The notes under the pieces were generated by a model. The model was given only the letters and a program-made list of their open reading frames with translations. It searched no databases and was not told the origin of the DNA. The translations under genes and the position numbers were made by a program. From positions 620,001 through 684,000 of the forward strand of contig JAHQRK010000026.1 of the NCBI GenBank assembly GCA_019828595.1: DNA of 64,000 nucleotides, read 5' to 3'. Positions 1 to 64,000 of the stretch are shown piece after piece (position 1 is the first letter of the stretch; every line of letters begins with the position of its first letter). The DNA is from Aphanomyces cochlioides (taxonomy: Eukaryota; Oomycota; Saprolegniomycetes; Saprolegniales; Verrucalvaceae).

Positions 1-1
1 A

Positions 2-367
2 CAGTCATTTGAGCTACCCGCCGTCGATGTGCTCACGGCATGGACGTTGTGGTGGTGTGGAGCTCCAGCAAAAAATTTACCCCCTTTCAGGCAACTTGAT
101 CCAAAAGATTTGACACGAAAGCAAGCTAAAATATTCTCAGCTTGGAAATTCGCAATGAAAATACTCACAGATTCGTTGATAGAAGCAGGCGATCCAACTT
201 GCAACATCAGTGCTCTAGAAAGTCAAAGCTCAACAATTGTGTCTATGTCCTTCCATATAATTACCACTACATTGTTGTCAAGGCTGACGTCAACTCCACG
301 TGGTCGAAGTCGTCGTTTGGGCCAAATGAAGCTCGTGACATTTGCTCGTCTTGCACGCCAATTGTAG
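2..367 (+). pseudogene. Unrecognised partial ORF, probable gene remnant
   Basis: An open frame runs in from the left window edge and ends at a stop at 365-367. There is no convincing ATG; the codon at position 29 is GTG. The first ~45 residues look protein-like (Trp-rich, with a PPF motif followed by charged residues), whereas the later part is Ser/Thr/Arg-rich without features. A second frame (142-543) overlaps it, so a frameshifted older gene is possible. I do not recognise a family. The true start would lie outside the window. Confidence 0.3.
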
Positions 368-709
368 ATTTCGAGGATAGTTGGCACATAGCTTCTAAGA
401 TTTCAATGAATGACGTATATTTCTTCATACCTCATAAGACGTCCATTGTGCGAGCCCACCAATCTCTCCATCGCGCGTGTGGGCCGTCGATCTCGTTCTG
501 TTTCTCCAACGTCAAAGTCCAAATTGATGCAAAGCATATTTAACCAATCAGAATAAGTCAGATTTTGTGTCTGACTTTTTCCAATGACAATACAATCGTG
601 GGAACAATAAAACGCATGTATTGAAGGCATAAAACTGCTAAGTAAAACACTTAAGTTGCTTTGACTCTCGAGTGATGATGTGTACAAGCCCTCTTCAAAG
701 TGCCTCACT

Positions 710-1732
710 TCGAGGCGACCTACGAACTATACTGCCATAGATAGTAAAATGAGATCAAAGAGCTTTTAGCAACTTTATAACAGGGTTATCATTAAGGAAG
801 GATAGGCTGTGCTTTCATATTCTACTTGCCTAGTAAAGACGTCTGAACGCCTTAGCGAGCGTGTTTGAGCTGCAAATTATCGTAACTTGCACTGAATGGT
901 TCATGGAGCCTGAGTGAACAGAGAATTTCTGTATGTTTGCAAAGCGTATTAGCAGCAAACACAGAAACTGTCGAGACAATCGCACAGACAGATGATGCCA
1001 TTTCTAATAGCTAAGGACTTGGCGACTCCTGTTCAATTGATCTTTCAGAGAAGAGTCAATATAATATTTAGATGTAGCACACGCCCCTACGATGAGCTTA
1101 CTATGTTAAATAGACTCATAACATGATAAACAATGATGTAACACCAGTGTCTCTTCGGTGGTTCATTCATGAATGGTGTTGCCCAGATCAAATCTGGGCT
1201 ATCTTAAATTATGGACTTAAAGCTTACTCAAACTGTATAAGCATTAGTCTTAGCTCCTAGCTCTGGAAGTTTGCTTTACAAGAACAGTGTTCCTCTAGGT
1301 CGGGGCTGTCATTTTGGCACTTTGACAAAAGAAAAGACGTCGATCGTCAAAACCCTATAAATTTATAGTGTGGGACTCTGTCCCACAAAATCCGTAAAAA
1401 TTATATGTGGTCATGAAAATGTATGAAAACAACTGACAAGAAAATTTTGATTTTTTGAAAATTTGGGACAATTTGTCCCACAAATGCTCTAAAACTTGAT
1501 AAAATCGCCCACAAATTCCGGAGAATATAATTTTAAAAATATCTCAGATTGTAATTTCCTGATTGGCTGTTTCTGAATCAATATTCGAGATATATTTACT
1601 CTGGTCACTACAAATAGAAAGCAAATACAAACACTGCCCTGACCAGGTCAAGACTTCGATGTTGATGTTGAGAGCCATCTCGACTGTTAAAGCGGTCATG
1701 ACAGTGTTCAAATTGTTGAGACTTCTAGAATG
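710..1732. other. AT-rich DNA without recognisable gene, with three hairpins
   Basis: I see no coding potential. Three perfect inverted repeats are visible: 1181-1199 (8-bp stem GCCCAGAT, 3-nt loop), 1369-1387 (8-bp stem TGTGGGAC, 3-nt loop, directly after the palindrome CTATAAATTTATAG at 1355-1368) and 1464-1480 (7-bp stem TGGGACA, 3-nt loop). The TGGGACA stem equals the one just after the LINE-B stop codon at 14236-14252; this may be chance or an old element remnant. Confidence 0.5.
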
Positions 1733-1734
1733 TA

Positions 1735-1768
1735 CAGAGGACCCGTAAAAATACACGTACAGTGGTAC
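1735..1768 (+). repeat. Left terminal inverted repeat of the pogo element
   Basis: The 34 bases match the reverse complement of 3471-3504 with one difference. Similarity continues weakly for about another 10 bp. Confidence 0.93.
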
Positions 1769-2393
1769 TGAATTTTGATTGGACAAACAGCCACTTAACA
1801 CACATATCAGTTTCAAAATACCTTTACAAATCAATTTCCTGTAGGACTTAATTGAAAAGTCTATTCTTGAATGAACTCTAAGCTCAACTCCAAATCTTTG
1901 AAATAGATATACTACAAAATACGATATCCAAACACCTGATCTGAATATACAAGAATCAAGACAGTTCTACACTGTTGGAACTTCCAACCAAAAAAGTCAT
2001 TAATTAGTGAAAGAATGAAAAGACATATATTAGTGTTATACATCAAGCAGATTTCCCTTGTGGAATAGCCTTTTGAAAGGCTTTCTTAATCGTTTCTGGG
2101 GTCATCATATCCCAAGCTTTGATAGTACGCTTGATGCATGCCATTCTTTTTTCAACTGAACTTGATGGGTGGTATGGGTGGTATGCTTCTTGAAGCCACA
2201 AGTTTCGCAACTTGGCTTTGAACGGCCCATCACCCCGACATCTAAAGGCTGTAATACAGATGTCATGTTCGGGGGGAGGGTGTACAAAGTAGAGCTAAGC
2301 TCCTCTTCGACGAAAGCGACGTTTTTCGGCGTAGTATGGGCCTCAAAATTGTCGATCAATATCAGTGATGGCCTCACAATTTCAGGTCTAACA

Positions 2394-2425
2394 CTAATTA
2401 AAATTTTTAAATTTGCATTAATTAC
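2394..2425 (-). other. Intron 3 of the pogo transposase, 32 nt
   Basis: It begins GTAATT and ends ATTAG, and is very AT-rich. Splicing connects YLDTIL to SVRPEIV immediately before the second catalytic Asp (phase 2). Confidence 0.82.
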
Positions 2426-2585
2426 CTTAAAATAGTGTCCAAGTAGAAATTCCAGACATCGCCATCGACCCAAGCATTTTTCTGGACAGCGTAAACATAT
2501 CCCGAAGGATAGGTTCTCAACTCGTTTTCATCGATAAAACCGCCAGGCTTCCCCTTAACGATGAAAAGAATGGGTAGTTTATCGC

Positions 2586-2626
2586 CTAATTATAACAAAT
2601 TACAACAGTCAATAACAATTTATTAC
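2586..2626 (-). other. Intron 2 of the pogo transposase, 41 nt
   Basis: It begins GTAATA and ends ATTAG. Splicing turns a frame that ends in stops into NGDKLPILF, a normal pogo continuation (phase 1). Confidence 0.85.
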
Positions 2627-3059
2627 CGTTACGTTTCGCTGCTAAGACGGCCGTTAGGCGGCATGATTTGTCGGCATGTGAAATGCTTGCGTCGGCACCT
2701 TTTTGGGCAAGGATGTATTTTGGAGGCGTGTCAAAATAGATTCCAGTTTCATCACAATTGATGACATCCCCGTCATCAAAGTGATGATTTTCCTGCCAAA
2801 AATCTTTGATAAATTGCTGTCGAATTTCGAGCATTTGCGTCGAGGTCATCGCCTTTGCTGTCGAGGCTCGACGGCGAGAAAATCCATGTCGATAGACGAA
2901 TTCTCTACATAATTTAAACAAAGATTTATACGGGTCCTCTTTCGAGGCCGAATATTGAGTTACCCACTCCTGTTTGTGTGCTTTGACTTGTTGAACGACA
3001 TGGTATGTAGTCAGGGGGAAATGTTTCTCCCGCATAGCTACCATATAGTCCAATAAGTC

Positions 3060-3099
3060 CTAAGATAGAGTGAGAAAAGGTATGAAATTTGGAACTTAC
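3060..3099 (-). other. Intron 1 of the pogo transposase, 40 nt
   Basis: It begins GTAAGT and ends CTTAG. Removal joins Gly-Gly-Asp to Asp-Leu-Leu-Asp-Tyr in phase 0; reading through would shift the frame. Confidence 0.85.
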
Positions 3100-3470
3100 A
3101 TCGCCACCAGGAAGGATTTCTGGACGACCAGACAGGCCAATGTTAAGCCTTCGTTTGGCTTGGATCGATGCTAGAATTTTTTCCCTCTCTCGCACGAAGT
3201 TCTGTATCGTGCGGAGAGGGATGCCGCTGAGATCGGCGACACGTTGCTGAGTATACTCAGACAACGCGCGCAGGGCATTTCGCTTGGTTTCTAAGCTGTA
3301 CCGACGACGCGTGTTAACGATCTTCACTTGCTCTTCCATCAGTTTCAAAAATGAACTCCAAAGCATTCTCTACCATCAAATTCCCTCGTATTTTTCCCTC
3401 CAAAACATATTATCGTCAAATTCTATATTATAACTTCTGAAGGTTGCTTCAGACGACACCAAAGTTCAAT

Positions 3471-3504
3471 GTACCACTATACGTGTATTTTTACGGGTCC
3501 TCTG
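3471..3504 (-). repeat. Right terminal inverted repeat of the pogo element
   Basis: This is the partner of 1735-1768 and is followed directly by the TA duplication at 3505-3506. Confidence 0.93.
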
Positions 3505-3506
3505 TA

Positions 3507-3986
3507 ATCTCAACTTTCACATTCGAGAAAGGTCTCTTAACTATAAAACAACTTGTATATTGCGTGTTCCAGAAGACTCCAGAAGACAAACGAAGACAAA
3601 CGAAGACCACAGAATTCACACTAGGCCTAGCTAGCTTTCATGTTAACCATCTAATTCACTTTCCAACTTCCCTTCTAGAGGTTACGAGCCCTCAACCACC
3701 GCCGCTGCCGCCACCGTATGACCTAGCCTCCGACGCTAGATCAACCGCCCGAAGCCCAGCCGTCCCGCCGCACCCCGCCGACCCCGAGCCGCCGCGCCCC
3801 GTCGCCATTTCTGCCGCCGTCCCGCGAGCCCGCCGTTGAGCCAAAAGTCGCCGAAGCGTGCGTAGAAGACAAATCAACTTCAGCAGCACTACAGATCCCT
3901 GCCTGGACTCCTTTTGTGAGATCTCGGGTTAGTACACTAAGGAAAGGGCTGTAAGCTGAACGTTGATTGGCTGAACTCCTAGTTGA
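3507..3986. other. Unassigned DNA with a GC-rich proline-coding patch
   Basis: Positions 3570-3612 hold short GAAGACAAAC-type direct repeats. From about 3689 to 3845 the sequence becomes strongly GC-rich with many CCG/GCC triplets; the plus frame ending at 3839 reads as Pro/Ala/Arg-rich. Composition is unlike everything around it. It could be the 5' part of the copia element or a captured host exon. I find no LTR or primer-binding site. Confidence 0.5.
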
Positions 3987-5745
3987 GTCACTGAAGATGC
4001 CGTCGAAATGATGAAGATCCTACGTGACCGTTATGGTAACAAGTCCTTCGTTGGTCATGGACGCCTGATTGATGAAGTTACCCACATGCATTGCGTCATA
4101 ACGAAACACCTCGCTCTTATTGCGACCGGTTCGACCTTGCTATTAAAGATGCTACCAATGCAGGCATTAAGTTCTCTGACGAACAAGTCGTTCATTTCTT
4201 CCTTAATGGTTTGGACTCACGATTCAACACGTTCGTGCAACTTCAAAGTCACCTTTTGCAACGCACACCTATTGACGCCTCGACGCTTTCGCTCATCACC
4301 ACGGAACTTCTCCAAGCGTATAACCGTGAACAATCGCGTTCAAGCGGTCCACCAGCGACTCCAGTCGATGAAGCTGCTCTGTCCCTTCGTCGTAATCAAC
4401 GACGCAAACCGAGTCGCAATGGACATGCTCAACCCGACACCAACAAGCGAACAGTTTGTGCTTACTGCAACATACCAAATCACACTGAAGAAAACTGTCG
4501 TCGGAAGCAACGCGACCAGCGTCAACAAACTTCTTCTCAATCCAACCAACGTCGTGTCCAATTCCAACCATCTTCGACGAACTCTCTCGCGTCTCAGACT
4601 GCCGCAAACACACGTCGCAATGCTCGCTCGTCTGTAAGCATGCTGACGTTAGGGCCTCACTATACTCTCAATGCCTTCGAGTCTCCCGCTTCGTCATCTG
4701 CGTGGATCCTTGACTCTGGCGCATCAGATCATTTCTGCAACGATGCTGCATGGTTCGAAGAACTTCAACCATTTGAGGGTACAGTTCGAGCTGCCAATGG
4801 AAGTGACATGCCGATTGCAGGCACCGGTTCTGTCTTACTTGAGATGAACACACCCACCGGTATCATTCCTGTCACTCTCCAAGATGTACTGTTCATTCCG
4901 AACCTACAGTACAACCTTTTCTCCTTATCGAGAGTAACTGATCGAGGATTCAACTCTCAGTTCCAGCGTAATGCTTGCTACATTACTCGCGAAGAAGTTG
5001 TGTATGCTCAAGGCTTCAAACGCGACAACTTGTACTACCTCGACATTGCAAACCCTTTGCCAACTCAGTCGTCTTGCACTCCTCACGTTGGTTTGTCCTT
5101 GTTGACAACTTCCGCTACTCCAACTCCAGCTGACCTTTGGCATGCTCGCCTTGGTCATATTAGTGTGAAGTATACTGGTAAAACGTGTCAATACACTGAT
5201 GGCATTGAGCTTGATGACTGCAAACATGCTTTTTGCGAAAGCTGCCTTGCTGGGAAGCAGTCTCGTTTACCCTTCCCCAAGCGCTCTATCTCCACAATTT
5301 CGGAACCGTTTGCTTTGGTACATTCGGACATTTGTGGACCTATGCGTCATCCTGCACTTCGTGATCGATCTCGGTATTTCATCACGTTTACCGATGATTA
5401 TTCGCGTTATGGTTTTGTGTTCTTTCTCAAGAACAAGTCGGATGCTCTCCAATGCTTCAAGGAGTTCACTGCCTATTGCCGCACTCAATTCGATCTACCT
5501 GTGCGATGTCTCCGTTCCGACAATGGCGGTGAATACTTCTAGACTTTATTCTCCGAGTTCTAACTCGAGAATGGCATCCAACACGATGCGACCATTCCGC
5601 ATACCCCGCAGCTAAATGGTGTCAGTGAACGCATGATTCGCACTCTCGTCGAATGTGCAAGATCATTGCTTCACTTCTGCAAAGCACATTTGCGATTTTG
5701 GGCCCAAGCTGTGTGTCATGCAATGTTCCTACAGAATCGGACATA
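3987..5745 (+). mobile_element. Ty1/copia LTR-retrotransposon fragment (gag to integrase only)
   Basis: Domain order gag, protease, integrase is the Ty1/copia order. The fragment lacks visible LTRs, reverse transcriptase and RNase H: it stops inside the integrase at 5745, where the sequence switches without a gap into the tandem-repeat unit. The 5' end of gag is also missing or unrecognisable, because a stop at 3984-3986 closes the frame. It is a dead remnant. Confidence 0.9.
3987..5745 (+). pseudogene. Broken copia Gag-Pol polyprotein
   Basis: The frame 3987-~4090 carries the gag motif LRDRYGNKSFVGHGR; a frameshift near 4090 moves coding to the frame read to 5542. That frame shows a zinc knuckle of C-x2-C-x4-H-x4-C type (CAYCNIPNHTEENC, ~4456-4497), the aspartic protease motif WILDSGASDHFC (~4703), the integrase HHCC region (LWHARLGHIS at ~5137, CESCLAG at ~5235) and the integrase core (HSDICGP, TDDYSRYGF, LRSDNGGEYF). 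In-frame stops TAG at 5540-5542 and TAA at 5561-5563 follow. The third catalytic residue lies beyond them in NGVSERMIRTL (~5615). Several independent lesions mean no function. Confidence 0.88.
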
Positions 5746-6543
5746 TTATACACCACTCACTACACACGTCAATACATACTACGCACCCCACTCCCACTAT
5801 GACACACCTTCACTCCTTCTCTTTCTTATTCATCTGTCCTCATCGCAAACGGGACCCCTGGCAACACTATCTTCTTATTCGACTCAACAAATCCCATACC
5901 AAACACAACGCGCTTGTCTTATCAACATGCTTTGAAGACAAACCTCGCACGCATGACTCGGATAACTATACCGACCCACATGCAACTCGAGTCGTTCACG
6001 GATCACATGAAAATGCTCGGAAACAGTTCATCTGCACCCTGTGTATTTCTCGTAAGAGTGTGCATGCAGCTCTCGATGTCGTACCAACTTCAAACATGCC
6101 TACCTTGGTACATTCAAACGAGACAAACAATCGTACAGCCAAACTTAGAGTGTATATCAAAAGCTTAAGATCATACAGTTGATGCTACAATTCAACGAGT
6201 CCAGGGTTTGTCTGTTTCGAATAAGGGACTTTGCTGGGGTCCAACGAACCTTGTTTTCCATCGCACAAAAAAGAGAGGCTTTTGGAGCAAGTCATTTGGT
6301 TCAGATATTTAAACTCGGAGTGGAATGAACTCAAGAGTCAGTATAGCGTATGACATGGATATGTAAACCTGTCCTCTCGTTGAAAGCACTGTCTTTCCAC
6401 GAAGACAGGTATTTTGTGTGAGGCAGAATCATGTGGGTAGCGTGGGATCGAGTGGATGTATATGTAGGGTCTTGGTTGAGGATATGAATGGGTCAAACAT
6501 GTGTGGGTATTGAAGTGATGGTAAAAAGAGAGGGAAAAAGATT

Positions 6544-6616
6544 TTCCCTAACCGGGACTCGAGCCCGGGTCGTATGGGTGAAAGCCATATATCCTAACCG
6601 CCTAGACTATTAGGGA
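6544..6616 (-). tRNA. tRNA-Glu(UUC), copy 0, C54 form
   Basis: On the minus strand this folds as a complete 73-nt cloverleaf. The acceptor is TCCCTAA/TTAGGGA with discriminator A, the D stem GTCT/AGGA, the anticodon stem TATGG/CCATA around loop CTTTCAC (anticodon TTC, Glu), and the T stem CCGGG/CCCGG. The T loop starts with C instead of T. LINE-A begins one base beyond its 5' end, so the gene body is intact but its 5' flank is LINE DNA. A T5 terminator follows at the 3' side. Confidence 0.92.
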
Positions 6617-6617
6617 A
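6602..6617 (+). repeat. Target-site duplication copy 1 (CTAGACTATTAGGGAA), left of LINE-A
   Basis: Sixteen bases, of which 15 are the first 15 nt of the tRNA-Glu gene (read on minus). The same 16 bases recur at 11523-11538 and 16094-16109, while the bases just outside differ (c, g, a). Confidence 0.95.
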
Positions 6618-6618
6618 A

Positions 6619-7288
6619 ACACTACTTCCCCACTTTATCCGCCTACGACTCATGTGCAGATGGTTCAGAGCCACCTGGGGATCGTACACACCCTTCTACA
6701 AACTCTACCAGAACCTATTTGGCCACAAGTTCTCCCTCGACAACCTGCAGGAGGACCTGGATGAGATCGTTCGGTTCTCCAAGCTGACCGATTACTCGCA
6801 CGAAATTGACGGCGACGAGTGCTGTGTCACTGCGCTAGACGCCGAAGCCATCCTCTCCCTGGGAGAAGTAGTCCTCGCAACGACGGCCCCGCTGTTCTAC
6901 AACAACGATGCCGCCCTCTGCGCAATAACAAATGGACCAATTTTCTCTATCCCTACGAGGGGAGGACATCGGTTCCTCGCCTCTGGGAACCTCAAAGAAA
7001 TTATGACGTCATCAAGCATCAGTACTTGATACTGCCGCTGCTGCTGCACAAACGGAATCCCAAAATGCAATGGAGGGAGCACCGGACGTCACAATGGAAG
7101 ACTCCCCCACGGCATCCATCCTTAGCGGATGGTCCCGCGACATGGACGCAATGATCTCCCTTGATCTCCATGATAAGCTACCCATCGAAGCCACAAACCA
7201 AAGAGCTTTCGACGCTGCAGTCAGGCGACTTTGTCACATAGACCTCACATCCCCTTGGTCCAACTCGGATGCTGAGCCCCGTGGTTAA
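6619..7288 (+). pseudogene. LINE-A ORF1 remnant (5'-truncated, frameshifted)
   Basis: An open frame from the first bases of the element to 7029 (first ATG at 6652), then a second frame, open from about 7000, running to a TAA at 7286-7288. Together they occupy the place of ORF1 and overlap the ORF2 start by 20 nt. The product would be the C-terminal part of an ORF1 protein. I see no CCHC knuckle or RRM signature, so the assignment rests on position only. Confidence 0.55.
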
Positions 7289-10200
7289 TCCTGTTGCCGC
7301 TCCTTCAATGGGTGGGGCAACATCCGTCACCATAACCACATGTAACCTGAACGGATTTATAGCCAACGACGACACCCCAGCACGCACTCTCGGCAAACGA
7401 ATCACTCAATGCGTCTTCTTTCAAGAGACTAAAATCAAGAACACTGACCACTTCAGAACCATCCGCCGACATATCACCAACCACGTTGGACACAAACAAT
7501 TTAAACTATTTGTCAACGACGAACGATCCACTGCCAACGAGCCATCCCTCTATAGAAGCAAAGGAGTGGCGACGTCCTTCCACTCTTCGATGCCAGGCTT
7601 CGAAAACCTCCAACCACTCTGGGAATTGCGTGTGCCCGATCGATACCTCATCATACGAACATACTGGGACGACTGCCCAGTTTACTTCCACAACATCTAC
7701 GCCCCTGTAGAGGATGAAAACCGAGCATCCTTCTTCGACAACCTACCACGAGACTTCGAGCCCGACAGTCGCCATATCATCGGAGGTGATTTCAATTTTC
7801 CAATGATAACGTCGGTCGACGGTGCATCTCACCACGCTGGCAATAATGCCGGTAAGGCTGAATGCTGCGCCTGGCTAGCACACCTCCGAGTCATCGACGC
7901 CTTTCGTACCACATCACCAAAAACCAGAGCGATGTCAGGCCCAGGTGGTCGAAACCGACTTGACTATATATTCATCGACTCTGCCTTGGTGGCGTTCTTC
8001 CTTAAGGCCTCAACATTTGATCAAAACCAATTCCACGGCGACCATATGACTCACACGACTATCCTCGCAAACTCATGCCAACAACCACAACGGGACTCAC
8101 GCGTACTGTGGCGACTCCCACGCGAACTCTTGAAAAACCCAAAGGTTGTAAAGGCTATTAAGCACGAGGCACAAACACTGCTAGACGAACTGACCAACGA
8201 TCCCGATTGTAACGTCGGCACTAAATGGAGCGGCTGGCTTAGACGGATCAAGCAAACACTCCGTCGATGCCACCACAACCGGCAGCGCTCCCACGCGATG
8301 CACCTAAACAACCTGCACCGAGCTTGGATACTAGCACGGCACAAGCATCGGCAGGGACACACAACCTTAGACGACGTCGCTACCGCAAAACTAGCATATG
8401 ACTCGGCCAACGACGACTGGAGGCAAGAACGTATGGATGTCGGCTTCGACCACCACGCAAATAAAAACGAAAAGACCACGTCCTACTTCCTCCGAAAGGC
8501 ACCAGCCTTAAAGATCCCTATCACTAGTGCAACAGTTGACGGGCAGATCACACATGAGCCTGCGGCTGTTGAAAGAGTCTTCACTGCACACTGGAGATCT
8601 ATAATGGTCTCACCGAGCAGCGAACTCCTCCCAGATCCTGACAAGAGCCGTCAGGTCATTGACTACGTCCAGACACTCCTTACAGAGGACGAGAAGTTTA
8701 ACCTCGAGCTCCCCATCAGCGCCCCGGAACTGTGCTCAGCACTGAAGACCATGAACCCCAATAAATCCCCGGGCCCAGATGGATGGCCGGCGGCATTCTT
8801 CCAAGTCGCACCAGAAACTTTCTCTGCGATACTGGTTAAGGTGTTCAACTACCAGAAGCAAACGCACGGCACCCTACTACCACAACAACGTCGCAGTGCT
8901 GTGACCCTCCTCTACAAAAAAGGTGACCGTTCAGATCCAGGCAACTTTAGACCGATATCGCTCATGTTGGTCGAAGTAAAAATTCTCTCTCGAGTCCTAG
9001 CGTACCGCCTGTCTGGGGTGGCCCCATCACTCATCCACCCAACTCAAGCCGGGTTCGTGCGTGGTCGTAGTATGCGTGATCACATCATACTCATCGAGGC
9101 CCTACAGCATAAGGCAACAAAAGAACAAGCGGAATGGTACGCAACGTTCTTAGACTTTGCCAAAGCGTACGATCGGGTCAATCAACACTTTCTCTTCGAC
9201 GTCATGGCAAAAATGAACATTGGCTCCAACTTCCTATCATGGATTCGCCTCCTTTACTCAGAGGGCCACCCTCGCCCACTGGGATACCCAAGTCGGGTGC
9301 CGCTCGTAACATGGCCCCCAGTGGTTCAATATAGAGATCAAATAACAGGCACGAGAGCGGGCATCCCTGCTTTACTCCTCTGTTGGGGCAAATGCTCGGT
9401 CCGAGGGTTCCGTTCAGAAGCAGGTTAACTTGGGGTCGGTGGCGTCAATCTTCTTTGCAGACGACTCCACAATACTCTCCAATTCGCTCGAGTCGGCAGA
9501 ATACCAAGTCGACTACATAGTTCGAACCTTCTGCGAAGCGTCAGGGGCGGCGCTAAATTTATCCAAATGCACAACTCTTCCACTCAACAACAGGGAGGTA
9601 CCAGCTGGCCGACGCAGCGCTCCCTCCATCACACTAGCCGGTTCAGGAATACCTATCAAATACCTGGGGATCTTCGTGGGCCACAACCTAGAACCCTCCT
9701 ACCAAATCCAACTGATACACGATAAGTACTTGTCGGCGTACACAAAATGGACATGCCGGGCGCGCACAATCCAAGGACGCAGAGTCCTCGCCTCGACTCT
9801 CATTCTCTCACCTATCTGGCATGTGACAGCCGTCAAAGTCGTCACTGATGACTTGCTTCAGAAGTGGCAGCGTGTGCTCACTAACTACATCCTTGGCCTC
9901 AAAACCATTGACGACCCAAAAGCCCGACCCCTCCTCCACAAATCATGGCATCAGGATAAGTCCTTGGGACTGGGCATACCGCACATACCGTCAGCGGTCC
10001 GAGCCCAGCGATTACTGTTGCTGCAGAAACTTATCCTAACCACATCGCATAACCCGCGGCCAGCCTGGACGCAACTCGTCCTCGAACAGTTTGAACGTTG
10101 CGTCCAACACCTCCACCGCCCCTCCCACCCTTTGGACTTCCTGTGGTATGTACCAAGCTCGTCGTCCGACTGGATCAACCTCCACGAGCTGCACCCTCTG

Positions 10201-11424
10201 TGGAAAGATGTCTGGCGTGCCTGGTCTCGTACACCCCTGGAACAAAGGATGCAGGTGCAACTGGACCTCGACACTACCCTCAACTTACCCATCTGGCTCT
10301 CCACTCACCCATGCCTCCTGAACGAAAACGGGCGTAACGCGTCAGCTTTGATAACAACTGCAAACCTCCGCCGCTGGTGCCAACACGGTGCAGGCAACGG
10401 ATTCCACAGCCTACTAGACATCATACGCTGAGGGGTAGCAGGCCACTGGCCGACCTTCGATTCCCTCCGAGCGAGCTTTTCCGTTGGCAACCGCGAAATG
10501 ACAGTATCGCTCCACATGGGCCAAATCCGGTTCGACATGGTCGACAGCTCTATTACGATCTACAACCACCTCACTACCATATACACCAAAACTCTAGTCC
10601 AATTCGGCGTCCGCCGCGACACCCCCCTCCACGACACCGCAGAGACGAGCCACGGCTTCAAAGCCCTAGTAAAGAACCAGACCATCCCCTCCGAGCACTG
10701 GCCCCGACGCCTCATCGGCCGTTGCGCCTTCCATGGTCCCACTTGCACTAAACCACACCCAACACATTCAGTCGCACGTACAGACTACACATCAGCACAC
10801 ACATACATGCGACTATTCCGCCGCTCAATGGTGTGGCTCACCCCAGTTCACGCAGACGTCTGGCTACGAATTACAATGCGAATGATCCCAGTTAACAGTC
10901 GCTTCCCGTACCGCCAGGCAACACACCCAGACTCCGTCCTATGCACGCATGGCTGCGCAGAGGTTGAAACCGAAGAGCATGCCTTTCACACCTGCGAGAA
11001 AATATCTCCCGTCTGGAAGGATCATCAATCAGCCTGGGGCCCACTTGGCATATCCTGCTCGTGGGACTGGATCCTTAACATTGACAAATTTGCAACCAAC
11101 GAACGACTCAAACCCCTCCGTTCCTCCTTCTTTCGGCTGTGGGTAATGCTCACCGGAACCCTGCTACACGTCGTTTGGAGGCATCACAACCTAGCACTGC
11201 ACCAACATCGTCGCCTACCCCCATCACATGCCCTGGTGGGCCTATCCTTTGTGCTATGGCTACGTACAATCCGTCGCCACCTGCGTGGCCTCGAACCAGA
11301 AAACGACGAACGATCTGACACCCTTATGGCGCTCGAAGAGTTGCTCAGCAAGCAGCCCTACCGTGACCTACGCTTGAAACATCCAAAATGCCTCGAGCTC
11401 GAGGCAAACTTCGATGTGCACTAG
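7269..11424 (+). pseudogene. LINE-A ORF2: AP endonuclease + reverse transcriptase + zinc knuckle, disrupted
   Basis: ORF2 nicks the target and copies the element RNA at the nick. The start ATG at 7269 overlaps ORF1. Endonuclease motifs: CNLNGF (~residues 25-30), FFQETKI (~51-57), IIGGDFNF (~170), RNRLDYIF (~228), HGDHMTH (~256). Reverse transcriptase motifs: NKSPGPDGW (~500), LLYKKGDRSDPGNFRPISL, QAGFVRGRSMRDH, TFLDFAKAYDR (~630) and FFADDST (9448-9468). Motif B is absent from the plus strand because 9264-9435 is inverted. The frame resumes one register later at 9436, meets an in-frame TGA at 10429-10431 and then runs to a TAG at 11422-11424. Near the C-terminus is CTHGCAEVETEEHAFHTC (C-x3-C-x8-H-x3/4-C type). 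At least two independent lesions. Confidence 0.9.
9264..9435 (-). other. 172-bp inverted segment inside the LINE-A reverse transcriptase
   Basis: Read on the minus strand the segment encodes RT motif B and its surroundings: NLLLNGTLGPSICPNRG, then GVKQGCPLSCLLF, then YIEPLGAML. This is exactly what is missing between LLYSE and SIFFADD on the plus strand; LINE-B has the corresponding part in normal orientation (12074-12250). Boundaries are good to a few bases. The length is 1 modulo 3, matching the frame change across it. Confidence 0.93.
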
Positions 11425-11522
11425 CACCAGAGGGCAAGACGCCCTGTACACCACAACACGACTGGGATGAGCTTCGGCAATATTAGATAGCTTGTTAACA
11501 AGTTAACAGAGCCCTTTGCCAG
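11425..11522 (+). promoter_or_regulatory. LINE-A 3' UTR with stem-loop and conserved 19-mer
   Basis: A stem-loop AGGGC-AAGAC-GCCCT lies at 11431-11445, seven bases after the stop. At 11476-11494 is GGCAATATTAGATAGCTTG, also present in LINE-B once the mariner insertion is ignored. The element ends GAGCCCTTTGCCAG with no poly(A). Such 3' structures are where the RT of site-specific LINEs usually binds its RNA; that role here is inferred. Confidence 0.6.
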
Positions 11523-11538
11523 CTAGACTATTAGGGAA
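11523..11538 (+). repeat. Target-site duplication copy 2, shared between LINE-A and LINE-B
   Basis: Exact copy of the 16-mer. It is the right duplication of LINE-A and at the same time the left duplication of LINE-B, and all that remains here of a tRNA gene. Confidence 0.95.
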
Positions 11539-11540
11539 CT

Positions 11541-14229
11541 GCTCTCAAATCCATGCACCCGAACAAGTCCCCTGGCCCAGACGGCTGGCCAGCTGCCTTT
11601 TTTCAAGTGGCTCCTGATACCTTCGCAGCAATCCTGCTACGAGTGTTTAATGGCCAACGAACCAGCTTCAACAAGTTATTGAAACACCAAAGGACGAGCT
11701 CTGTGACTCTGCTCTACAAGAAAGGAGAAAGAACAGACCCTGGCAACTACCGTCCCATCTCTCTCATGCCAGTGGAAGTTAAAATACTTTCCAAAGTACT
11801 CGCATACCGACTATCACTGGTGGCCACGACACTCATACACCCAAACCAAGCTGGCTTCATCCCTGGCCGAAGCATGCGAGATCACATACTCCTCATTGAT
11901 GCACTGCAACACAAAGCCACTCGCAATGACGAGGAATGGTACGCTACCTTCCTAGACTTCGCCAAAGCTTACGACAGCGTGGACCAGCGATTCATGTTTG
12001 ATGTCATGGGGAAGATGAACATTGGATCGAGCTTCCTCGAATGGGTCAAGCTCTTATACCACCAACCTCAAGTCCAACTGCTCATTAACGGTGAGCTTGG
12101 ACGTCCAATCCTCCCCAACAGAGGGATCAAGCAGGGCTGCCCTCTCTCCTGCCTCCTGTTCAACATCTACATCGAGCCACTGGGAGCCATGCTCAGAGCC
12201 GAGCCAGCTCTAGGCATCCCCATTAACGACACATCTCGACTGACTAGCATATTCTTCGCAGATGACTCCACACTGCTGTCAAACTCCCTCGAATCTGCTG
12301 ACTATCAAGTCGACACTATAGTCGGAGCCTTCTGCGCAGTATCTGGAGCATCACTAAATCTTGCGAAATGCGTCACCCTCCCCCTCAATAACAATGAAAC
12401 ACCAGAGAACCGACCAAGCGCCCCCAACATCACAATAGCTCGAACTGGACAGCCCATCAAATACCTTGGCATATACATTGGACACAAGCTAGACCCCGGA
12501 TACCAAGTGCAATTACTGCACGACAAGTATCTGGCATCTTACGTGACATGGGCCTGCCGGGCGCGCACCGTCCAAGGCAGACGTGCACTTGCATCGTCGC
12601 TCATCCTTTCACAAATCTGGCACATCACAGCAGTGAGACCCATCCCCGATGCTGTGGTGACCCAATGGCAAAGAGCGCTCACCAACTACATCCTTGGTAG
12701 CAAAACAGTCACGGACCCTAAGGCTCGCCACCTCCTGCACCAAATGTGGCACCACGAGAAAATTCTCGGACCTGGCATTCCACATATCTCTTCGTCAATT
12801 AGAGTGCAGAGACTCAAACTCCAACGCCTCATACGTCACTACGACAAACAGGACACGCCACACTGGACCCAACTTGTGATGGAACAATTCTCACAATGCC
12901 TCTCAGGACTCTATCGCAAGTCCCACCCGTTCGACTTCCTGTCCTACTAACCTGCCTTAACTTCGAAATGGCTTGCCCTCGACGAACTACACCCGCTGTG
13001 GACAGACGTGTGGTCTCAATGGGCTAAAACACCTATGGAACACAGAGCCCAGACAACACTGAGCTTCGCCACACTACTGAACATGCCAATCTGGCTGACT
13101 AACCACGATGTATTCCTCGACGGTCAATCACAAAACGCAGGAAACATGGCAGCGACACCAATGCTGCGTCGATGGTGCCTGCAAGGCGCTAAGAACGGCA
13201 TCCGTAGCCTTGCCGACATCCTGACCACTGGCCACACTGGGTTCTGGCCAACTTTTGATCAATTCAGATCCTCCATTACAGCGAACAACCAGGAAATGAC
13301 AGTCTCCCTACACATGGGCAGAATCCGTTTTGATATGGTCGAACGATCGAAGCGAATCTACGACCATCTAACATTCATCTATCGCAGAATCGGCGCGCTG
13401 CACAACATCCGACAAGACCTTCCCCAACTTAACATACCGACTACACCCCATCCCTTTGCGAGACTCGCTAAGGATCACCGCCTCCCATTTGAATCGTGGT
13501 CGCACCGCACTCTATCGTGAGCAGCATACTGTGGTCCCCGACCAACACGACAGCATCCCACACGAACGTCAGACCAAAGTGATCTGACGACAGCCAAATC
13601 ATTCATGCACAAATTTCGAGGAGCCATGCGACTCCTCACACCAACCCATGCTGACGTCTGGTTTCGTATCATTCTCAAGATGATACCAGTCAATGGCCGC
13701 TTTGCCTTCCGACAACAGCAGAACTCAATATCCATCAACTGCACACATCACTGTGACGACGTCGAAACAGAGGCTCCTCTGTTTCGACGTCTTCCACACA
13801 TGCCGCAATATCCACCCACTGTGGGCGGCCCACACCAGAGCATGGCAACATTTCAATGGCTCATTTGAATGGCACTCCCTGCTACGCCCCGACTCTGTCA
13901 AATTCAATAAACACGCTAGGGAGTTCTCTGAAATCCTTCATCATCTCTGGATCATGCTCTCCGGCGTGTGCTTACACTTGATCTGGCGTCACCACAACTT
14001 GACCCTGCACCAACACAAATCCGTCGCCCCCAACCATGTGTTGTTCGAACTGTCCTTCCTCCTATGGATGTCAACGACCCGACGATGGCTTCGACTCATC
14101 GAAGACGACGACGAGAAGCAATCAACATTGGCTGCACTTCAAACCCTCCTCGCCCAGCCACTATACTCGGACCTCTTGGCCAAACATCCACGAAGCTTGG
14201 AACTCGAAACAACCTTCGACGTCCACTAA
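11541..14229 (+). pseudogene. LINE-B ORF2 fragment: reverse transcriptase and C-terminal zinc knuckle
   Basis: The RT domain is complete from NKSPGPDGW: LLYKKGERTDPGNYRPISL, QAGFIPGRSMRDH, TFLDFAKAYDSVD (motif A), GIKQGCPLSCLLF (motif B) and FFADDST (motif C, ~12256). There is no endonuclease because of 5' truncation. Lesions are TAA at 12948-12950, TGA at 13518-13520, and a +10 net insertion at 13773-13791 within the zinc knuckle that moves coding to the next frame, which ends at a TAA at 14227-14229. Both stops fall in the frame that otherwise aligns with LINE-A. Confidence 0.9.
13758..13791. repeat. Perfect 15-bp inverted repeat (snap-back duplication) in LINE-B
   Basis: GACGTCGAAACAGAG at 13758-13772 is followed by GCTC and then its exact reverse complement at 13777-13791. 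LINE-A has nine bases at the corresponding place, LINE-B nineteen, so the second arm is a new, locally templated inverted copy. It causes the frameshift in the zinc-knuckle region. Confidence 0.9.
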
Positions 14230-14235
14230 CACATA

Positions 14236-14252
14236 TGGGACACGCTGTCCCA
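14236..14252 (+). promoter_or_regulatory. Stem-loop after the LINE-B stop codon
   Basis: TGGGACA-CGC-TGTCCCA, a 7-bp perfect stem six bases after the stop. LINE-A has a stem of different sequence but the same placement at 11431-11445, suggesting conserved structure rather than sequence. Confidence 0.55.
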
Positions 14253-14338
14253 CTCACAAACCAAATCCAAATAGATCTGGGCTAGTGAGGTCCTCCAAAC
14301 TGGTCACGATCTGGGTTGAGATTAGGCAATATTAGATA

Positions 14339-14368
14339 CTACTCTGTAAACTTTTGTAAGCACCATTT
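14339..14368 (+). repeat. Left terminal inverted repeat of the mariner element
   Basis: Thirty bases that match the reverse complement of 16031-16060 with one mismatch at position 4. Confidence 0.94.
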
Positions 14369-14505
14369 CAGTTTTGTTGATGTGAGGAAATGTAAGCATT
14401 TTTTACGAGACAGCCAATCAAATCACAGTATCGCTTGATTGGAATGTATTTAGCCAATTAAAAAGGCAAGCCTATCTATCAGCAGAACTAGTACGAGCAA
14501 GCCTA

Positions 14506-15852
14506 CTACAAGTAATGCAAGTTGCAGTTCTGAACGATGTCAATGTCGCAAGGCAAGCTTATCGGGAGGCTGTTTGTTTTGATCAATCTGTCTTTCCCCA
14601 TGTGTGGCAGCTTGTATTTGTTGGAACCTTTGTTGCGCAACGTCTCCAACATCACTGACTGCAAAGTCAAAAAAACTCGCTCCAAGACAAGCGAATCAAG
14701 CTCGTGAAATGAGTCCTGGACGGCAACAATGAGTTCGTCGATTGTCGTTGGTGATTTTGTGTACTGGAGCGATTGAATCGCGTGGAAGTATCCGAGGTCC
14801 AGCACATTAAGGTCGGGACTGTTCGGTGGTTGGCATCGAACTTCGACATCGAATTGCGGTAAATGGCGGGACAACAAATCTTGCGGAAATTCGCCATGAG
14901 GACTGGCGTTGTCGTGCTGAATGACTAATCGTTGGCCTTCTTGAGGCCATCTTTCCTTGATTGCAGGCAGTAATTTGGTCAATATAAACTCCTCGTACAC
15001 AGATTTGTTCACATTGATTGACTGAGTTTCGAGCGTGTCTCTTGGGATATTTCGGCTTGACCGTGCGGCAGCAACTTGTTGAACAAACGGCCATAATCCC
15101 AACTTGCCATCAAACGTACAAACACCGTTCTCATCAAATCGAGGCCGAGCGACACCACAGAGAAACATCACCTTGGTTCGAAAGCTTTTGCTTGTGCATT
15201 CTCGATGAGGTTCTTCTTCGTTGCATGTGATATATATCTTGCGGTCGATTTCATCCAGCCAAAACCATTTCTCGTCGACGTGTATGAGGTCAAACATCGG
15301 TTCAAAGTAGAAAGTTCTCGTATTAACGAAGTTAATACAGAACTCCACCCTCTTGCGCTTTCCTTCTTCGGTCAAGTATGGTTTCAAGCTGTTTGTACTG
15401 CTTCGCAACAGTCCAAGCGATATCAATTTTCGCAACGTGGTGGTTGAAACTCCAACAGCCTTGGCCAAGGAGCGCAATGATCGACGAAGACGGAACGTCA
15501 CATGCTCAATTTTGACAAGCAACGCTTTGAAGTCAGTTTGTTTGCGACCACAATGTTTCTGACGGTGGTTGACAGCCCTTGCATACGGTTGCCCGTTGTG
15601 AATTGGGTCGTGGGCATCGTTCCAAATCCGTTTAACGGTTTGCCTTCCAATGCGAAACTTTTCCATGGTCTGTTTTACATGACCGTAGTCCAGTTTTCCA
15701 CCAACACTGAGGGCTAGCATGAAGAGCAGCACTTCTTGTCTTTCGCCGGTCTTCAAGACTCGGCGCTTCTTTGGCTCGGGGGCCAACAAGCACTCAATAT
15801 CCATACGTTTGCAAATCAACAATGCCCAATGAATTACATGTGGGTGTAACAT
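14506..15852 (-). CDS. mariner-like transposase, intact, DD37D by count
   Basis: A 448-codon uninterrupted frame that should encode the transposase binding the flanking TIRs and moving the element by cut and paste. Residues ~123-147 form a helix-turn-helix (SLRSLAKAVGVSTTTLRKLI). The catalytic triad is D193 (LIHVDEKWF), D314 (VIQHDNASPH) and D352 (NSPDLNVLDLGYF), with 37 residues between the second and third Asp. The NSPDLNVLDLG motif resembles plant-type mariner-like elements, which usually have a spacing of 39. The first ATG is at 15852; a second at residue 17 (MDIECLL) is also possible. No intron, stop or frameshift is visible, so activity is possible. Confidence 0.92.
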   Translation of the reverse strand: MLHPHVIHWALLICKRMDIECLLAPEPKKRRVLKTGERQEVLLFMLALSVGGKLDYGHVKQTMEKFRIGRQTVKRIWNDAHDPIHNGQPYARAVNHRQKHCGRKQTDFKALLVKIEHVTFRLRRSLRSLAKAVGVSTTTLRKLISLGLLRSSTNSLKPYLTEEGKRKRVEFCINFVNTRTFYFEPMFDLIHVDEKWFWLDEIDRKIYITCNEEEPHRECTSKSFRTKVMFLCGVARPRFDENGVCTFDGKLGLWPFVQQVAAARSSRNIPRDTLETQSINVNKSVYEEFILTKLLPAIKERWPQEGQRLVIQHDNASPHGEFPQDLLSRHLPQFDVEVRCQPPNSPDLNVLDLGYFHAIQSLQYTKSPTTIDELIVAVQDSFHELDSLVLERVFLTLQSVMLETLRNKGSNKYKLPHMGKDRLIKTNSLPISLPCDIDIVQNCNLHYL

Positions 15853-16030
15853 ACTAGTAGTATCTGTGTCTACTAGACATTACTAGAGTAAAATTTGGTT
15901 GGTTGCGAACTTCCGTTGAAGTTCTTGACATTCTCTTCGCTGCATTCGCTTGCCAGTGGATTGAGGGGGTTCCTAAACGATTTTTAGCCAATAAAATTCG
16001 TTTTTGAATGATTTACATCAACCCAACAGC

Positions 16031-16060
16031 AAATGGTGCTTACAAAAGTTTACAGATTAG
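16031..16060 (-). repeat. Right terminal inverted repeat of the mariner element
   Basis: Partner of 14339-14368, followed by the TA duplication at 16061-16062 and then LINE-B sequence. Confidence 0.94.
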
Positions 16061-16093
16061 TAGCTTGAACTTGATAATCACACCCTTTGACGA

Positions 16094-16109
16094 CTAGACT
16101 ATTAGGGAA
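16094..16109 (+). repeat. Target-site duplication copy 3, right of LINE-B
   Basis: Exact copy of the 16-mer. Directly after it the array resumes with CCATACTTACGCCCAC, the normal sequence upstream of a tRNA-Glu gene, so the insertions interrupted one continuous array. Confidence 0.95.
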
Positions 16110-16767
16110 CCATACTTACGCCCACAATGCACCATACCATACACATTATACACCACTCACTACACACGTCAATACATACTACGCACCCCACTCCCACTAT
16201 GACACACCTTCACTCCTTCTCTTTCTTATTCATCTGTCCTCATCGCAAACGGGACCCCTGGCAACACTATCTTCTTATTCGACTCAACAAATCCCATACC
16301 AAACACAACGCGCTTGTCTTATCAACATGCTTTGAAGACAAACCTCGCACGCATGACTCGGATAACTATACCGACCCACATGCAACTCGAGTCGTTCACG
16401 GATCACATGAAAATGCTCGGAAACAGTTCATCTGCACCCTGTGTATTTCTCGTAAGAGTGTGCATGCAGCTCTCGATGTCGTACCAACTTCAAACATGCC
16501 AACCGTGGTACATTCAAACGAGACAAACAATCGTACAGCCAAACTTAGAGTGTATATCAAAAGCTTAAGATCATACAGTTGATGCTACAATTCAACGAGT
16601 CCAGGGTTTGTCTGTTTCGAATAAGGGACTTTGCTGGGGTCCAACGAACCTTGTTTTCCATCGCACAAAAAAGAGAGGCTTTTGGAGCAAGACATTTGGT
16701 TCAGATATTTAAACTCGGAGTGGAATGAACTCAAGAGTCAGTATAGCGTATGACATGGATATGTAAA

Positions 16768-16809
16768 CCTGTCCTCTCGTTGAAAGCACTGTCTTTCCAC
16801 GAAGACAGG
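16768..16809 (+). other. Conserved spacer hairpin (first array unit; repeated in every unit)
   Basis: CCTGTC pairs with GACAGG; inside, CGTTGAAAG pairs with CTTTCCACG with one mismatch around loop CACTGT. It is followed by GTATTTTGTG. The same element occurs once per unit at constant phase. It might be a small RNA, a processing signal or chance. One unit (~23148) has a change in the loop only; another (~57661) has one extra A in the stem. Confidence 0.35.
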
Positions 16810-16931
16810 TATTTTGTGTGAGGCAGAATCATGTGGGTAGCGTGGGGTCGAGTGGATGTATGTGTAGGGTCTTGGTTGAGGATATGAATGGGTCAAACAT
16901 GTGTGGGTATTGAAGTGATGGTAAAAAGAGA

Positions 16932-16940
16932 GGGAAAAAG
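16932..16940 (-). terminator. Pol III T-run downstream of tRNA-Glu copy 1 (representative)
   Basis: Read on minus, the tRNA 3' end is followed within four bases by CTTTTTCCC (T5), with a second T5 about 13 bases further on. Units with AAAAGGATT instead of AAAAAGATT have T4 in the first run. Copies 0-2, 27, 28, 33 and 40-52 have T5, the others T4. Confidence 0.7.
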
Positions 16941-16943
16941 ATT

Positions 16944-17016
16944 TTCCCTAACCGGGACTCGAGCCCGGGTCGTATGGGTGAAAGCCATATATCCTAACCG
17001 CCTAGACTATTAGGGA
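16944..17016 (-). tRNA. tRNA-Glu(UUC), copy 1, C54 form
   Basis: Same cloverleaf as copy 0. First array gene to the right of the LINE pile; T5 terminator. Confidence 0.93.
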
Positions 17017-17852
17017 ACCATACTTACGCCCACAATGCACCATACCATACACATTATACACCACTCACTACACACGTCAATACATACTACGCTGCCCCAC
17101 TCCCACTATGACACACCTCCACTCCTTCTCTTTCTTATTCATCTGTCCTCATCGCAAACGGGACCCCTGGCAACACTATCTTCTTATTCGACTCAACAAA
17201 TCCCATACCAAACACAACGCGCTTGTCTTATCAACATGCTTTGAAGACAAACCTCGCACGCATGACTCGGATAACTATACCGACCCACATGCAACTCGAG
17301 TCGTTCACGGATCACATGAAAATGCTCGGAAACAGTTCATCTGCACCCTGTGTATTTCTCGTAAGAGTGTGCATGCAGCTCTCGATGTCGTACCAACTTC
17401 AAACATGCCAACCGTGGTACATTCAAACGAGACAAACAATCGTACAGCCAAACTTAGAGTGTATATCAAAAGCTTAAGATCATACAGTTGATGCTACAAT
17501 TCAACGAGTCCAGGGTTTGTCTGTTTCGAATAAGGGACTTTGCTGGGGTCCAACGAACCTTGTTTTCCATCGCACAAAAAAGAGAGGCTTTTGGAGCAAG
17601 TCATTTGGTTCAGATATTTAAACTCGGAGTGGAATGAACTCAAGAGTCAGTATAGCGTATGACATGGATATGTAAACCTGTCCTCTCGTTGAAAGCACTG
17701 TCTTTCCACGAAGACAGGTATTTTGTGTGAGGCAGAATCATGTGGGTAGCGTGGGGTCGAGTGGATGTATGTGTAGGGTCTTGGTTGAGGATATGAATGG
17801 GTCAAACATGTGTGGGTATTGAAGTGATGGTAAAAAGAGAGGGAAAAAGATT

Positions 17853-17925
17853 TTCCCTAACCGGGACTCGAGCCCGGGTCGTATGGGTGAAAGCCATATA
17901 TCCTAACCGCCTAGACTATTAGGGA
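17853..17925 (-). tRNA. tRNA-Glu(UUC), copy 2, C54 form
   Basis: Identical to copy 1; T5 terminator. Confidence 0.93.
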
Positions 17926-18760
17926 ACCATACTTACGCCCACAATGCACCATACCATACACATTATACACCACTCACTACACACGTCAATACATACTACG
18001 CACCCCACTCCCACTATGACACACCTCCACTCCTTCTCTTTCTTATTCATCTGTCCTCATCGCAAACGGGACCCCTGGCAACACTATCTTCTTATTCGAC
18101 TCAACAAATCCCATACCAAACACAACGCGCTTGTCTTATCAACATGCTTTGAAGACAAACCTCGCACGCATGACTCGGATAACTATACCGACCCACATGC
18201 AACTCGAGTCGTTCACGGATCACATGAAAATGCTCGGAAAAAGTTCATCTGCACCCTGTGTATTTCTCGTAAGAGTGTGCATGCAGCTCTCGATGTCGTA
18301 CCAACTTCAAACATGCCAACCGTGGTACATTCAAACGAGACAAACAATCGTACAGCCAAACTTAGAGTGTATATCAAAAGCTTAAGATCATACAGTTGAT
18401 GCTACAATTCAACGAGTCCAGGGTTTGTCTGTTTCGAATAAGGGACTTTGCTGGGGTCCAACGAACCTTGTTTTCCATCGCACAAAAAAGAGAGGCTTTT
18501 GGAGCAAGACATTTGGTTCAGATATTTAAACTCGGAGTGGAATGAACTCAAGAGTCAGTATAGCGTATGACATGGATATGTAAACCTGTCCTCTCGTTGA
18601 AAGCACTGTCTTTCCACGAAGACAGGTATTTTGTGTGAGGCAGAATCATGTGGGTAGCGTGGGGTCGAGTGGATGTATATGTAGGGTCTTGGTTGAGGAT
18701 ATGAATGGGTCAAACATGTGTGGGTATTGAAGTGATGGTAAAAAGAGAGGGAAAAGGATT

Positions 18761-18833
18761 TTCCCTAACCGGGACTCGAACCCGGGTCGTATGGGTGAAA
18801 GCCATATATCCTAACCGCCTAGACTATTAGGGA
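18761..18833 (-). tRNA. tRNA-Glu(UUC), copy 3, T54 form
   Basis: First gene of the canonical T54 block, with T loop TTCGAGT and a B box fitting GGTTCGANTCC; T4 terminator. Confidence 0.97.
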
Positions 18834-19668
18834 ACCATACTTACGCCCACAATGCACCATACCATACACATTACACACCACTCACTACACACGTCAATAC
18901 ATACTACGCACCCCACTCCCACTATGACACACCTTCACTCCTTCTCTTTCTTATTCATCTGTCCTCATCGCAAACGGGACCCCTGGCAACACTATCTTCT
19001 TATTCGACTCAACAAATCCCATACCAAACACAACGCGCTTGTCTTATCAACATGCTTTGAAGACAAACCTCGCACGCATGACTCGGATAACTATACCGAC
19101 CCACATGCAACTCGAGTCGTTCACGGATCACATGAAAATGCTCGGAAACAGTTCATCTGCACCCTGTGTATTTCTCGTAAGAGTGTGCATGCAGCTCTCG
19201 ATGTCGTACCAACTTCAAACATGCCTACCTTGGTACATTCAAACGAGACAAACAATCGTACAGCCAAACTTAGAGTGTATATCAAAAGCTTAAGATCATA
19301 CAGTTGATGCTACAATTCAACGAGTCCAGGGTTTGTCTGTTTCGAATAAGGGACTTTGCTGGGGTCCAACGAACCTTGTTTTCCATCGCACAAAAAAGAG
19401 AGGCTTTTGGAGCAAGTCATTTGGTTCAGATATTTAAACTCGGAGTGGAATGAACTCAAGAGTCAGTATAGCGTATGACATGGATATGTAAACCTGTCCT
19501 CTCGTTGAAAGCACTGTCTTTCCACGAAGACAGGTATTTTGTGTGAGGCAGAATCATGTGGGTAGCGTGGGGTCGAGTGGATGTATATGTAGGGTCTTGG
19601 TTGAGGATATGAATGGGTCAAACATGTGTGGGTATTGAAGTGATGGTAAAAAGAGAGGGAAAAGGATT

Positions 19669-19741
19669 TTCCCTAACCGGGACTCGAACCCGGGTCGTAT
19701 GGGTGAAAGCCATATATCCTAACCGCCTAGACTATTAGGGA
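19669..19741 (-). tRNA. tRNA-Glu(UUC), copy 4, T54 form
   Basis: Identical to copy 3; T4. Confidence 0.97.
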
Positions 19742-20577
19742 ACCATACTTACGCCCACAATGCACCATACCATACACATTACACACCACTCACTACACAC
19801 GTCAATACATACTACGCTGCCCCACTCCCACTATGACACACCTCCACTCCTTCTCTTTCTTATTCATCTGTCCTCATCGCAAACGGGACCCCTGGCAACA
19901 CTATCTTCTTATTCGACTCAACAAATCCCATACCAAACACAACGCGCTTGTCTTATCAACATGCTTTGAAGACAAACCTCGCACGCATGACTCGGATAAC
20001 TATACCGACCCACATGCAACTCGAGTCGTTCACGGATCACATGAAAATGCTCGGAAACAGTTCATCTGCACCCTGTGTATTTCTCGTAAGAGTGTGCATG
20101 CAGCTCTCGATGTCGTACCAACTTCAAACATGCCTACCTTGGTACATTCAAACGAGACAAACAATCGTACAGCCAAACTTAGAGTGTATATCAAAAGCTT
20201 AAGATCATACAGTTGATGCTACAATTCAACGAGTCCAGGGTTTGTCTGTTTCGAATAAGGGACTTTGCTGGGGTCCAACGAACCTTGTTTTCCATCGCAC
20301 AAAAAAGAGAGGCTTTTGGAGCAAGTCATTTGGTTCAGATATTTAAACTCGGAGTGGAATGAACTCAAGAGTCAGTATAGCGTATGACATGGATATGTAA
20401 ACCTGTCCTCTCGTTGAAAGCACTGTCTTTCCACGAAGACAGGTATTTTGTGTGAGGCAGAATCATGTGGGTAGCGTGGGGTCGAGTGGATGTATATGTA
20501 GGGTCTTGGTTGAGGATATGAATGGGTCAAACATGTGTGGGTATTGAAGTGATGGTAAAAAGAGAGGGAAAAGGATT

Positions 20578-20650
20578 TTCCCTAACCGGGACTCGAACCC
20601 GGGTCGTATGGGTGAAAGCCATATATCCTAACCGCCTAGACTATTAGGGA
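20578..20650 (-). tRNA. tRNA-Glu(UUC), copy 5, T54 form
   Basis: Identical to copy 3; T4. Confidence 0.97.
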
Positions 20651-21486
20651 ACCATACTTACGCCCACAATGCACCATACCATACACATTACACACCACTC
20701 ACTACACACGTCAATACATACTACGCTGCCCCACTCCCACTATGACACACCTCCACTCCTTCTCTTTCTTATTCATCTGTCCTCATCGCAAACGGGACCC
20801 CTGGCAACACTATCTTCTTATTCGACTCAACAAATCCCATACCAAACACAACGCGCTTGTCTTATCAACATGCTTTGAAGACAAACCTCGCACGCATGAC
20901 TCGGATAACTATACCGACCCACATGCAACTCGAGTCGTTCACGGATCACATGAAAATGCTCGGAAACAGTTCATCTGCACCCTGTGTATTTCTCGTAAGA
21001 GTGTGCATGCAGCTCTCGATGTCGTACCAACTTCAAACATGCCTACCTTGGTACATTCAAACGAGACAAACAATCGTACAGCCAAACTTAGAGTGTATAT
21101 CAAAAGCTTAAGATCATACAGTTGATGCTACAATTCAACGAGTCCAGGGTTTGTCTGTTTCGAATAAGGGACTTTGCTGGGGTCCAACGAACCTTGTTTT
21201 CCATCGCACAAAAAAGAGAGGCTTTTGGAGCAAGTCATTTGGTTCAGATATTTAAACTCGGAGTGGAATGAACTCAAGAGTCAGTATAGCGTATGACATG
21301 GATATGTAAACCTGTCCTCTCGTTGAAAGCACTGTCTTTCCACGAAGACAGGTATTTTGTGTGAGGCAGAATCATGTGGGTAGCGTGGGGTCGAGTGGAT
21401 GTATATGTAGGGTCTTGGTTGAGGATATGAATGGGTCAAACATGTGTGGGTATTGAAGTGATGGTAAAAAGAGAGGGAAAAGGATT

Positions 21487-21559
21487 TTCCCTAACCGGGA
21501 CTCGAACCCGGGTCGTATGGGTGAAAGCCATATATCCTAACCGCCTAGACTATTAGGGA
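21487..21559 (-). tRNA. tRNA-Glu(UUC), copy 6, T54 form
   Basis: Identical to copy 3; T4. Confidence 0.97.
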
Positions 21560-22395
21560 ACCATACTTACGCCCACAATGCACCATACCATACACATTAC
21601 ACACCACTCACTACACACGTCAATACATACTACGCTGCCCCACTCCCACTATGACACACCTCCACTCCTTCTCTTTCTTATTCATCTGTCCTCATCGCAA
21701 ACGGGACCCCTGGCAACACTATCTTCTTATTCGACTCAACAAATCCCATACCAAACACAACGCGCTTGTCTTATCAACATGCTTTGAAGACAAACCTCGC
21801 ACGCATGACTCGGATAACTATACCGACCCACATGCAACTCGAGTCGTTCACGGATCACATGAAAATGCTCGGAAACAGTTCATCTGCACCCTGTGTATTT
21901 CTCGTAAGAGTGTGCATGCAGCTCTCGATGTCGTACCAACTTCAAACATGCCAACCGTGGTACATTCAAACGAGACAAACAATCGTACAGCCAAACTTAG
22001 AGTGTATATCAAAAGCTTAAGATCATACAGTTGATGCTACAATTCAACGAGTCCAGGGTTTGTCTGTTTCGAATAAGGGACTTTGCTGGGGTCCAACGAA
22101 CCTTGTTTTCCATCGCACAAAAAAGAGAGGCTTTTGGAGCAAGTCATTTGGTTCAGATATTTAAACTCGGAGTGGAATGAACTCAAGAGTCAGTATAGCG
22201 TATGACATGGATATGTAAACCTGTCCTCTCGTTGAAAGCACTGTCTTTCCACGAAGACAGGTATTTTGTGTGAGGCAGAATCATGTGGGTAGCGTGGGGT
22301 CGAGTGGATGTATATGTAGGGTCTTGGTTGAGGATATGAATGGGTCAAACATGTGTGGGTATTGAAGTGATGGTAAAAAGAGAGGGAAAAGGATT

Positions 22396-22468
22396 TTCCC
22401 TAACCGGGACTCGAACCCGGGTCGTATGGGTGAAAGCCATATATCCTAACCGCCTAGACTATTAGGGA
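22396..22468 (-). tRNA. tRNA-Glu(UUC), copy 7, T54 form
   Basis: Identical to copy 3; T4. Confidence 0.97.
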
Positions 22469-23304
22469 ACCATACTTACGCCCACAATGCACCATACCAT
22501 ACACATTACACACCACTCACTACACACGTCAATACATACTACGCTGCCCCACTCCCACTATGACACACCTCCACTCCTTCTCTTTCTTATTCATCTGTCC
22601 TCATCGCAAACGGGACCCCTGGCAACACTATCTTCTTATTCGACTCAACAAATCCCATACCAAACACAACGCGCTTGTCTTATCAACATGCTTTGAAGAC
22701 AAACCTCGCACGCATGACTCGGATAACTATACCGACCCACATGCAACTCGAGTCGTTCACGGATCACATGAAAATGCTCGGAAACAGTTCATCTGCACCC
22801 TGTGTATTTCTCGTAAGAGTGTGCATGCAGCTCTCGATGTCGTACCAACTTCAAACATGCCAACCGTGGTACATTCAAACGAGACAAACAATCGTACAGC
22901 CAAACTTAGAGTGTATATCAAAAGCTTAAGATCATACAGTTGATGCTACAATTCAACGAGTCCAGGGTTTGTCTGTTTCGAATAAGGGACTTTGCTGGGG
23001 TCCAACGAACCTTGTTTTCCATCGCACAAAAAAGAGAGGCTTTTGGAGCAAGTCATTTGGTTCAGATATTTAAACTCGGAGTGGAATGAACTCAAGAGTC
23101 AGTATAGCGTATGACATGGATATGTAAACCTGTCCTCTCGTTGAAAGCACTATCTTTCCACGAAGACAGGTATTTTGTGTGAGGCAGAATCATGTGGGTA
23201 GCGTGGGGTCGAGTGGATGTATATGTAGGGTCTTGGTTGAGGATATGAATGGGTCAAACATGTGTGGGTATTGAAGTGATGGTAAAAAGAGAGGGAAAAG
23301 GATT

Positions 23305-23377
23305 TTCCCTAACCGGGACTCGAACCCGGGTCGTATGGGTGAAAGCCATATATCCTAACCGCCTAGACTATTAGGGA
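23305..23377 (-). tRNA. tRNA-Glu(UUC), copy 8, T54 form
   Basis: Identical to copy 3; T4. Confidence 0.97.
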
Positions 23378-24212
23378 ACCATACTTACGCCCACAATGCA
23401 CCATACCATACACATTACACACCACTCACTACACACGTCAATACATACTACGCACCCCACTCCCACTATGACACACCTCCACTCCTTCTCTTTCTTATTC
23501 ATCTGTCCTCATCGCAAACGGGACCCCTGGCAACACTATCTTCTTATTCGACTCAACAAATCCCATACCAAACACAACGCGCTTGTCTTATCAACATGCT
23601 TTGAAGACAAACCTCGCACGCATGACTCGGATAACTATACCGACCCACATGCAACTCGAGTCGTTCACGGATCACATGAAAATGCTCGGAAACAGTTCAT
23701 CTGCACCCTGTGTATTTCTCGTAAGAGTGTGCATGCAGCTCTCGATGTCGTACCAACTTCAAACATGCCAACCGTGGTACATTCAAACGAGACAAACAAT
23801 CGTACAGCCAAACTTAGAGTGTATATCAAAAGCTTAAGATCATACAGTTGATGCTACAATTCAACGAGTCCAGGGTTTGTCTGTTTCGAATAAGGGACTT
23901 TGCTGGGGTCCAACGAACCTTGTTTTCCATCGCACAAAAAAGAGAGGCTTTTGGAGCAAGTCATTTGGTTCAGATATTTAAACTCGGAGTGGAATGAACT
24001 CAAGAGTCAGTATAGCGTATGACATGGATATGTAAACCTGTCCTCTCGTTGAAAGCACTGTCTTTCCACGAAGACAGGTATTTTGTGTGAGGCAGAATCA
24101 TGTGGGTAGCGTGGGGTCGAGTGGATGTATATGTAGGGTCTTGGTTGAGGATATGAATGGGTCAAACATGTGTGGGTATTGAAGTGATGGTAAAAAGAGA
24201 GGGAAAAGGATT

Positions 24213-24285
24213 TTCCCTAACCGGGACTCGAACCCGGGTCGTATGGGTGAAAGCCATATATCCTAACCGCCTAGACTATTAGGGA
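24213..24285 (-). tRNA. tRNA-Glu(UUC), copy 9, T54 form
   Basis: Identical to copy 3; T4. Confidence 0.97.
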
Positions 24286-25120
24286 ACCATACTTACGCCC
24301 ACAATGCACCATACCATACACATTACACACCACTCACTACACACGTCAATACATACTACGCACCCCACTCCCACTATGACACACCTCCACTCCTTCTCTT
24401 TCTTATTCATCTGTCCTCATCGCAAACGGGACCCCTGGCAACACTATCTTCTTATTCGACTCAACAAATCCCATACCAAACACAACGCGCTTGTCTTATC
24501 AACATGCTTTGAAGACAAACCTCGCACGCATGACTCGGATAACTATACCGACCCACATGCAACTCGAGTCGTTCACGGATCACATGAAAATGCTCGGAAA
24601 CAGTTCATCTGCACCCTGTGTATTTCTCGTAAGAGTGTGCATGCAGCTCTCGATGTCGTACCAACTTCAAACATGCCAACCGTGGTACATTCAAACGAGA
24701 CAAACAATCGTACAGCCAAACTTAGAGTGTATATCAAAAGCTTAAGATCATACAGTTGATGCTACAATTCAACGAGTCCAGGGTTTGTCTGTTTCGAATA
24801 AGGGACTTTGCTGGGGTCCAACGAACCTTGTTTTCCATCGCACAAAAAAGAGAGGCTTTTGGAGCAAGTCATTTGGTTCAGATATTTAAACTCGGAGTGG
24901 AATGAACTCAAGAGTCAGTATAGCGTATGACATGGATATGTAAACCTGTCCTCTCGTTGAAAGCACTGTCTTTCCACGAAGACAGGTATTTTGTGTGAGG
25001 CAGAATCATGTGGGTAGCGTGGGGTCGAGTGGATGTATATGTAGGGTCTTGGTTGAGGATATGAATGGGTCAAACATGTGTGGGTATTGAAGTGATGGTA
25101 AAAAGAGAGGGAAAAGGATT

Positions 25121-25193
25121 TTCCCTAACCGGGACTCGAACCCGGGTCGTATGGGTGAAAGCCATATATCCTAACCGCCTAGACTATTAGGGA
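25121..25193 (-). tRNA. tRNA-Glu(UUC), copy 10, T54 form
   Basis: Identical to copy 3; T4. Confidence 0.97.
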
Positions 25194-26027
25194 ACCATAC
25201 TTACGCCCACAATGCACCATACCATACACATTACACACCACTCACTACACACGTCAATACATACTACGCACCCCACTCCCACTATGACACACCTTCACTC
25301 CTTCTCTTTCTTATTCATCTGTCCTCATCGCAAACGGGACCCCTGGCAACACTATCTTCTTATTCGACTCAACAAATCCCATACCAAACACAACGCGCTT
25401 GTCTTATCAACATGCTTTGAAGACAAACCTCGCACGCATGACTCGGATAACTATACCGACCCACATGCAACTCGAGTCGTTCACGGATCACATGAAAATG
25501 CTCGGAAACAGTTCATCTGCACCCTGTGTATTTCTCGTAAGAGTGTGCATGCAGCTCTCGATGTCGTACCAACTTCAAACATGCCTACCTTGGTACATTC
25601 AAACGAGACAAACAATCGTACAGCCAAACTTAGAGTGTATATCAAAAGCTTAGATCATACAGTTGATGCTACAATTCAACGAGTCCAGGGTTTGTCTGTT
25701 TCGAATAAGGGACTTTGCTGGGGTCCAACGAACCTTGTTTTCCATCGCACAAAAAAGAGAGGCTTTTGGAGCAAGTCATTTGGTTCAGATATTTAAACTC
25801 GGAGTGGAATGAACTCAAGAGTCAGTATAGCGTATGACATGGATATGTAAACCTGTCCTCTCGTTGAAAGCACTGTCTTTCCACGAAGACAGGTATTTTG
25901 TGTGAGGCAGAATCATGTGGGTAGCGTGGGGTCGAGTGGATGTATATGTAGGGTCTTGGTTGAGGATATGAATGGGTCAAACATGTGTGGGTATTGAAGT
26001 GATGGTAAAAAGAGAGGGAAAAGGATT

Positions 26028-26100
26028 TTCCCTAACCGGGACTCGAACCCGGGTCGTATGGGTGAAAGCCATATATCCTAACCGCCTAGACTATTAGGGA
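26028..26100 (-). tRNA. tRNA-Glu(UUC), copy 11, T54 form
   Basis: Identical to copy 3; T4. The spacer of this unit has a 1-bp deletion near 25651. Confidence 0.97.
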
Positions 26101-26936
26101 ACCATACTTACGCCCACAATGCACCATACCATACACATTATACACCACTCACTACACACGTCAATACATACTACGCTGCCCCACTCCCACTATGACACAC
26201 CTCCACTCCTTCTCTTTCTTATTCATCTGTCCTCATCGCAAACGGGACCCCTGGCAACACTATCTTCTTATTCGACTCAACAAATCCCATACCAAACACA
26301 ACGCGCTTGTCTTATCAACATGCTTTGAAGACAAACCTCGCACGCATGACTCGGATAACTATACCGACCCACATGCAACTCGAGTCGTTCACGGATCACA
26401 TGAAAATGCTCGGAAACAGTTCATCTGCACCCTGTGTATTTCTCGTAAGAGTGTGCATGCAGCTCTCGATGTCGTACCAACTTCAAACATGCCAACCGTG
26501 GTACATTCAAACGAGACAAACAATCGTACAGCCAAACTTAGAGTGTATATCAAAAGCTTAAGATCATACAGTTGATGCTACAATTCAACGAGTCCAGGGT
26601 TTGTCTGTTTCGAATAAGGGACTTTGCTGGGGTCCAACGAACCTTGTTTTCCATCGCACAAAAAAGAGAGGCTTTTGGAGCAAGTCATTTGGTTCAGATA
26701 TTTAAACTCGGAGTGGAATGAACTCAAGAGTCAGTATAGCGTATGACATGGATATGTAAACCTGTCCTCTCGTTGAAAGCACTGTCTTTCCACGAAGACA
26801 GGTATTTTGTGTGAGGCAGAATCATGTGGGTAGCGTGGGGTCGAGTGGATGTATATGTAGGGTCTTGGTTGAGGATATGAATGGGTCAAACATGTGTGGG
26901 TATTGAAGTGATGGTAAAAAGAGAGGGAAAAGGATT

Positions 26937-27009
26937 TTCCCTAACCGGGACTCGAACCCGGGTCGTATGGGTGAAAGCCATATATCCTAACCGCCTAGAC
27001 TATTAGGGA
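26937..27009 (-). tRNA. tRNA-Glu(UUC), copy 12, T54 form
   Basis: Identical to copy 3; T4. Confidence 0.97.
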
Positions 27010-27846
27010 ACCATACTTACGCCCACAATGCACCATACCATACACATTATACACCACTCACTACACACGTCAATACATACTACGCTGCCCCACTCCCACT
27101 ATGACACACCTCCACTCCTTCTCTTTCTTATTCATCTGTCCTCATCGCAAACGGGACCCCTGGCAACACTATCTTCTTATTCGACTCAACAAATCCCATA
27201 CCAAACACAACGCGCTTGTCTTATCAACATGCTTTGAAGACAAACCTCGCACGCATGACTCGGATAACTATACCGACCCACATGCAACTCGAGTCGTTCA
27301 CGGATCACATGAAAATGCTCGGAAACAGTTCATCTGCACCCTGTGTATTTCTCGTAAGAGTGTGCATGCAGCTCTCGATGTCGTACCAACTTCAAACATG
27401 CCAACCGTGGTACATTCAAACGAGACAAACAATCGTACAGCCAAACTTAGAGTGTATATCAAAAGCTTAAGATCATACAGTTGATGCTACAATTCAACGA
27501 GTCCAGGGTTTGTCTGTTTCGAATAAGGGACTTTGCTGGGGTCCAACGAACCTTGTTTTCCATCGCACAAAAAAGAGAGGCTTTTGGAGCAAGTCATTTG
27601 GTTCAGATATTTAAACTCGGAGTGGAATGAACTCAAGAGTCAGTATAGCGTATGACATGGATATGTAAACCTGTCCTCTCGTTGAAAGCACTGTCTTTCC
27701 ACGAAGACAGGTATTTTGTGTGAGGCAGAATCATGTGGGTAGCGTGGGGATCGAGTGGATGTATATGTAGGGTCTTGGTTGAGGATATGAATGGGTCAAA
27801 CATGTGTGGGTATTGAAGTGATGGTAAAAAGAGAGGGAAAAGGATT

Positions 27847-27919
27847 TTCCCTAACCGGGACTCGAACCCGGGTCGTATGGGTGAAAGCCATATATCCTAA
27901 CCGCCTAGACTATTAGGGA
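27847..27919 (-). tRNA. tRNA-Glu(UUC), copy 13, T54 form
   Basis: Identical to copy 3; T4. Spacer G-run site reads GGGGATC. Confidence 0.97.
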
Positions 27920-28756
27920 ACCATACTTACGCCCACAATGCACCATACCATACACATTATACACCACTCACTACACACGTCAATACATACTACGCACCCC
28001 ACTCCCACTATGACACACCTCCACTCCTTCTCTTTCTTATTCATCTGTCCTCATCGCAAACGGGACCCCTGGCAACACTATCTTCTTATTCGACTCAACA
28101 AATCCCATACCAAACACAACGCGCTTGTCTTATCAACATGCTTTGAAGACAAACCTCGCACGCATGACTCGGATAACTATACCGACCCACATGCAACTCG
28201 AGTCGTTCACGGATCACATGAAAATGCTCGGAAACAGTTCATCTGCACCCTGTGTATTTCTCGTAAGAGTGTGCATGCAGCTCTCGATGTCGTACCAACT
28301 TCAAACATGCCAACCGTGGTACATTCAAACGAGACAAACAATCGTACAGCCAAACTTAGAGTGTATATCAAAAGCTTAAGATCATACAGTTGATGCTACA
28401 ATTCAACGAGTCCAGGGTTTGTCTGTTTCGAATAAGGGACTTTGCTGGGGTCCAACGAACCTTGTTTTCCATCGCACAAAAAAGAGAGGCTTTTGGAGCA
28501 AGTCATTTGGTTCAGATATTTAAACTCGGAGTGGAATGAACTCAAGAGTCAGTATAGCGTATGACATGGATATGTAAACCTGTCCTCTCGTTGAAAGCAC
28601 TGTCTTTCCACGAAGACAGGTATTTTGTGTGAGGCAGAATCATGTGGGTAGCGTGGGGAGTCGAGTGGATGTATATGTAGGGTCTTGGTTGAGGATATGA
28701 ATGGGTCAAACATGTGTGGGTATTGAAGTGATGGTAAAAAGAGAGGGAAAAGGATT

Positions 28757-28829
28757 TTCCCTAACCGGGACTCGAACCCGGGTCGTATGGGTGAAAGCCA
28801 TATATCCTAACCGCCTAGACTATTAGGGA
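28757..28829 (-). tRNA. tRNA-Glu(UUC), copy 14, T54 form
   Basis: Identical to copy 3; T4. Spacer G-run site reads GGGGAGTC. Confidence 0.97.
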
Positions 28830-29663
28830 ACCATACTTACGCCCACAATGCACCATACCATACACATTATACACCACTCACTACACACGTCAATACATAC
28901 TACGCACCCCACTCCCACTATGACACACCTCCACTCCTTCTCTTTCTTATTCATCTGTCCTCATCGCAAACGGGACCCCTGGCAACACTATCTTCTTATT
29001 CGACTCAACAAATCCCATACCAAACACAACGCGCTTGTCTTATCAACATGCTTTGAAGACAAACCTCGCACGCATGACTCGGATAACTATACCGACCCAC
29101 ATGCAACTCGAGTCGTTCACGGATCACATGAAAATGCTCGGAAACAGTTCATCTGCACCCTGTGTATTTCTCGTAAGAGTGTGCATGCAGCTCTCGATGT
29201 CGTACCAACTTCAAACATGCCAACCGTGGTACATTCAAACGAGACAAACAATCGTACAGCCAAACTTAGAGTGTATATCAAAAGCTTAAGATCATACAGT
29301 TGATGCTACAATTCAACGAGTCCAGGGTTTGTCTGTTTCGAATAAGGGACTTTGCTGGGGTCCAACGAACCTTGTTTTCCATCGCACAAAAAAGAGAGGC
29401 TTTTGGAGCAAGTCATTTGGTTCAGATATTTAAACTCGGAGTGGAATGAACTCAAGAGTCAGTATAGCGTATGACATGGATATGTAAACCTGTCCTCTCG
29501 TTGAAAGCACTGTCTTTCCACGAAGACAGGTATTTTGTGTGAGGCAGAATCATGTGGGTAGCGTGGATCGAGTGGATGTATATGTAGGGTCTTGGTTGAG
29601 GATATGAATGGGTCAAACATGTGTGGGTATTGAAGTGATGGTAAAAAGAGAGGGAAAAGGATT

Positions 29664-29736
29664 TTCCCTAACCGGGACTCGAACCCGGGTCGTATGGGTG
29701 AAAGCCATATATCCTAACCGCCTAGACTATTAGGGA
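29664..29736 (-). tRNA. tRNA-Glu(UUC), copy 15, T54 form
   Basis: Identical to copy 3; T4. Spacer G-run site reads GGATC. Confidence 0.97.
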
Positions 29737-30571
29737 ACCATACTTACGCCCACAATGCACCATACCATACACATTATACACCACTCACTACACACGTCAA
29801 TACATACTACGCACCCCACTCCCACTATGACACACCTCCACTCCTTCTCTTTCTTATTCATCTGTCCTCATCGCAAACGGGACCCCTGGCAACACTATCT
29901 TCTTATTCGACTCAACAAATCCCATACCAAACACAACGCGCTTGTCTTATCAACATGCTTTGAAGACAAACCTCGCACGCATGACTCGGATAACTATACC
30001 GACCCACATGCAACTCGAGTCGTTCACGGATCACATGAAAATGCTCGGAAACAGTTCATCTGCACCCTGTGTATTTCTCGTAAGAGTGTGCATGCAGCTC
30101 TCGATGTCGTACCAACTTCAAACATGCCAACCGTGGTACATTCAAACGAGACAAACAATCGTACAGCCAAACTTAGAGTGTATATCAAAAGCTTAAGATC
30201 ATACAGTTGATGCTACAATTCAACGAGTCCAGGGTTTGTCTGTTTCGAATAAGGGACTTTGCTGGGGTCCAACGAACCTTGTTTTCCATCGCACAAAAAA
30301 GAGAGGCTTTTGGAGCAAGTCATTTGGTTCAGATATTTAAACTCGGAGTGGAATGAACTCAAGAGTCAGTATAGCGTATGACATGGATATGTAAACCTGT
30401 CCTCTCGTTGAAAGCACTGTCTTTCCACGAAGACAGGTATTTTGTGTGAGGCAGAATCATGTGGGTAGCGTGGGATCGAGTGGATGTATATGTAGGGTCT
30501 TGGTTGAGGATATGAATGGGTCAAACATGTGTGGGTATTGAAGTGATGGTAAAAAGAGAGGGAAAAGGATT

Positions 30572-30644
30572 TTCCCTAACCGGGACTCGAACCCGGGTCG
30601 TATGGGTGAAAGCCATATATCCTAACCGCCTAGACTATTAGGGA
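30572..30644 (-). tRNA. tRNA-Glu(UUC), copy 16, T54 form
   Basis: Gene identical to copy 3; T4. One extra A lies 4-5 bases upstream of its 5' end (near 30648). Confidence 0.97.
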
Positions 30645-31480
30645 ACCAATACTTACGCCCACAATGCACCATACCATACACATTATACACCACTCACTAC
30701 ACACGTCAATACATACTACGCACCCCACTCCCACTATGACACACCTCCACTCCTTCTCTTTCTTATTCATCTGTCCTCATCGCAAACGGGACCCCTGGCA
30801 ACACTATCTTCTTATTCGACTCAACAAATCCCATACCAAACACAACGCGCTTGTCTTATCAACATGCTTTGAAGACAAACCTCGCACGCATGACTCGGAT
30901 AACTATACCGACCCACATGCAACTCGAGTCGTTCACGGATCACATGAAAATGCTCGGAAACAGTTCATCTGCACCCTGTGTATTTCTCGTAAGAGTGTGC
31001 ATGCAGCTCTCGATGTCGTACCAACTTCAAACATGCCAACCGTGGTACATTCAAACGAGACAAACAATCGTACAGCCAAACTTAGAGTGTATATCAAAAG
31101 CTTAAGATCATACAGTTGATGCTACAATTCAACGAGTCCAGGGTTTGTCTGTTTCGAATAAGGGACTTTGCTGGGGTCCAACGAACCTTGTTTTCCATCG
31201 CACAAAAAAGAGAGGCTTTTGGAGCAAGTCATTTGGTTCAGATATTTAAACTCGGAGTGGAATGAACTCAAGAGTCAGTATAGCGTATGACATGGATATG
31301 TAAACCTGTCCTCTCGTTGAAAGCACTGTCTTTCCACGAAGACAGGTATTTTGTGTGAGGCAGAATCATGTGGGTAGCGTGGGATCGAGTGGATGTATAT
31401 GTAGGGTCTTGGTTGAGGATATGAATGGGTCAAACATGTGTGGGTATTGAAGTGATGGTAAAAAGAGAGGGAAAAGGATT

Positions 31481-31553
31481 TTCCCTAACCGGGACTCGAA
31501 CCCGGGTCGTATGGGTGAAAGCCATATATCCTAACCGCCTAGACTATTAGGGA
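31481..31553 (-). tRNA. tRNA-Glu(UUC), copy 17, T54 form
   Basis: Identical to copy 3; T4. Confidence 0.97.
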
Positions 31554-32388
31554 ACCATACTTACGCCCACAATGCACCATACCATACACATTATACACCA
31601 CTCACTACACACGTCAATACATACTACGCACCCCACTCCCACTATGACACACCTCCACTCCTTCTCTTTCTTATTCATCTGTCCTCATCGCAAACGGGAC
31701 CCCTGGCAACACTATCTTCTTATTCGACTCAACAAATCCCATACCAAACACAACGCGCTTGTCTTATCAACATGCTTTGAAGACAAACCTCGCACGCATG
31801 ACTCGGATAACTATACCGACCCACATGCAACTCGAGTCGTTCACGGATCACATGAAAATGCTCGGAAACAGTTCATCTGCACCCTGTGTATTTCTCGTAA
31901 GAGTGTGCATGCAGCTCTCGATGTCGTACCAACTTCAAACATGCCAACCGTGGTACATTCAAACGAGACAAACAATCGTACAGCCAAACTTAGAGTGTAT
32001 ATCAAAAGCTTAAGATCATACAGTTGATGCTACAATTCAACGAGTCCAGGGTTTGTCTGTTTCGAATAAGGGACTTTGCTGGGGTCCAACGAACCTTGTT
32101 TTCCATCGCACAAAAAAGAGAGGCTTTTGGAGCAAGTCATTTGGTTCAGATATTTAAACTCGGAGTGGAATGAACTCAAGAGTCAGTATAGCGTATGACA
32201 TGGATATGTAAACCTGTCCTCTCGTTGAAAGCACTGTCTTTCCACGAAGACAGGTATTTTGTGTGAGGCAGAATCATGTGGGTAGCGTGGGATCGAGTGG
32301 ATGTATATGTAGGGTCTTGGTTGAGGATATGAATGGGTCAAACATGTGTGGGTATTGAAGTGATGGTAAAAAGAGAGGGAAAAGGATT

Positions 32389-32461
32389 TTCCCTAACCGG
32401 GACTCGAACCCGGGTCGTATGGGTGAAAGCCATATATCCTAACCGCCTAGACTATTAGGGA
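32389..32461 (-). tRNA. tRNA-Glu(UUC), copy 18, T54 form
   Basis: Identical to copy 3; T4. Confidence 0.97.
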
Positions 32462-33296
32462 ACCATACTTACGCCCACAATGCACCATACCATACACATT
32501 ATACACCACTCACTACACACGTCAATACATACTACGCACCCCACTCCCACTATGACACACCTCCACTCCTTCTCTTTCTTATTCATCTGTCCTCATCGCA
32601 AACGGGACCCCTGGCAACACTATCTTCTTATTCGACTCAACAAATCCCATACCAAACACAACGCGCTTGTCTTATCAACATGCTTTGAAGACAAACCTCG
32701 CACGCATGACTCGGATAACTATACCGACCCACATGCAACTCGAGTCGTTCACGGATCACATGAAAATGCTCGGAAACAGTTCATCTGCACCCTGTGTATT
32801 TCTCGTAAGAGTGTGCATGCAGCTCTCGATGTCGTACCAACTTCAAACATGCCAACCGTGGTACATTCAAACGAGACAAACAATCGTACAGCCAAACTTA
32901 GAGTGTATATCAAAAGCTTAAGATCATACAGTTGATGCTACAATTCAACGAGTCCAGGGTTTGTCTGTTTCGAATAAGGGACTTTGCTGGGGTCCAACGA
33001 ACCTTGTTTTCCATCGCACAAAAAAGAGAGGCTTTTGGAGCAAGTCATTTGGTTCAGATATTTAAACTCGGAGTGGAATGAACTCAAGAGTCAGTATAGC
33101 GTATGACATGGATATGTAAACCTGTCCTCTCGTTGAAAGCACTGTCTTTCCACGAAGACAGGTATTTTGTGTGAGGCAGAATCATGTGGGTAGCGTGGGA
33201 TCGAGTGGATGTATATGTAGGGTCTTGGTTGAGGATATGAATGGGTCAAACATGTGTGGGTATTGAAGTGATGGTAAAAAGAGAGGGAAAAGGATT

Positions 33297-33369
33297 TTCC
33301 CTAACCGGGACTCGAACCCGGGTCGTATGGGTGAAAGCCATATATCCTAACCGCCTAGACTATTAGGGA
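33297..33369 (-). tRNA. tRNA-Glu(UUC), copy 19, T54 form
   Basis: Identical to copy 3; T4. Confidence 0.97.
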
Positions 33370-34204
33370 ACCATACTTACGCCCACAATGCACCATACCA
33401 TACACATTATACACCACTCACTACACACGTCAATACATACTACGCACCCCACTCCCACTATGACACACCTCCACTCCTTCTCTTTCTTATTCATCTGTCC
33501 TCATCGCAAACGGGACCCCTGGCAACACTATCTTCTTATTCGACTCAACAAATCCCATACCAAACACAACGCGCTTGTCTTATCAACATGCTTTGAAGAC
33601 AAACCTCGCACGCATGACTCGGATAACTATACCGACCCACATGCAACTCGAGTCGTTCACGGATCACATGAAAATGCTCGGAAACAGTTCATCTGCACCC
33701 TGTGTATTTCTCGTAAGAGTGTGCATGCAGCTCTCGATGTCGTACCAACTTCAAACATGCCAACCGTGGTACATTCAAACGAGACAAACAATCGTACAGC
33801 CAAACTTAGAGTGTATATCAAAAGCTTAAGATCATACAGTTGATGCTACAATTCAACGAGTCCAGGGTTTGTCTGTTTCGAATAAGGGACTTTGCTGGGG
33901 TCCAACGAACCTTGTTTTCCATCGCACAAAAAAGAGAGGCTTTTGGAGCAAGTCATTTGGTTCAGATATTTAAACTCGGAGTGGAATGAACTCAAGAGTC
34001 AGTATAGCGTATGACATGGATATGTAAACCTGTCCTCTCGTTGAAAGCACTGTCTTTCCACGAAGACAGGTATTTTGTGTGAGGCAGAATCATGTGGGTA
34101 GCGTGGGATCGAGTGGATGTATATGTAGGGTCTTGGTTGAGGATATGAATGGGTCAAACATGTGTGGGTATTGAAGTGATGGTAAAAAGAGAGGGAAAAG
34201 GATT

Positions 34205-34277
34205 TTCCCTAACCGGGACTCGAACCCGGGTCGTATGGGTGAAAGCCATATATCCTAACCGCCTAGACTATTAGGGA
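34205..34277 (-). tRNA. tRNA-Glu(UUC), copy 20, T54 form
   Basis: Identical to copy 3; T4. Confidence 0.97.
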
Positions 34278-35112
34278 ACCATACTTACGCCCACAATGCA
34301 CCATACCATACACATTATACACCACTCACTACACACGTCAATACATACTACGCACCCCACTCCCACTATGACACACCTCCACTCCTTCTCTTTCTTATTC
34401 ATCTGTCCTCATCGCAAACGGGACCCCTGGCAACACTATCTTCTTATTCGACTCAACAAATCCCATACCAAACACAACGCGCTTGTCTTATCAACATGCT
34501 TTGAAGACAAACCTCGCACGCATGACTCGGATAACTATACCGACCCACATGCAACTCGAGTCGTTCACGGATCACATGAAAATGCTCGGAAACAGTTCAT
34601 CTGCACCCTGTGTATTTCTCGTAAGAGTGTGCATGCAGCTCTCGATGTCGTACCAACTTCAAACATGCCAACCGTGGTACATTCAAACGAGACAAACAAT
34701 CGTACAGCCAAACTTAGAGTGTATATCAAAAGCTTAAGATCATACAGTTGATGCTACAATTCAACGAGTCCAGGGTTTGTCTGTTTCGAATAAGGGACTT
34801 TGCTGGGGTCCAACGAACCTTGTTTTCCATCGCACAAAAAAGAGAGGCTTTTGGAGCAAGTCATTTGGTTCAGATATTTAAACTCGGAGTGGAATGAACT
34901 CAAGAGTCAGTATAGCGTATGACATGGATATGTAAACCTGTCCTCTCGTTGAAAGCACTGTCTTTCCACGAAGACAGGTATTTTGTGTGAGGCAGAATCA
35001 TGTGGGTAGCGTGGGATCGAGTGGATGTATATGTAGGGTCTTGGTTGAGGATATGAATGGGTCAAACATGTGTGGGTATTGAAGTGATGGTAAAAAGAGA
35101 GGGAAAAGGATT

Positions 35113-35185
35113 TTCCCTAACCGGGACTCGAACCCGGGTCGTATGGGTGAAAGCCATATATCCTAACCGCCTAGACTATTAGGGA
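35113..35185 (-). tRNA. tRNA-Glu(UUC), copy 21, T54 form
   Basis: Identical to copy 3; T4. Confidence 0.97.
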
Positions 35186-36020
35186 ACCATACTTACGCCC
35201 ACAATGCACCATACCATACACATTATACACCACTCACTACACACGTCAATACATACTACGCACCCCACTCCCACTATGACACACCTCCACTCCTTCTCTT
35301 TCTTATTCATCTGTCCTCATCGCAAACGGGACCCCTGGCAACACTATCTTCTTATTCGACTCAACAAATCCCATACCAAACACAACGCGCTTGTCTTATC
35401 AACATGCTTTGAAGACAAACCTCGCACGCATGACTCGGATAACTATACCGACCCACATGCAACTCGAGTCGTTCACGGATCACATGAAAATGCTCGGAAA
35501 CAGTTCATCTGCACCCTGTGTATTTCTCGTAAGAGTGTGCATGCAGCTCTCGATGTCGTACCAACTTCAAACATGCCAACCGTGGTACATTCAAACGAGA
35601 CAAACAATCGTACAGCCAAACTTAGAGTGTATATCAAAAGCTTAAGATCATACAGTTGATGCTACAATTCAACGAGTCCAGGGTTTGTCTGTTTCGAATA
35701 AGGGACTTTGCTGGGGTCCAACGAACCTTGTTTTCCATCGCACAAAAAAGAGAGGCTTTTGGAGCAAGTCATTTGGTTCAGATATTTAAACTCGGAGTGG
35801 AATGAACTCAAGAGTCAGTATAGCGTATGACATGGATATGTAAACCTGTCCTCTCGTTGAAAGCACTGTCTTTCCACGAAGACAGGTATTTTGTGTGAGG
35901 CAGAATCATGTGGGTAGCGTGGGATCGAGTGGATGTATATGTAGGGTCTTGGTTGAGGATATGAATGGGTCAAACATGTGTGGGTATTGAAGTGATGGTA
36001 AAAAGAGAGGGAAAAGGATT

Positions 36021-36093
36021 TTCCCTAACCGGGACTCGAACCCGGGTCGTATGGGTGAAAGCCATATATCCTAACCGCCTAGACTATTAGGGA
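36021..36093 (-). tRNA. tRNA-Glu(UUC), copy 22, T54 form
   Basis: Identical to copy 3; T4. Confidence 0.97.
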
Positions 36094-36928
36094 ACCATAC
36101 TTACGCCCACAATGCACCATACCATACACATTATACACCACTCACTACACACGTCAATACATACTACGCACCCCACTCCCACTATGACACACCTCCACTC
36201 CTTCTCTTTCTTATTCATCTGTCCTCATCGCAAACGGGACCCCTGGCAACACTATCTTCTTATTCGACTCAACAAATCCCATACCAAACACAACGCGCTT
36301 GTCTTATCAACATGCTTTGAAGACAAACCTCGCACGCATGACTCGGATAACTATACCGACCCACATGCAACTCGAGTCGTTCACGGATCACATGAAAATG
36401 CTCGGAAACAGTTCATCTGCACCCTGTGTATTTCTCGTAAGAGTGTGCATGCAGCTCTCGATGTCGTACCAACTTCAAACATGCCAACCGTGGTACATTC
36501 AAACGAGACAAACAATCGTACAGCCAAACTTAGAGTGTATATCAAAAGCTTAAGATCATACAGTTGATGCTACAATTCAACGAGTCCAGGGTTTGTCTGT
36601 TTCGAATAAGGGACTTTGCTGGGGTCCAACGAACCTTGTTTTCCATCGCACAAAAAAGAGAGGCTTTTGGAGCAAGTCATTTGGTTCAGATATTTAAACT
36701 CGGAGTGGAATGAACTCAAGAGTCAGTATAGCGTATGACATGGATATGTAAACCTGTCCTCTCGTTGAAAGCACTGTCTTTCCACGAAGACAGGTATTTT
36801 GTGTGAGGCAGAATCATGTGGGTAGCGTGGGATCGAGTGGATGTATATGTAGGGTCTTGGTTGAGGATATGAATGGGTCAAACATGTGTGGGTATTGAAG
36901 TGATGGTAAAAAGAGAGGGAAAAGGATT

Positions 36929-37001
36929 TTCCCTAACCGGGACTCGAACCCGGGTCGTATGGGTGAAAGCCATATATCCTAACCGCCTAGACTATTAGGG
37001 A
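36929..37001 (-). tRNA. tRNA-Glu(UUC), copy 23, T54 form
   Basis: Identical to copy 3; T4. Confidence 0.97.
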
Positions 37002-37835
37002 ACCATACTTACGCCCACAATGCACCATACCATACACATTATACACCACTCACTACACACGTCAATACATACTACGCACCCCACTCCCACTATGACACAC
37101 CTCCACTCCTTCTCTTTCTTATTCATCTGTCCTCATCGCAAACGGGACCCCTGGCACACTATCTTCTTATTCGACTCAACAAATCCCATACCAAACACAA
37201 CGCGCTTGTCTTATCAACATGCTTTGAAGACAAACCTCGCACGCATGACTCGGATAACTATACCGACCCACATGCAACTCGAGTCGTTCACGGATCACAT
37301 GAAAATGCTCGGAAACAGTTCATCTGCACCCTGTGTATTTCTCGTAAGAGTGTGCATGCAGCTCTCGATGTCGTACCAACTTCAAACATGCCAACCGTGG
37401 TACATTCAAACGAGACAAACAATCGTACAGCCAAACTTAGAGTGTATATCAAAAGCTTAAGATCATACAGTTGATGCTACAATTCAACGAGTCCAGGGTT
37501 TGTCTGTTTCGAATAAGGGACTTTGCTGGGGTCCAACGAACCTTGTTTTCCATCGCACAAAAAAGAGAGGCTTTTGGAGCAAGTCATTTGGTTCAGATAT
37601 TTAAACTCGGAGTGGAATGAACTCAAGAGTCAGTATAGCGTATGACATGGATATGTAAACCTGTCCTCTCGTTGAAAGCACTGTCTTTCCACGAAGACAG
37701 GTATTTTGTGTGAGGCAGAATCATGTGGGTAGCGTGGGATCGAGTGGATGTATATGTAGGGTCTTGGTTGAGGATATGAATGGGTCAAACATGTGTGGGT
37801 ATTGAAGTGATGGTAAAAAGAGAGGGAAAAGGATT

Positions 37836-37908
37836 TTCCCTAACCGGGACTCGAACCCGGGTCGTATGGGTGAAAGCCATATATCCTAACCGCCTAGACT
37901 ATTAGGGA
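37836..37908 (-). tRNA. tRNA-Glu(UUC), copy 24, T54 form
   Basis: Identical to copy 3; T4. Spacer has a 1-bp deletion near 37156. Confidence 0.97.
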
Positions 37909-38751
37909 ACCATACTTACGCCCACAATGCACCATACCATACACATTATACACCACTCACTACACACGTCAATACATACTACGCACCCCACTCCCACTAT
38001 GACACACCTCCACTCCTTCTCTTTCTTATTCATCTGTCCTCATCGCAAACGGGACCCCTGGCAACACTATCTTCTTATTCGACTCAACAAATCCCATACC
38101 AAACACAACGCGCTTGTCTTATCAACATGCTTTGAAGACAAACCTCGCACGCATGACTCGGATAACTATACCGACCCACATGCAACTCGAGTCGTTCACG
38201 GATCACATGAAAATGCTCGGAAACAGTTCATCTGCACCCTGTGTATTTCTCGTAAGAGTGTGCATGCAGCTCTCGATGTCGTACCAACTTCAAACATGCC
38301 AACCGTGGTACATTCAAACGAGACAAACAATCGTACAGCCAAACTTAGAGTGTATATCAAAAGCTTAAGATCATACAGTTGATGCTACAATTCAACGAGT
38401 CCAGGGTTTGTCTGTTTCGAATAAGGGACTTTGCTGGGGTCCAACGAACCTTGTTTTCCATCGCACAAAAAAGAGAGGCTTTTGGAGCAAGTCATTTGGT
38501 TCAGATATTTAAACTCGGAGTGGAATGAACTCAAGAGTCAGTATAGCGTATGACATGGATATGTAAACCTGTCCTCTCGTTGAAAGCACTGTCTTTCCAC
38601 GAAGACAGGTATTTTGTGTGAGGCAGAATCATGTGGGTAGGTAGCGTGGGATCGAGTGGATGTATGTATATGTAGGGTCTTGGTTGAGGATATGAATGGG
38701 TCAAACATGTGTGGGTATTGAAGTGATGGTAAAAAGAGAGGGAAAAGGATT

Positions 38752-38824
38752 TTCCCTAACCGGGACTCGAACCCGGGTCGTATGGGTGAAAGCCATATAT
38801 CCTAACCGCCTAGACTATTAGGGA
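38752..38824 (-). tRNA. tRNA-Glu(UUC), copy 25, T54 form
   Basis: Identical to copy 3; T4. This unit is 8 bp longer through two 4-bp slippage duplications (GTAG near 38640, GTAT near 38664). Confidence 0.97.
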
Positions 38825-39659
38825 ACCATACTTACGCCCACAATGCACCATACCATACACATTATACACCACTCACTACACACGTCAATACATACTACGC
38901 ACCCCACTCCCACTATGACACACCTCCACTCCTTCTCTTTCTTATTCATCTGTCCTCATCGCAAACGGGACCCCTGGCAACACTATCTTCTTATTCGACT
39001 CAACAAATCCCATACCAAACACAACGCGCTTGTCTTATCAACATGCTTTGAAGACAAACCTCGCACGCATGACTCGGATAACTATACCGACCCACATGCA
39101 ACTCGAGTCGTTCACGGATCACATGAAAATGCTCGGAAACAGTTCATCTGCACCCTGTGTATTTCTCGTAAGAGTGTGCATGCAGCTCTCGATGTCGTAC
39201 CAACTTCAAACATGCCAACCGTGGTACATTCAAACGAGACAAACAATCGTACAGCCAAACTTAGAGTGTATATCAAAAGCTTAAGATCATACAGTTGATG
39301 CTACAATTCAACGAGTCCAGGGTTTGTCTGTTTCGAATAAGGGACTTTGCTGGGGTCCAACGAACCTTGTTTTCCATCGCACAAAAAAGAGAGGCTTTTG
39401 GAGCAAGTCATTTGGTTCAGATATTTAAACTCGGAGTGGAATGAACTCAAGAGTCAGTATAGCGTATGACATGGATATGTAAACCTGTCCTCTCGTTGAA
39501 AGCACTGTCTTTCCACGAAGACAGGTATTTTGTGTGAGGCAGAATCATGTGGGTAGCGTGGGATCGAGTGGATGTATATGTAGGGTCTTGGTTGAGGATA
39601 TGAATGGGTCAAACATGTGTGGGTATTGAAGTGATGGTAAAAAGAGAGGGAAAAGGATT

Positions 39660-39734
39660 TTCCCTAACCGGGGGACTCGAACCCGGGTCGTATGGGTGAA
39701 AGCCATATATCCTAACCGCCTAGACTATTAGGGA
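39660..39734 (-). tRNA. tRNA-Glu(UUC), copy 26, T54 form with 2-nt insertion in the T stem
   Basis: Two extra G (plus strand, 39669-39674) lengthen the 3' side of the T stem from CCCGG to CCCCCGG. This breaks the 5-bp stem and the B-box to acceptor spacing. Probably a defective copy, or an assembly error. Confidence 0.8.
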
Positions 39735-40570
39735 ACCATACTTACGCCCACAATGCACCATACCATACACATTATACACCACTCACTACACACGTCAATA
39801 CATACTACGCACCCCACTCCCACTATGACACACCTCCACTCCTTCTCTTTCTTATTCATCTGTCCTCATCGCAAACGGGACCCCTGGCAACACTATCTTC
39901 TTATTCGACTCAACAAATCCCATACCAAACACAACGCGCTTGTCTTATCAACATGCTTTGAAGACAAACCTCGCACGCATGACTCGGATAACTATACCGA
40001 CCCACATGCAACTCGAGTCGTTCACGGATCACATGAAAATGCTCGGAAACAGTTCATCTGCACCCTGTGTATTTCTCGTAAGAGTGTGCATGCAGCTCTC
40101 GATGTCGTACCAACTTCAAACATGCCAACCGTGGTACATTCAAACGAGACAAACAATCGTACAGCCAAACTTAGAGTGTATATCAAAAGCTTAAGATCAT
40201 ACAGTTGATGCTACAATTCAACGAGTCCAGGGTTTGTCTGTTTCGAATAAGGGACTTTGCTGGGGTCCAACGAACCTTGTTTTCCATCGCACAAAAAAGA
40301 GAGGCTTTTGGAGCAAGTCATTTGGTTCAGATATTTAAACTCGGAGTGGAATGAACTCAAGAGTCAGTATAGCGTATGACATGGATATGTAAACCTGTCC
40401 TCTCGTTGAAAGCACTGTCTTTCCACGAAGACAGGTATTTTGTGTGAGGCAGAATCATGTGGGTAGCGTGGGATCGAGTGGATGTATATGTAGGGTCTTG
40501 GTTGAGGATATGAATGGGTCAAACATGTGTGGGTATTGAAGTGATGGTAAAAAGAGAGGGAAAAAGGATT

Positions 40571-40643
40571 TTCCCTAACCGGGACTCGAGCCCGGGTCGT
40601 ATGGGTGAAAGCCATATATCCTAACCGCCTAGACTATTAGGGA
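40571..40643 (-). tRNA. tRNA-Glu(UUC), copy 27, C54 form
   Basis: C54 inside a T54 neighbourhood; terminator T5 made by one extra A in AAAAAGG. Confidence 0.93.
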
Positions 40644-41479
40644 ACCATACTTACGCCCACAATGCACCATACCATACACATTATACACCACTCACTACAC
40701 ACGTCAATACATACTACGCACCCCACTCCCACTATGACACACCTCCACTCCTTCTCTTTCTTATTCATCTGTCCTCATCGCAAACGGGACCCCTGGCAAC
40801 ACTATCTTCTTATTCGACTCAACAAATCCCATACCAAACACAACGCGCTTGTCTTATCAACATGCTTTGAAGACAAACCTCGCACGCATGACTCGGATAA
40901 CTATACCGACCCACATGCAACTCGAGTCGTTCACGGATCACATGAAAATGCTCGGAAACAGTTCATCTGCACCCTGTGTATTTCTCGTAAGAGTGTGCAT
41001 GCAGCTCTCGATGTCGTACCAACTTCAAACATGCCAACCGTGGTACATTCAAACGAGACAAACAATCGTACAGCCAAACTTAGAGTGTATATCAAAAGCT
41101 TAAGATCATACAGTTGATGCTACAATTCAACGAGTCCAGGGTTTGTCTGTTTCGAATAAGGGACTTTGCTGGGGTCCAACGAACCTTGTTTTCCATCGCA
41201 CAAAAAAGAGAGGCTTTTGGAGCAAGTCATTTGGTTCAGATATTTAAACTCGGAGTGGAATGAACTCAAGAGTCAGTATAGCGTATGACATGGATATGTA
41301 AACCTGTCCTCTCGTTGAAAGCACTGTCTTTCCACGAAGACAGGTATTTTGTGTGAGGCAGAATCATGTGGGTAGCGTGGGATCGAGTGGATGTATATGT
41401 AGGGTCTTGGTTGAGGATATGAATGGGTCAAACATGTGTGGGTATTGAAGTGATGGTAAAAAGAGAGGGAAAAAGGATT

Positions 41480-41552
41480 TTCCCTAACCGGGACTCGAGC
41501 CCGGGTCGTATGGGTGAAAGCCATATATCCTAACCGCCTAGACTATTAGGGA
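41480..41552 (-). tRNA. tRNA-Glu(UUC), copy 28, C54 form
   Basis: Same as copy 27, including the private AAAAAGG flank, so the two look like a recent duplication. Confidence 0.93.
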
Positions 41553-42387
41553 ACCATACTTACGCCCACAATGCACCATACCATACACATTATACACCAC
41601 TCACTACACACGTCAATACATACTACGCACCCCACTCCCACTATGACACACCTCCACTCCTTCTCTTTCTTATTCATCTGTCCTCATCGCAAACGGGACC
41701 CCTGGCAACACTATCTTCTTATTCGACTCAACAAATCCCATACCAAACACAACGCGCTTGTCTTATCAACATGCTTTGAAGACAAACCTCGCACGCATGA
41801 CTCGGATAACTATACCGACCCACATGCAACTCGAGTCGTTCACGGATCACATGAAAATGCTCGGAAACAGTTCATCTGCACCCTGTGTATTTCTCGTAAG
41901 AGTGTGCATGCAGCTCTCGATGTCGTACCAACTTCAAACATGCCAACCGTGGTACATTCAAACGAGACAAACAATCGTACAGCCAAACTTAGAGTGTATA
42001 TCAAAAGCTTAAGATCATACAGTTGATGCTACAATTCAACGAGTCCAGGGTTTGTCTGTTTCGAATAAGGGACTTTGCTGGGGTCCAACGAACCTTGTTT
42101 TCCATCGCACAAAAAAGAGAGGCTTTTGGAGCAAGTCATTTGGTTCAGATATTTAAACTCGGAGTGGAATGAACTCAAGAGTCAGTATAGCGTATGACAT
42201 GGATATGTAAACCTGTCCTCTCGTTGAAAGCACTGTCTTTCCACGAAGACAGGTATTTTGTGTGAGGCAGAATCATGTGGGTAGCGTGGGATCGAGTGGA
42301 TGTATATGTAGGGTCTTGGTTGAGGATATGAATGGGTCAAACATGTGTGGGTATTGAAGTGATGGTAAAAAGAGAGGGAAAAGGATT

Positions 42388-42460
42388 TTCCCTAACCGGG
42401 ACTCGAACCCGGGTCGTATGGGTGAAAGCCATATATCCTAACCGCCTAGACTATTAGGGA
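42388..42460 (-). tRNA. tRNA-Glu(UUC), copy 29, T54 form
   Basis: Identical to copy 3; T4. Confidence 0.97.
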
Positions 42461-43295
42461 ACCATACTTACGCCCACAATGCACCATACCATACACATTA
42501 TACACCACTCACTACACACGTCAATACATACTACGCACCCCACTCCCACTATGACACACCTCCACTCCTTCTCTTTCTTATTCATCTGTCCTCATCGCAA
42601 ACGGGACCCCTGGCAACACTATCTTCTTATTCGACTCAACAAATCCCATACCAAACACAACGCGCTTGTCTTATCAACATGCTTTGAAGACAAACCTCGC
42701 ACGCATGACTCGGATAACTATACCGACCCACATGCAACTCGAGTCGTTCACGGATCACATGAAAATGCTCGGAAACAGTTCATCTGCACCCTGTGTATTT
42801 CTCGTAAGAGTGTGCATGCAGCTCTCGATGTCGTACCAACTTCAAACATGCCAACCGTGGTACATTCAAACGAGACAAACAATCGTACAGCCAAACTTAG
42901 AGTGTATATCAAAAGCTTAAGATCATACAGTTGATGCTACAATTCAACGAGTCCAGGGTTTGTCTGTTTCGAATAAGGGACTTTGCTGGGGTCCAACGAA
43001 CCTTGTTTTCCATCGCACAAAAAAGAGAGGCTTTTGGAGCAAGTCATTTGGTTCAGATATTTAAACTCGGAGTGGAATGAACTCAAGAGTCAGTATAGCG
43101 TATGACATGGATATGTAAACCTGTCCTCTCGTTGAAAGCACTGTCTTTCCACGAAGACAGGTATTTTGTGTGAGGCAGAATCATGTGGGTAGCGTGGGAT
43201 CGAGTGGATGTATATGTAGGGTCTTGGTTGAGGATATGAATGGGTCAAACATGTGTGGGTATTGAAGTGATGGTAAAAAGAGAGGGAAAAGGATT

Positions 43296-43368
43296 TTCCC
43301 TAACCGGGACTCGAACCCGGGTCGTATGGGTGAAAGCCATATATCCTAACCGCCTAGACTATTAGGGA
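43296..43368 (-). tRNA. tRNA-Glu(UUC), copy 30, T54 form
   Basis: Identical to copy 3; T4. Confidence 0.97.
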
Positions 43369-44203
43369 ACCATACTTACGCCCACAATGCACCATACCAT
43401 ACACATTATACACCACTCACTACACACGTCAATACATACTACGCACCCCACTCCCACTATGACACACCTCCACTCCTTCTCTTTCTTATTCATCTGTCCT
43501 CATCGCAAACGGGACCCCTGGCAACACTATCTTCTTATTCGACTCAACAAATCCCATACCAAACACAACGCGCTTGTCTTATCAACATGCTTTGAAGACA
43601 AACCTCGCACGCATGACTCGGATAACTATACCGACCCACATGCAACTCGAGTCGTTCACGGATCACATGAAAATGCTCGGAAACAGTTCATCTGCACCCT
43701 GTGTATTTCTCGTAAGAGTGTGCATGCAGCTCTCGATGTCGTACCAACTTCAAACATGCCAACCGTGGTACATTCAAACGAGACAAACAATCGTACAGCC
43801 AAACTTAGAGTGTATATCAAAAGCTTAAGATCATACAGTTGATGCTACAATTCAACGAGTCCAGGGTTTGTCTGTTTCGAATAAGGGACTTTGCTGGGGT
43901 CCAACGAACCTTGTTTTCCATCGCACAAAAAAGAGAGGCTTTTGGAGCAAGTCATTTGGTTCAGATATTTAAACTCGGAGTGGAATGAACTCAAGAGTCA
44001 GTATAGCGTATGACATGGATATGTAAACCTGTCCTCTCGTTGAAAGCACTGTCTTTCCACGAAGACAGGTATTTTGTGTGAGGCAGAATCATGTGGGTAG
44101 CGTGGGATCGAGTGGATGTATATGTAGGGTCTTGGTTGAGGATATGAATGGGTCAAACATGTGTGGGTATTGAAGTGATGGTAAAAAGAGAGGGAAAAGG
44201 ATT

Positions 44204-44276
44204 TTCCCTAACCGGGACTCGAACCCGGGTCGTATGGGTGAAAGCCATATATCCTAACCGCCTAGACTATTAGGGA
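44204..44276 (-). tRNA. tRNA-Glu(UUC), copy 31, T54 form
   Basis: Identical to copy 3; T4. Confidence 0.97.
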
Positions 44277-45110
44277 ACCATACTTACGCCCACAATGCAC
44301 CATACCATACACATTATACACCACTCACTACACACGTCAATACATACTACGCACCCCACTCCCACTATGACACACCTCCACTCCTTCTCTTTCTTATTCA
44401 TCTGTCCTCATCGCAAACGGGACCCCTGGCAACACTATCTTCTTATTCGACTCAACAAATCCCATACCAAACACAACGCGCTTGTCTTATCAACATGCTT
44501 TGAAGACAAACCTCGCACGCATGACTCGGATAACTATACCGACCCACATGCAACTCGAGTCGTTCACGGATCACATGAAAATGCTCGGAAACAGTTCATC
44601 TGCACCCTGTGTATTTCTCGTAAGAGTGTGCATGCAGCTCTCGATGTCGTACCAACTTCAAACATGCAACCGTGGTACATTCAAACGAGACAAACAATCG
44701 TACAGCCAAACTTAGAGTGTATATCAAAAGCTTAAGATCATACAGTTGATGCTACAATTCAACGAGTCCAGGGTTTGTCTGTTTCGAATAAGGGACTTTG
44801 CTGGGGTCCAACGAACCTTGTTTTCCATCGCACAAAAAAGAGAGGCTTTTGGAGCAAGTCATTTGGTTCAGATATTTAAACTCGGAGTGGAATGAACTCA
44901 AGAGTCAGTATAGCGTATGACATGGATATGTAAACCTGTCCTCTCGTTGAAAGCACTGTCTTTCCACGAAGACAGGTATTTTGTGTGAGGCAGAATCATG
45001 TGGGTAGCGTGGGATCGAGTGGATGTATATGTAGGGTCTTGGTTGAGGATATGAATGGGTCAAACATGTGTGGGTATTGAAGTGATGGTAAAAAGAGAGG
45101 GAAAAGGATT

Positions 45111-45183
45111 TTCCCTAACCGGGACTCGAACCCGGGTCGTATGGGTGAAAGCCATATATCCTAACCGCCTAGACTATTAGGGA
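45111..45183 (-). tRNA. tRNA-Glu(UUC), copy 32, T54 form
   Basis: Identical to copy 3; T4. Spacer has a 1-bp deletion near 44667. Confidence 0.97.
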
Positions 45184-46017
45184 ACCATACTTACGCCCAC
45201 AATGCACCATACCATACACATTATACACCACTCACTACACACGTCAATACATACTACGCACCCCACTCCCACTATGACACACCTCCACTCCTTCTCTTTC
45301 TTATTCATCTGTCCTCATCGCAAACGGGACCCCTGGCAACACTATCTTCTTATTCGACTCAACAAATCCCATACCAAACACAACGCGCTTGTCTTATCAA
45401 CATGCTTTGAAGACAAACCTCGCACGCATGACTCGGATAACTATACCGACCCACATGCAACTCGAGTCGTTCACGGATCACATGAAAATGCTCGGAAACA
45501 GTTCATCTGCACCCTGTGTATTTCTCGTAAGAGTGTGCATGCAGCTCTCGATGTCGTACCAACTTCAAACATGCCAACCGTGGTACATTCAAACGAGACA
45601 AACAATCGTACAGCCAAACTTAGAGTGTATATCAAAAGCTTAAGATCATACAGTTGATGCTACAATCAACGAGTCCAGGGTTTGTCTGTTTCGAATAAGG
45701 GACTTTGCTGGGGTCCAACGAACCTTGTTTTCCATCGCACAAAAAAGAGAGGCTTTTGGAGCAAGTCATTTGGTTCAGATATTTAAACTCGGAGTGGAAT
45801 GAACTCAAGAGTCAGTATAGCGTATGACATGGATATGTAAACCTGTCCTCTCGTTGAAAGCACTGTCTTTCCACGAAGACAGGTATTTTGTGTGAGGCAG
45901 AATCATGTGGGTAGCGTGGGATCGAGTGGATGTATATGTAGGGTCTTGGTTGAGGATATGAATGGGTCAAACATGTGTGGGTATTGAAGTGATGGTAAAA
46001 AGAGAGGGAAAAAGATT

Positions 46018-46090
46018 TTCCCTAACCGGGACTCGAGCCCGGGTCGTATGGGTGAAAGCCATATATCCTAACCGCCTAGACTATTAGGGA
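46018..46090 (-). tRNA. tRNA-Glu(UUC), copy 33, C54 form
   Basis: C54 with T5 terminator. Starts the alternating zone (33 C, 34 T, 35 C, 36 T, 37 C). Confidence 0.93.
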
Positions 46091-46925
46091 ACCATACTTA
46101 CGCCCACAATGCACCATACCATACACATTATACACCACTCACTACACACGTCAATACATACTACGCACCCCACTCCCACTATGACACACCTTCACTCCTT
46201 CTCTTTCTTATTCATCTGTCCTCATCGCAAACGGGACCCCTGGCAACACTATCTTCTTATTCGACTCAACAAATCCCATACCAAACACAACGCGCTTGTC
46301 TTATCAACATGCTTTGAAGACAAACCTCGCACGCATGACTCGGATAACTATACCGACCCACATGCAACTCGAGTCGTTCACGGATCACATGAAAATGCTC
46401 GGAAACAGTTCATCTGCACCCTGTGTATTTCTCGTAAGAGTGTGCATGCAGCTCTCGATGTCGTACCAACTTCAAACATGCCAACCGTGGTACATTCAAA
46501 CGAGACAAACAATCGTACAGCCAAACTTAGAGTGTATATCAAAAGCTTAAGATCATACAGTTGATGCTACAATTCAACGAGTCCAGGGTTTGTCTGTTTC
46601 GAATAAGGGACTTTGCTGGGGTCCAACGAACCTTGTTTTCCATCGCACAAAAAAGAGAGGCTTTTGGAGCAAGTCATTTGGTTCAGATATTTAAACTCGG
46701 AGTGGAATGAACTCAAGAGTCAGTATAGCGTATGACATGGATATGTAAACCTGTCCTCTCGTTGAAAGCACTGTCTTTCCACGAAGACAGGTATTTTGTG
46801 TGAGGCAGAATCATGTGGGTAGCGTGGGATCGAGTGGATGTATATGTAGGGTCTTGGTTGAGGATATGAATGGGTCAAACATGTGTGGGTATTGAAGTGA
46901 TGGTAAAAAGAGAGGGAAAAGGATT

Positions 46926-46998
46926 TTCCCTAACCGGGACTCGAACCCGGGTCGTATGGGTGAAAGCCATATATCCTAACCGCCTAGACTATTAGGGA
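46926..46998 (-). tRNA. tRNA-Glu(UUC), copy 34, T54 form
   Basis: Identical to copy 3; T4. Confidence 0.97.
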
Positions 46999-47834
46999 AC
47001 CATACTTACGCCCACAATGCACCATACCATACACATTATACACCACTCACTACACACGTCAATACATACTACGCACCCCACTCCCACTATGACACACCTC
47101 CACTCCTTCTCTTTCTTATTCATCTGTCCTCATCGCAAACGGGACCCCTGGCAACACTACTATCTTTATTCGACTCAACAAATCCCATACCAAACACAAC
47201 GCGCTTGTCTTATCAACATGCTTTGAAGACAAACCTCGCACGCATGACTCGGATAACTATACCGACCCACATGCAACTCGAGTCGTTCACGGATCACATG
47301 AAAATGCTCGGAAACAGTTCATCTGCACCCTGTGTATTTCTCGTAAGAGTGTGCATGCAGCTCTCGATGTCGTACCAACTTCAAACATGCCAACCGTGGT
47401 ACATTCAAACGAGACAAACAATCGTACAGCCAAACTTAGAGTGTATATCAAAAGCTTAAGATCATACAGTTGATGCTACAATTCAACGAGTCCAGGGTTT
47501 GTCTGTTTCGAATAAGGGACTTTGCTGGGGTCCAACGAACCTTGTTTTCCATCGCACAAAAAAGAGAGGCTTTTGGAGCAAGTCATTTGGTTCAGATATT
47601 TAAACTCGGAGTGGAATGAACTCAAGAGTCAGTATAGCGTATGACATGGATATGTAAACCTGTCCTCTCGTTGAAAGCACTGTCTTTCCACGAAGACAGG
47701 TATTTTGTGTGAGGCAGAATCATGTGGGTAGCGTGGGATCGAGTGGATGTATATGTAGGGTCTTGGTTGAGGATATGAATGGGTCAAACATGTGTGGGTA
47801 TTGAAGTGATGGTAAAAAGAGAGGGAAAAGGATT

Positions 47835-47907
47835 TTCCCTAACCGGGACTCGAGCCCGGGTCGTATGGGTGAAAGCCATATATCCTAACCGCCTAGACTA
47901 TTAGGGA
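47835..47907 (-). tRNA. tRNA-Glu(UUC), copy 35, C54 form
   Basis: C54 combined with a T4 terminator, a recombinant haplotype. Confidence 0.93.
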
Positions 47908-48742
47908 ACCATACTTACGCCCACAATGCACCATACCATACACATTATACACCACTCACTACACACGTCAATACATACTACGCACCCCACTCCCACTATG
48001 ACACACCTTCACTCCTTCTCTTTCTTATTCATCTGTCCTCATCGCAAACGGGACCCCTGGCAACACTATCTTCTTATTCGACTCAACAAATCCCATACCA
48101 AACACAACGCGCTTGTCTTATCAACATGCTTTGAAGACAAACCTCGCACGCATGACTCGGATAACTATACCGACCCACATGCAACTCGAGTCGTTCACGG
48201 ATCACATGAAAATGCTCGGAAACAGTTCATCTGCACCCTGTGTATTTCTCGTAAGAGTGTGCATGCAGCTCTCGATGTCGTACCAACTTCAAACATGCCA
48301 ACCGTGGTACATTCAAACGAGACAAACAATCGTACAGCCAAACTTAGAGTGTATATCAAAAGCTTAAGATCATACAGTTGATGCTACAATTCAACGAGTC
48401 CAGGGTTTGTCTGTTTCGAATAAGGGACTTTGCTGGGGTCCAACGAACCTTGTTTTCCATCGCACAAAAAAGAGAGGCTTTTGGAGCAAGTCATTTGGTT
48501 CAGATATTTAAACTCGGAGTGGAATGAACTCAAGAGTCAGTATAGCGTATGACATGGATATGTAAACCTGTCCTCTCGTTGAAAGCACTGTCTTTCCACG
48601 AAGACAGGTATTTTGTGTGAGGCAGAATCATGTGGGTAGCGTGGGATCGAGTGGATGTATATGTAGGGTCTTGGTTGAGGATATGAATGGGTCAAACATG
48701 TGTGGGTATTGAAGTGATGGTAAAAAGAGAGGGAAAAGGATT

Positions 48743-48815
48743 TTCCCTAACCGGGACTCGAACCCGGGTCGTATGGGTGAAAGCCATATATCCTAACCGC
48801 CTAGACTATTAGGGA
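48743..48815 (-). tRNA. tRNA-Glu(UUC), copy 36, T54 form
   Basis: Last T54 gene in the window; T4. Confidence 0.97.
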
Positions 48816-49650
48816 ACCATACTTACGCCCACAATGCACCATACCATACACATTATACACCACTCACTACACACGTCAATACATACTACGCACCCCACTC
48901 CCACTATGACACACCTTCACTCCTTCTCTTTCTTATTCATCTGTCCTCATCGCAAACGGGACCCCTGGCAACACTATCTTCTTATTCGACTCAACAAATC
49001 CCATACCAAACACAACGCGCTTGTCTTATCAACATGCTTTGAAGACAAACCTCGCACGCATGACTCGGATAACTATACCGACCCACATGCAACTCGAGTC
49101 GTTCACGGATCACATGAAAATGCTCGGAAACAGTTCATCTGCACCCTGTGTATTTCTCGTAAGAGTGTGCATGCAGCTCTCGATGTCGTACCAACTTCAA
49201 ACATGCCAACCGTGGTACATTCAAACGAGACAAACAATCGTACAGCCAAACTTAGAGTGTATATCAAAAGCTTAAGATCATACAGTTGATGCTACAATTC
49301 AACGAGTCCAGGGTTTGTCTGTTTCGAATAAGGGACTTTGCTGGGGTCCAACGAACCTTGTTTTCCATCGCACAAAAAAGAGAGGCTTTTGGAGCAAGTC
49401 ATTTGGTTCAGATATTTAAACTCGGAGTGGAATGAACTCAAGAGTCAGTATAGCGTATGACATGGATATGTAAACCTGTCCTCTCGTTGAAAGCACTGTC
49501 TTTCCACGAAGACAGGTATTTTGTGTGAGGCAGAATCATGTGGGTAGCGTGGGATCGAGTGGATGTATATGTAGGGTCTTGGTTGAGGATATGAATGGGT
49601 CAAACATGTGTGGGTATTGAAGTGATGGTAAAAAGAGAGGGAAAAGGATT

Positions 49651-49723
49651 TTCCCTAACCGGGACTCGAGCCCGGGTCGTATGGGTGAAAGCCATATATC
49701 CTAACCGCCTAGACTATTAGGGA
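49651..49723 (-). tRNA. tRNA-Glu(UUC), copy 37, C54 form
   Basis: First gene of the right C54 block; T4. Confidence 0.93.
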
Positions 49724-50558
49724 ACCATACTTACGCCCACAATGCACCATACCATACACATTATACACCACTCACTACACACGTCAATACATACTACGCA
49801 CCCCACTCCCACTATGACACACCTTCACTCCTTCTCTTTCTTATTCATCTGTCCTCATCGCAAACGGGACCCCTGGCAACACTATCTTCTTATTCGACTC
49901 AACAAATCCCATACCAAACACAACGCGCTTGTCTTATCAACATGCTTTGAAGACAAACCTCGCACGCATGACTCGGATAACTATACCGACCCACATGCAA
50001 CTCGAGTCGTTCACGGATCACATGAAAATGCTCGGAAACAGTTCATCTGCACCCTGTGTATTTCTCGTAAGAGTGTGCATGCAGCTCTCGATGTCGTACC
50101 AACTTCAAACATGCCAACCGTGGTACATTCAAACGAGACAAACAATCGTACAGCCAAACTTAGAGTGTATATCAAAAGCTTAAGATCATACAGTTGATGC
50201 TACAATTCAACGAGTCCAGGGTTTGTCTGTTTCGAATAAGGGACTTTGCTGGGGTCCAACGAACCTTGTTTTCCATCGCACAAAAAAGAGAGGCTTTTGG
50301 AGCAAGTCATTTGGTTCAGATATTTAAACTCGGAGTGGAATGAACTCAAGAGTCAGTATAGCGTATGACATGGATATGTAAACCTGTCCTCTCGTTGAAA
50401 GCACTGTCTTTCCACGAAGACAGGTATTTTGTGTGAGGCAGAATCATGTGGGTAGCGTGGGATCGAGTGGATGTATATGTAGGGTCTTGGTTGAGGATAT
50501 GAATGGGTCAAACATGTGTGGGTATTGAAGTGATGGTAAAAAGAGAGGGAAAAGGATT

Positions 50559-50631
50559 TTCCCTAACCGGGACTCGAGCCCGGGTCGTATGGGTGAAAGC
50601 CATATATCCTAACCGCCTAGACTATTAGGGA
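50559..50631 (-). tRNA. tRNA-Glu(UUC), copy 38, C54 form
   Basis: As copy 37; T4. Confidence 0.93.
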
Positions 50632-51466
50632 ACCATACTTACGCCCACAATGCACCATACCATACACATTATACACCACTCACTACACACGTCAATACAT
50701 ACTACGCACCCCACTCCCACTATGACACACCTTCACTCCTTCTCTTTCTTATTCATCTGTCCTCATCGCAAACGGGACCCCTGGCAACACTATCTTCTTA
50801 TTCGACTCAACAAATCCCATACCAAACACAACGCGCTTGTCTTATCAACATGCTTTGAAGACAAACCTCGCACGCATGACTCGGATAACTATACCGACCC
50901 ACATGCAACTCGAGTCGTTCACGGATCACATGAAAATGCTCGGAAACAGTTCATCTGCACCCTGTGTATTTCTCGTAAGAGTGTGCATGCAGCTCTCGAT
51001 GTCGTACCAACTTCAAACATGCCAACCGTGGTACATTCAAACGAGACAAACAATCGTACAGCCAAACTTAGAGTGTATATCAAAAGCTTAAGATCATACA
51101 GTTGATGCTACAATTCAACGAGTCCAGGGTTTGTCTGTTTCGAATAAGGGACTTTGCTGGGGTCCAACGAACCTTGTTTTCCATCGCACAAAAAAGAGAG
51201 GCTTTTGGAGCAAGTCATTTGGTTCAGATATTTAAACTCGGAGTGGAATGAACTCAAGAGTCAGTATAGCGTATGACATGGATATGTAAACCTGTCCTCT
51301 CGTTGAAAGCACTGTCTTTCCACGAAGACAGGTATTTTGTGTGAGGCAGAATCATGTGGGTAGCGTGGGATCGAGTGGATGTATATGTAGGGTCTTGGTT
51401 GAGGATATGAATGGGTCAAACATGTGTGGGTATTGAAGTGATGGTAAAAAGAGAGGGAAAAGGATT

Positions 51467-51539
51467 TTCCCTAACCGGGACTCGAGCCCGGGTCGTATGG
51501 GTGAAAGCCATATATCCTAACCGCCTAGACTATTAGGGA
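51467..51539 (-). tRNA. tRNA-Glu(UUC), copy 39, C54 form
   Basis: As copy 37; T4. Confidence 0.93.
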
Positions 51540-52372
51540 ACCATACTTACGCCCACAATGCACCATACCATACACATTATACACCACTCACTACACACGT
51601 CAATACATACTACGCACCCCACTCCCACTATGACACACCTTCACTCCTTCTCTTTCTTATTCATCTGTCCTCATCGCAAACGGGACCCCTGGCAACACTA
51701 TCTTCTTATTCGACTCAACAAATCCCATACCAAACACAACGCGCTTGTCTTATCAACATGCTTTGAAGACAAACCTCGCACGCATGACTCGGATAACTAT
51801 ACCGACCCACATGCAACTCGAGTCGTTCACGGATCACATGAAAATGCTCGGAAACAGTTCATCTGCACCCTGTGTATTTCTCGTAAGAGTGTGCATGCAG
51901 CTCTCGATGTCGTACCAACTTCAAACATGCCAACCGTGGTACATTCAAACGAGACAAACAATCGTACAGCCAAACTTAGAGTGTATATCAAAAGCTTAAG
52001 ATCATACAGTTGATGCTACAATTCAACGAGTCCAGGGTTTGTCTGTTTCGAATAAGGGACTTTGCTGGGGTCCAACGAACCTTGTTTTCCATCGCACAAA
52101 AAAGAGAGGCTTTTGGAGCAAGTCATTTGGTTCAGATATTTAAACTCGGAGTGGAATGAACTCAAGTCAGTATAGCGTATGACATGGATATGTAAACCTG
52201 TCCTCTCGTTGAAAGCACTGTCTTTCCACGAAGACAGGTATTTTGTGTGAGGCAGAATCATGTGGGTAGCGTGGGATCGAGTGGATGTATATGTAGGGTC
52301 TTGGTTGAGGATATGAATGGGTCAAACATGTGTGGGTATTGAAGTGATGGTAAAAAGAGAGGGAAAAAGATT

Positions 52373-52445
52373 TTCCCTAACCGGGACTCGAGCCCGGGTC
52401 GTATGGGTGAAAGCCATATATCCTAACCGCCTAGACTATTAGGGA
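52373..52445 (-). tRNA. tRNA-Glu(UUC), copy 40, C54 form
   Basis: C54 with T5, as in all following copies. Spacer lacks 2 bp near 52166. Confidence 0.93.
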
Positions 52446-53280
52446 ACCATACTTACGCCCACAATGCACCATACCATACACATTATACACCACTCACTAC
52501 ACACGTCAATACATACTACGCACCCCACTCCCACTATGACACACCTTCACTCCTTCTCTTTCTTATTCATCTGTCCTCATCGCAAACGGGACCCCTGGCA
52601 ACACTATCTTCTTATTCGACTCAACAAATCCCATACCAAACACAACGCGCTTGTCTTATCAACATGCTTTGAAGACAAACCTCGCACGCATGACTCGGAT
52701 AACTATACCGACCCACATGCAACTCGAGTCGTTCACGGATCACATGAAAATGCTCGGAAACAGTTCATCTGCACCCTGTGTATTTCTCGTAAGAGTGTGC
52801 ATGCAGCTCTCGATGTCGTACCAACTTCAAACATGCCAACCGTGGTACATTCAAACGAGACAAACAATCGTACAGCCAAACTTAGAGTGTATATCAAAAG
52901 CTTAAGATCATACAGTTGATGCTACAATTCAACGAGTCCAGGGTTTGTCTGTTTCGAATAAGGGACTTTGCTGGGGTCCAACGAACCTTGTTTTCCATCG
53001 CACAAAAAAGAGAGGCTTTTGGAGCAAGTCATTTGGTTCAGATATTTAAACTCGGAGTGGAATGAACTCAAGAGTCAGTATAGCGTATGACATGGATATG
53101 TAAACCTGTCCTCTCGTTGAAAGCACTGTCTTTCCACGAAGACAGGTATTTTGTGTGAGGCAGAATCATGTGGGTAGCGTGGGATCGAGTGGATGTATAT
53201 GTAGGGTCTTGGTTGAGGATATGAATGGGTCAAACATGTGTGGGTATTGAAGTGATGGTAAAAAGAGAGGGAAAAAGATT

Positions 53281-53353
53281 TTCCCTAACCGGGACTCGAG
53301 CCCGGGTCGTATGGGTGAAAGCCATATATCCTAACCGCCTAGACTATTAGGGA
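53281..53353 (-). tRNA. tRNA-Glu(UUC), copy 41, C54 form
   Basis: As copy 40. Confidence 0.93.
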
Positions 53354-54188
53354 ACCATACTTACGCCCACAATGCACCATACCATACACATTATACACCA
53401 CTCACTACACACGTCAATACATACTACGCACCCCACTCCCACTATGACACACCTTCACTCCTTCTCTTTCTTATTCATCTGTCCTCATCGCAAACGGGAC
53501 CCCTGGCAACACTATCTTCTTATTCGACTCAACAAATCCCATACCAAACACAACGCGCTTGTCTTATCAACATGCTTTGAAGACAAACCTCGCACGCATG
53601 ACTCGGATAACTATACCGACCCACATGCAACTCGAGTCGTTCACGGATCACATGAAAATGCTCGGAAACAGTTCATCTGCACCCTGTGTATTTCTCGTAA
53701 GAGTGTGCATGCAGCTCTCGATGTCGTACCAACTTCAAACATGCCAACCGTGGTACATTCAAACGAGACAAACAATCGTACAGCCAAACTTAGAGTGTAT
53801 ATCAAAAGCTTAAGATCATACAGTTGATGCTACAATTCAACGAGTCCAGGGTTTGTCTGTTTCGAATAAGGGACTTTGCTGGGGTCCAACGAACCTTGTT
53901 TTCCATCGCACAAAAAAGAGAGGCTTTTGGAGCAAGTCATTTGGTTCAGATATTTAAACTCGGAGTGGAATGAACTCAAGAGTCAGTATAGCGTATGACA
54001 TGGATATGTAAACCTGTCCTCTCGTTGAAAGCACTGTCTTTCCACGAAGACAGGTATTTTGTGTGAGGCAGAATCATGTGGGTAGCGTGGGATCGAGTGG
54101 ATGTATATGTAGGGTCTTGGTTGAGGATATGAATGGGTCAAACATGTGTGGGTATTGAAGTGATGGTAAAAAGAGAGGGAAAAAGATT

Positions 54189-54261
54189 TTCCCTAACCGG
54201 GACTCGAGCCCGGGTCGTATGGGTGAAAGCCATATATCCTAACCGCCTAGACTATTAGGGA
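54189..54261 (-). tRNA. tRNA-Glu(UUC), copy 42, C54 form
   Basis: As copy 40. Confidence 0.93.
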
Positions 54262-55096
54262 ACCATACTTACGCCCACAATGCACCATACCATACACATT
54301 ATACACCACTCACTACACACGTCAATACATACTACGCACCCCACTCCCACTATGACACACCTTCACTCCTTCTCTTTCTTATTCATCTGTCCTCATCGCA
54401 AACGGGACCCCTGGCAACACTATCTTCTTATTCGACTCAACAAATCCCATACCAAACACAACGCGCTTGTCTTATCAACATGCTTTGAAGACAAACCTCG
54501 CACGCATGACTCGGATAACTATACCGACCCACATGCAACTCGAGTCGTTCACGGATCACATGAAAATGCTCGGAAACAGTTCATCTGCACCCTGTGTATT
54601 TCTCGTAAGAGTGTGCATGCAGCTCTCGATGTCGTACCAACTTCAAACATGCCAACCGTGGTACATTCAAACGAGACAAACAATCGTACAGCCAAACTTA
54701 GAGTGTATATCAAAAGCTTAAGATCATACAGTTGATGCTACAATTCAACGAGTCCAGGGTTTGTCTGTTTCGAATAAGGGACTTTGCTGGGGTCCAACGA
54801 ACCTTGTTTTCCATCGCACAAAAAAGAGAGGCTTTTGGAGCAAGTCATTTGGTTCAGATATTTAAACTCGGAGTGGAATGAACTCAAGAGTCAGTATAGC
54901 GTATGACATGGATATGTAAACCTGTCCTCTCGTTGAAAGCACTGTCTTTCCACGAAGACAGGTATTTTGTGTGAGGCAGAATCATGTGGGTAGCGTGGGA
55001 TCGAGTGGATGTATATGTAGGGTCTTGGTTGAGGATATGAATGGGTCAAACATGTGTGGGTATTGAAGTGATGGTAAAAAGAGAGGGAAAAAGATT

Positions 55097-55169
55097 TTCC
55101 CTAACCGGGACTCGAGCCCGGGTCGTATGGGTGAAAGCCATATATCCTAACCGCCTAGACTATTGGGGA
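55097..55169 (-). tRNA. tRNA-Glu(UUC), copy 43, C54 form with acceptor mismatch
   Basis: A to G at 55165 on plus changes tRNA base 5 from T to C. This leaves a C-A mismatch in the acceptor stem on top of C54. Confidence 0.85.
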
Positions 55170-56004
55170 ACCATACTTACGCCCACAATGCACCATACCA
55201 TACACATTATACACCACTCACTACACACGTCAATACATACTACGCACCCCACTCCCACTATGACACACCTTCACTCCTTCTCTTTCTTATTCATCTGTCC
55301 TCATCGCAAACGGGACCCCTGGCAACACTATCTTCTTATTCGACTCAACAAATCCCATACCAAACACAACGCGCTTGTCTTATCAACATGCTTTGAAGAC
55401 AAACCTCGCACGCATGACTCGGATAACTATACCGACCCACATGCAACTCGAGTCGTTCACGGATCACATGAAAATGCTCGGAAACAGTTCATCTGCACCC
55501 TGTGTATTTCTCGTAAGAGTGTGCATGCAGCTCTCGATGTCGTACCAACTTCAAACATGCCAACCGTGGTACATTCAAACGAGACAAACAATCGTACAGC
55601 CAAACTTAGAGTGTATATCAAAAGCTTAAGATCATACAGTTGATGCTACAATTCAACGAGTCCAGGGTTTGTCTGTTTCGAATAAGGGACTTTGCTGGGG
55701 TCCAACGAACCTTGTTTTCCATCGCACAAAAAAGAGAGGCTTTTGGAGCAAGTCATTTGGTTCAGATATTTAAACTCGGAGTGGAATGAACTCAAGAGTC
55801 AGTATAGCGTATGACATGGATATGTAAACCTGTCCTCTCGTTGAAAGCACTGTCTTTCCACGAAGACAGGTATTTTGTGTGAGGCAGAATCATGTGGGTA
55901 GCGTGGGATCGAGTGGATGTATATGTAGGGTCTTGGTTGAGGATATGAATGGGTCAAACATGTGTGGGTATTGAAGTGATGGTAAAAAGAGAGGGAAAAA
56001 GATT

Positions 56005-56077
56005 TTCCCTAACCGGGACTCGAGCCCGGGTCGTATGGGTGAAAGCCATATATCCTAACCGCCTAGACTATTAGGGA
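56005..56077 (-). tRNA. tRNA-Glu(UUC), copy 44, C54 form
   Basis: As copy 40. Confidence 0.93.
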
Positions 56078-56912
56078 ACCATACTTACGCCCACAATGCA
56101 CCATACCATACACATTATACACCACTCACTACACACGTCAATACATACTACGCACCCCACTCCCACTATGACACACCTTCACTCCTTCTCTTTCTTATTC
56201 ATCTGTCCTCATCGCAAACGGGACCCCTGGCAACACTATCTTCTTATTCGACTCAACAAATCCCATACCAAACACAACGCGCTTGTCTTATCAACATGCT
56301 TTGAAGACAAACCTCGCACGCATGACTCGGATAACTATACCGACCCACATGCAACTCGAGTCGTTCACGGATCACATGAAAATGCTCGGAAACAGTTCAT
56401 CTGCACCCTGTGTATTTCTCGTAAGAGTGTGCATGCAGCTCTCGATGTCGTACCAACTTCAAACATGCCAACCGTGGTACATTCAAACGAGACAAACAAT
56501 CGTACAGCCAAACTTAGAGTGTATATCAAAAGCTTAAGATCATACAGTTGATGCTACAATTCAACGAGTCCAGGGTTTGTCTGTTTCGAATAAGGGACTT
56601 TGCTGGGGTCCAACGAACCTTGTTTTCCATCGCACAAAAAAGAGAGGCTTTTGGAGCAAGTCATTTGGTTCAGATATTTAAACTCGGAGTGGAATGAACT
56701 CAAGAGTCAGTATAGCGTATGACATGGATATGTAAACCTGTCCTCTCGTTGAAAGCACTGTCTTTCCACGAAGACAGGTATTTTGTGTGAGGCAGAATCA
56801 TGTGGGTAGCGTGGGATCGAGTGGATGTATATGTAGGGTCTTGGTTGAGGATATGAATGGGTCAAACATGTGTGGGTATTGAAGTGATGGTAAAAAGAGA
56901 GGGAAAAAGATT

Positions 56913-56985
56913 TTCCCTAACCGGGACTCGAGCCCGGGTCGTATGGGTGAAAGCCATATATCCTAACCGCCTAGACTATTAGGGA
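56913..56985 (-). tRNA. tRNA-Glu(UUC), copy 45, C54 form
   Basis: As copy 40. Confidence 0.93.
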
Positions 56986-57820
56986 ACCATACTTACGCCC
57001 ACAATGCACCATACCATACACATTATACACCACTCACTACACACGTCAATACATACTACGCACCCCACTCCCACTATGACACACCTTCACTCCTTCTCTT
57101 TCTTATTCATCTGTCCTCATCGCAAACGGGACCCCTGGCAACACTATCTTCTTATTCGACTCAACAAATCCCATACCAAACACAACGCGCTTGTCTTATC
57201 AACATGCTTTGAAGACAAACCTCGCACGCATGACTCGGATAACTATACCGACCCACATGCAACTCGAGTCGTTCACGGATCACATGAAAATGCTCGGAAA
57301 CAGTTCATCTGCACCCTGTGTATTTCTCGTAAGAGTGTGCATGCAGCTCTCGATGTCGTACCAACTTCAAACATGCCAACCGTGGTACATTCAAACGAGA
57401 CAAACAATCGTACAGCCAAACTTAGAGTGTATATCAAAAGCTTAAGATCATACAGTTGATGCTACAATTCAACGAGTCCAGGGTTTGTCTGTTTCGAATA
57501 AGGGACTTTGCTGGGGTCCAACGAACCTTGTTTTCCATCGCACAAAAAAGAGAGGCTTTTGGAGCAAGTCATTTGGTTCAGATATTTAAACTCGGAGTGG
57601 AATGAACTCAAGAGTCAGTATAGCGTATGACATGGATATGTAAACCTGTCCTCTCGTTGAAAAGCACTGTCTTTCCACGAAGACAGGTATTTTGTGTGAG
57701 GCAGAATCATGTGGGTAGCGTGGGATCGAGTGGATGTATATGTAGGGTCTTGGTTGAGGATATGAATGGGTCAAACATGTGTGGGTATTGAAGTGATGGT
57801 AAAAAGAGAGGAAAAAGATT

Positions 57821-57893
57821 TTCCCTAACCGGGACTCGAGCCCGGGTCGTATGGGTGAAAGCCATATATCCTAACCGCCTAGACTATTAGGGA
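57821..57893 (-). tRNA. tRNA-Glu(UUC), copy 46, C54 form
   Basis: Gene as copy 40. The 3' flank lacks one G near 57811, and an extra A lies near 57661 in the spacer hairpin. Confidence 0.93.
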
Positions 57894-58728
57894 ACCATAC
57901 TTACGCCCACAATGCACCATACCATACACATTATACACCACTCACTACACACGTCAATACATACTACGCACCCCACTCCCACTATGACACACCTTCACTC
58001 CTTCTCTTTCTTATTCATCTGTCCTCATCGCAAACGGGACCCCTGGCAACACTATCTTCTTATTCGACTCAACAAATCCCATACCAAACACAACGCGCTT
58101 GTCTTATCAACATGCTTTGAAGACAAACCTCGCACGCATGACTCGGATAACTATACCGACCCACATGCAACTCGAGTCGTTCACGGATCACATGAAAATG
58201 CTCGGAAACAGTTCATCTGCACCCTGTGTATTTCTCGTAAGAGTGTGCATGCAGCTCTCGATGTCGTACCAACTTCAAACATGCCAACCGTGGTACATTC
58301 AAACGAGACAAACAATCGTACAGCCAAACTTAGAGTGTATATCAAAAGCTTAAGATCATACAGTTGATGCTACAATTCAACGAGTCCAGGGTTTGTCTGT
58401 TTCGAATAAGGGACTTTGCTGGGGTCCAACGAACCTTGTTTTCCATCGCACAAAAAAGAGAGGCTTTTGGAGCAAGTCATTTGGTTCAGATATTTAAACT
58501 CGGAGTGGAATGAACTCAAGAGTCAGTATAGCGTATGACATGGATATGTAAACCTGTCCTCTCGTTGAAAGCACTGTCTTTCCACGAAGACAGGTATTTT
58601 GTGTGAGGCAGAATCATGTGGGTAGCGTGGGATCGAGTGGATGTATATGTAGGGTCTTGGTTGAGGATATGAATGGGTCAAACATGTGTGGGTATTGAAG
58701 TGATGGTAAAAAGAGAGGGAAAAAGATT

Positions 58729-58801
58729 TTCCCTAACCGGGACTCGAGCCCGGGTCGTATGGGTGAAAGCCATATATCCTAACCGCCTAGACTATTAGGG
58801 A
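58729..58801 (-). tRNA. tRNA-Glu(UUC), copy 47, C54 form
   Basis: As copy 40. Confidence 0.93.
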
Positions 58802-59636
58802 ACCATACTTACGCCCACAATGCACCATACCATACACATTATACACCACTCACTACACACGTCAATACATACTACGCACCCCACTCCCACTATGACACAC
58901 CTTCACTCCTTCTCTTTCTTATTCATCTGTCCTCATCGCAAACGGGACCCCTGGCAACACTATCTTCTTATTCGACTCAACAAATCCCATACCAAACACA
59001 ACGCGCTTGTCTTATCAACATGCTTTGAAGACAAACCTCGCACGCATGACTCGGATAACTATACCGACCCACATGCAACTCGAGTCGTTCACGGATCACA
59101 TGAAAATGCTCGGAAACAGTTCATCTGCACCCTGTGTATTTCTCGTAAGAGTGTGCATGCAGCTCTCGATGTCGTACCAACTTCAAACATGCCAACCGTG
59201 GTACATTCAAACGAGACAAACAATCGTACAGCCAAACTTAGAGTGTATATCAAAAGCTTAAGATCATACAGTTGATGCTACAATTCAACGAGTCCAGGGT
59301 TTGTCTGTTTCGAATAAGGGACTTTGCTGGGGTCCAACGAACCTTGTTTTCCATCGCACAAAAAAGAGAGGCTTTTGGAGCAAGTCATTTGGTTCAGATA
59401 TTTAAACTCGGAGTGGAATGAACTCAAGAGTCAGTATAGCGTATGACATGGATATGTAAACCTGTCCTCTCGTTGAAAGCACTGTCTTTCCACGAAGACA
59501 GGTATTTTGTGTGAGGCAGAATCATGTGGGTAGCGTGGGATCGAGTGGATGTATATGTAGGGTCTTGGTTGAGGATATGAATGGGTCAAACATGTGTGGG
59601 TATTGAAGTGATGGTAAAAAGAGAGGGAAAAAGATT

Positions 59637-59710
59637 TTCCCTAACCGGGACTCGAGCCCGGGTCGTTATGGGTGAAAGCCATATATCCTAACCGCCTAGA
59701 CTATTAGGGA
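59637..59710 (-). tRNA. tRNA-Glu(UUC), copy 48, C54 form, 1-nt longer variable loop
   Basis: One extra T on plus near 59666 makes the variable loop 5 nt instead of 4; the stems are unaffected. Confidence 0.9.
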
Positions 59711-60545
59711 ACCATACTTACGCCCACAATGCACCATACCATACACATTATACACCACTCACTACACACGTCAATACATACTACGCACCCCACTCCCACT
59801 ATGACACACCTTCACTCCTTCTCTTTCTTATTCATCTGTCCTCATCGCAAACGGGACCCCTGGCAACACTATCTTCTTATTCGACTCAACAAATCCCATA
59901 CCAAACACAACGCGCTTGTCTTATCAACATGCTTTGAAGACAAACCTCGCACGCATGACTCGGATAACTATACCGACCCACATGCAACTCGAGTCGTTCA
60001 CGGATCACATGAAAATGCTCGGAAACAGTTCATCTGCACCCTGTGTATTTCTCGTAAGAGTGTGCATGCAGCTCTCGATGTCGTACCAACTTCAAACATG
60101 CCAACCGTGGTACATTCAAACGAGACAAACAATCGTACAGCCAAACTTAGAGTGTATATCAAAAGCTTAAGATCATACAGTTGATGCTACAATTCAACGA
60201 GTCCAGGGTTTGTCTGTTTCGAATAAGGGACTTTGCTGGGGTCCAACGAACCTTGTTTTCCATCGCACAAAAAAGAGAGGCTTTTGGAGCAAGTCATTTG
60301 GTTCAGATATTTAAACTCGGAGTGGAATGAACTCAAGAGTCAGTATAGCGTATGACATGGATATGTAAACCTGTCCTCTCGTTGAAAGCACTGTCTTTCC
60401 ACGAAGACAGGTATTTTGTGTGAGGCAGAATCATGTGGGTAGCGTGGGATCGAGTGGATGTATATGTAGGGTCTTGGTTGAGGATATGAATGGGTCAAAC
60501 ATGTGTGGGTATTGAAGTGATGGTAAAAAGAGAGGGAAAAAGATT

Positions 60546-60618
60546 TTCCCTAACCGGGACTCGAGCCCGGGTCGTATGGGTGAAAGCCATATATCCTAAC
60601 CGCCTAGACTATTAGGGA
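60546..60618 (-). tRNA. tRNA-Glu(UUC), copy 49, C54 form
   Basis: As copy 40. Confidence 0.93.
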
Positions 60619-61453
60619 ACCATACTTACGCCCACAATGCACCATACCATACACATTATACACCACTCACTACACACGTCAATACATACTACGCACCCCA
60701 CTCCCACTATGACACACCTTCACTCCTTCTCTTTCTTATTCATCTGTCCTCATCGCAAACGGGACCCCTGGCAACACTATCTTCTTATTCGACTCAACAA
60801 ATCCCATACCAAACACAACGCGCTTGTCTTATCAACATGCTTTGAAGACAAACCTCGCACGCATGACTCGGATAACTATACCGACCCACATGCAACTCGA
60901 GTCGTTCACGGATCACATGAAAATGCTCGGAAACAGTTCATCTGCACCCTGTGTATTTCTCGTAAGAGTGTGCATGCAGCTCTCGATGTCGTACCAACTT
61001 CAAACATGCCAACCGTGGTACATTCAAACGAGACAAACAATCGTACAGCCAAACTTAGAGTGTATATCAAAAGCTTAAGATCATACAGTTGATGCTACAA
61101 TTCAACGAGTCCAGGGTTTGTCTGTTTCGAATAAGGGACTTTGCTGGGGTCCAACGAACCTTGTTTTCCATCGCACAAAAAAGAGAGGCTTTTGGAGCAA
61201 GTCATTTGGTTCAGATATTTAAACTCGGAGTGGAATGAACTCAAGAGTCAGTATAGCGTATGACATGGATATGTAAACCTGTCCTCTCGTTGAAAGCACT
61301 GTCTTTCCACGAAGACAGGTATTTTGTGTGAGGCAGAATCATGTGGGTAGCGTGGGATCGAGTGGATGTATATGTAGGGTCTTGGTTGAGGATATGAATG
61401 GGTCAAACATGTGTGGGTATTGAAGTGATGGTAAAAAGAGAGGGAAAAAGATT

Positions 61454-61526
61454 TTCCCTAACCGGGACTCGAGCCCGGGTCGTATGGGTGAAAGCCATAT
61501 ATCCTAACCGCCTAGACTATTAGGGA
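61454..61526 (-). tRNA. tRNA-Glu(UUC), copy 50, C54 form
   Basis: As copy 40. Confidence 0.93.
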
Positions 61527-62361
61527 ACCATACTTACGCCCACAATGCACCATACCATACACATTATACACCACTCACTACACACGTCAATACATACTAC
61601 GCACCCCACTCCCACTATGACACACCTTCACTCCTTCTCTTTCTTATTCATCTGTCCTCATCGCAAACGGGACCCCTGGCAACACTATCTTCTTATTCGA
61701 CTCAACAAATCCCATACCAAACACAACGCGCTTGTCTTATCAACATGCTTTGAAGACAAACCTCGCACGCATGACTCGGATAACTATACCGACCCACATG
61801 CAACTCGAGTCGTTCACGGATCACATGAAAATGCTCGGAAACAGTTCATCTGCACCCTGTGTATTTCTCGTAAGAGTGTGCATGCAGCTCTCGATGTCGT
61901 ACCAACTTCAAACATGCCAACCGTGGTACATTCAAACGAGACAAACAATCGTACAGCCAAACTTAGAGTGTATATCAAAAGCTTAAGATCATACAGTTGA
62001 TGCTACAATTCAACGAGTCCAGGGTTTGTCTGTTTCGAATAAGGGACTTTGCTGGGGTCCAACGAACCTTGTTTTCCATCGCACAAAAAAGAGAGGCTTT
62101 TGGAGCAAGTCATTTGGTTCAGATATTTAAACTCGGAGTGGAATGAACTCAAGAGTCAGTATAGCGTATGACATGGATATGTAAACCTGTCCTCTCGTTG
62201 AAAGCACTGTCTTTCCACGAAGACAGGTATTTTGTGTGAGGCAGAATCATGTGGGTAGCGTGGGATCGAGTGGATGTATATGTAGGGTCTTGGTTGAGGA
62301 TATGAATGGGTCAAACATGTGTGGGTATTGAAGTGATGGTAAAAAGAGAGGGAAAAAGATT

Positions 62362-62434
62362 TTCCCTAACCGGGACTCGAGCCCGGGTCGTATGGGTGAA
62401 AGCCATATATCCTAACCGCCTAGACTATTAGGGA
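62362..62434 (-). tRNA. tRNA-Glu(UUC), copy 51, C54 form
   Basis: As copy 40. Spacer has a 1-bp deletion near 62669. Confidence 0.93.
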
Positions 62435-63268
62435 ACCATACTTACGCCCACAATGCACCATACCATACACATTATACACCACTCACTACACACGTCAATA
62501 CATACTACGCACCCCACTCCCACTATGACACACCTTCACTCCTTCTCTTTCTTATTCATCTGTCCTCATCGCAAACGGGACCCCTGGCAACACTATCTTC
62601 TTATTCGACTCAACAAATCCCATACCAAACACAACGCGCTTGTCTTATCAACATGCTTTGAAGACAAACTCGCACGCATGACTCGGATAACTATACCGAC
62701 CCACATGCAACTCGAGTCGTTCACGGATCACATGAAAATGCTCGGAAACAGTTCATCTGCACCCTGTGTATTTCTCGTAAGAGTGTGCATGCAGCTCTCG
62801 ATGTCGTACCAACTTCAAACATGCCAACCGTGGTACATTCAAACGAGACAAACAATCGTACAGCCAAACTTAGAGTGTATATCAAAAGCTTAAGATCATA
62901 CAGTTGATGCTACAATTCAACGAGTCCAGGGTTTGTCTGTTTCGAATAAGGGACTTTGCTGGGGTCCAACGAACCTTGTTTTCCATCGCACAAAAAAGAG
63001 AGGCTTTTGGAGCAAGTCATTTGGTTCAGATATTTAAACTCGGAGTGGAATGAACTCAAGAGTCAGTATAGCGTATGACATGGATATGTAAACCTGTCCT
63101 CTCGTTGAAAGCACTGTCTTTCCACGAAGACAGGTATTTTGTGTGAGGCAGAATCATGTGGGTAGCGTGGGATCGAGTGGATGTATATGTAGGGTCTTGG
63201 TTGAGGATATGAATGGGTCAAACATGTGTGGGTATTGAAGTGATGGTAAAAAGAGAGGGAAAAAGATT

Positions 63269-63341
63269 TTCCCTAACCGGGACTCGAGCCCGGGTCGTAT
63301 GGGTGAAAGCCATATATCCTAACCGCCTAGACTATTAGGGA
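63269..63341 (-). tRNA. tRNA-Glu(UUC), copy 52, C54 form
   Basis: As copy 40. Last complete gene before the window edge. Confidence 0.93.
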
Positions 63342-64000
63342 ACCATACTTACGCCCACAATGCACCATACCATACACATTATACACCACTCACTACACAC
63401 GTCAATACATACTACGCACCCCACTCCCACTATGACACACCTTCACTCCTTCTCTTTCTTATTCATCTGTCCTCATCGCAAACGGGACCCCTGGCAACAC
63501 TATCTTCTTATTCGACTCAACAAATCCCATACCAAACACAACGCGCTTGTCTTATCAACATGCTTTGAAGACAAACCTCGCACGCATGACTCGGATAACT
63601 ATACCGACCCACATGCAACTCGAGTCGTTCACGGATCACATGAAAATGCTCGGAAACAGTTCATCTGCACCCTGTGTATTTCTCGTAAGAGTGTGCATGC
63701 AGCTCTCGATGTCGTACCAACTTCAAACATGCCAACCGTGGTACATTCAAACGAGACAAACAATCGTACAGCCAAACTTAGAGTGTATATCAAAAGCTTA
63801 AGATCATACAGTTGATGCTACAATTCAACGAGTCCAGGGTTTGTCTGTTTCGAATAAGGGACTTTGCTGGGGTCCAACGAACCTTGTTTTCCATCGCACA
63901 AAAAAGAGAGGCTTTTGGAGCAAGTCATTTGGTTCAGATATTTAAACTCGGAGTGGAATGAACTCAAGAGTCAGTATAGCGTATGACATGGATATGTAAA

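Follow-up and report, generated by a model that had tools for sequence, protein, structure and literature searches.

The window, i.e., the whole stretch of DNA that was analyzed, comprises 64,000 nt of Aphanomyces cochlioides (GCA_019828595.1, contig JAHQRK010000026.1, positions 620,001-684,000 of the forward strand). It holds a tRNA-Glu(TTC) gene array with a 908-bp unit, which is interrupted by two LINEs. The features at this locus are as follows:

5741..6617, minus strand: left-hand end unit of the 908-bp tRNA-Glu array, covering unit positions 32-908 and 99.3% identical to an intact unit over 877 bp
6543-6617, minus strand: complete tRNA-Glu(TTC) gene (ARAGORN; Rfam RF00005, 58.8 bits at 6544-6616)
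6602..6617, minus strand: left copy of the 16-bp duplication, within the intact tRNA (nt -1 to +15)
6618..11522, plus strand: LINE-A, tRNA-Glu lineage, 4905 bp, 5'-truncated, with AP-type endonuclease and reverse transcriptase (RT)
about 9302..9442, minus strand: 141-bp inverted stretch in the LINE-A RT (blastn of LINE-A 2685-2825 against LINE-B, opposite strand)
11464..11522, plus strand: LINE-A 3' tail, GGGATGAGCTTCGGCAATATTAG...CCCTTTGCCAG, the part common to the tail-bearing copies
11523..11538, minus strand: 16-bp duplication, second copy, limited to tRNA nt -1 to +15
11539..16093, plus strand: LINE-B, tRNA-Glu lineage, 4555 bp, 5'-truncated, with a nested DNA transposon
14337..16062, no strand assigned: putative mariner/Tc1-like element nested in the LINE-B tail, with terminal inverted repeats and TA at both ends
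16094..16109, minus strand: third 16-mer copy, continuous with the native sequence 5' of the target tRNA; the array is in register from here
16110..64000, minus strand: remaining tRNA-Glu(TTC) array, which on the contig (C19) reaches about C19:696.8 kb

The 16-mer CTAGACTATTAGGGAA is exact at 6602-6617, 11523-11538, and 16094-16109, so that its copies bracket LINE-A and LINE-B, and the array is back in register after 16109. These observations of a preliminary description were all confirmed, as was the common orientation of the two LINEs, which lie on the plus strand with the tRNAs on the minus strand. Within the window, CTAGACTATTAGGGAA occurs 55 times (54 exact, one with a single mismatch), compared with no occurrence in 100 shuffles; 53 of these are the 5' ends of tRNA-Glu(TTC) genes in the 908-bp array, and the remaining two, at 11523 and 16094, stand alone. 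As the Rfam model places tRNA nucleotide 1 at 6616, the 16-mer corresponds to tRNA-Glu nucleotides -1 to +15 and is a target-site duplication of that segment, read on the reverse strand. Across the whole array on C19, the only locus where the tRNA-Glu(TTC) array pattern turned up, 67 tRNA 5' ends were counted. The array unit also contains an ORF of 151 aa (16127-16582) with no Pfam match.

One of the two LINEs had been described as 5'-truncated and the other as complete through ORF2. LINE-B is indeed 5'-truncated, starting within the RT part and thus lacking the endonuclease; its RVT_1 domain (Pfam) covers positions 3-204 of 205 in 11553-12950. LINE-A is also 5'-truncated, its start falling (as judged by eye) in an apparent ORF1, and its RT is broken by the 141-bp internal inversion, a stretch that has its normal orientation in LINE-B and in a copy on C22. 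The label of the element at 14337..16062 as mariner/Tc1-like is inferred from its structure: its inverted repeats agree in 34 of 40 terminal bases, and its ORF (14506-15852, minus strand) gives DUF7769 at 28.2 bits (cut-off 27), with HTH_28 under its cut-off. Three longer blocks, including an inverted one, align between LINE-A and LINE-B with 69-71% identity, and a block of 57 bp aligns with 82%. Judged from these alignments, the two LINEs arrived separately at the same base of a tRNA-Glu gene, as had been proposed.

The preliminary description had taken this coincidence to reflect a sequence-specific endonuclease and had suggested inspecting the flanks of further genomic copies. The assembly of the window was therefore searched with the LINE 3' tail as query, blind to flanks; because one or three mismatches were allowed in the tail searches, decayed copies were missed, and the RT counts are lower bounds (91 of 1429 candidates scored). 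The Glu tail search delivered 13 hits, of which those on C6 and C67 were dropped before counting as they hold no LINE tail. In all 11 remaining copies, the tRNA-Glu 16-mer or a variant directly follows the tail and the LINE is antisense to the tRNA, with LINE-B as a twelfth case. The flanks are thus not random, which supports the endonuclease reading. The copies are spread over three contigs and often nested head to tail, for example in a stack at C22:669.7-674.9 kb with five tails, each closed by the 16-mer. At two of the 11 sites (C17 near 596 kb), inserted bases interrupt the 16-mer and its final base is absent. Ten of the 11 tails are independent, C17:605872 and 627812 being an inverted duplicate.

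A sister lineage was found at tRNA-Ser genes, where its LINEs likewise run antisense to the tRNA. The flank-blind Ser tail search yielded 18 hits, five of the Glu lineage and 13 of the Ser lineage. Eleven of these 13 tails end at tRNA-Ser nt 1-15 (two of them with one change), C2:553003 has only seven bases of tRNA at its end (a partial site), and C21:219751 has none. An exact 15-bp duplication flanks a 6.56-kb element on C2; its ends (L100 and L054) were both read and are assigned to a single element because of its length and because only one RT hit lies between them. Furthermore, nine of 27 tRNA-Ser(CGA) genes hold only the last bases of a LINE tail at the same nick: GGCCGAG is followed by the LINE tail complement AAGTCAAAGGATGC, and the tRNA resumes at the 8-nt match GCGTTAGA, whereas unscarred copies have GGCCGAGCGGTTAAGGCGTTAGA in eight of eight read. 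Among the 27 loops, all nine scarred ones and eight normal ones were read, and the other ten were classified by absence of the scarred 16-mer only. To judge from their sequence, the tail-only scars look like aborted target-primed reverse transcription. Segmental duplication multiplied some copies, as on C17, and probably also the five C2 tails and the nine scars; independent events are therefore fewer than rows. No third tRNA isotype emerged when the junction pattern was relaxed to admit other A boxes (one mismatch allowed), a search that would miss diverged tails. It gave 83 hits against 27 for a reversed control. Of 29 exact hits, 26 were Ser or Glu junctions of known type (nine of them scars), and the others were two Ser-like sites, one new (C12:2788394) and one decayed (C21:210113), and an apparent chance match (C34:3412613); the 54 one-mismatch rows comprised five Ser/Glu junctions and otherwise apparent chance matches or unrelated repeats, including eight identical C17/C35 rows.

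On the other side of the insertions, a complete tRNA gene adjoins the LINE 5' end at seven of the nine sites read there, namely in the window, at C21:195.8 kb, C21:232.4 kb, C1:718.3 kb, and C2:573.5 kb, and at C17:605633 and its inverted twin (where the first LINE match lies 27 bp on). The exceptions are on C22, where the 5' end meets not a tRNA-Glu but rearranged sequence next to a tRNA-Pro array, and at C2:554.97 kb, where the neighbor is a scarred tRNA-Ser.

The enzymes of these elements resemble those of the L1 group. LINE-A shows a Pfam PF03372 match of 24.7 bits, just above the cut-off of 24.5, and a partial PF00078, and its best PDB match is human L1 ORF2p. A profile of the family finds human L1 ORF2p, over both endonuclease and RT, with an E-value of 5.9e-85, compared with 2.3e-33 for R2. 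The elements thus show the L1-group arrangement, an N-terminal AP-type endonuclease followed by an RT in one ORF, and they combine an AP endonuclease with sequence-specific insertion, a trait also of the Tx1 clade; the AP-type domain before the RT does not fit NeSL, Utopia, or R2, which have a restriction-like endonuclease after the RT and no AP domain. In the Ser lineage, phmmer aligns an ORF of 1416 aa to L1 ORF2p from residue 123. Pfam reports its RT only, neither an endonuclease before nor one after it, and no RNase H family was found in this ORF at E 0.1, which sets it apart from Dp_NLTR-A with its RNase H after the RT. At one endonuclease position that hardly varies in the alignment, this Ser copy differs. 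In a tree of close relatives and a few distant rows, the Glu and Ser lineages form separate supported clades. Public proteins (P0001-P0007) are relatives with 54-63% identity; no relatives with DNA flanks were found in viral contigs or genome contigs.

Duplications of 15-16 bp, many 5'-truncated copies, and tail-only scars are what target-primed reverse transcription would leave, and the junctions point to this mechanism. We consider it very probable that LINE-A and LINE-B are separate insertions of a target-specific L1-like lineage, most likely brought about by an element endonuclease that nicks the A box. From the position and polarity of the junctions, the sense strand of the tRNA would be nicked within the A box, after nt 15 and before nt 16. 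The free 3' end (...GTCTAG in Glu, ...GCCGAG in Ser) would then prime reverse transcription of the LINE RNA, starting at its conserved ...CCTTTGAC tail. The second strand would be cut at the tRNA 5' edge (nt -1/+1), and fill-in would duplicate nt -1 to 15 in Glu (16 bp) or 1 to 15 in Ser (15 bp). A duplication of 15 bp is also reported for human L1 (PMC4245944). The insertion point one nucleotide upstream of the tRNA, as first described, thus holds for the outer cut, whereas the other cut would fall inside the gene. Such a fill-in would leave a full tRNA gene with A and B box on the LINE 5' side, with only the upstream flank replaced. Because the intact gene would stay a target, a later copy would go between the tRNA and the older LINE, and the youngest copy of a stack would adjoin the tRNA. 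The presence of the mariner-like element in the outer LINE-B fits this order.

Other explanations assign the specificity elsewhere. TFIIIC binds the A box, and Pol III factors such as this one or TFIIIB could tether the LINE machinery to tRNA genes, with an endonuclease of little preference, as has been proposed for TRE5-A. The nick indeed lies in the A box, the TRE5-A ORF1 interacts with TFIIIB proteins, and TRE5 also inserts opposite to the tRNA orientation. TRE5, however, scatters 40-54 bp upstream and TRE3 40-150 bp downstream, whereas the position found here is fixed to the base and the isotype is kept (12/12 Glu-lineage tails, including LINE-B, and 0/13 Ser-lineage tails at Glu), which makes tethering alone unlikely. 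Tethering and endonuclease specificity can also act together. Fidelity to the isotype might instead be guided by RNA, if read-through LINE transcripts carry the antisense tRNA 5' piece and pair with the nicked strand. The complement of the primer strand does follow each LINE, and read-through RNA would pair over 15-16 nt; yet the first cut would still need a protein, and the last LINE bases vary (AG, GA, and TG in Glu, TT in Ser), so that RNA guidance appears doubtful. Two further ideas on the tail were rejected: for a common 3'-terminal hairpin, RNAalifold gave three pairs, none with changes on both sides, and by eye the LINE tail shows no base pairing to the nicked strand.

It is highly improbable that LINE-A and LINE-B go back to a single insertion that was then multiplied within the array, whether through segmental duplication or through unequal exchange. 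Segmental copies exist elsewhere (the C17 inverted pair, the C2 array), but identity as low as that of the longer blocks argues against one for this pair, as do the different 5' truncations and the mariner-like element in one LINE only. The chance that LINEs insert anywhere and survive only in redundant tRNA arrays is close to nil. Arrays may well be expendable DNA, but passive survival cannot account for a junction that is the same to the base across several contigs and two tRNA types, nor for the tail-only scars in tRNA-Ser(CGA). The preferred reading therefore remains an element endonuclease, and the same position in tRNA-Glu and tRNA-Ser, together with the complete tRNA at most sites, suggests that it recognizes the internal promoter.

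Dewa, Mutsu (5S), and Keno (U2) are Tx1-clade LINEs and, like the Aphanomyces elements, target-specific LINEs at multicopy RNA genes. Target-specific Tx1-clade LINEs are described as having an AP-derived endonuclease (PMC4640811), and Dewa lies in the spacer of tRNA-Leu (PMC3706591), unlike the Aphanomyces LINEs in the gene. LIN25_SM and LIN15_SM (planaria) and NeSL-1_TV, all related to the NeSL clade, are target-specific LINEs reported in tRNA-Glu, tRNA-Arg, and tRNA-Pro genes, with LIN25_SM in tRNA-Glu. According to the same paper, a restriction-like endonuclease is used by target-specific LINEs other than those of the Tx1 and R1 clades (PMC4640811); the Aphanomyces elements, with N-terminal AP-type endonuclease and L1-like RT, are thus set apart by enzyme type. 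The dictyostelid TRE5 and TRE3 and D. purpureum NLTR-A are AP endonuclease LINEs at tRNA genes (PMC5006619, PMC5911963). As described there, TRE5 is likewise antisense to the tRNA and NLTR-A inserts 2-6 bp upstream of nt 1, whereas TREs keep a distance of tens of bp from the gene and insert within a window there (compared with nt 15/16 in 11/11 Glu and 11/13 Ser tails), and NLTR-A has an RNase H domain; the parts cited state no isotype restriction for TREs or NLTR-A, compared with the isotype-bound Aphanomyces lineages. In the accounts used, each family of Dada DNA transposons is bound to its own tRNA type, several in A box nt 8-13 (PMC3706591, PMC8869645), but they use a DDE transposase with short duplications and no reverse transcription. 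Utopia, also a target-specific LINE in an oomycete small-RNA gene, places several families in one U2 array, but has a restriction-like endonuclease, and the U2 genes it disrupts are described as lacking the 5'-terminal 38 bp (PMC4640811), in contrast to the restored tRNA in Aphanomyces.

The proposal of a tRNA-Glu-targeting family is thus supported, although tRNA-targeting LINEs as a kind are known (Dictyostelium TRE, NLTR-A, LIN25_SM, Dewa), and the published planarian case in tRNA-Glu (LIN25_SM) had gone unmentioned. New here is the target-restoring geometry common to two tRNA isotypes. The tRNA-restoring duplication, the nick inside the A box, and the Ser sister lineage at the same nucleotide were absent from the preliminary description. 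We regard it as somewhat probable that the tRNA gene serves as a self-renewing docking site: the A box would be read at nt 15/16, the cut spacing would restore the tRNA 5' end, a completed insertion would spare its target, stacks would use up no sites, damage would come only from aborted insertions, and a switch of isotype (Glu, Ser) would keep the geometry. The nine scarred tRNA-Ser(CGA) genes are damaged targets and as such an argument against the preferred reading.

If this is true, an AP-endonuclease LINE of the human L1 type would target one base of the tRNA internal promoter and leave the gene whole, which would give a natural model for renewable, site-specific insertion. With two lineages at one position of two isotypes, it would also allow a test of how an AP endonuclease becomes specific to the base and how it shifts from one target to a related one, and from the stacks and tail-only scars it could be read which insertions were completed and which were aborted.

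LINE insertion into tRNA genes in Aphanomyces cochlioides is real, base-exact, and genome-wide, and it is double, affecting both tRNA-Glu and tRNA-Ser genes. The window contains a tRNA-Glu(TTC) array of 53 tRNAs on the minus strand with a spacing of about 908 bp. A pattern search of the whole assembly found 67 tRNA 5' ends (one with a mismatch) across C19:626.6-696.1 kb, C19 being the window's contig, and this is the only place in the assembly with that tRNA-Glu 5'-end pattern. The features of the window are as follows.

4091-5542: Copia-like fragment just ahead of the first array unit (Pol_BBD, gag_pre-integrs, weak rve)
6618-11522, plus strand: LINE-A
9302-9442: inverted stretch of 141 bp in the LINE-A RT, relative to LINE-B and a C22 copy
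11539-16093, plus strand: LINE-B
14337-16062: mariner/Tc1-like element inside the tail of LINE-B, with inverted repeats and TA at both ends
55155-55170: tRNA-Glu 5' end of one array unit with one change (CTAGACTATTGGGGAA)

The preliminary description held that a 16-mer brackets both LINEs and that the array resumes in register behind them. Both points stand: three exact copies are found around LINE-A and LINE-B, and the last joins the native flank with the register kept. Rfam places tRNA nucleotide 1 at position 6616, and CTAGACTATTAGGGAA therefore corresponds to nt -1 to +15 in reverse. The left tRNA of the pair is whole, and the other two 16-mer copies are stand-alone pieces of 16 bp. It was considered whether LINE-A and LINE-B are copies of one insertion, which was rejected since they are only 69-71% identical across three longer blocks; the two independent insertions proposed earlier are thus borne out. 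At the array's right border (C19 about 696.8 kb; L069, L070), a 3'-broken Glu-lineage LINE on the opposite strand is joined mid-unit, and a protein kinase gene lies beyond. With 86% of the query covered, this gene matches AC1031_011561 of Aphanomyces cochlioides at 100%, and the assembly is very likely of that saprolegnialean oomycete.

The flanks of other genomic copies, whose inspection had been proposed as a check, were examined by querying the assembly with a segment of the LINE 3' tail rather than the target, one mismatch being permitted. Two of the 13 matches were set aside as no LINE surrounded them, leaving five copies on C17, five on C22, and LINE-A. All 11 tails run into some form of the tRNA-Glu 16-mer, which is exact in one copy, carries a single change in six and two changes in two, and has inserted bases in two (both on C17 near 596 kb), so that the flanks are not random. 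Ten of these copies are independent because C17:605872 and C17:627812 form an inverted duplicate; LINE-B adds a twelfth case, its tail being split by the mariner. The arrangement of the window recurs at C17:605575-605648, with an intact tRNA-Glu(CTC) and, behind it, 267 bp of LINE remnant ended by the 16-mer. At C22:669.7-674.9 kb, five tails are stacked, each closed by a 16-mer with the same T to C change, which fits serial use of one target; the left end of this stack is rearranged and holds no tRNA-Glu.

Relatives with an RT 62-67% identical, forming a sister lineage, occur on C1, C2, and C21. Their junction, ...CCTTTGACTT|CTCGGCCAAGCTG, consists of the LINE end followed by tRNA-Ser from nt 15 in reverse. 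A flank-blind search with the Ser-lineage tail gave 18 matches, 13 of them of this lineage, and 11 of the 13 run into tRNA-Ser nt 15-1 (two with one change); the five of these 11 that lie on C2 may go back to fewer events through segmental copying. The tail at C2:553003 retains only CTCGGCC of tRNA-Ser, and that at C21:219751 none. Intact tRNA-Ser genes stand directly ahead of LINE 5' ends at C21:195.8 kb, C21:232.4 kb, and C1:718.3 kb (GCT) and at C2:573.5 kb (AGA). A 6.56-kb element on C2, counted as one from its length and an RT match inside, was read at its ends alone: the left end (L100) shows CTCGGCCAAGCTGTC followed by AGTCC, and at the right end (L054) these 15 bases precede TTTCATG. 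If both ends belong to one element, its 15-bp duplication is tRNA-Ser nt 1-15. A lone Ser-like LINE junction (TCCTTTGACTATTCGGCCAAGCTGAC) at C12:2788394 is a pattern match alone.

In both lineages, the LINE is antisense to the tRNA and its 3' end joins the gene between nt 15 and 16, which we take to lie directly after A14-R15 of the A box. The duplication measures 16 bp in the Glu lineage versus 15 bp in the Ser lineage; the extra base is the one at -1, repeated ahead of varied starts in nine of the 11 Glu copies (the two with inserted bases do not repeat it). A complete tRNA gene was found on the 5' side of the LINE or stack at seven of nine sites read, with A and B boxes kept and only the upstream flank new; the exceptions are the rearranged C22 site and C2:554.97 kb with its scarred tRNA-Ser(CGA). 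This geometry suggests that the tRNA sense strand would be nicked after nt 15, that reverse transcription would be primed there from the LINE tail, and that a second cut may fall at the gene edge. As the intact gene retains the full target, a new copy would land between the gene and the older LINE, with the younger copy of a stack lying next to the gene. The mariner is present in the outer LINE-B and absent from LINE-A, which is consistent with the proposed order. By the spacing of 5' ends, only one of the 67 array units, the left-edge one, carries LINEs, and array homogenisation may have removed them from inner units.

The priming site is traced most directly by a scar in the tRNA-Ser(CGA) tandem repeat at C2:555-645 kb (27 loops, unit about 2.24 kb). 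Nine genes read GGCCGAG, then AAGTCAAAGGATGC, then GCGTTAGACTCG, where the inserted letters complement the LINE tail's last bases and the return to the tRNA falls at GCGTTAGA, common to tail and tRNA; the eight further copies examined have GGCCGAGCGGTTAAGGCGTTAGACTCG instead. The scar damages the gene. ARAGORN called the eight unscarred copies but not a scarred copy retested alongside. We read it as reverse transcription begun at the nick, aborted into the tRNA, and then spread through the array, so the nine scars are probably not independent. In L068 (C2:554.7-555.1 kb), a scarred gene lies directly before what appears by eye to be a 5'-truncated LINE piece; this may reflect a second hit on an already scarred gene, or a scar later than the LINE.

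LINE-A gave PF03372 just over the cut-off and a partial PF00078, and LINE-B a full PF00078. An open Ser-lineage ORF2 of 1416 aa matches human L1 ORF2p over residues 123-833; since Pfam names its RT alone and a nearly invariant endonuclease position differs from its relatives, it is a putative enzyme only. With a 12-sequence profile, L1 ORF2p ranked before R2, its match spanning endonuclease and RT. For the open piece of ORF1 (459 aa), no Pfam family was found. Public relatives comprise P0001-P0007 at 54-63% (some metagenomic) and Aphanomyces astaci proteins at 46-49%. In the tree of 28 rows, of which the LINE-B row and that of the C19 border copy are less than half filled, one clade (97/95) unites LINE-A, LINE-B, the border copy, and P0006; P0001-P0005 and P0007 join the Ser element in another (100/100), both clades being joined at 99/100; an abundant family, 56% identical, falls outside both.

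A sister LINE family (RT 55-57% identical) gave 117 matches of its 3' tail pattern, on C13, C15, C34, C78, C36, C42, C23, C30, and C24 (e.g., L056-L058, L072, L089). In all 100 listed of the 117, the tail leads into a T-run of 5-20 and then into (GATT)GGGA..., the start of the family's own 5' region. Its units lie head-to-tail in clusters of about 135-370 kb, among the matches listed in a single orientation in C13, C15, C34, C42, and C78 and mixed in C36 and C24. It is possibly self-targeting, like Zepp and HeT-A, or centromeric. Further tandem repeats are tRNA-Pro(AGG) (unit 1324 bp; L073, L075, C22:663.6-668.2 kb) and tRNA-Ser(ACT) (unit 183 bp; L065, C2:274 kb).

Target-specific LINEs at tRNA genes are already known. 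Passages of PMC4640811 place LIN25_SM in tRNA-Glu, LIN15_SM in tRNA-Arg, and NeSL-1_TV in tRNA-Pro, and those of PMC3706591 put Dewa in a tRNA-Leu spacer, with Dada, a group of DNA transposons, within tRNA genes themselves; several Dada elements lie in the A box (PMC8869645). Sections of PMC5911963 and PMC5006619 describe TRE5 40-54 bp and NLTR-A 2-6 bp upstream, respectively. Among the matches listed from open-licence PMC literature (titles and abstract openings, with Repbase outside this scope), there was neither a tRNA-gene LINE of this kind in Aphanomyces nor an AP-type LINE cutting within a tRNA A box, and novelty in print is therefore claimed no further. The variant seen here, apparently new, has an AP endonuclease, a probable nick inside the gene at one structural position, a duplication that restores the target, and the use of two tRNA isotypes.
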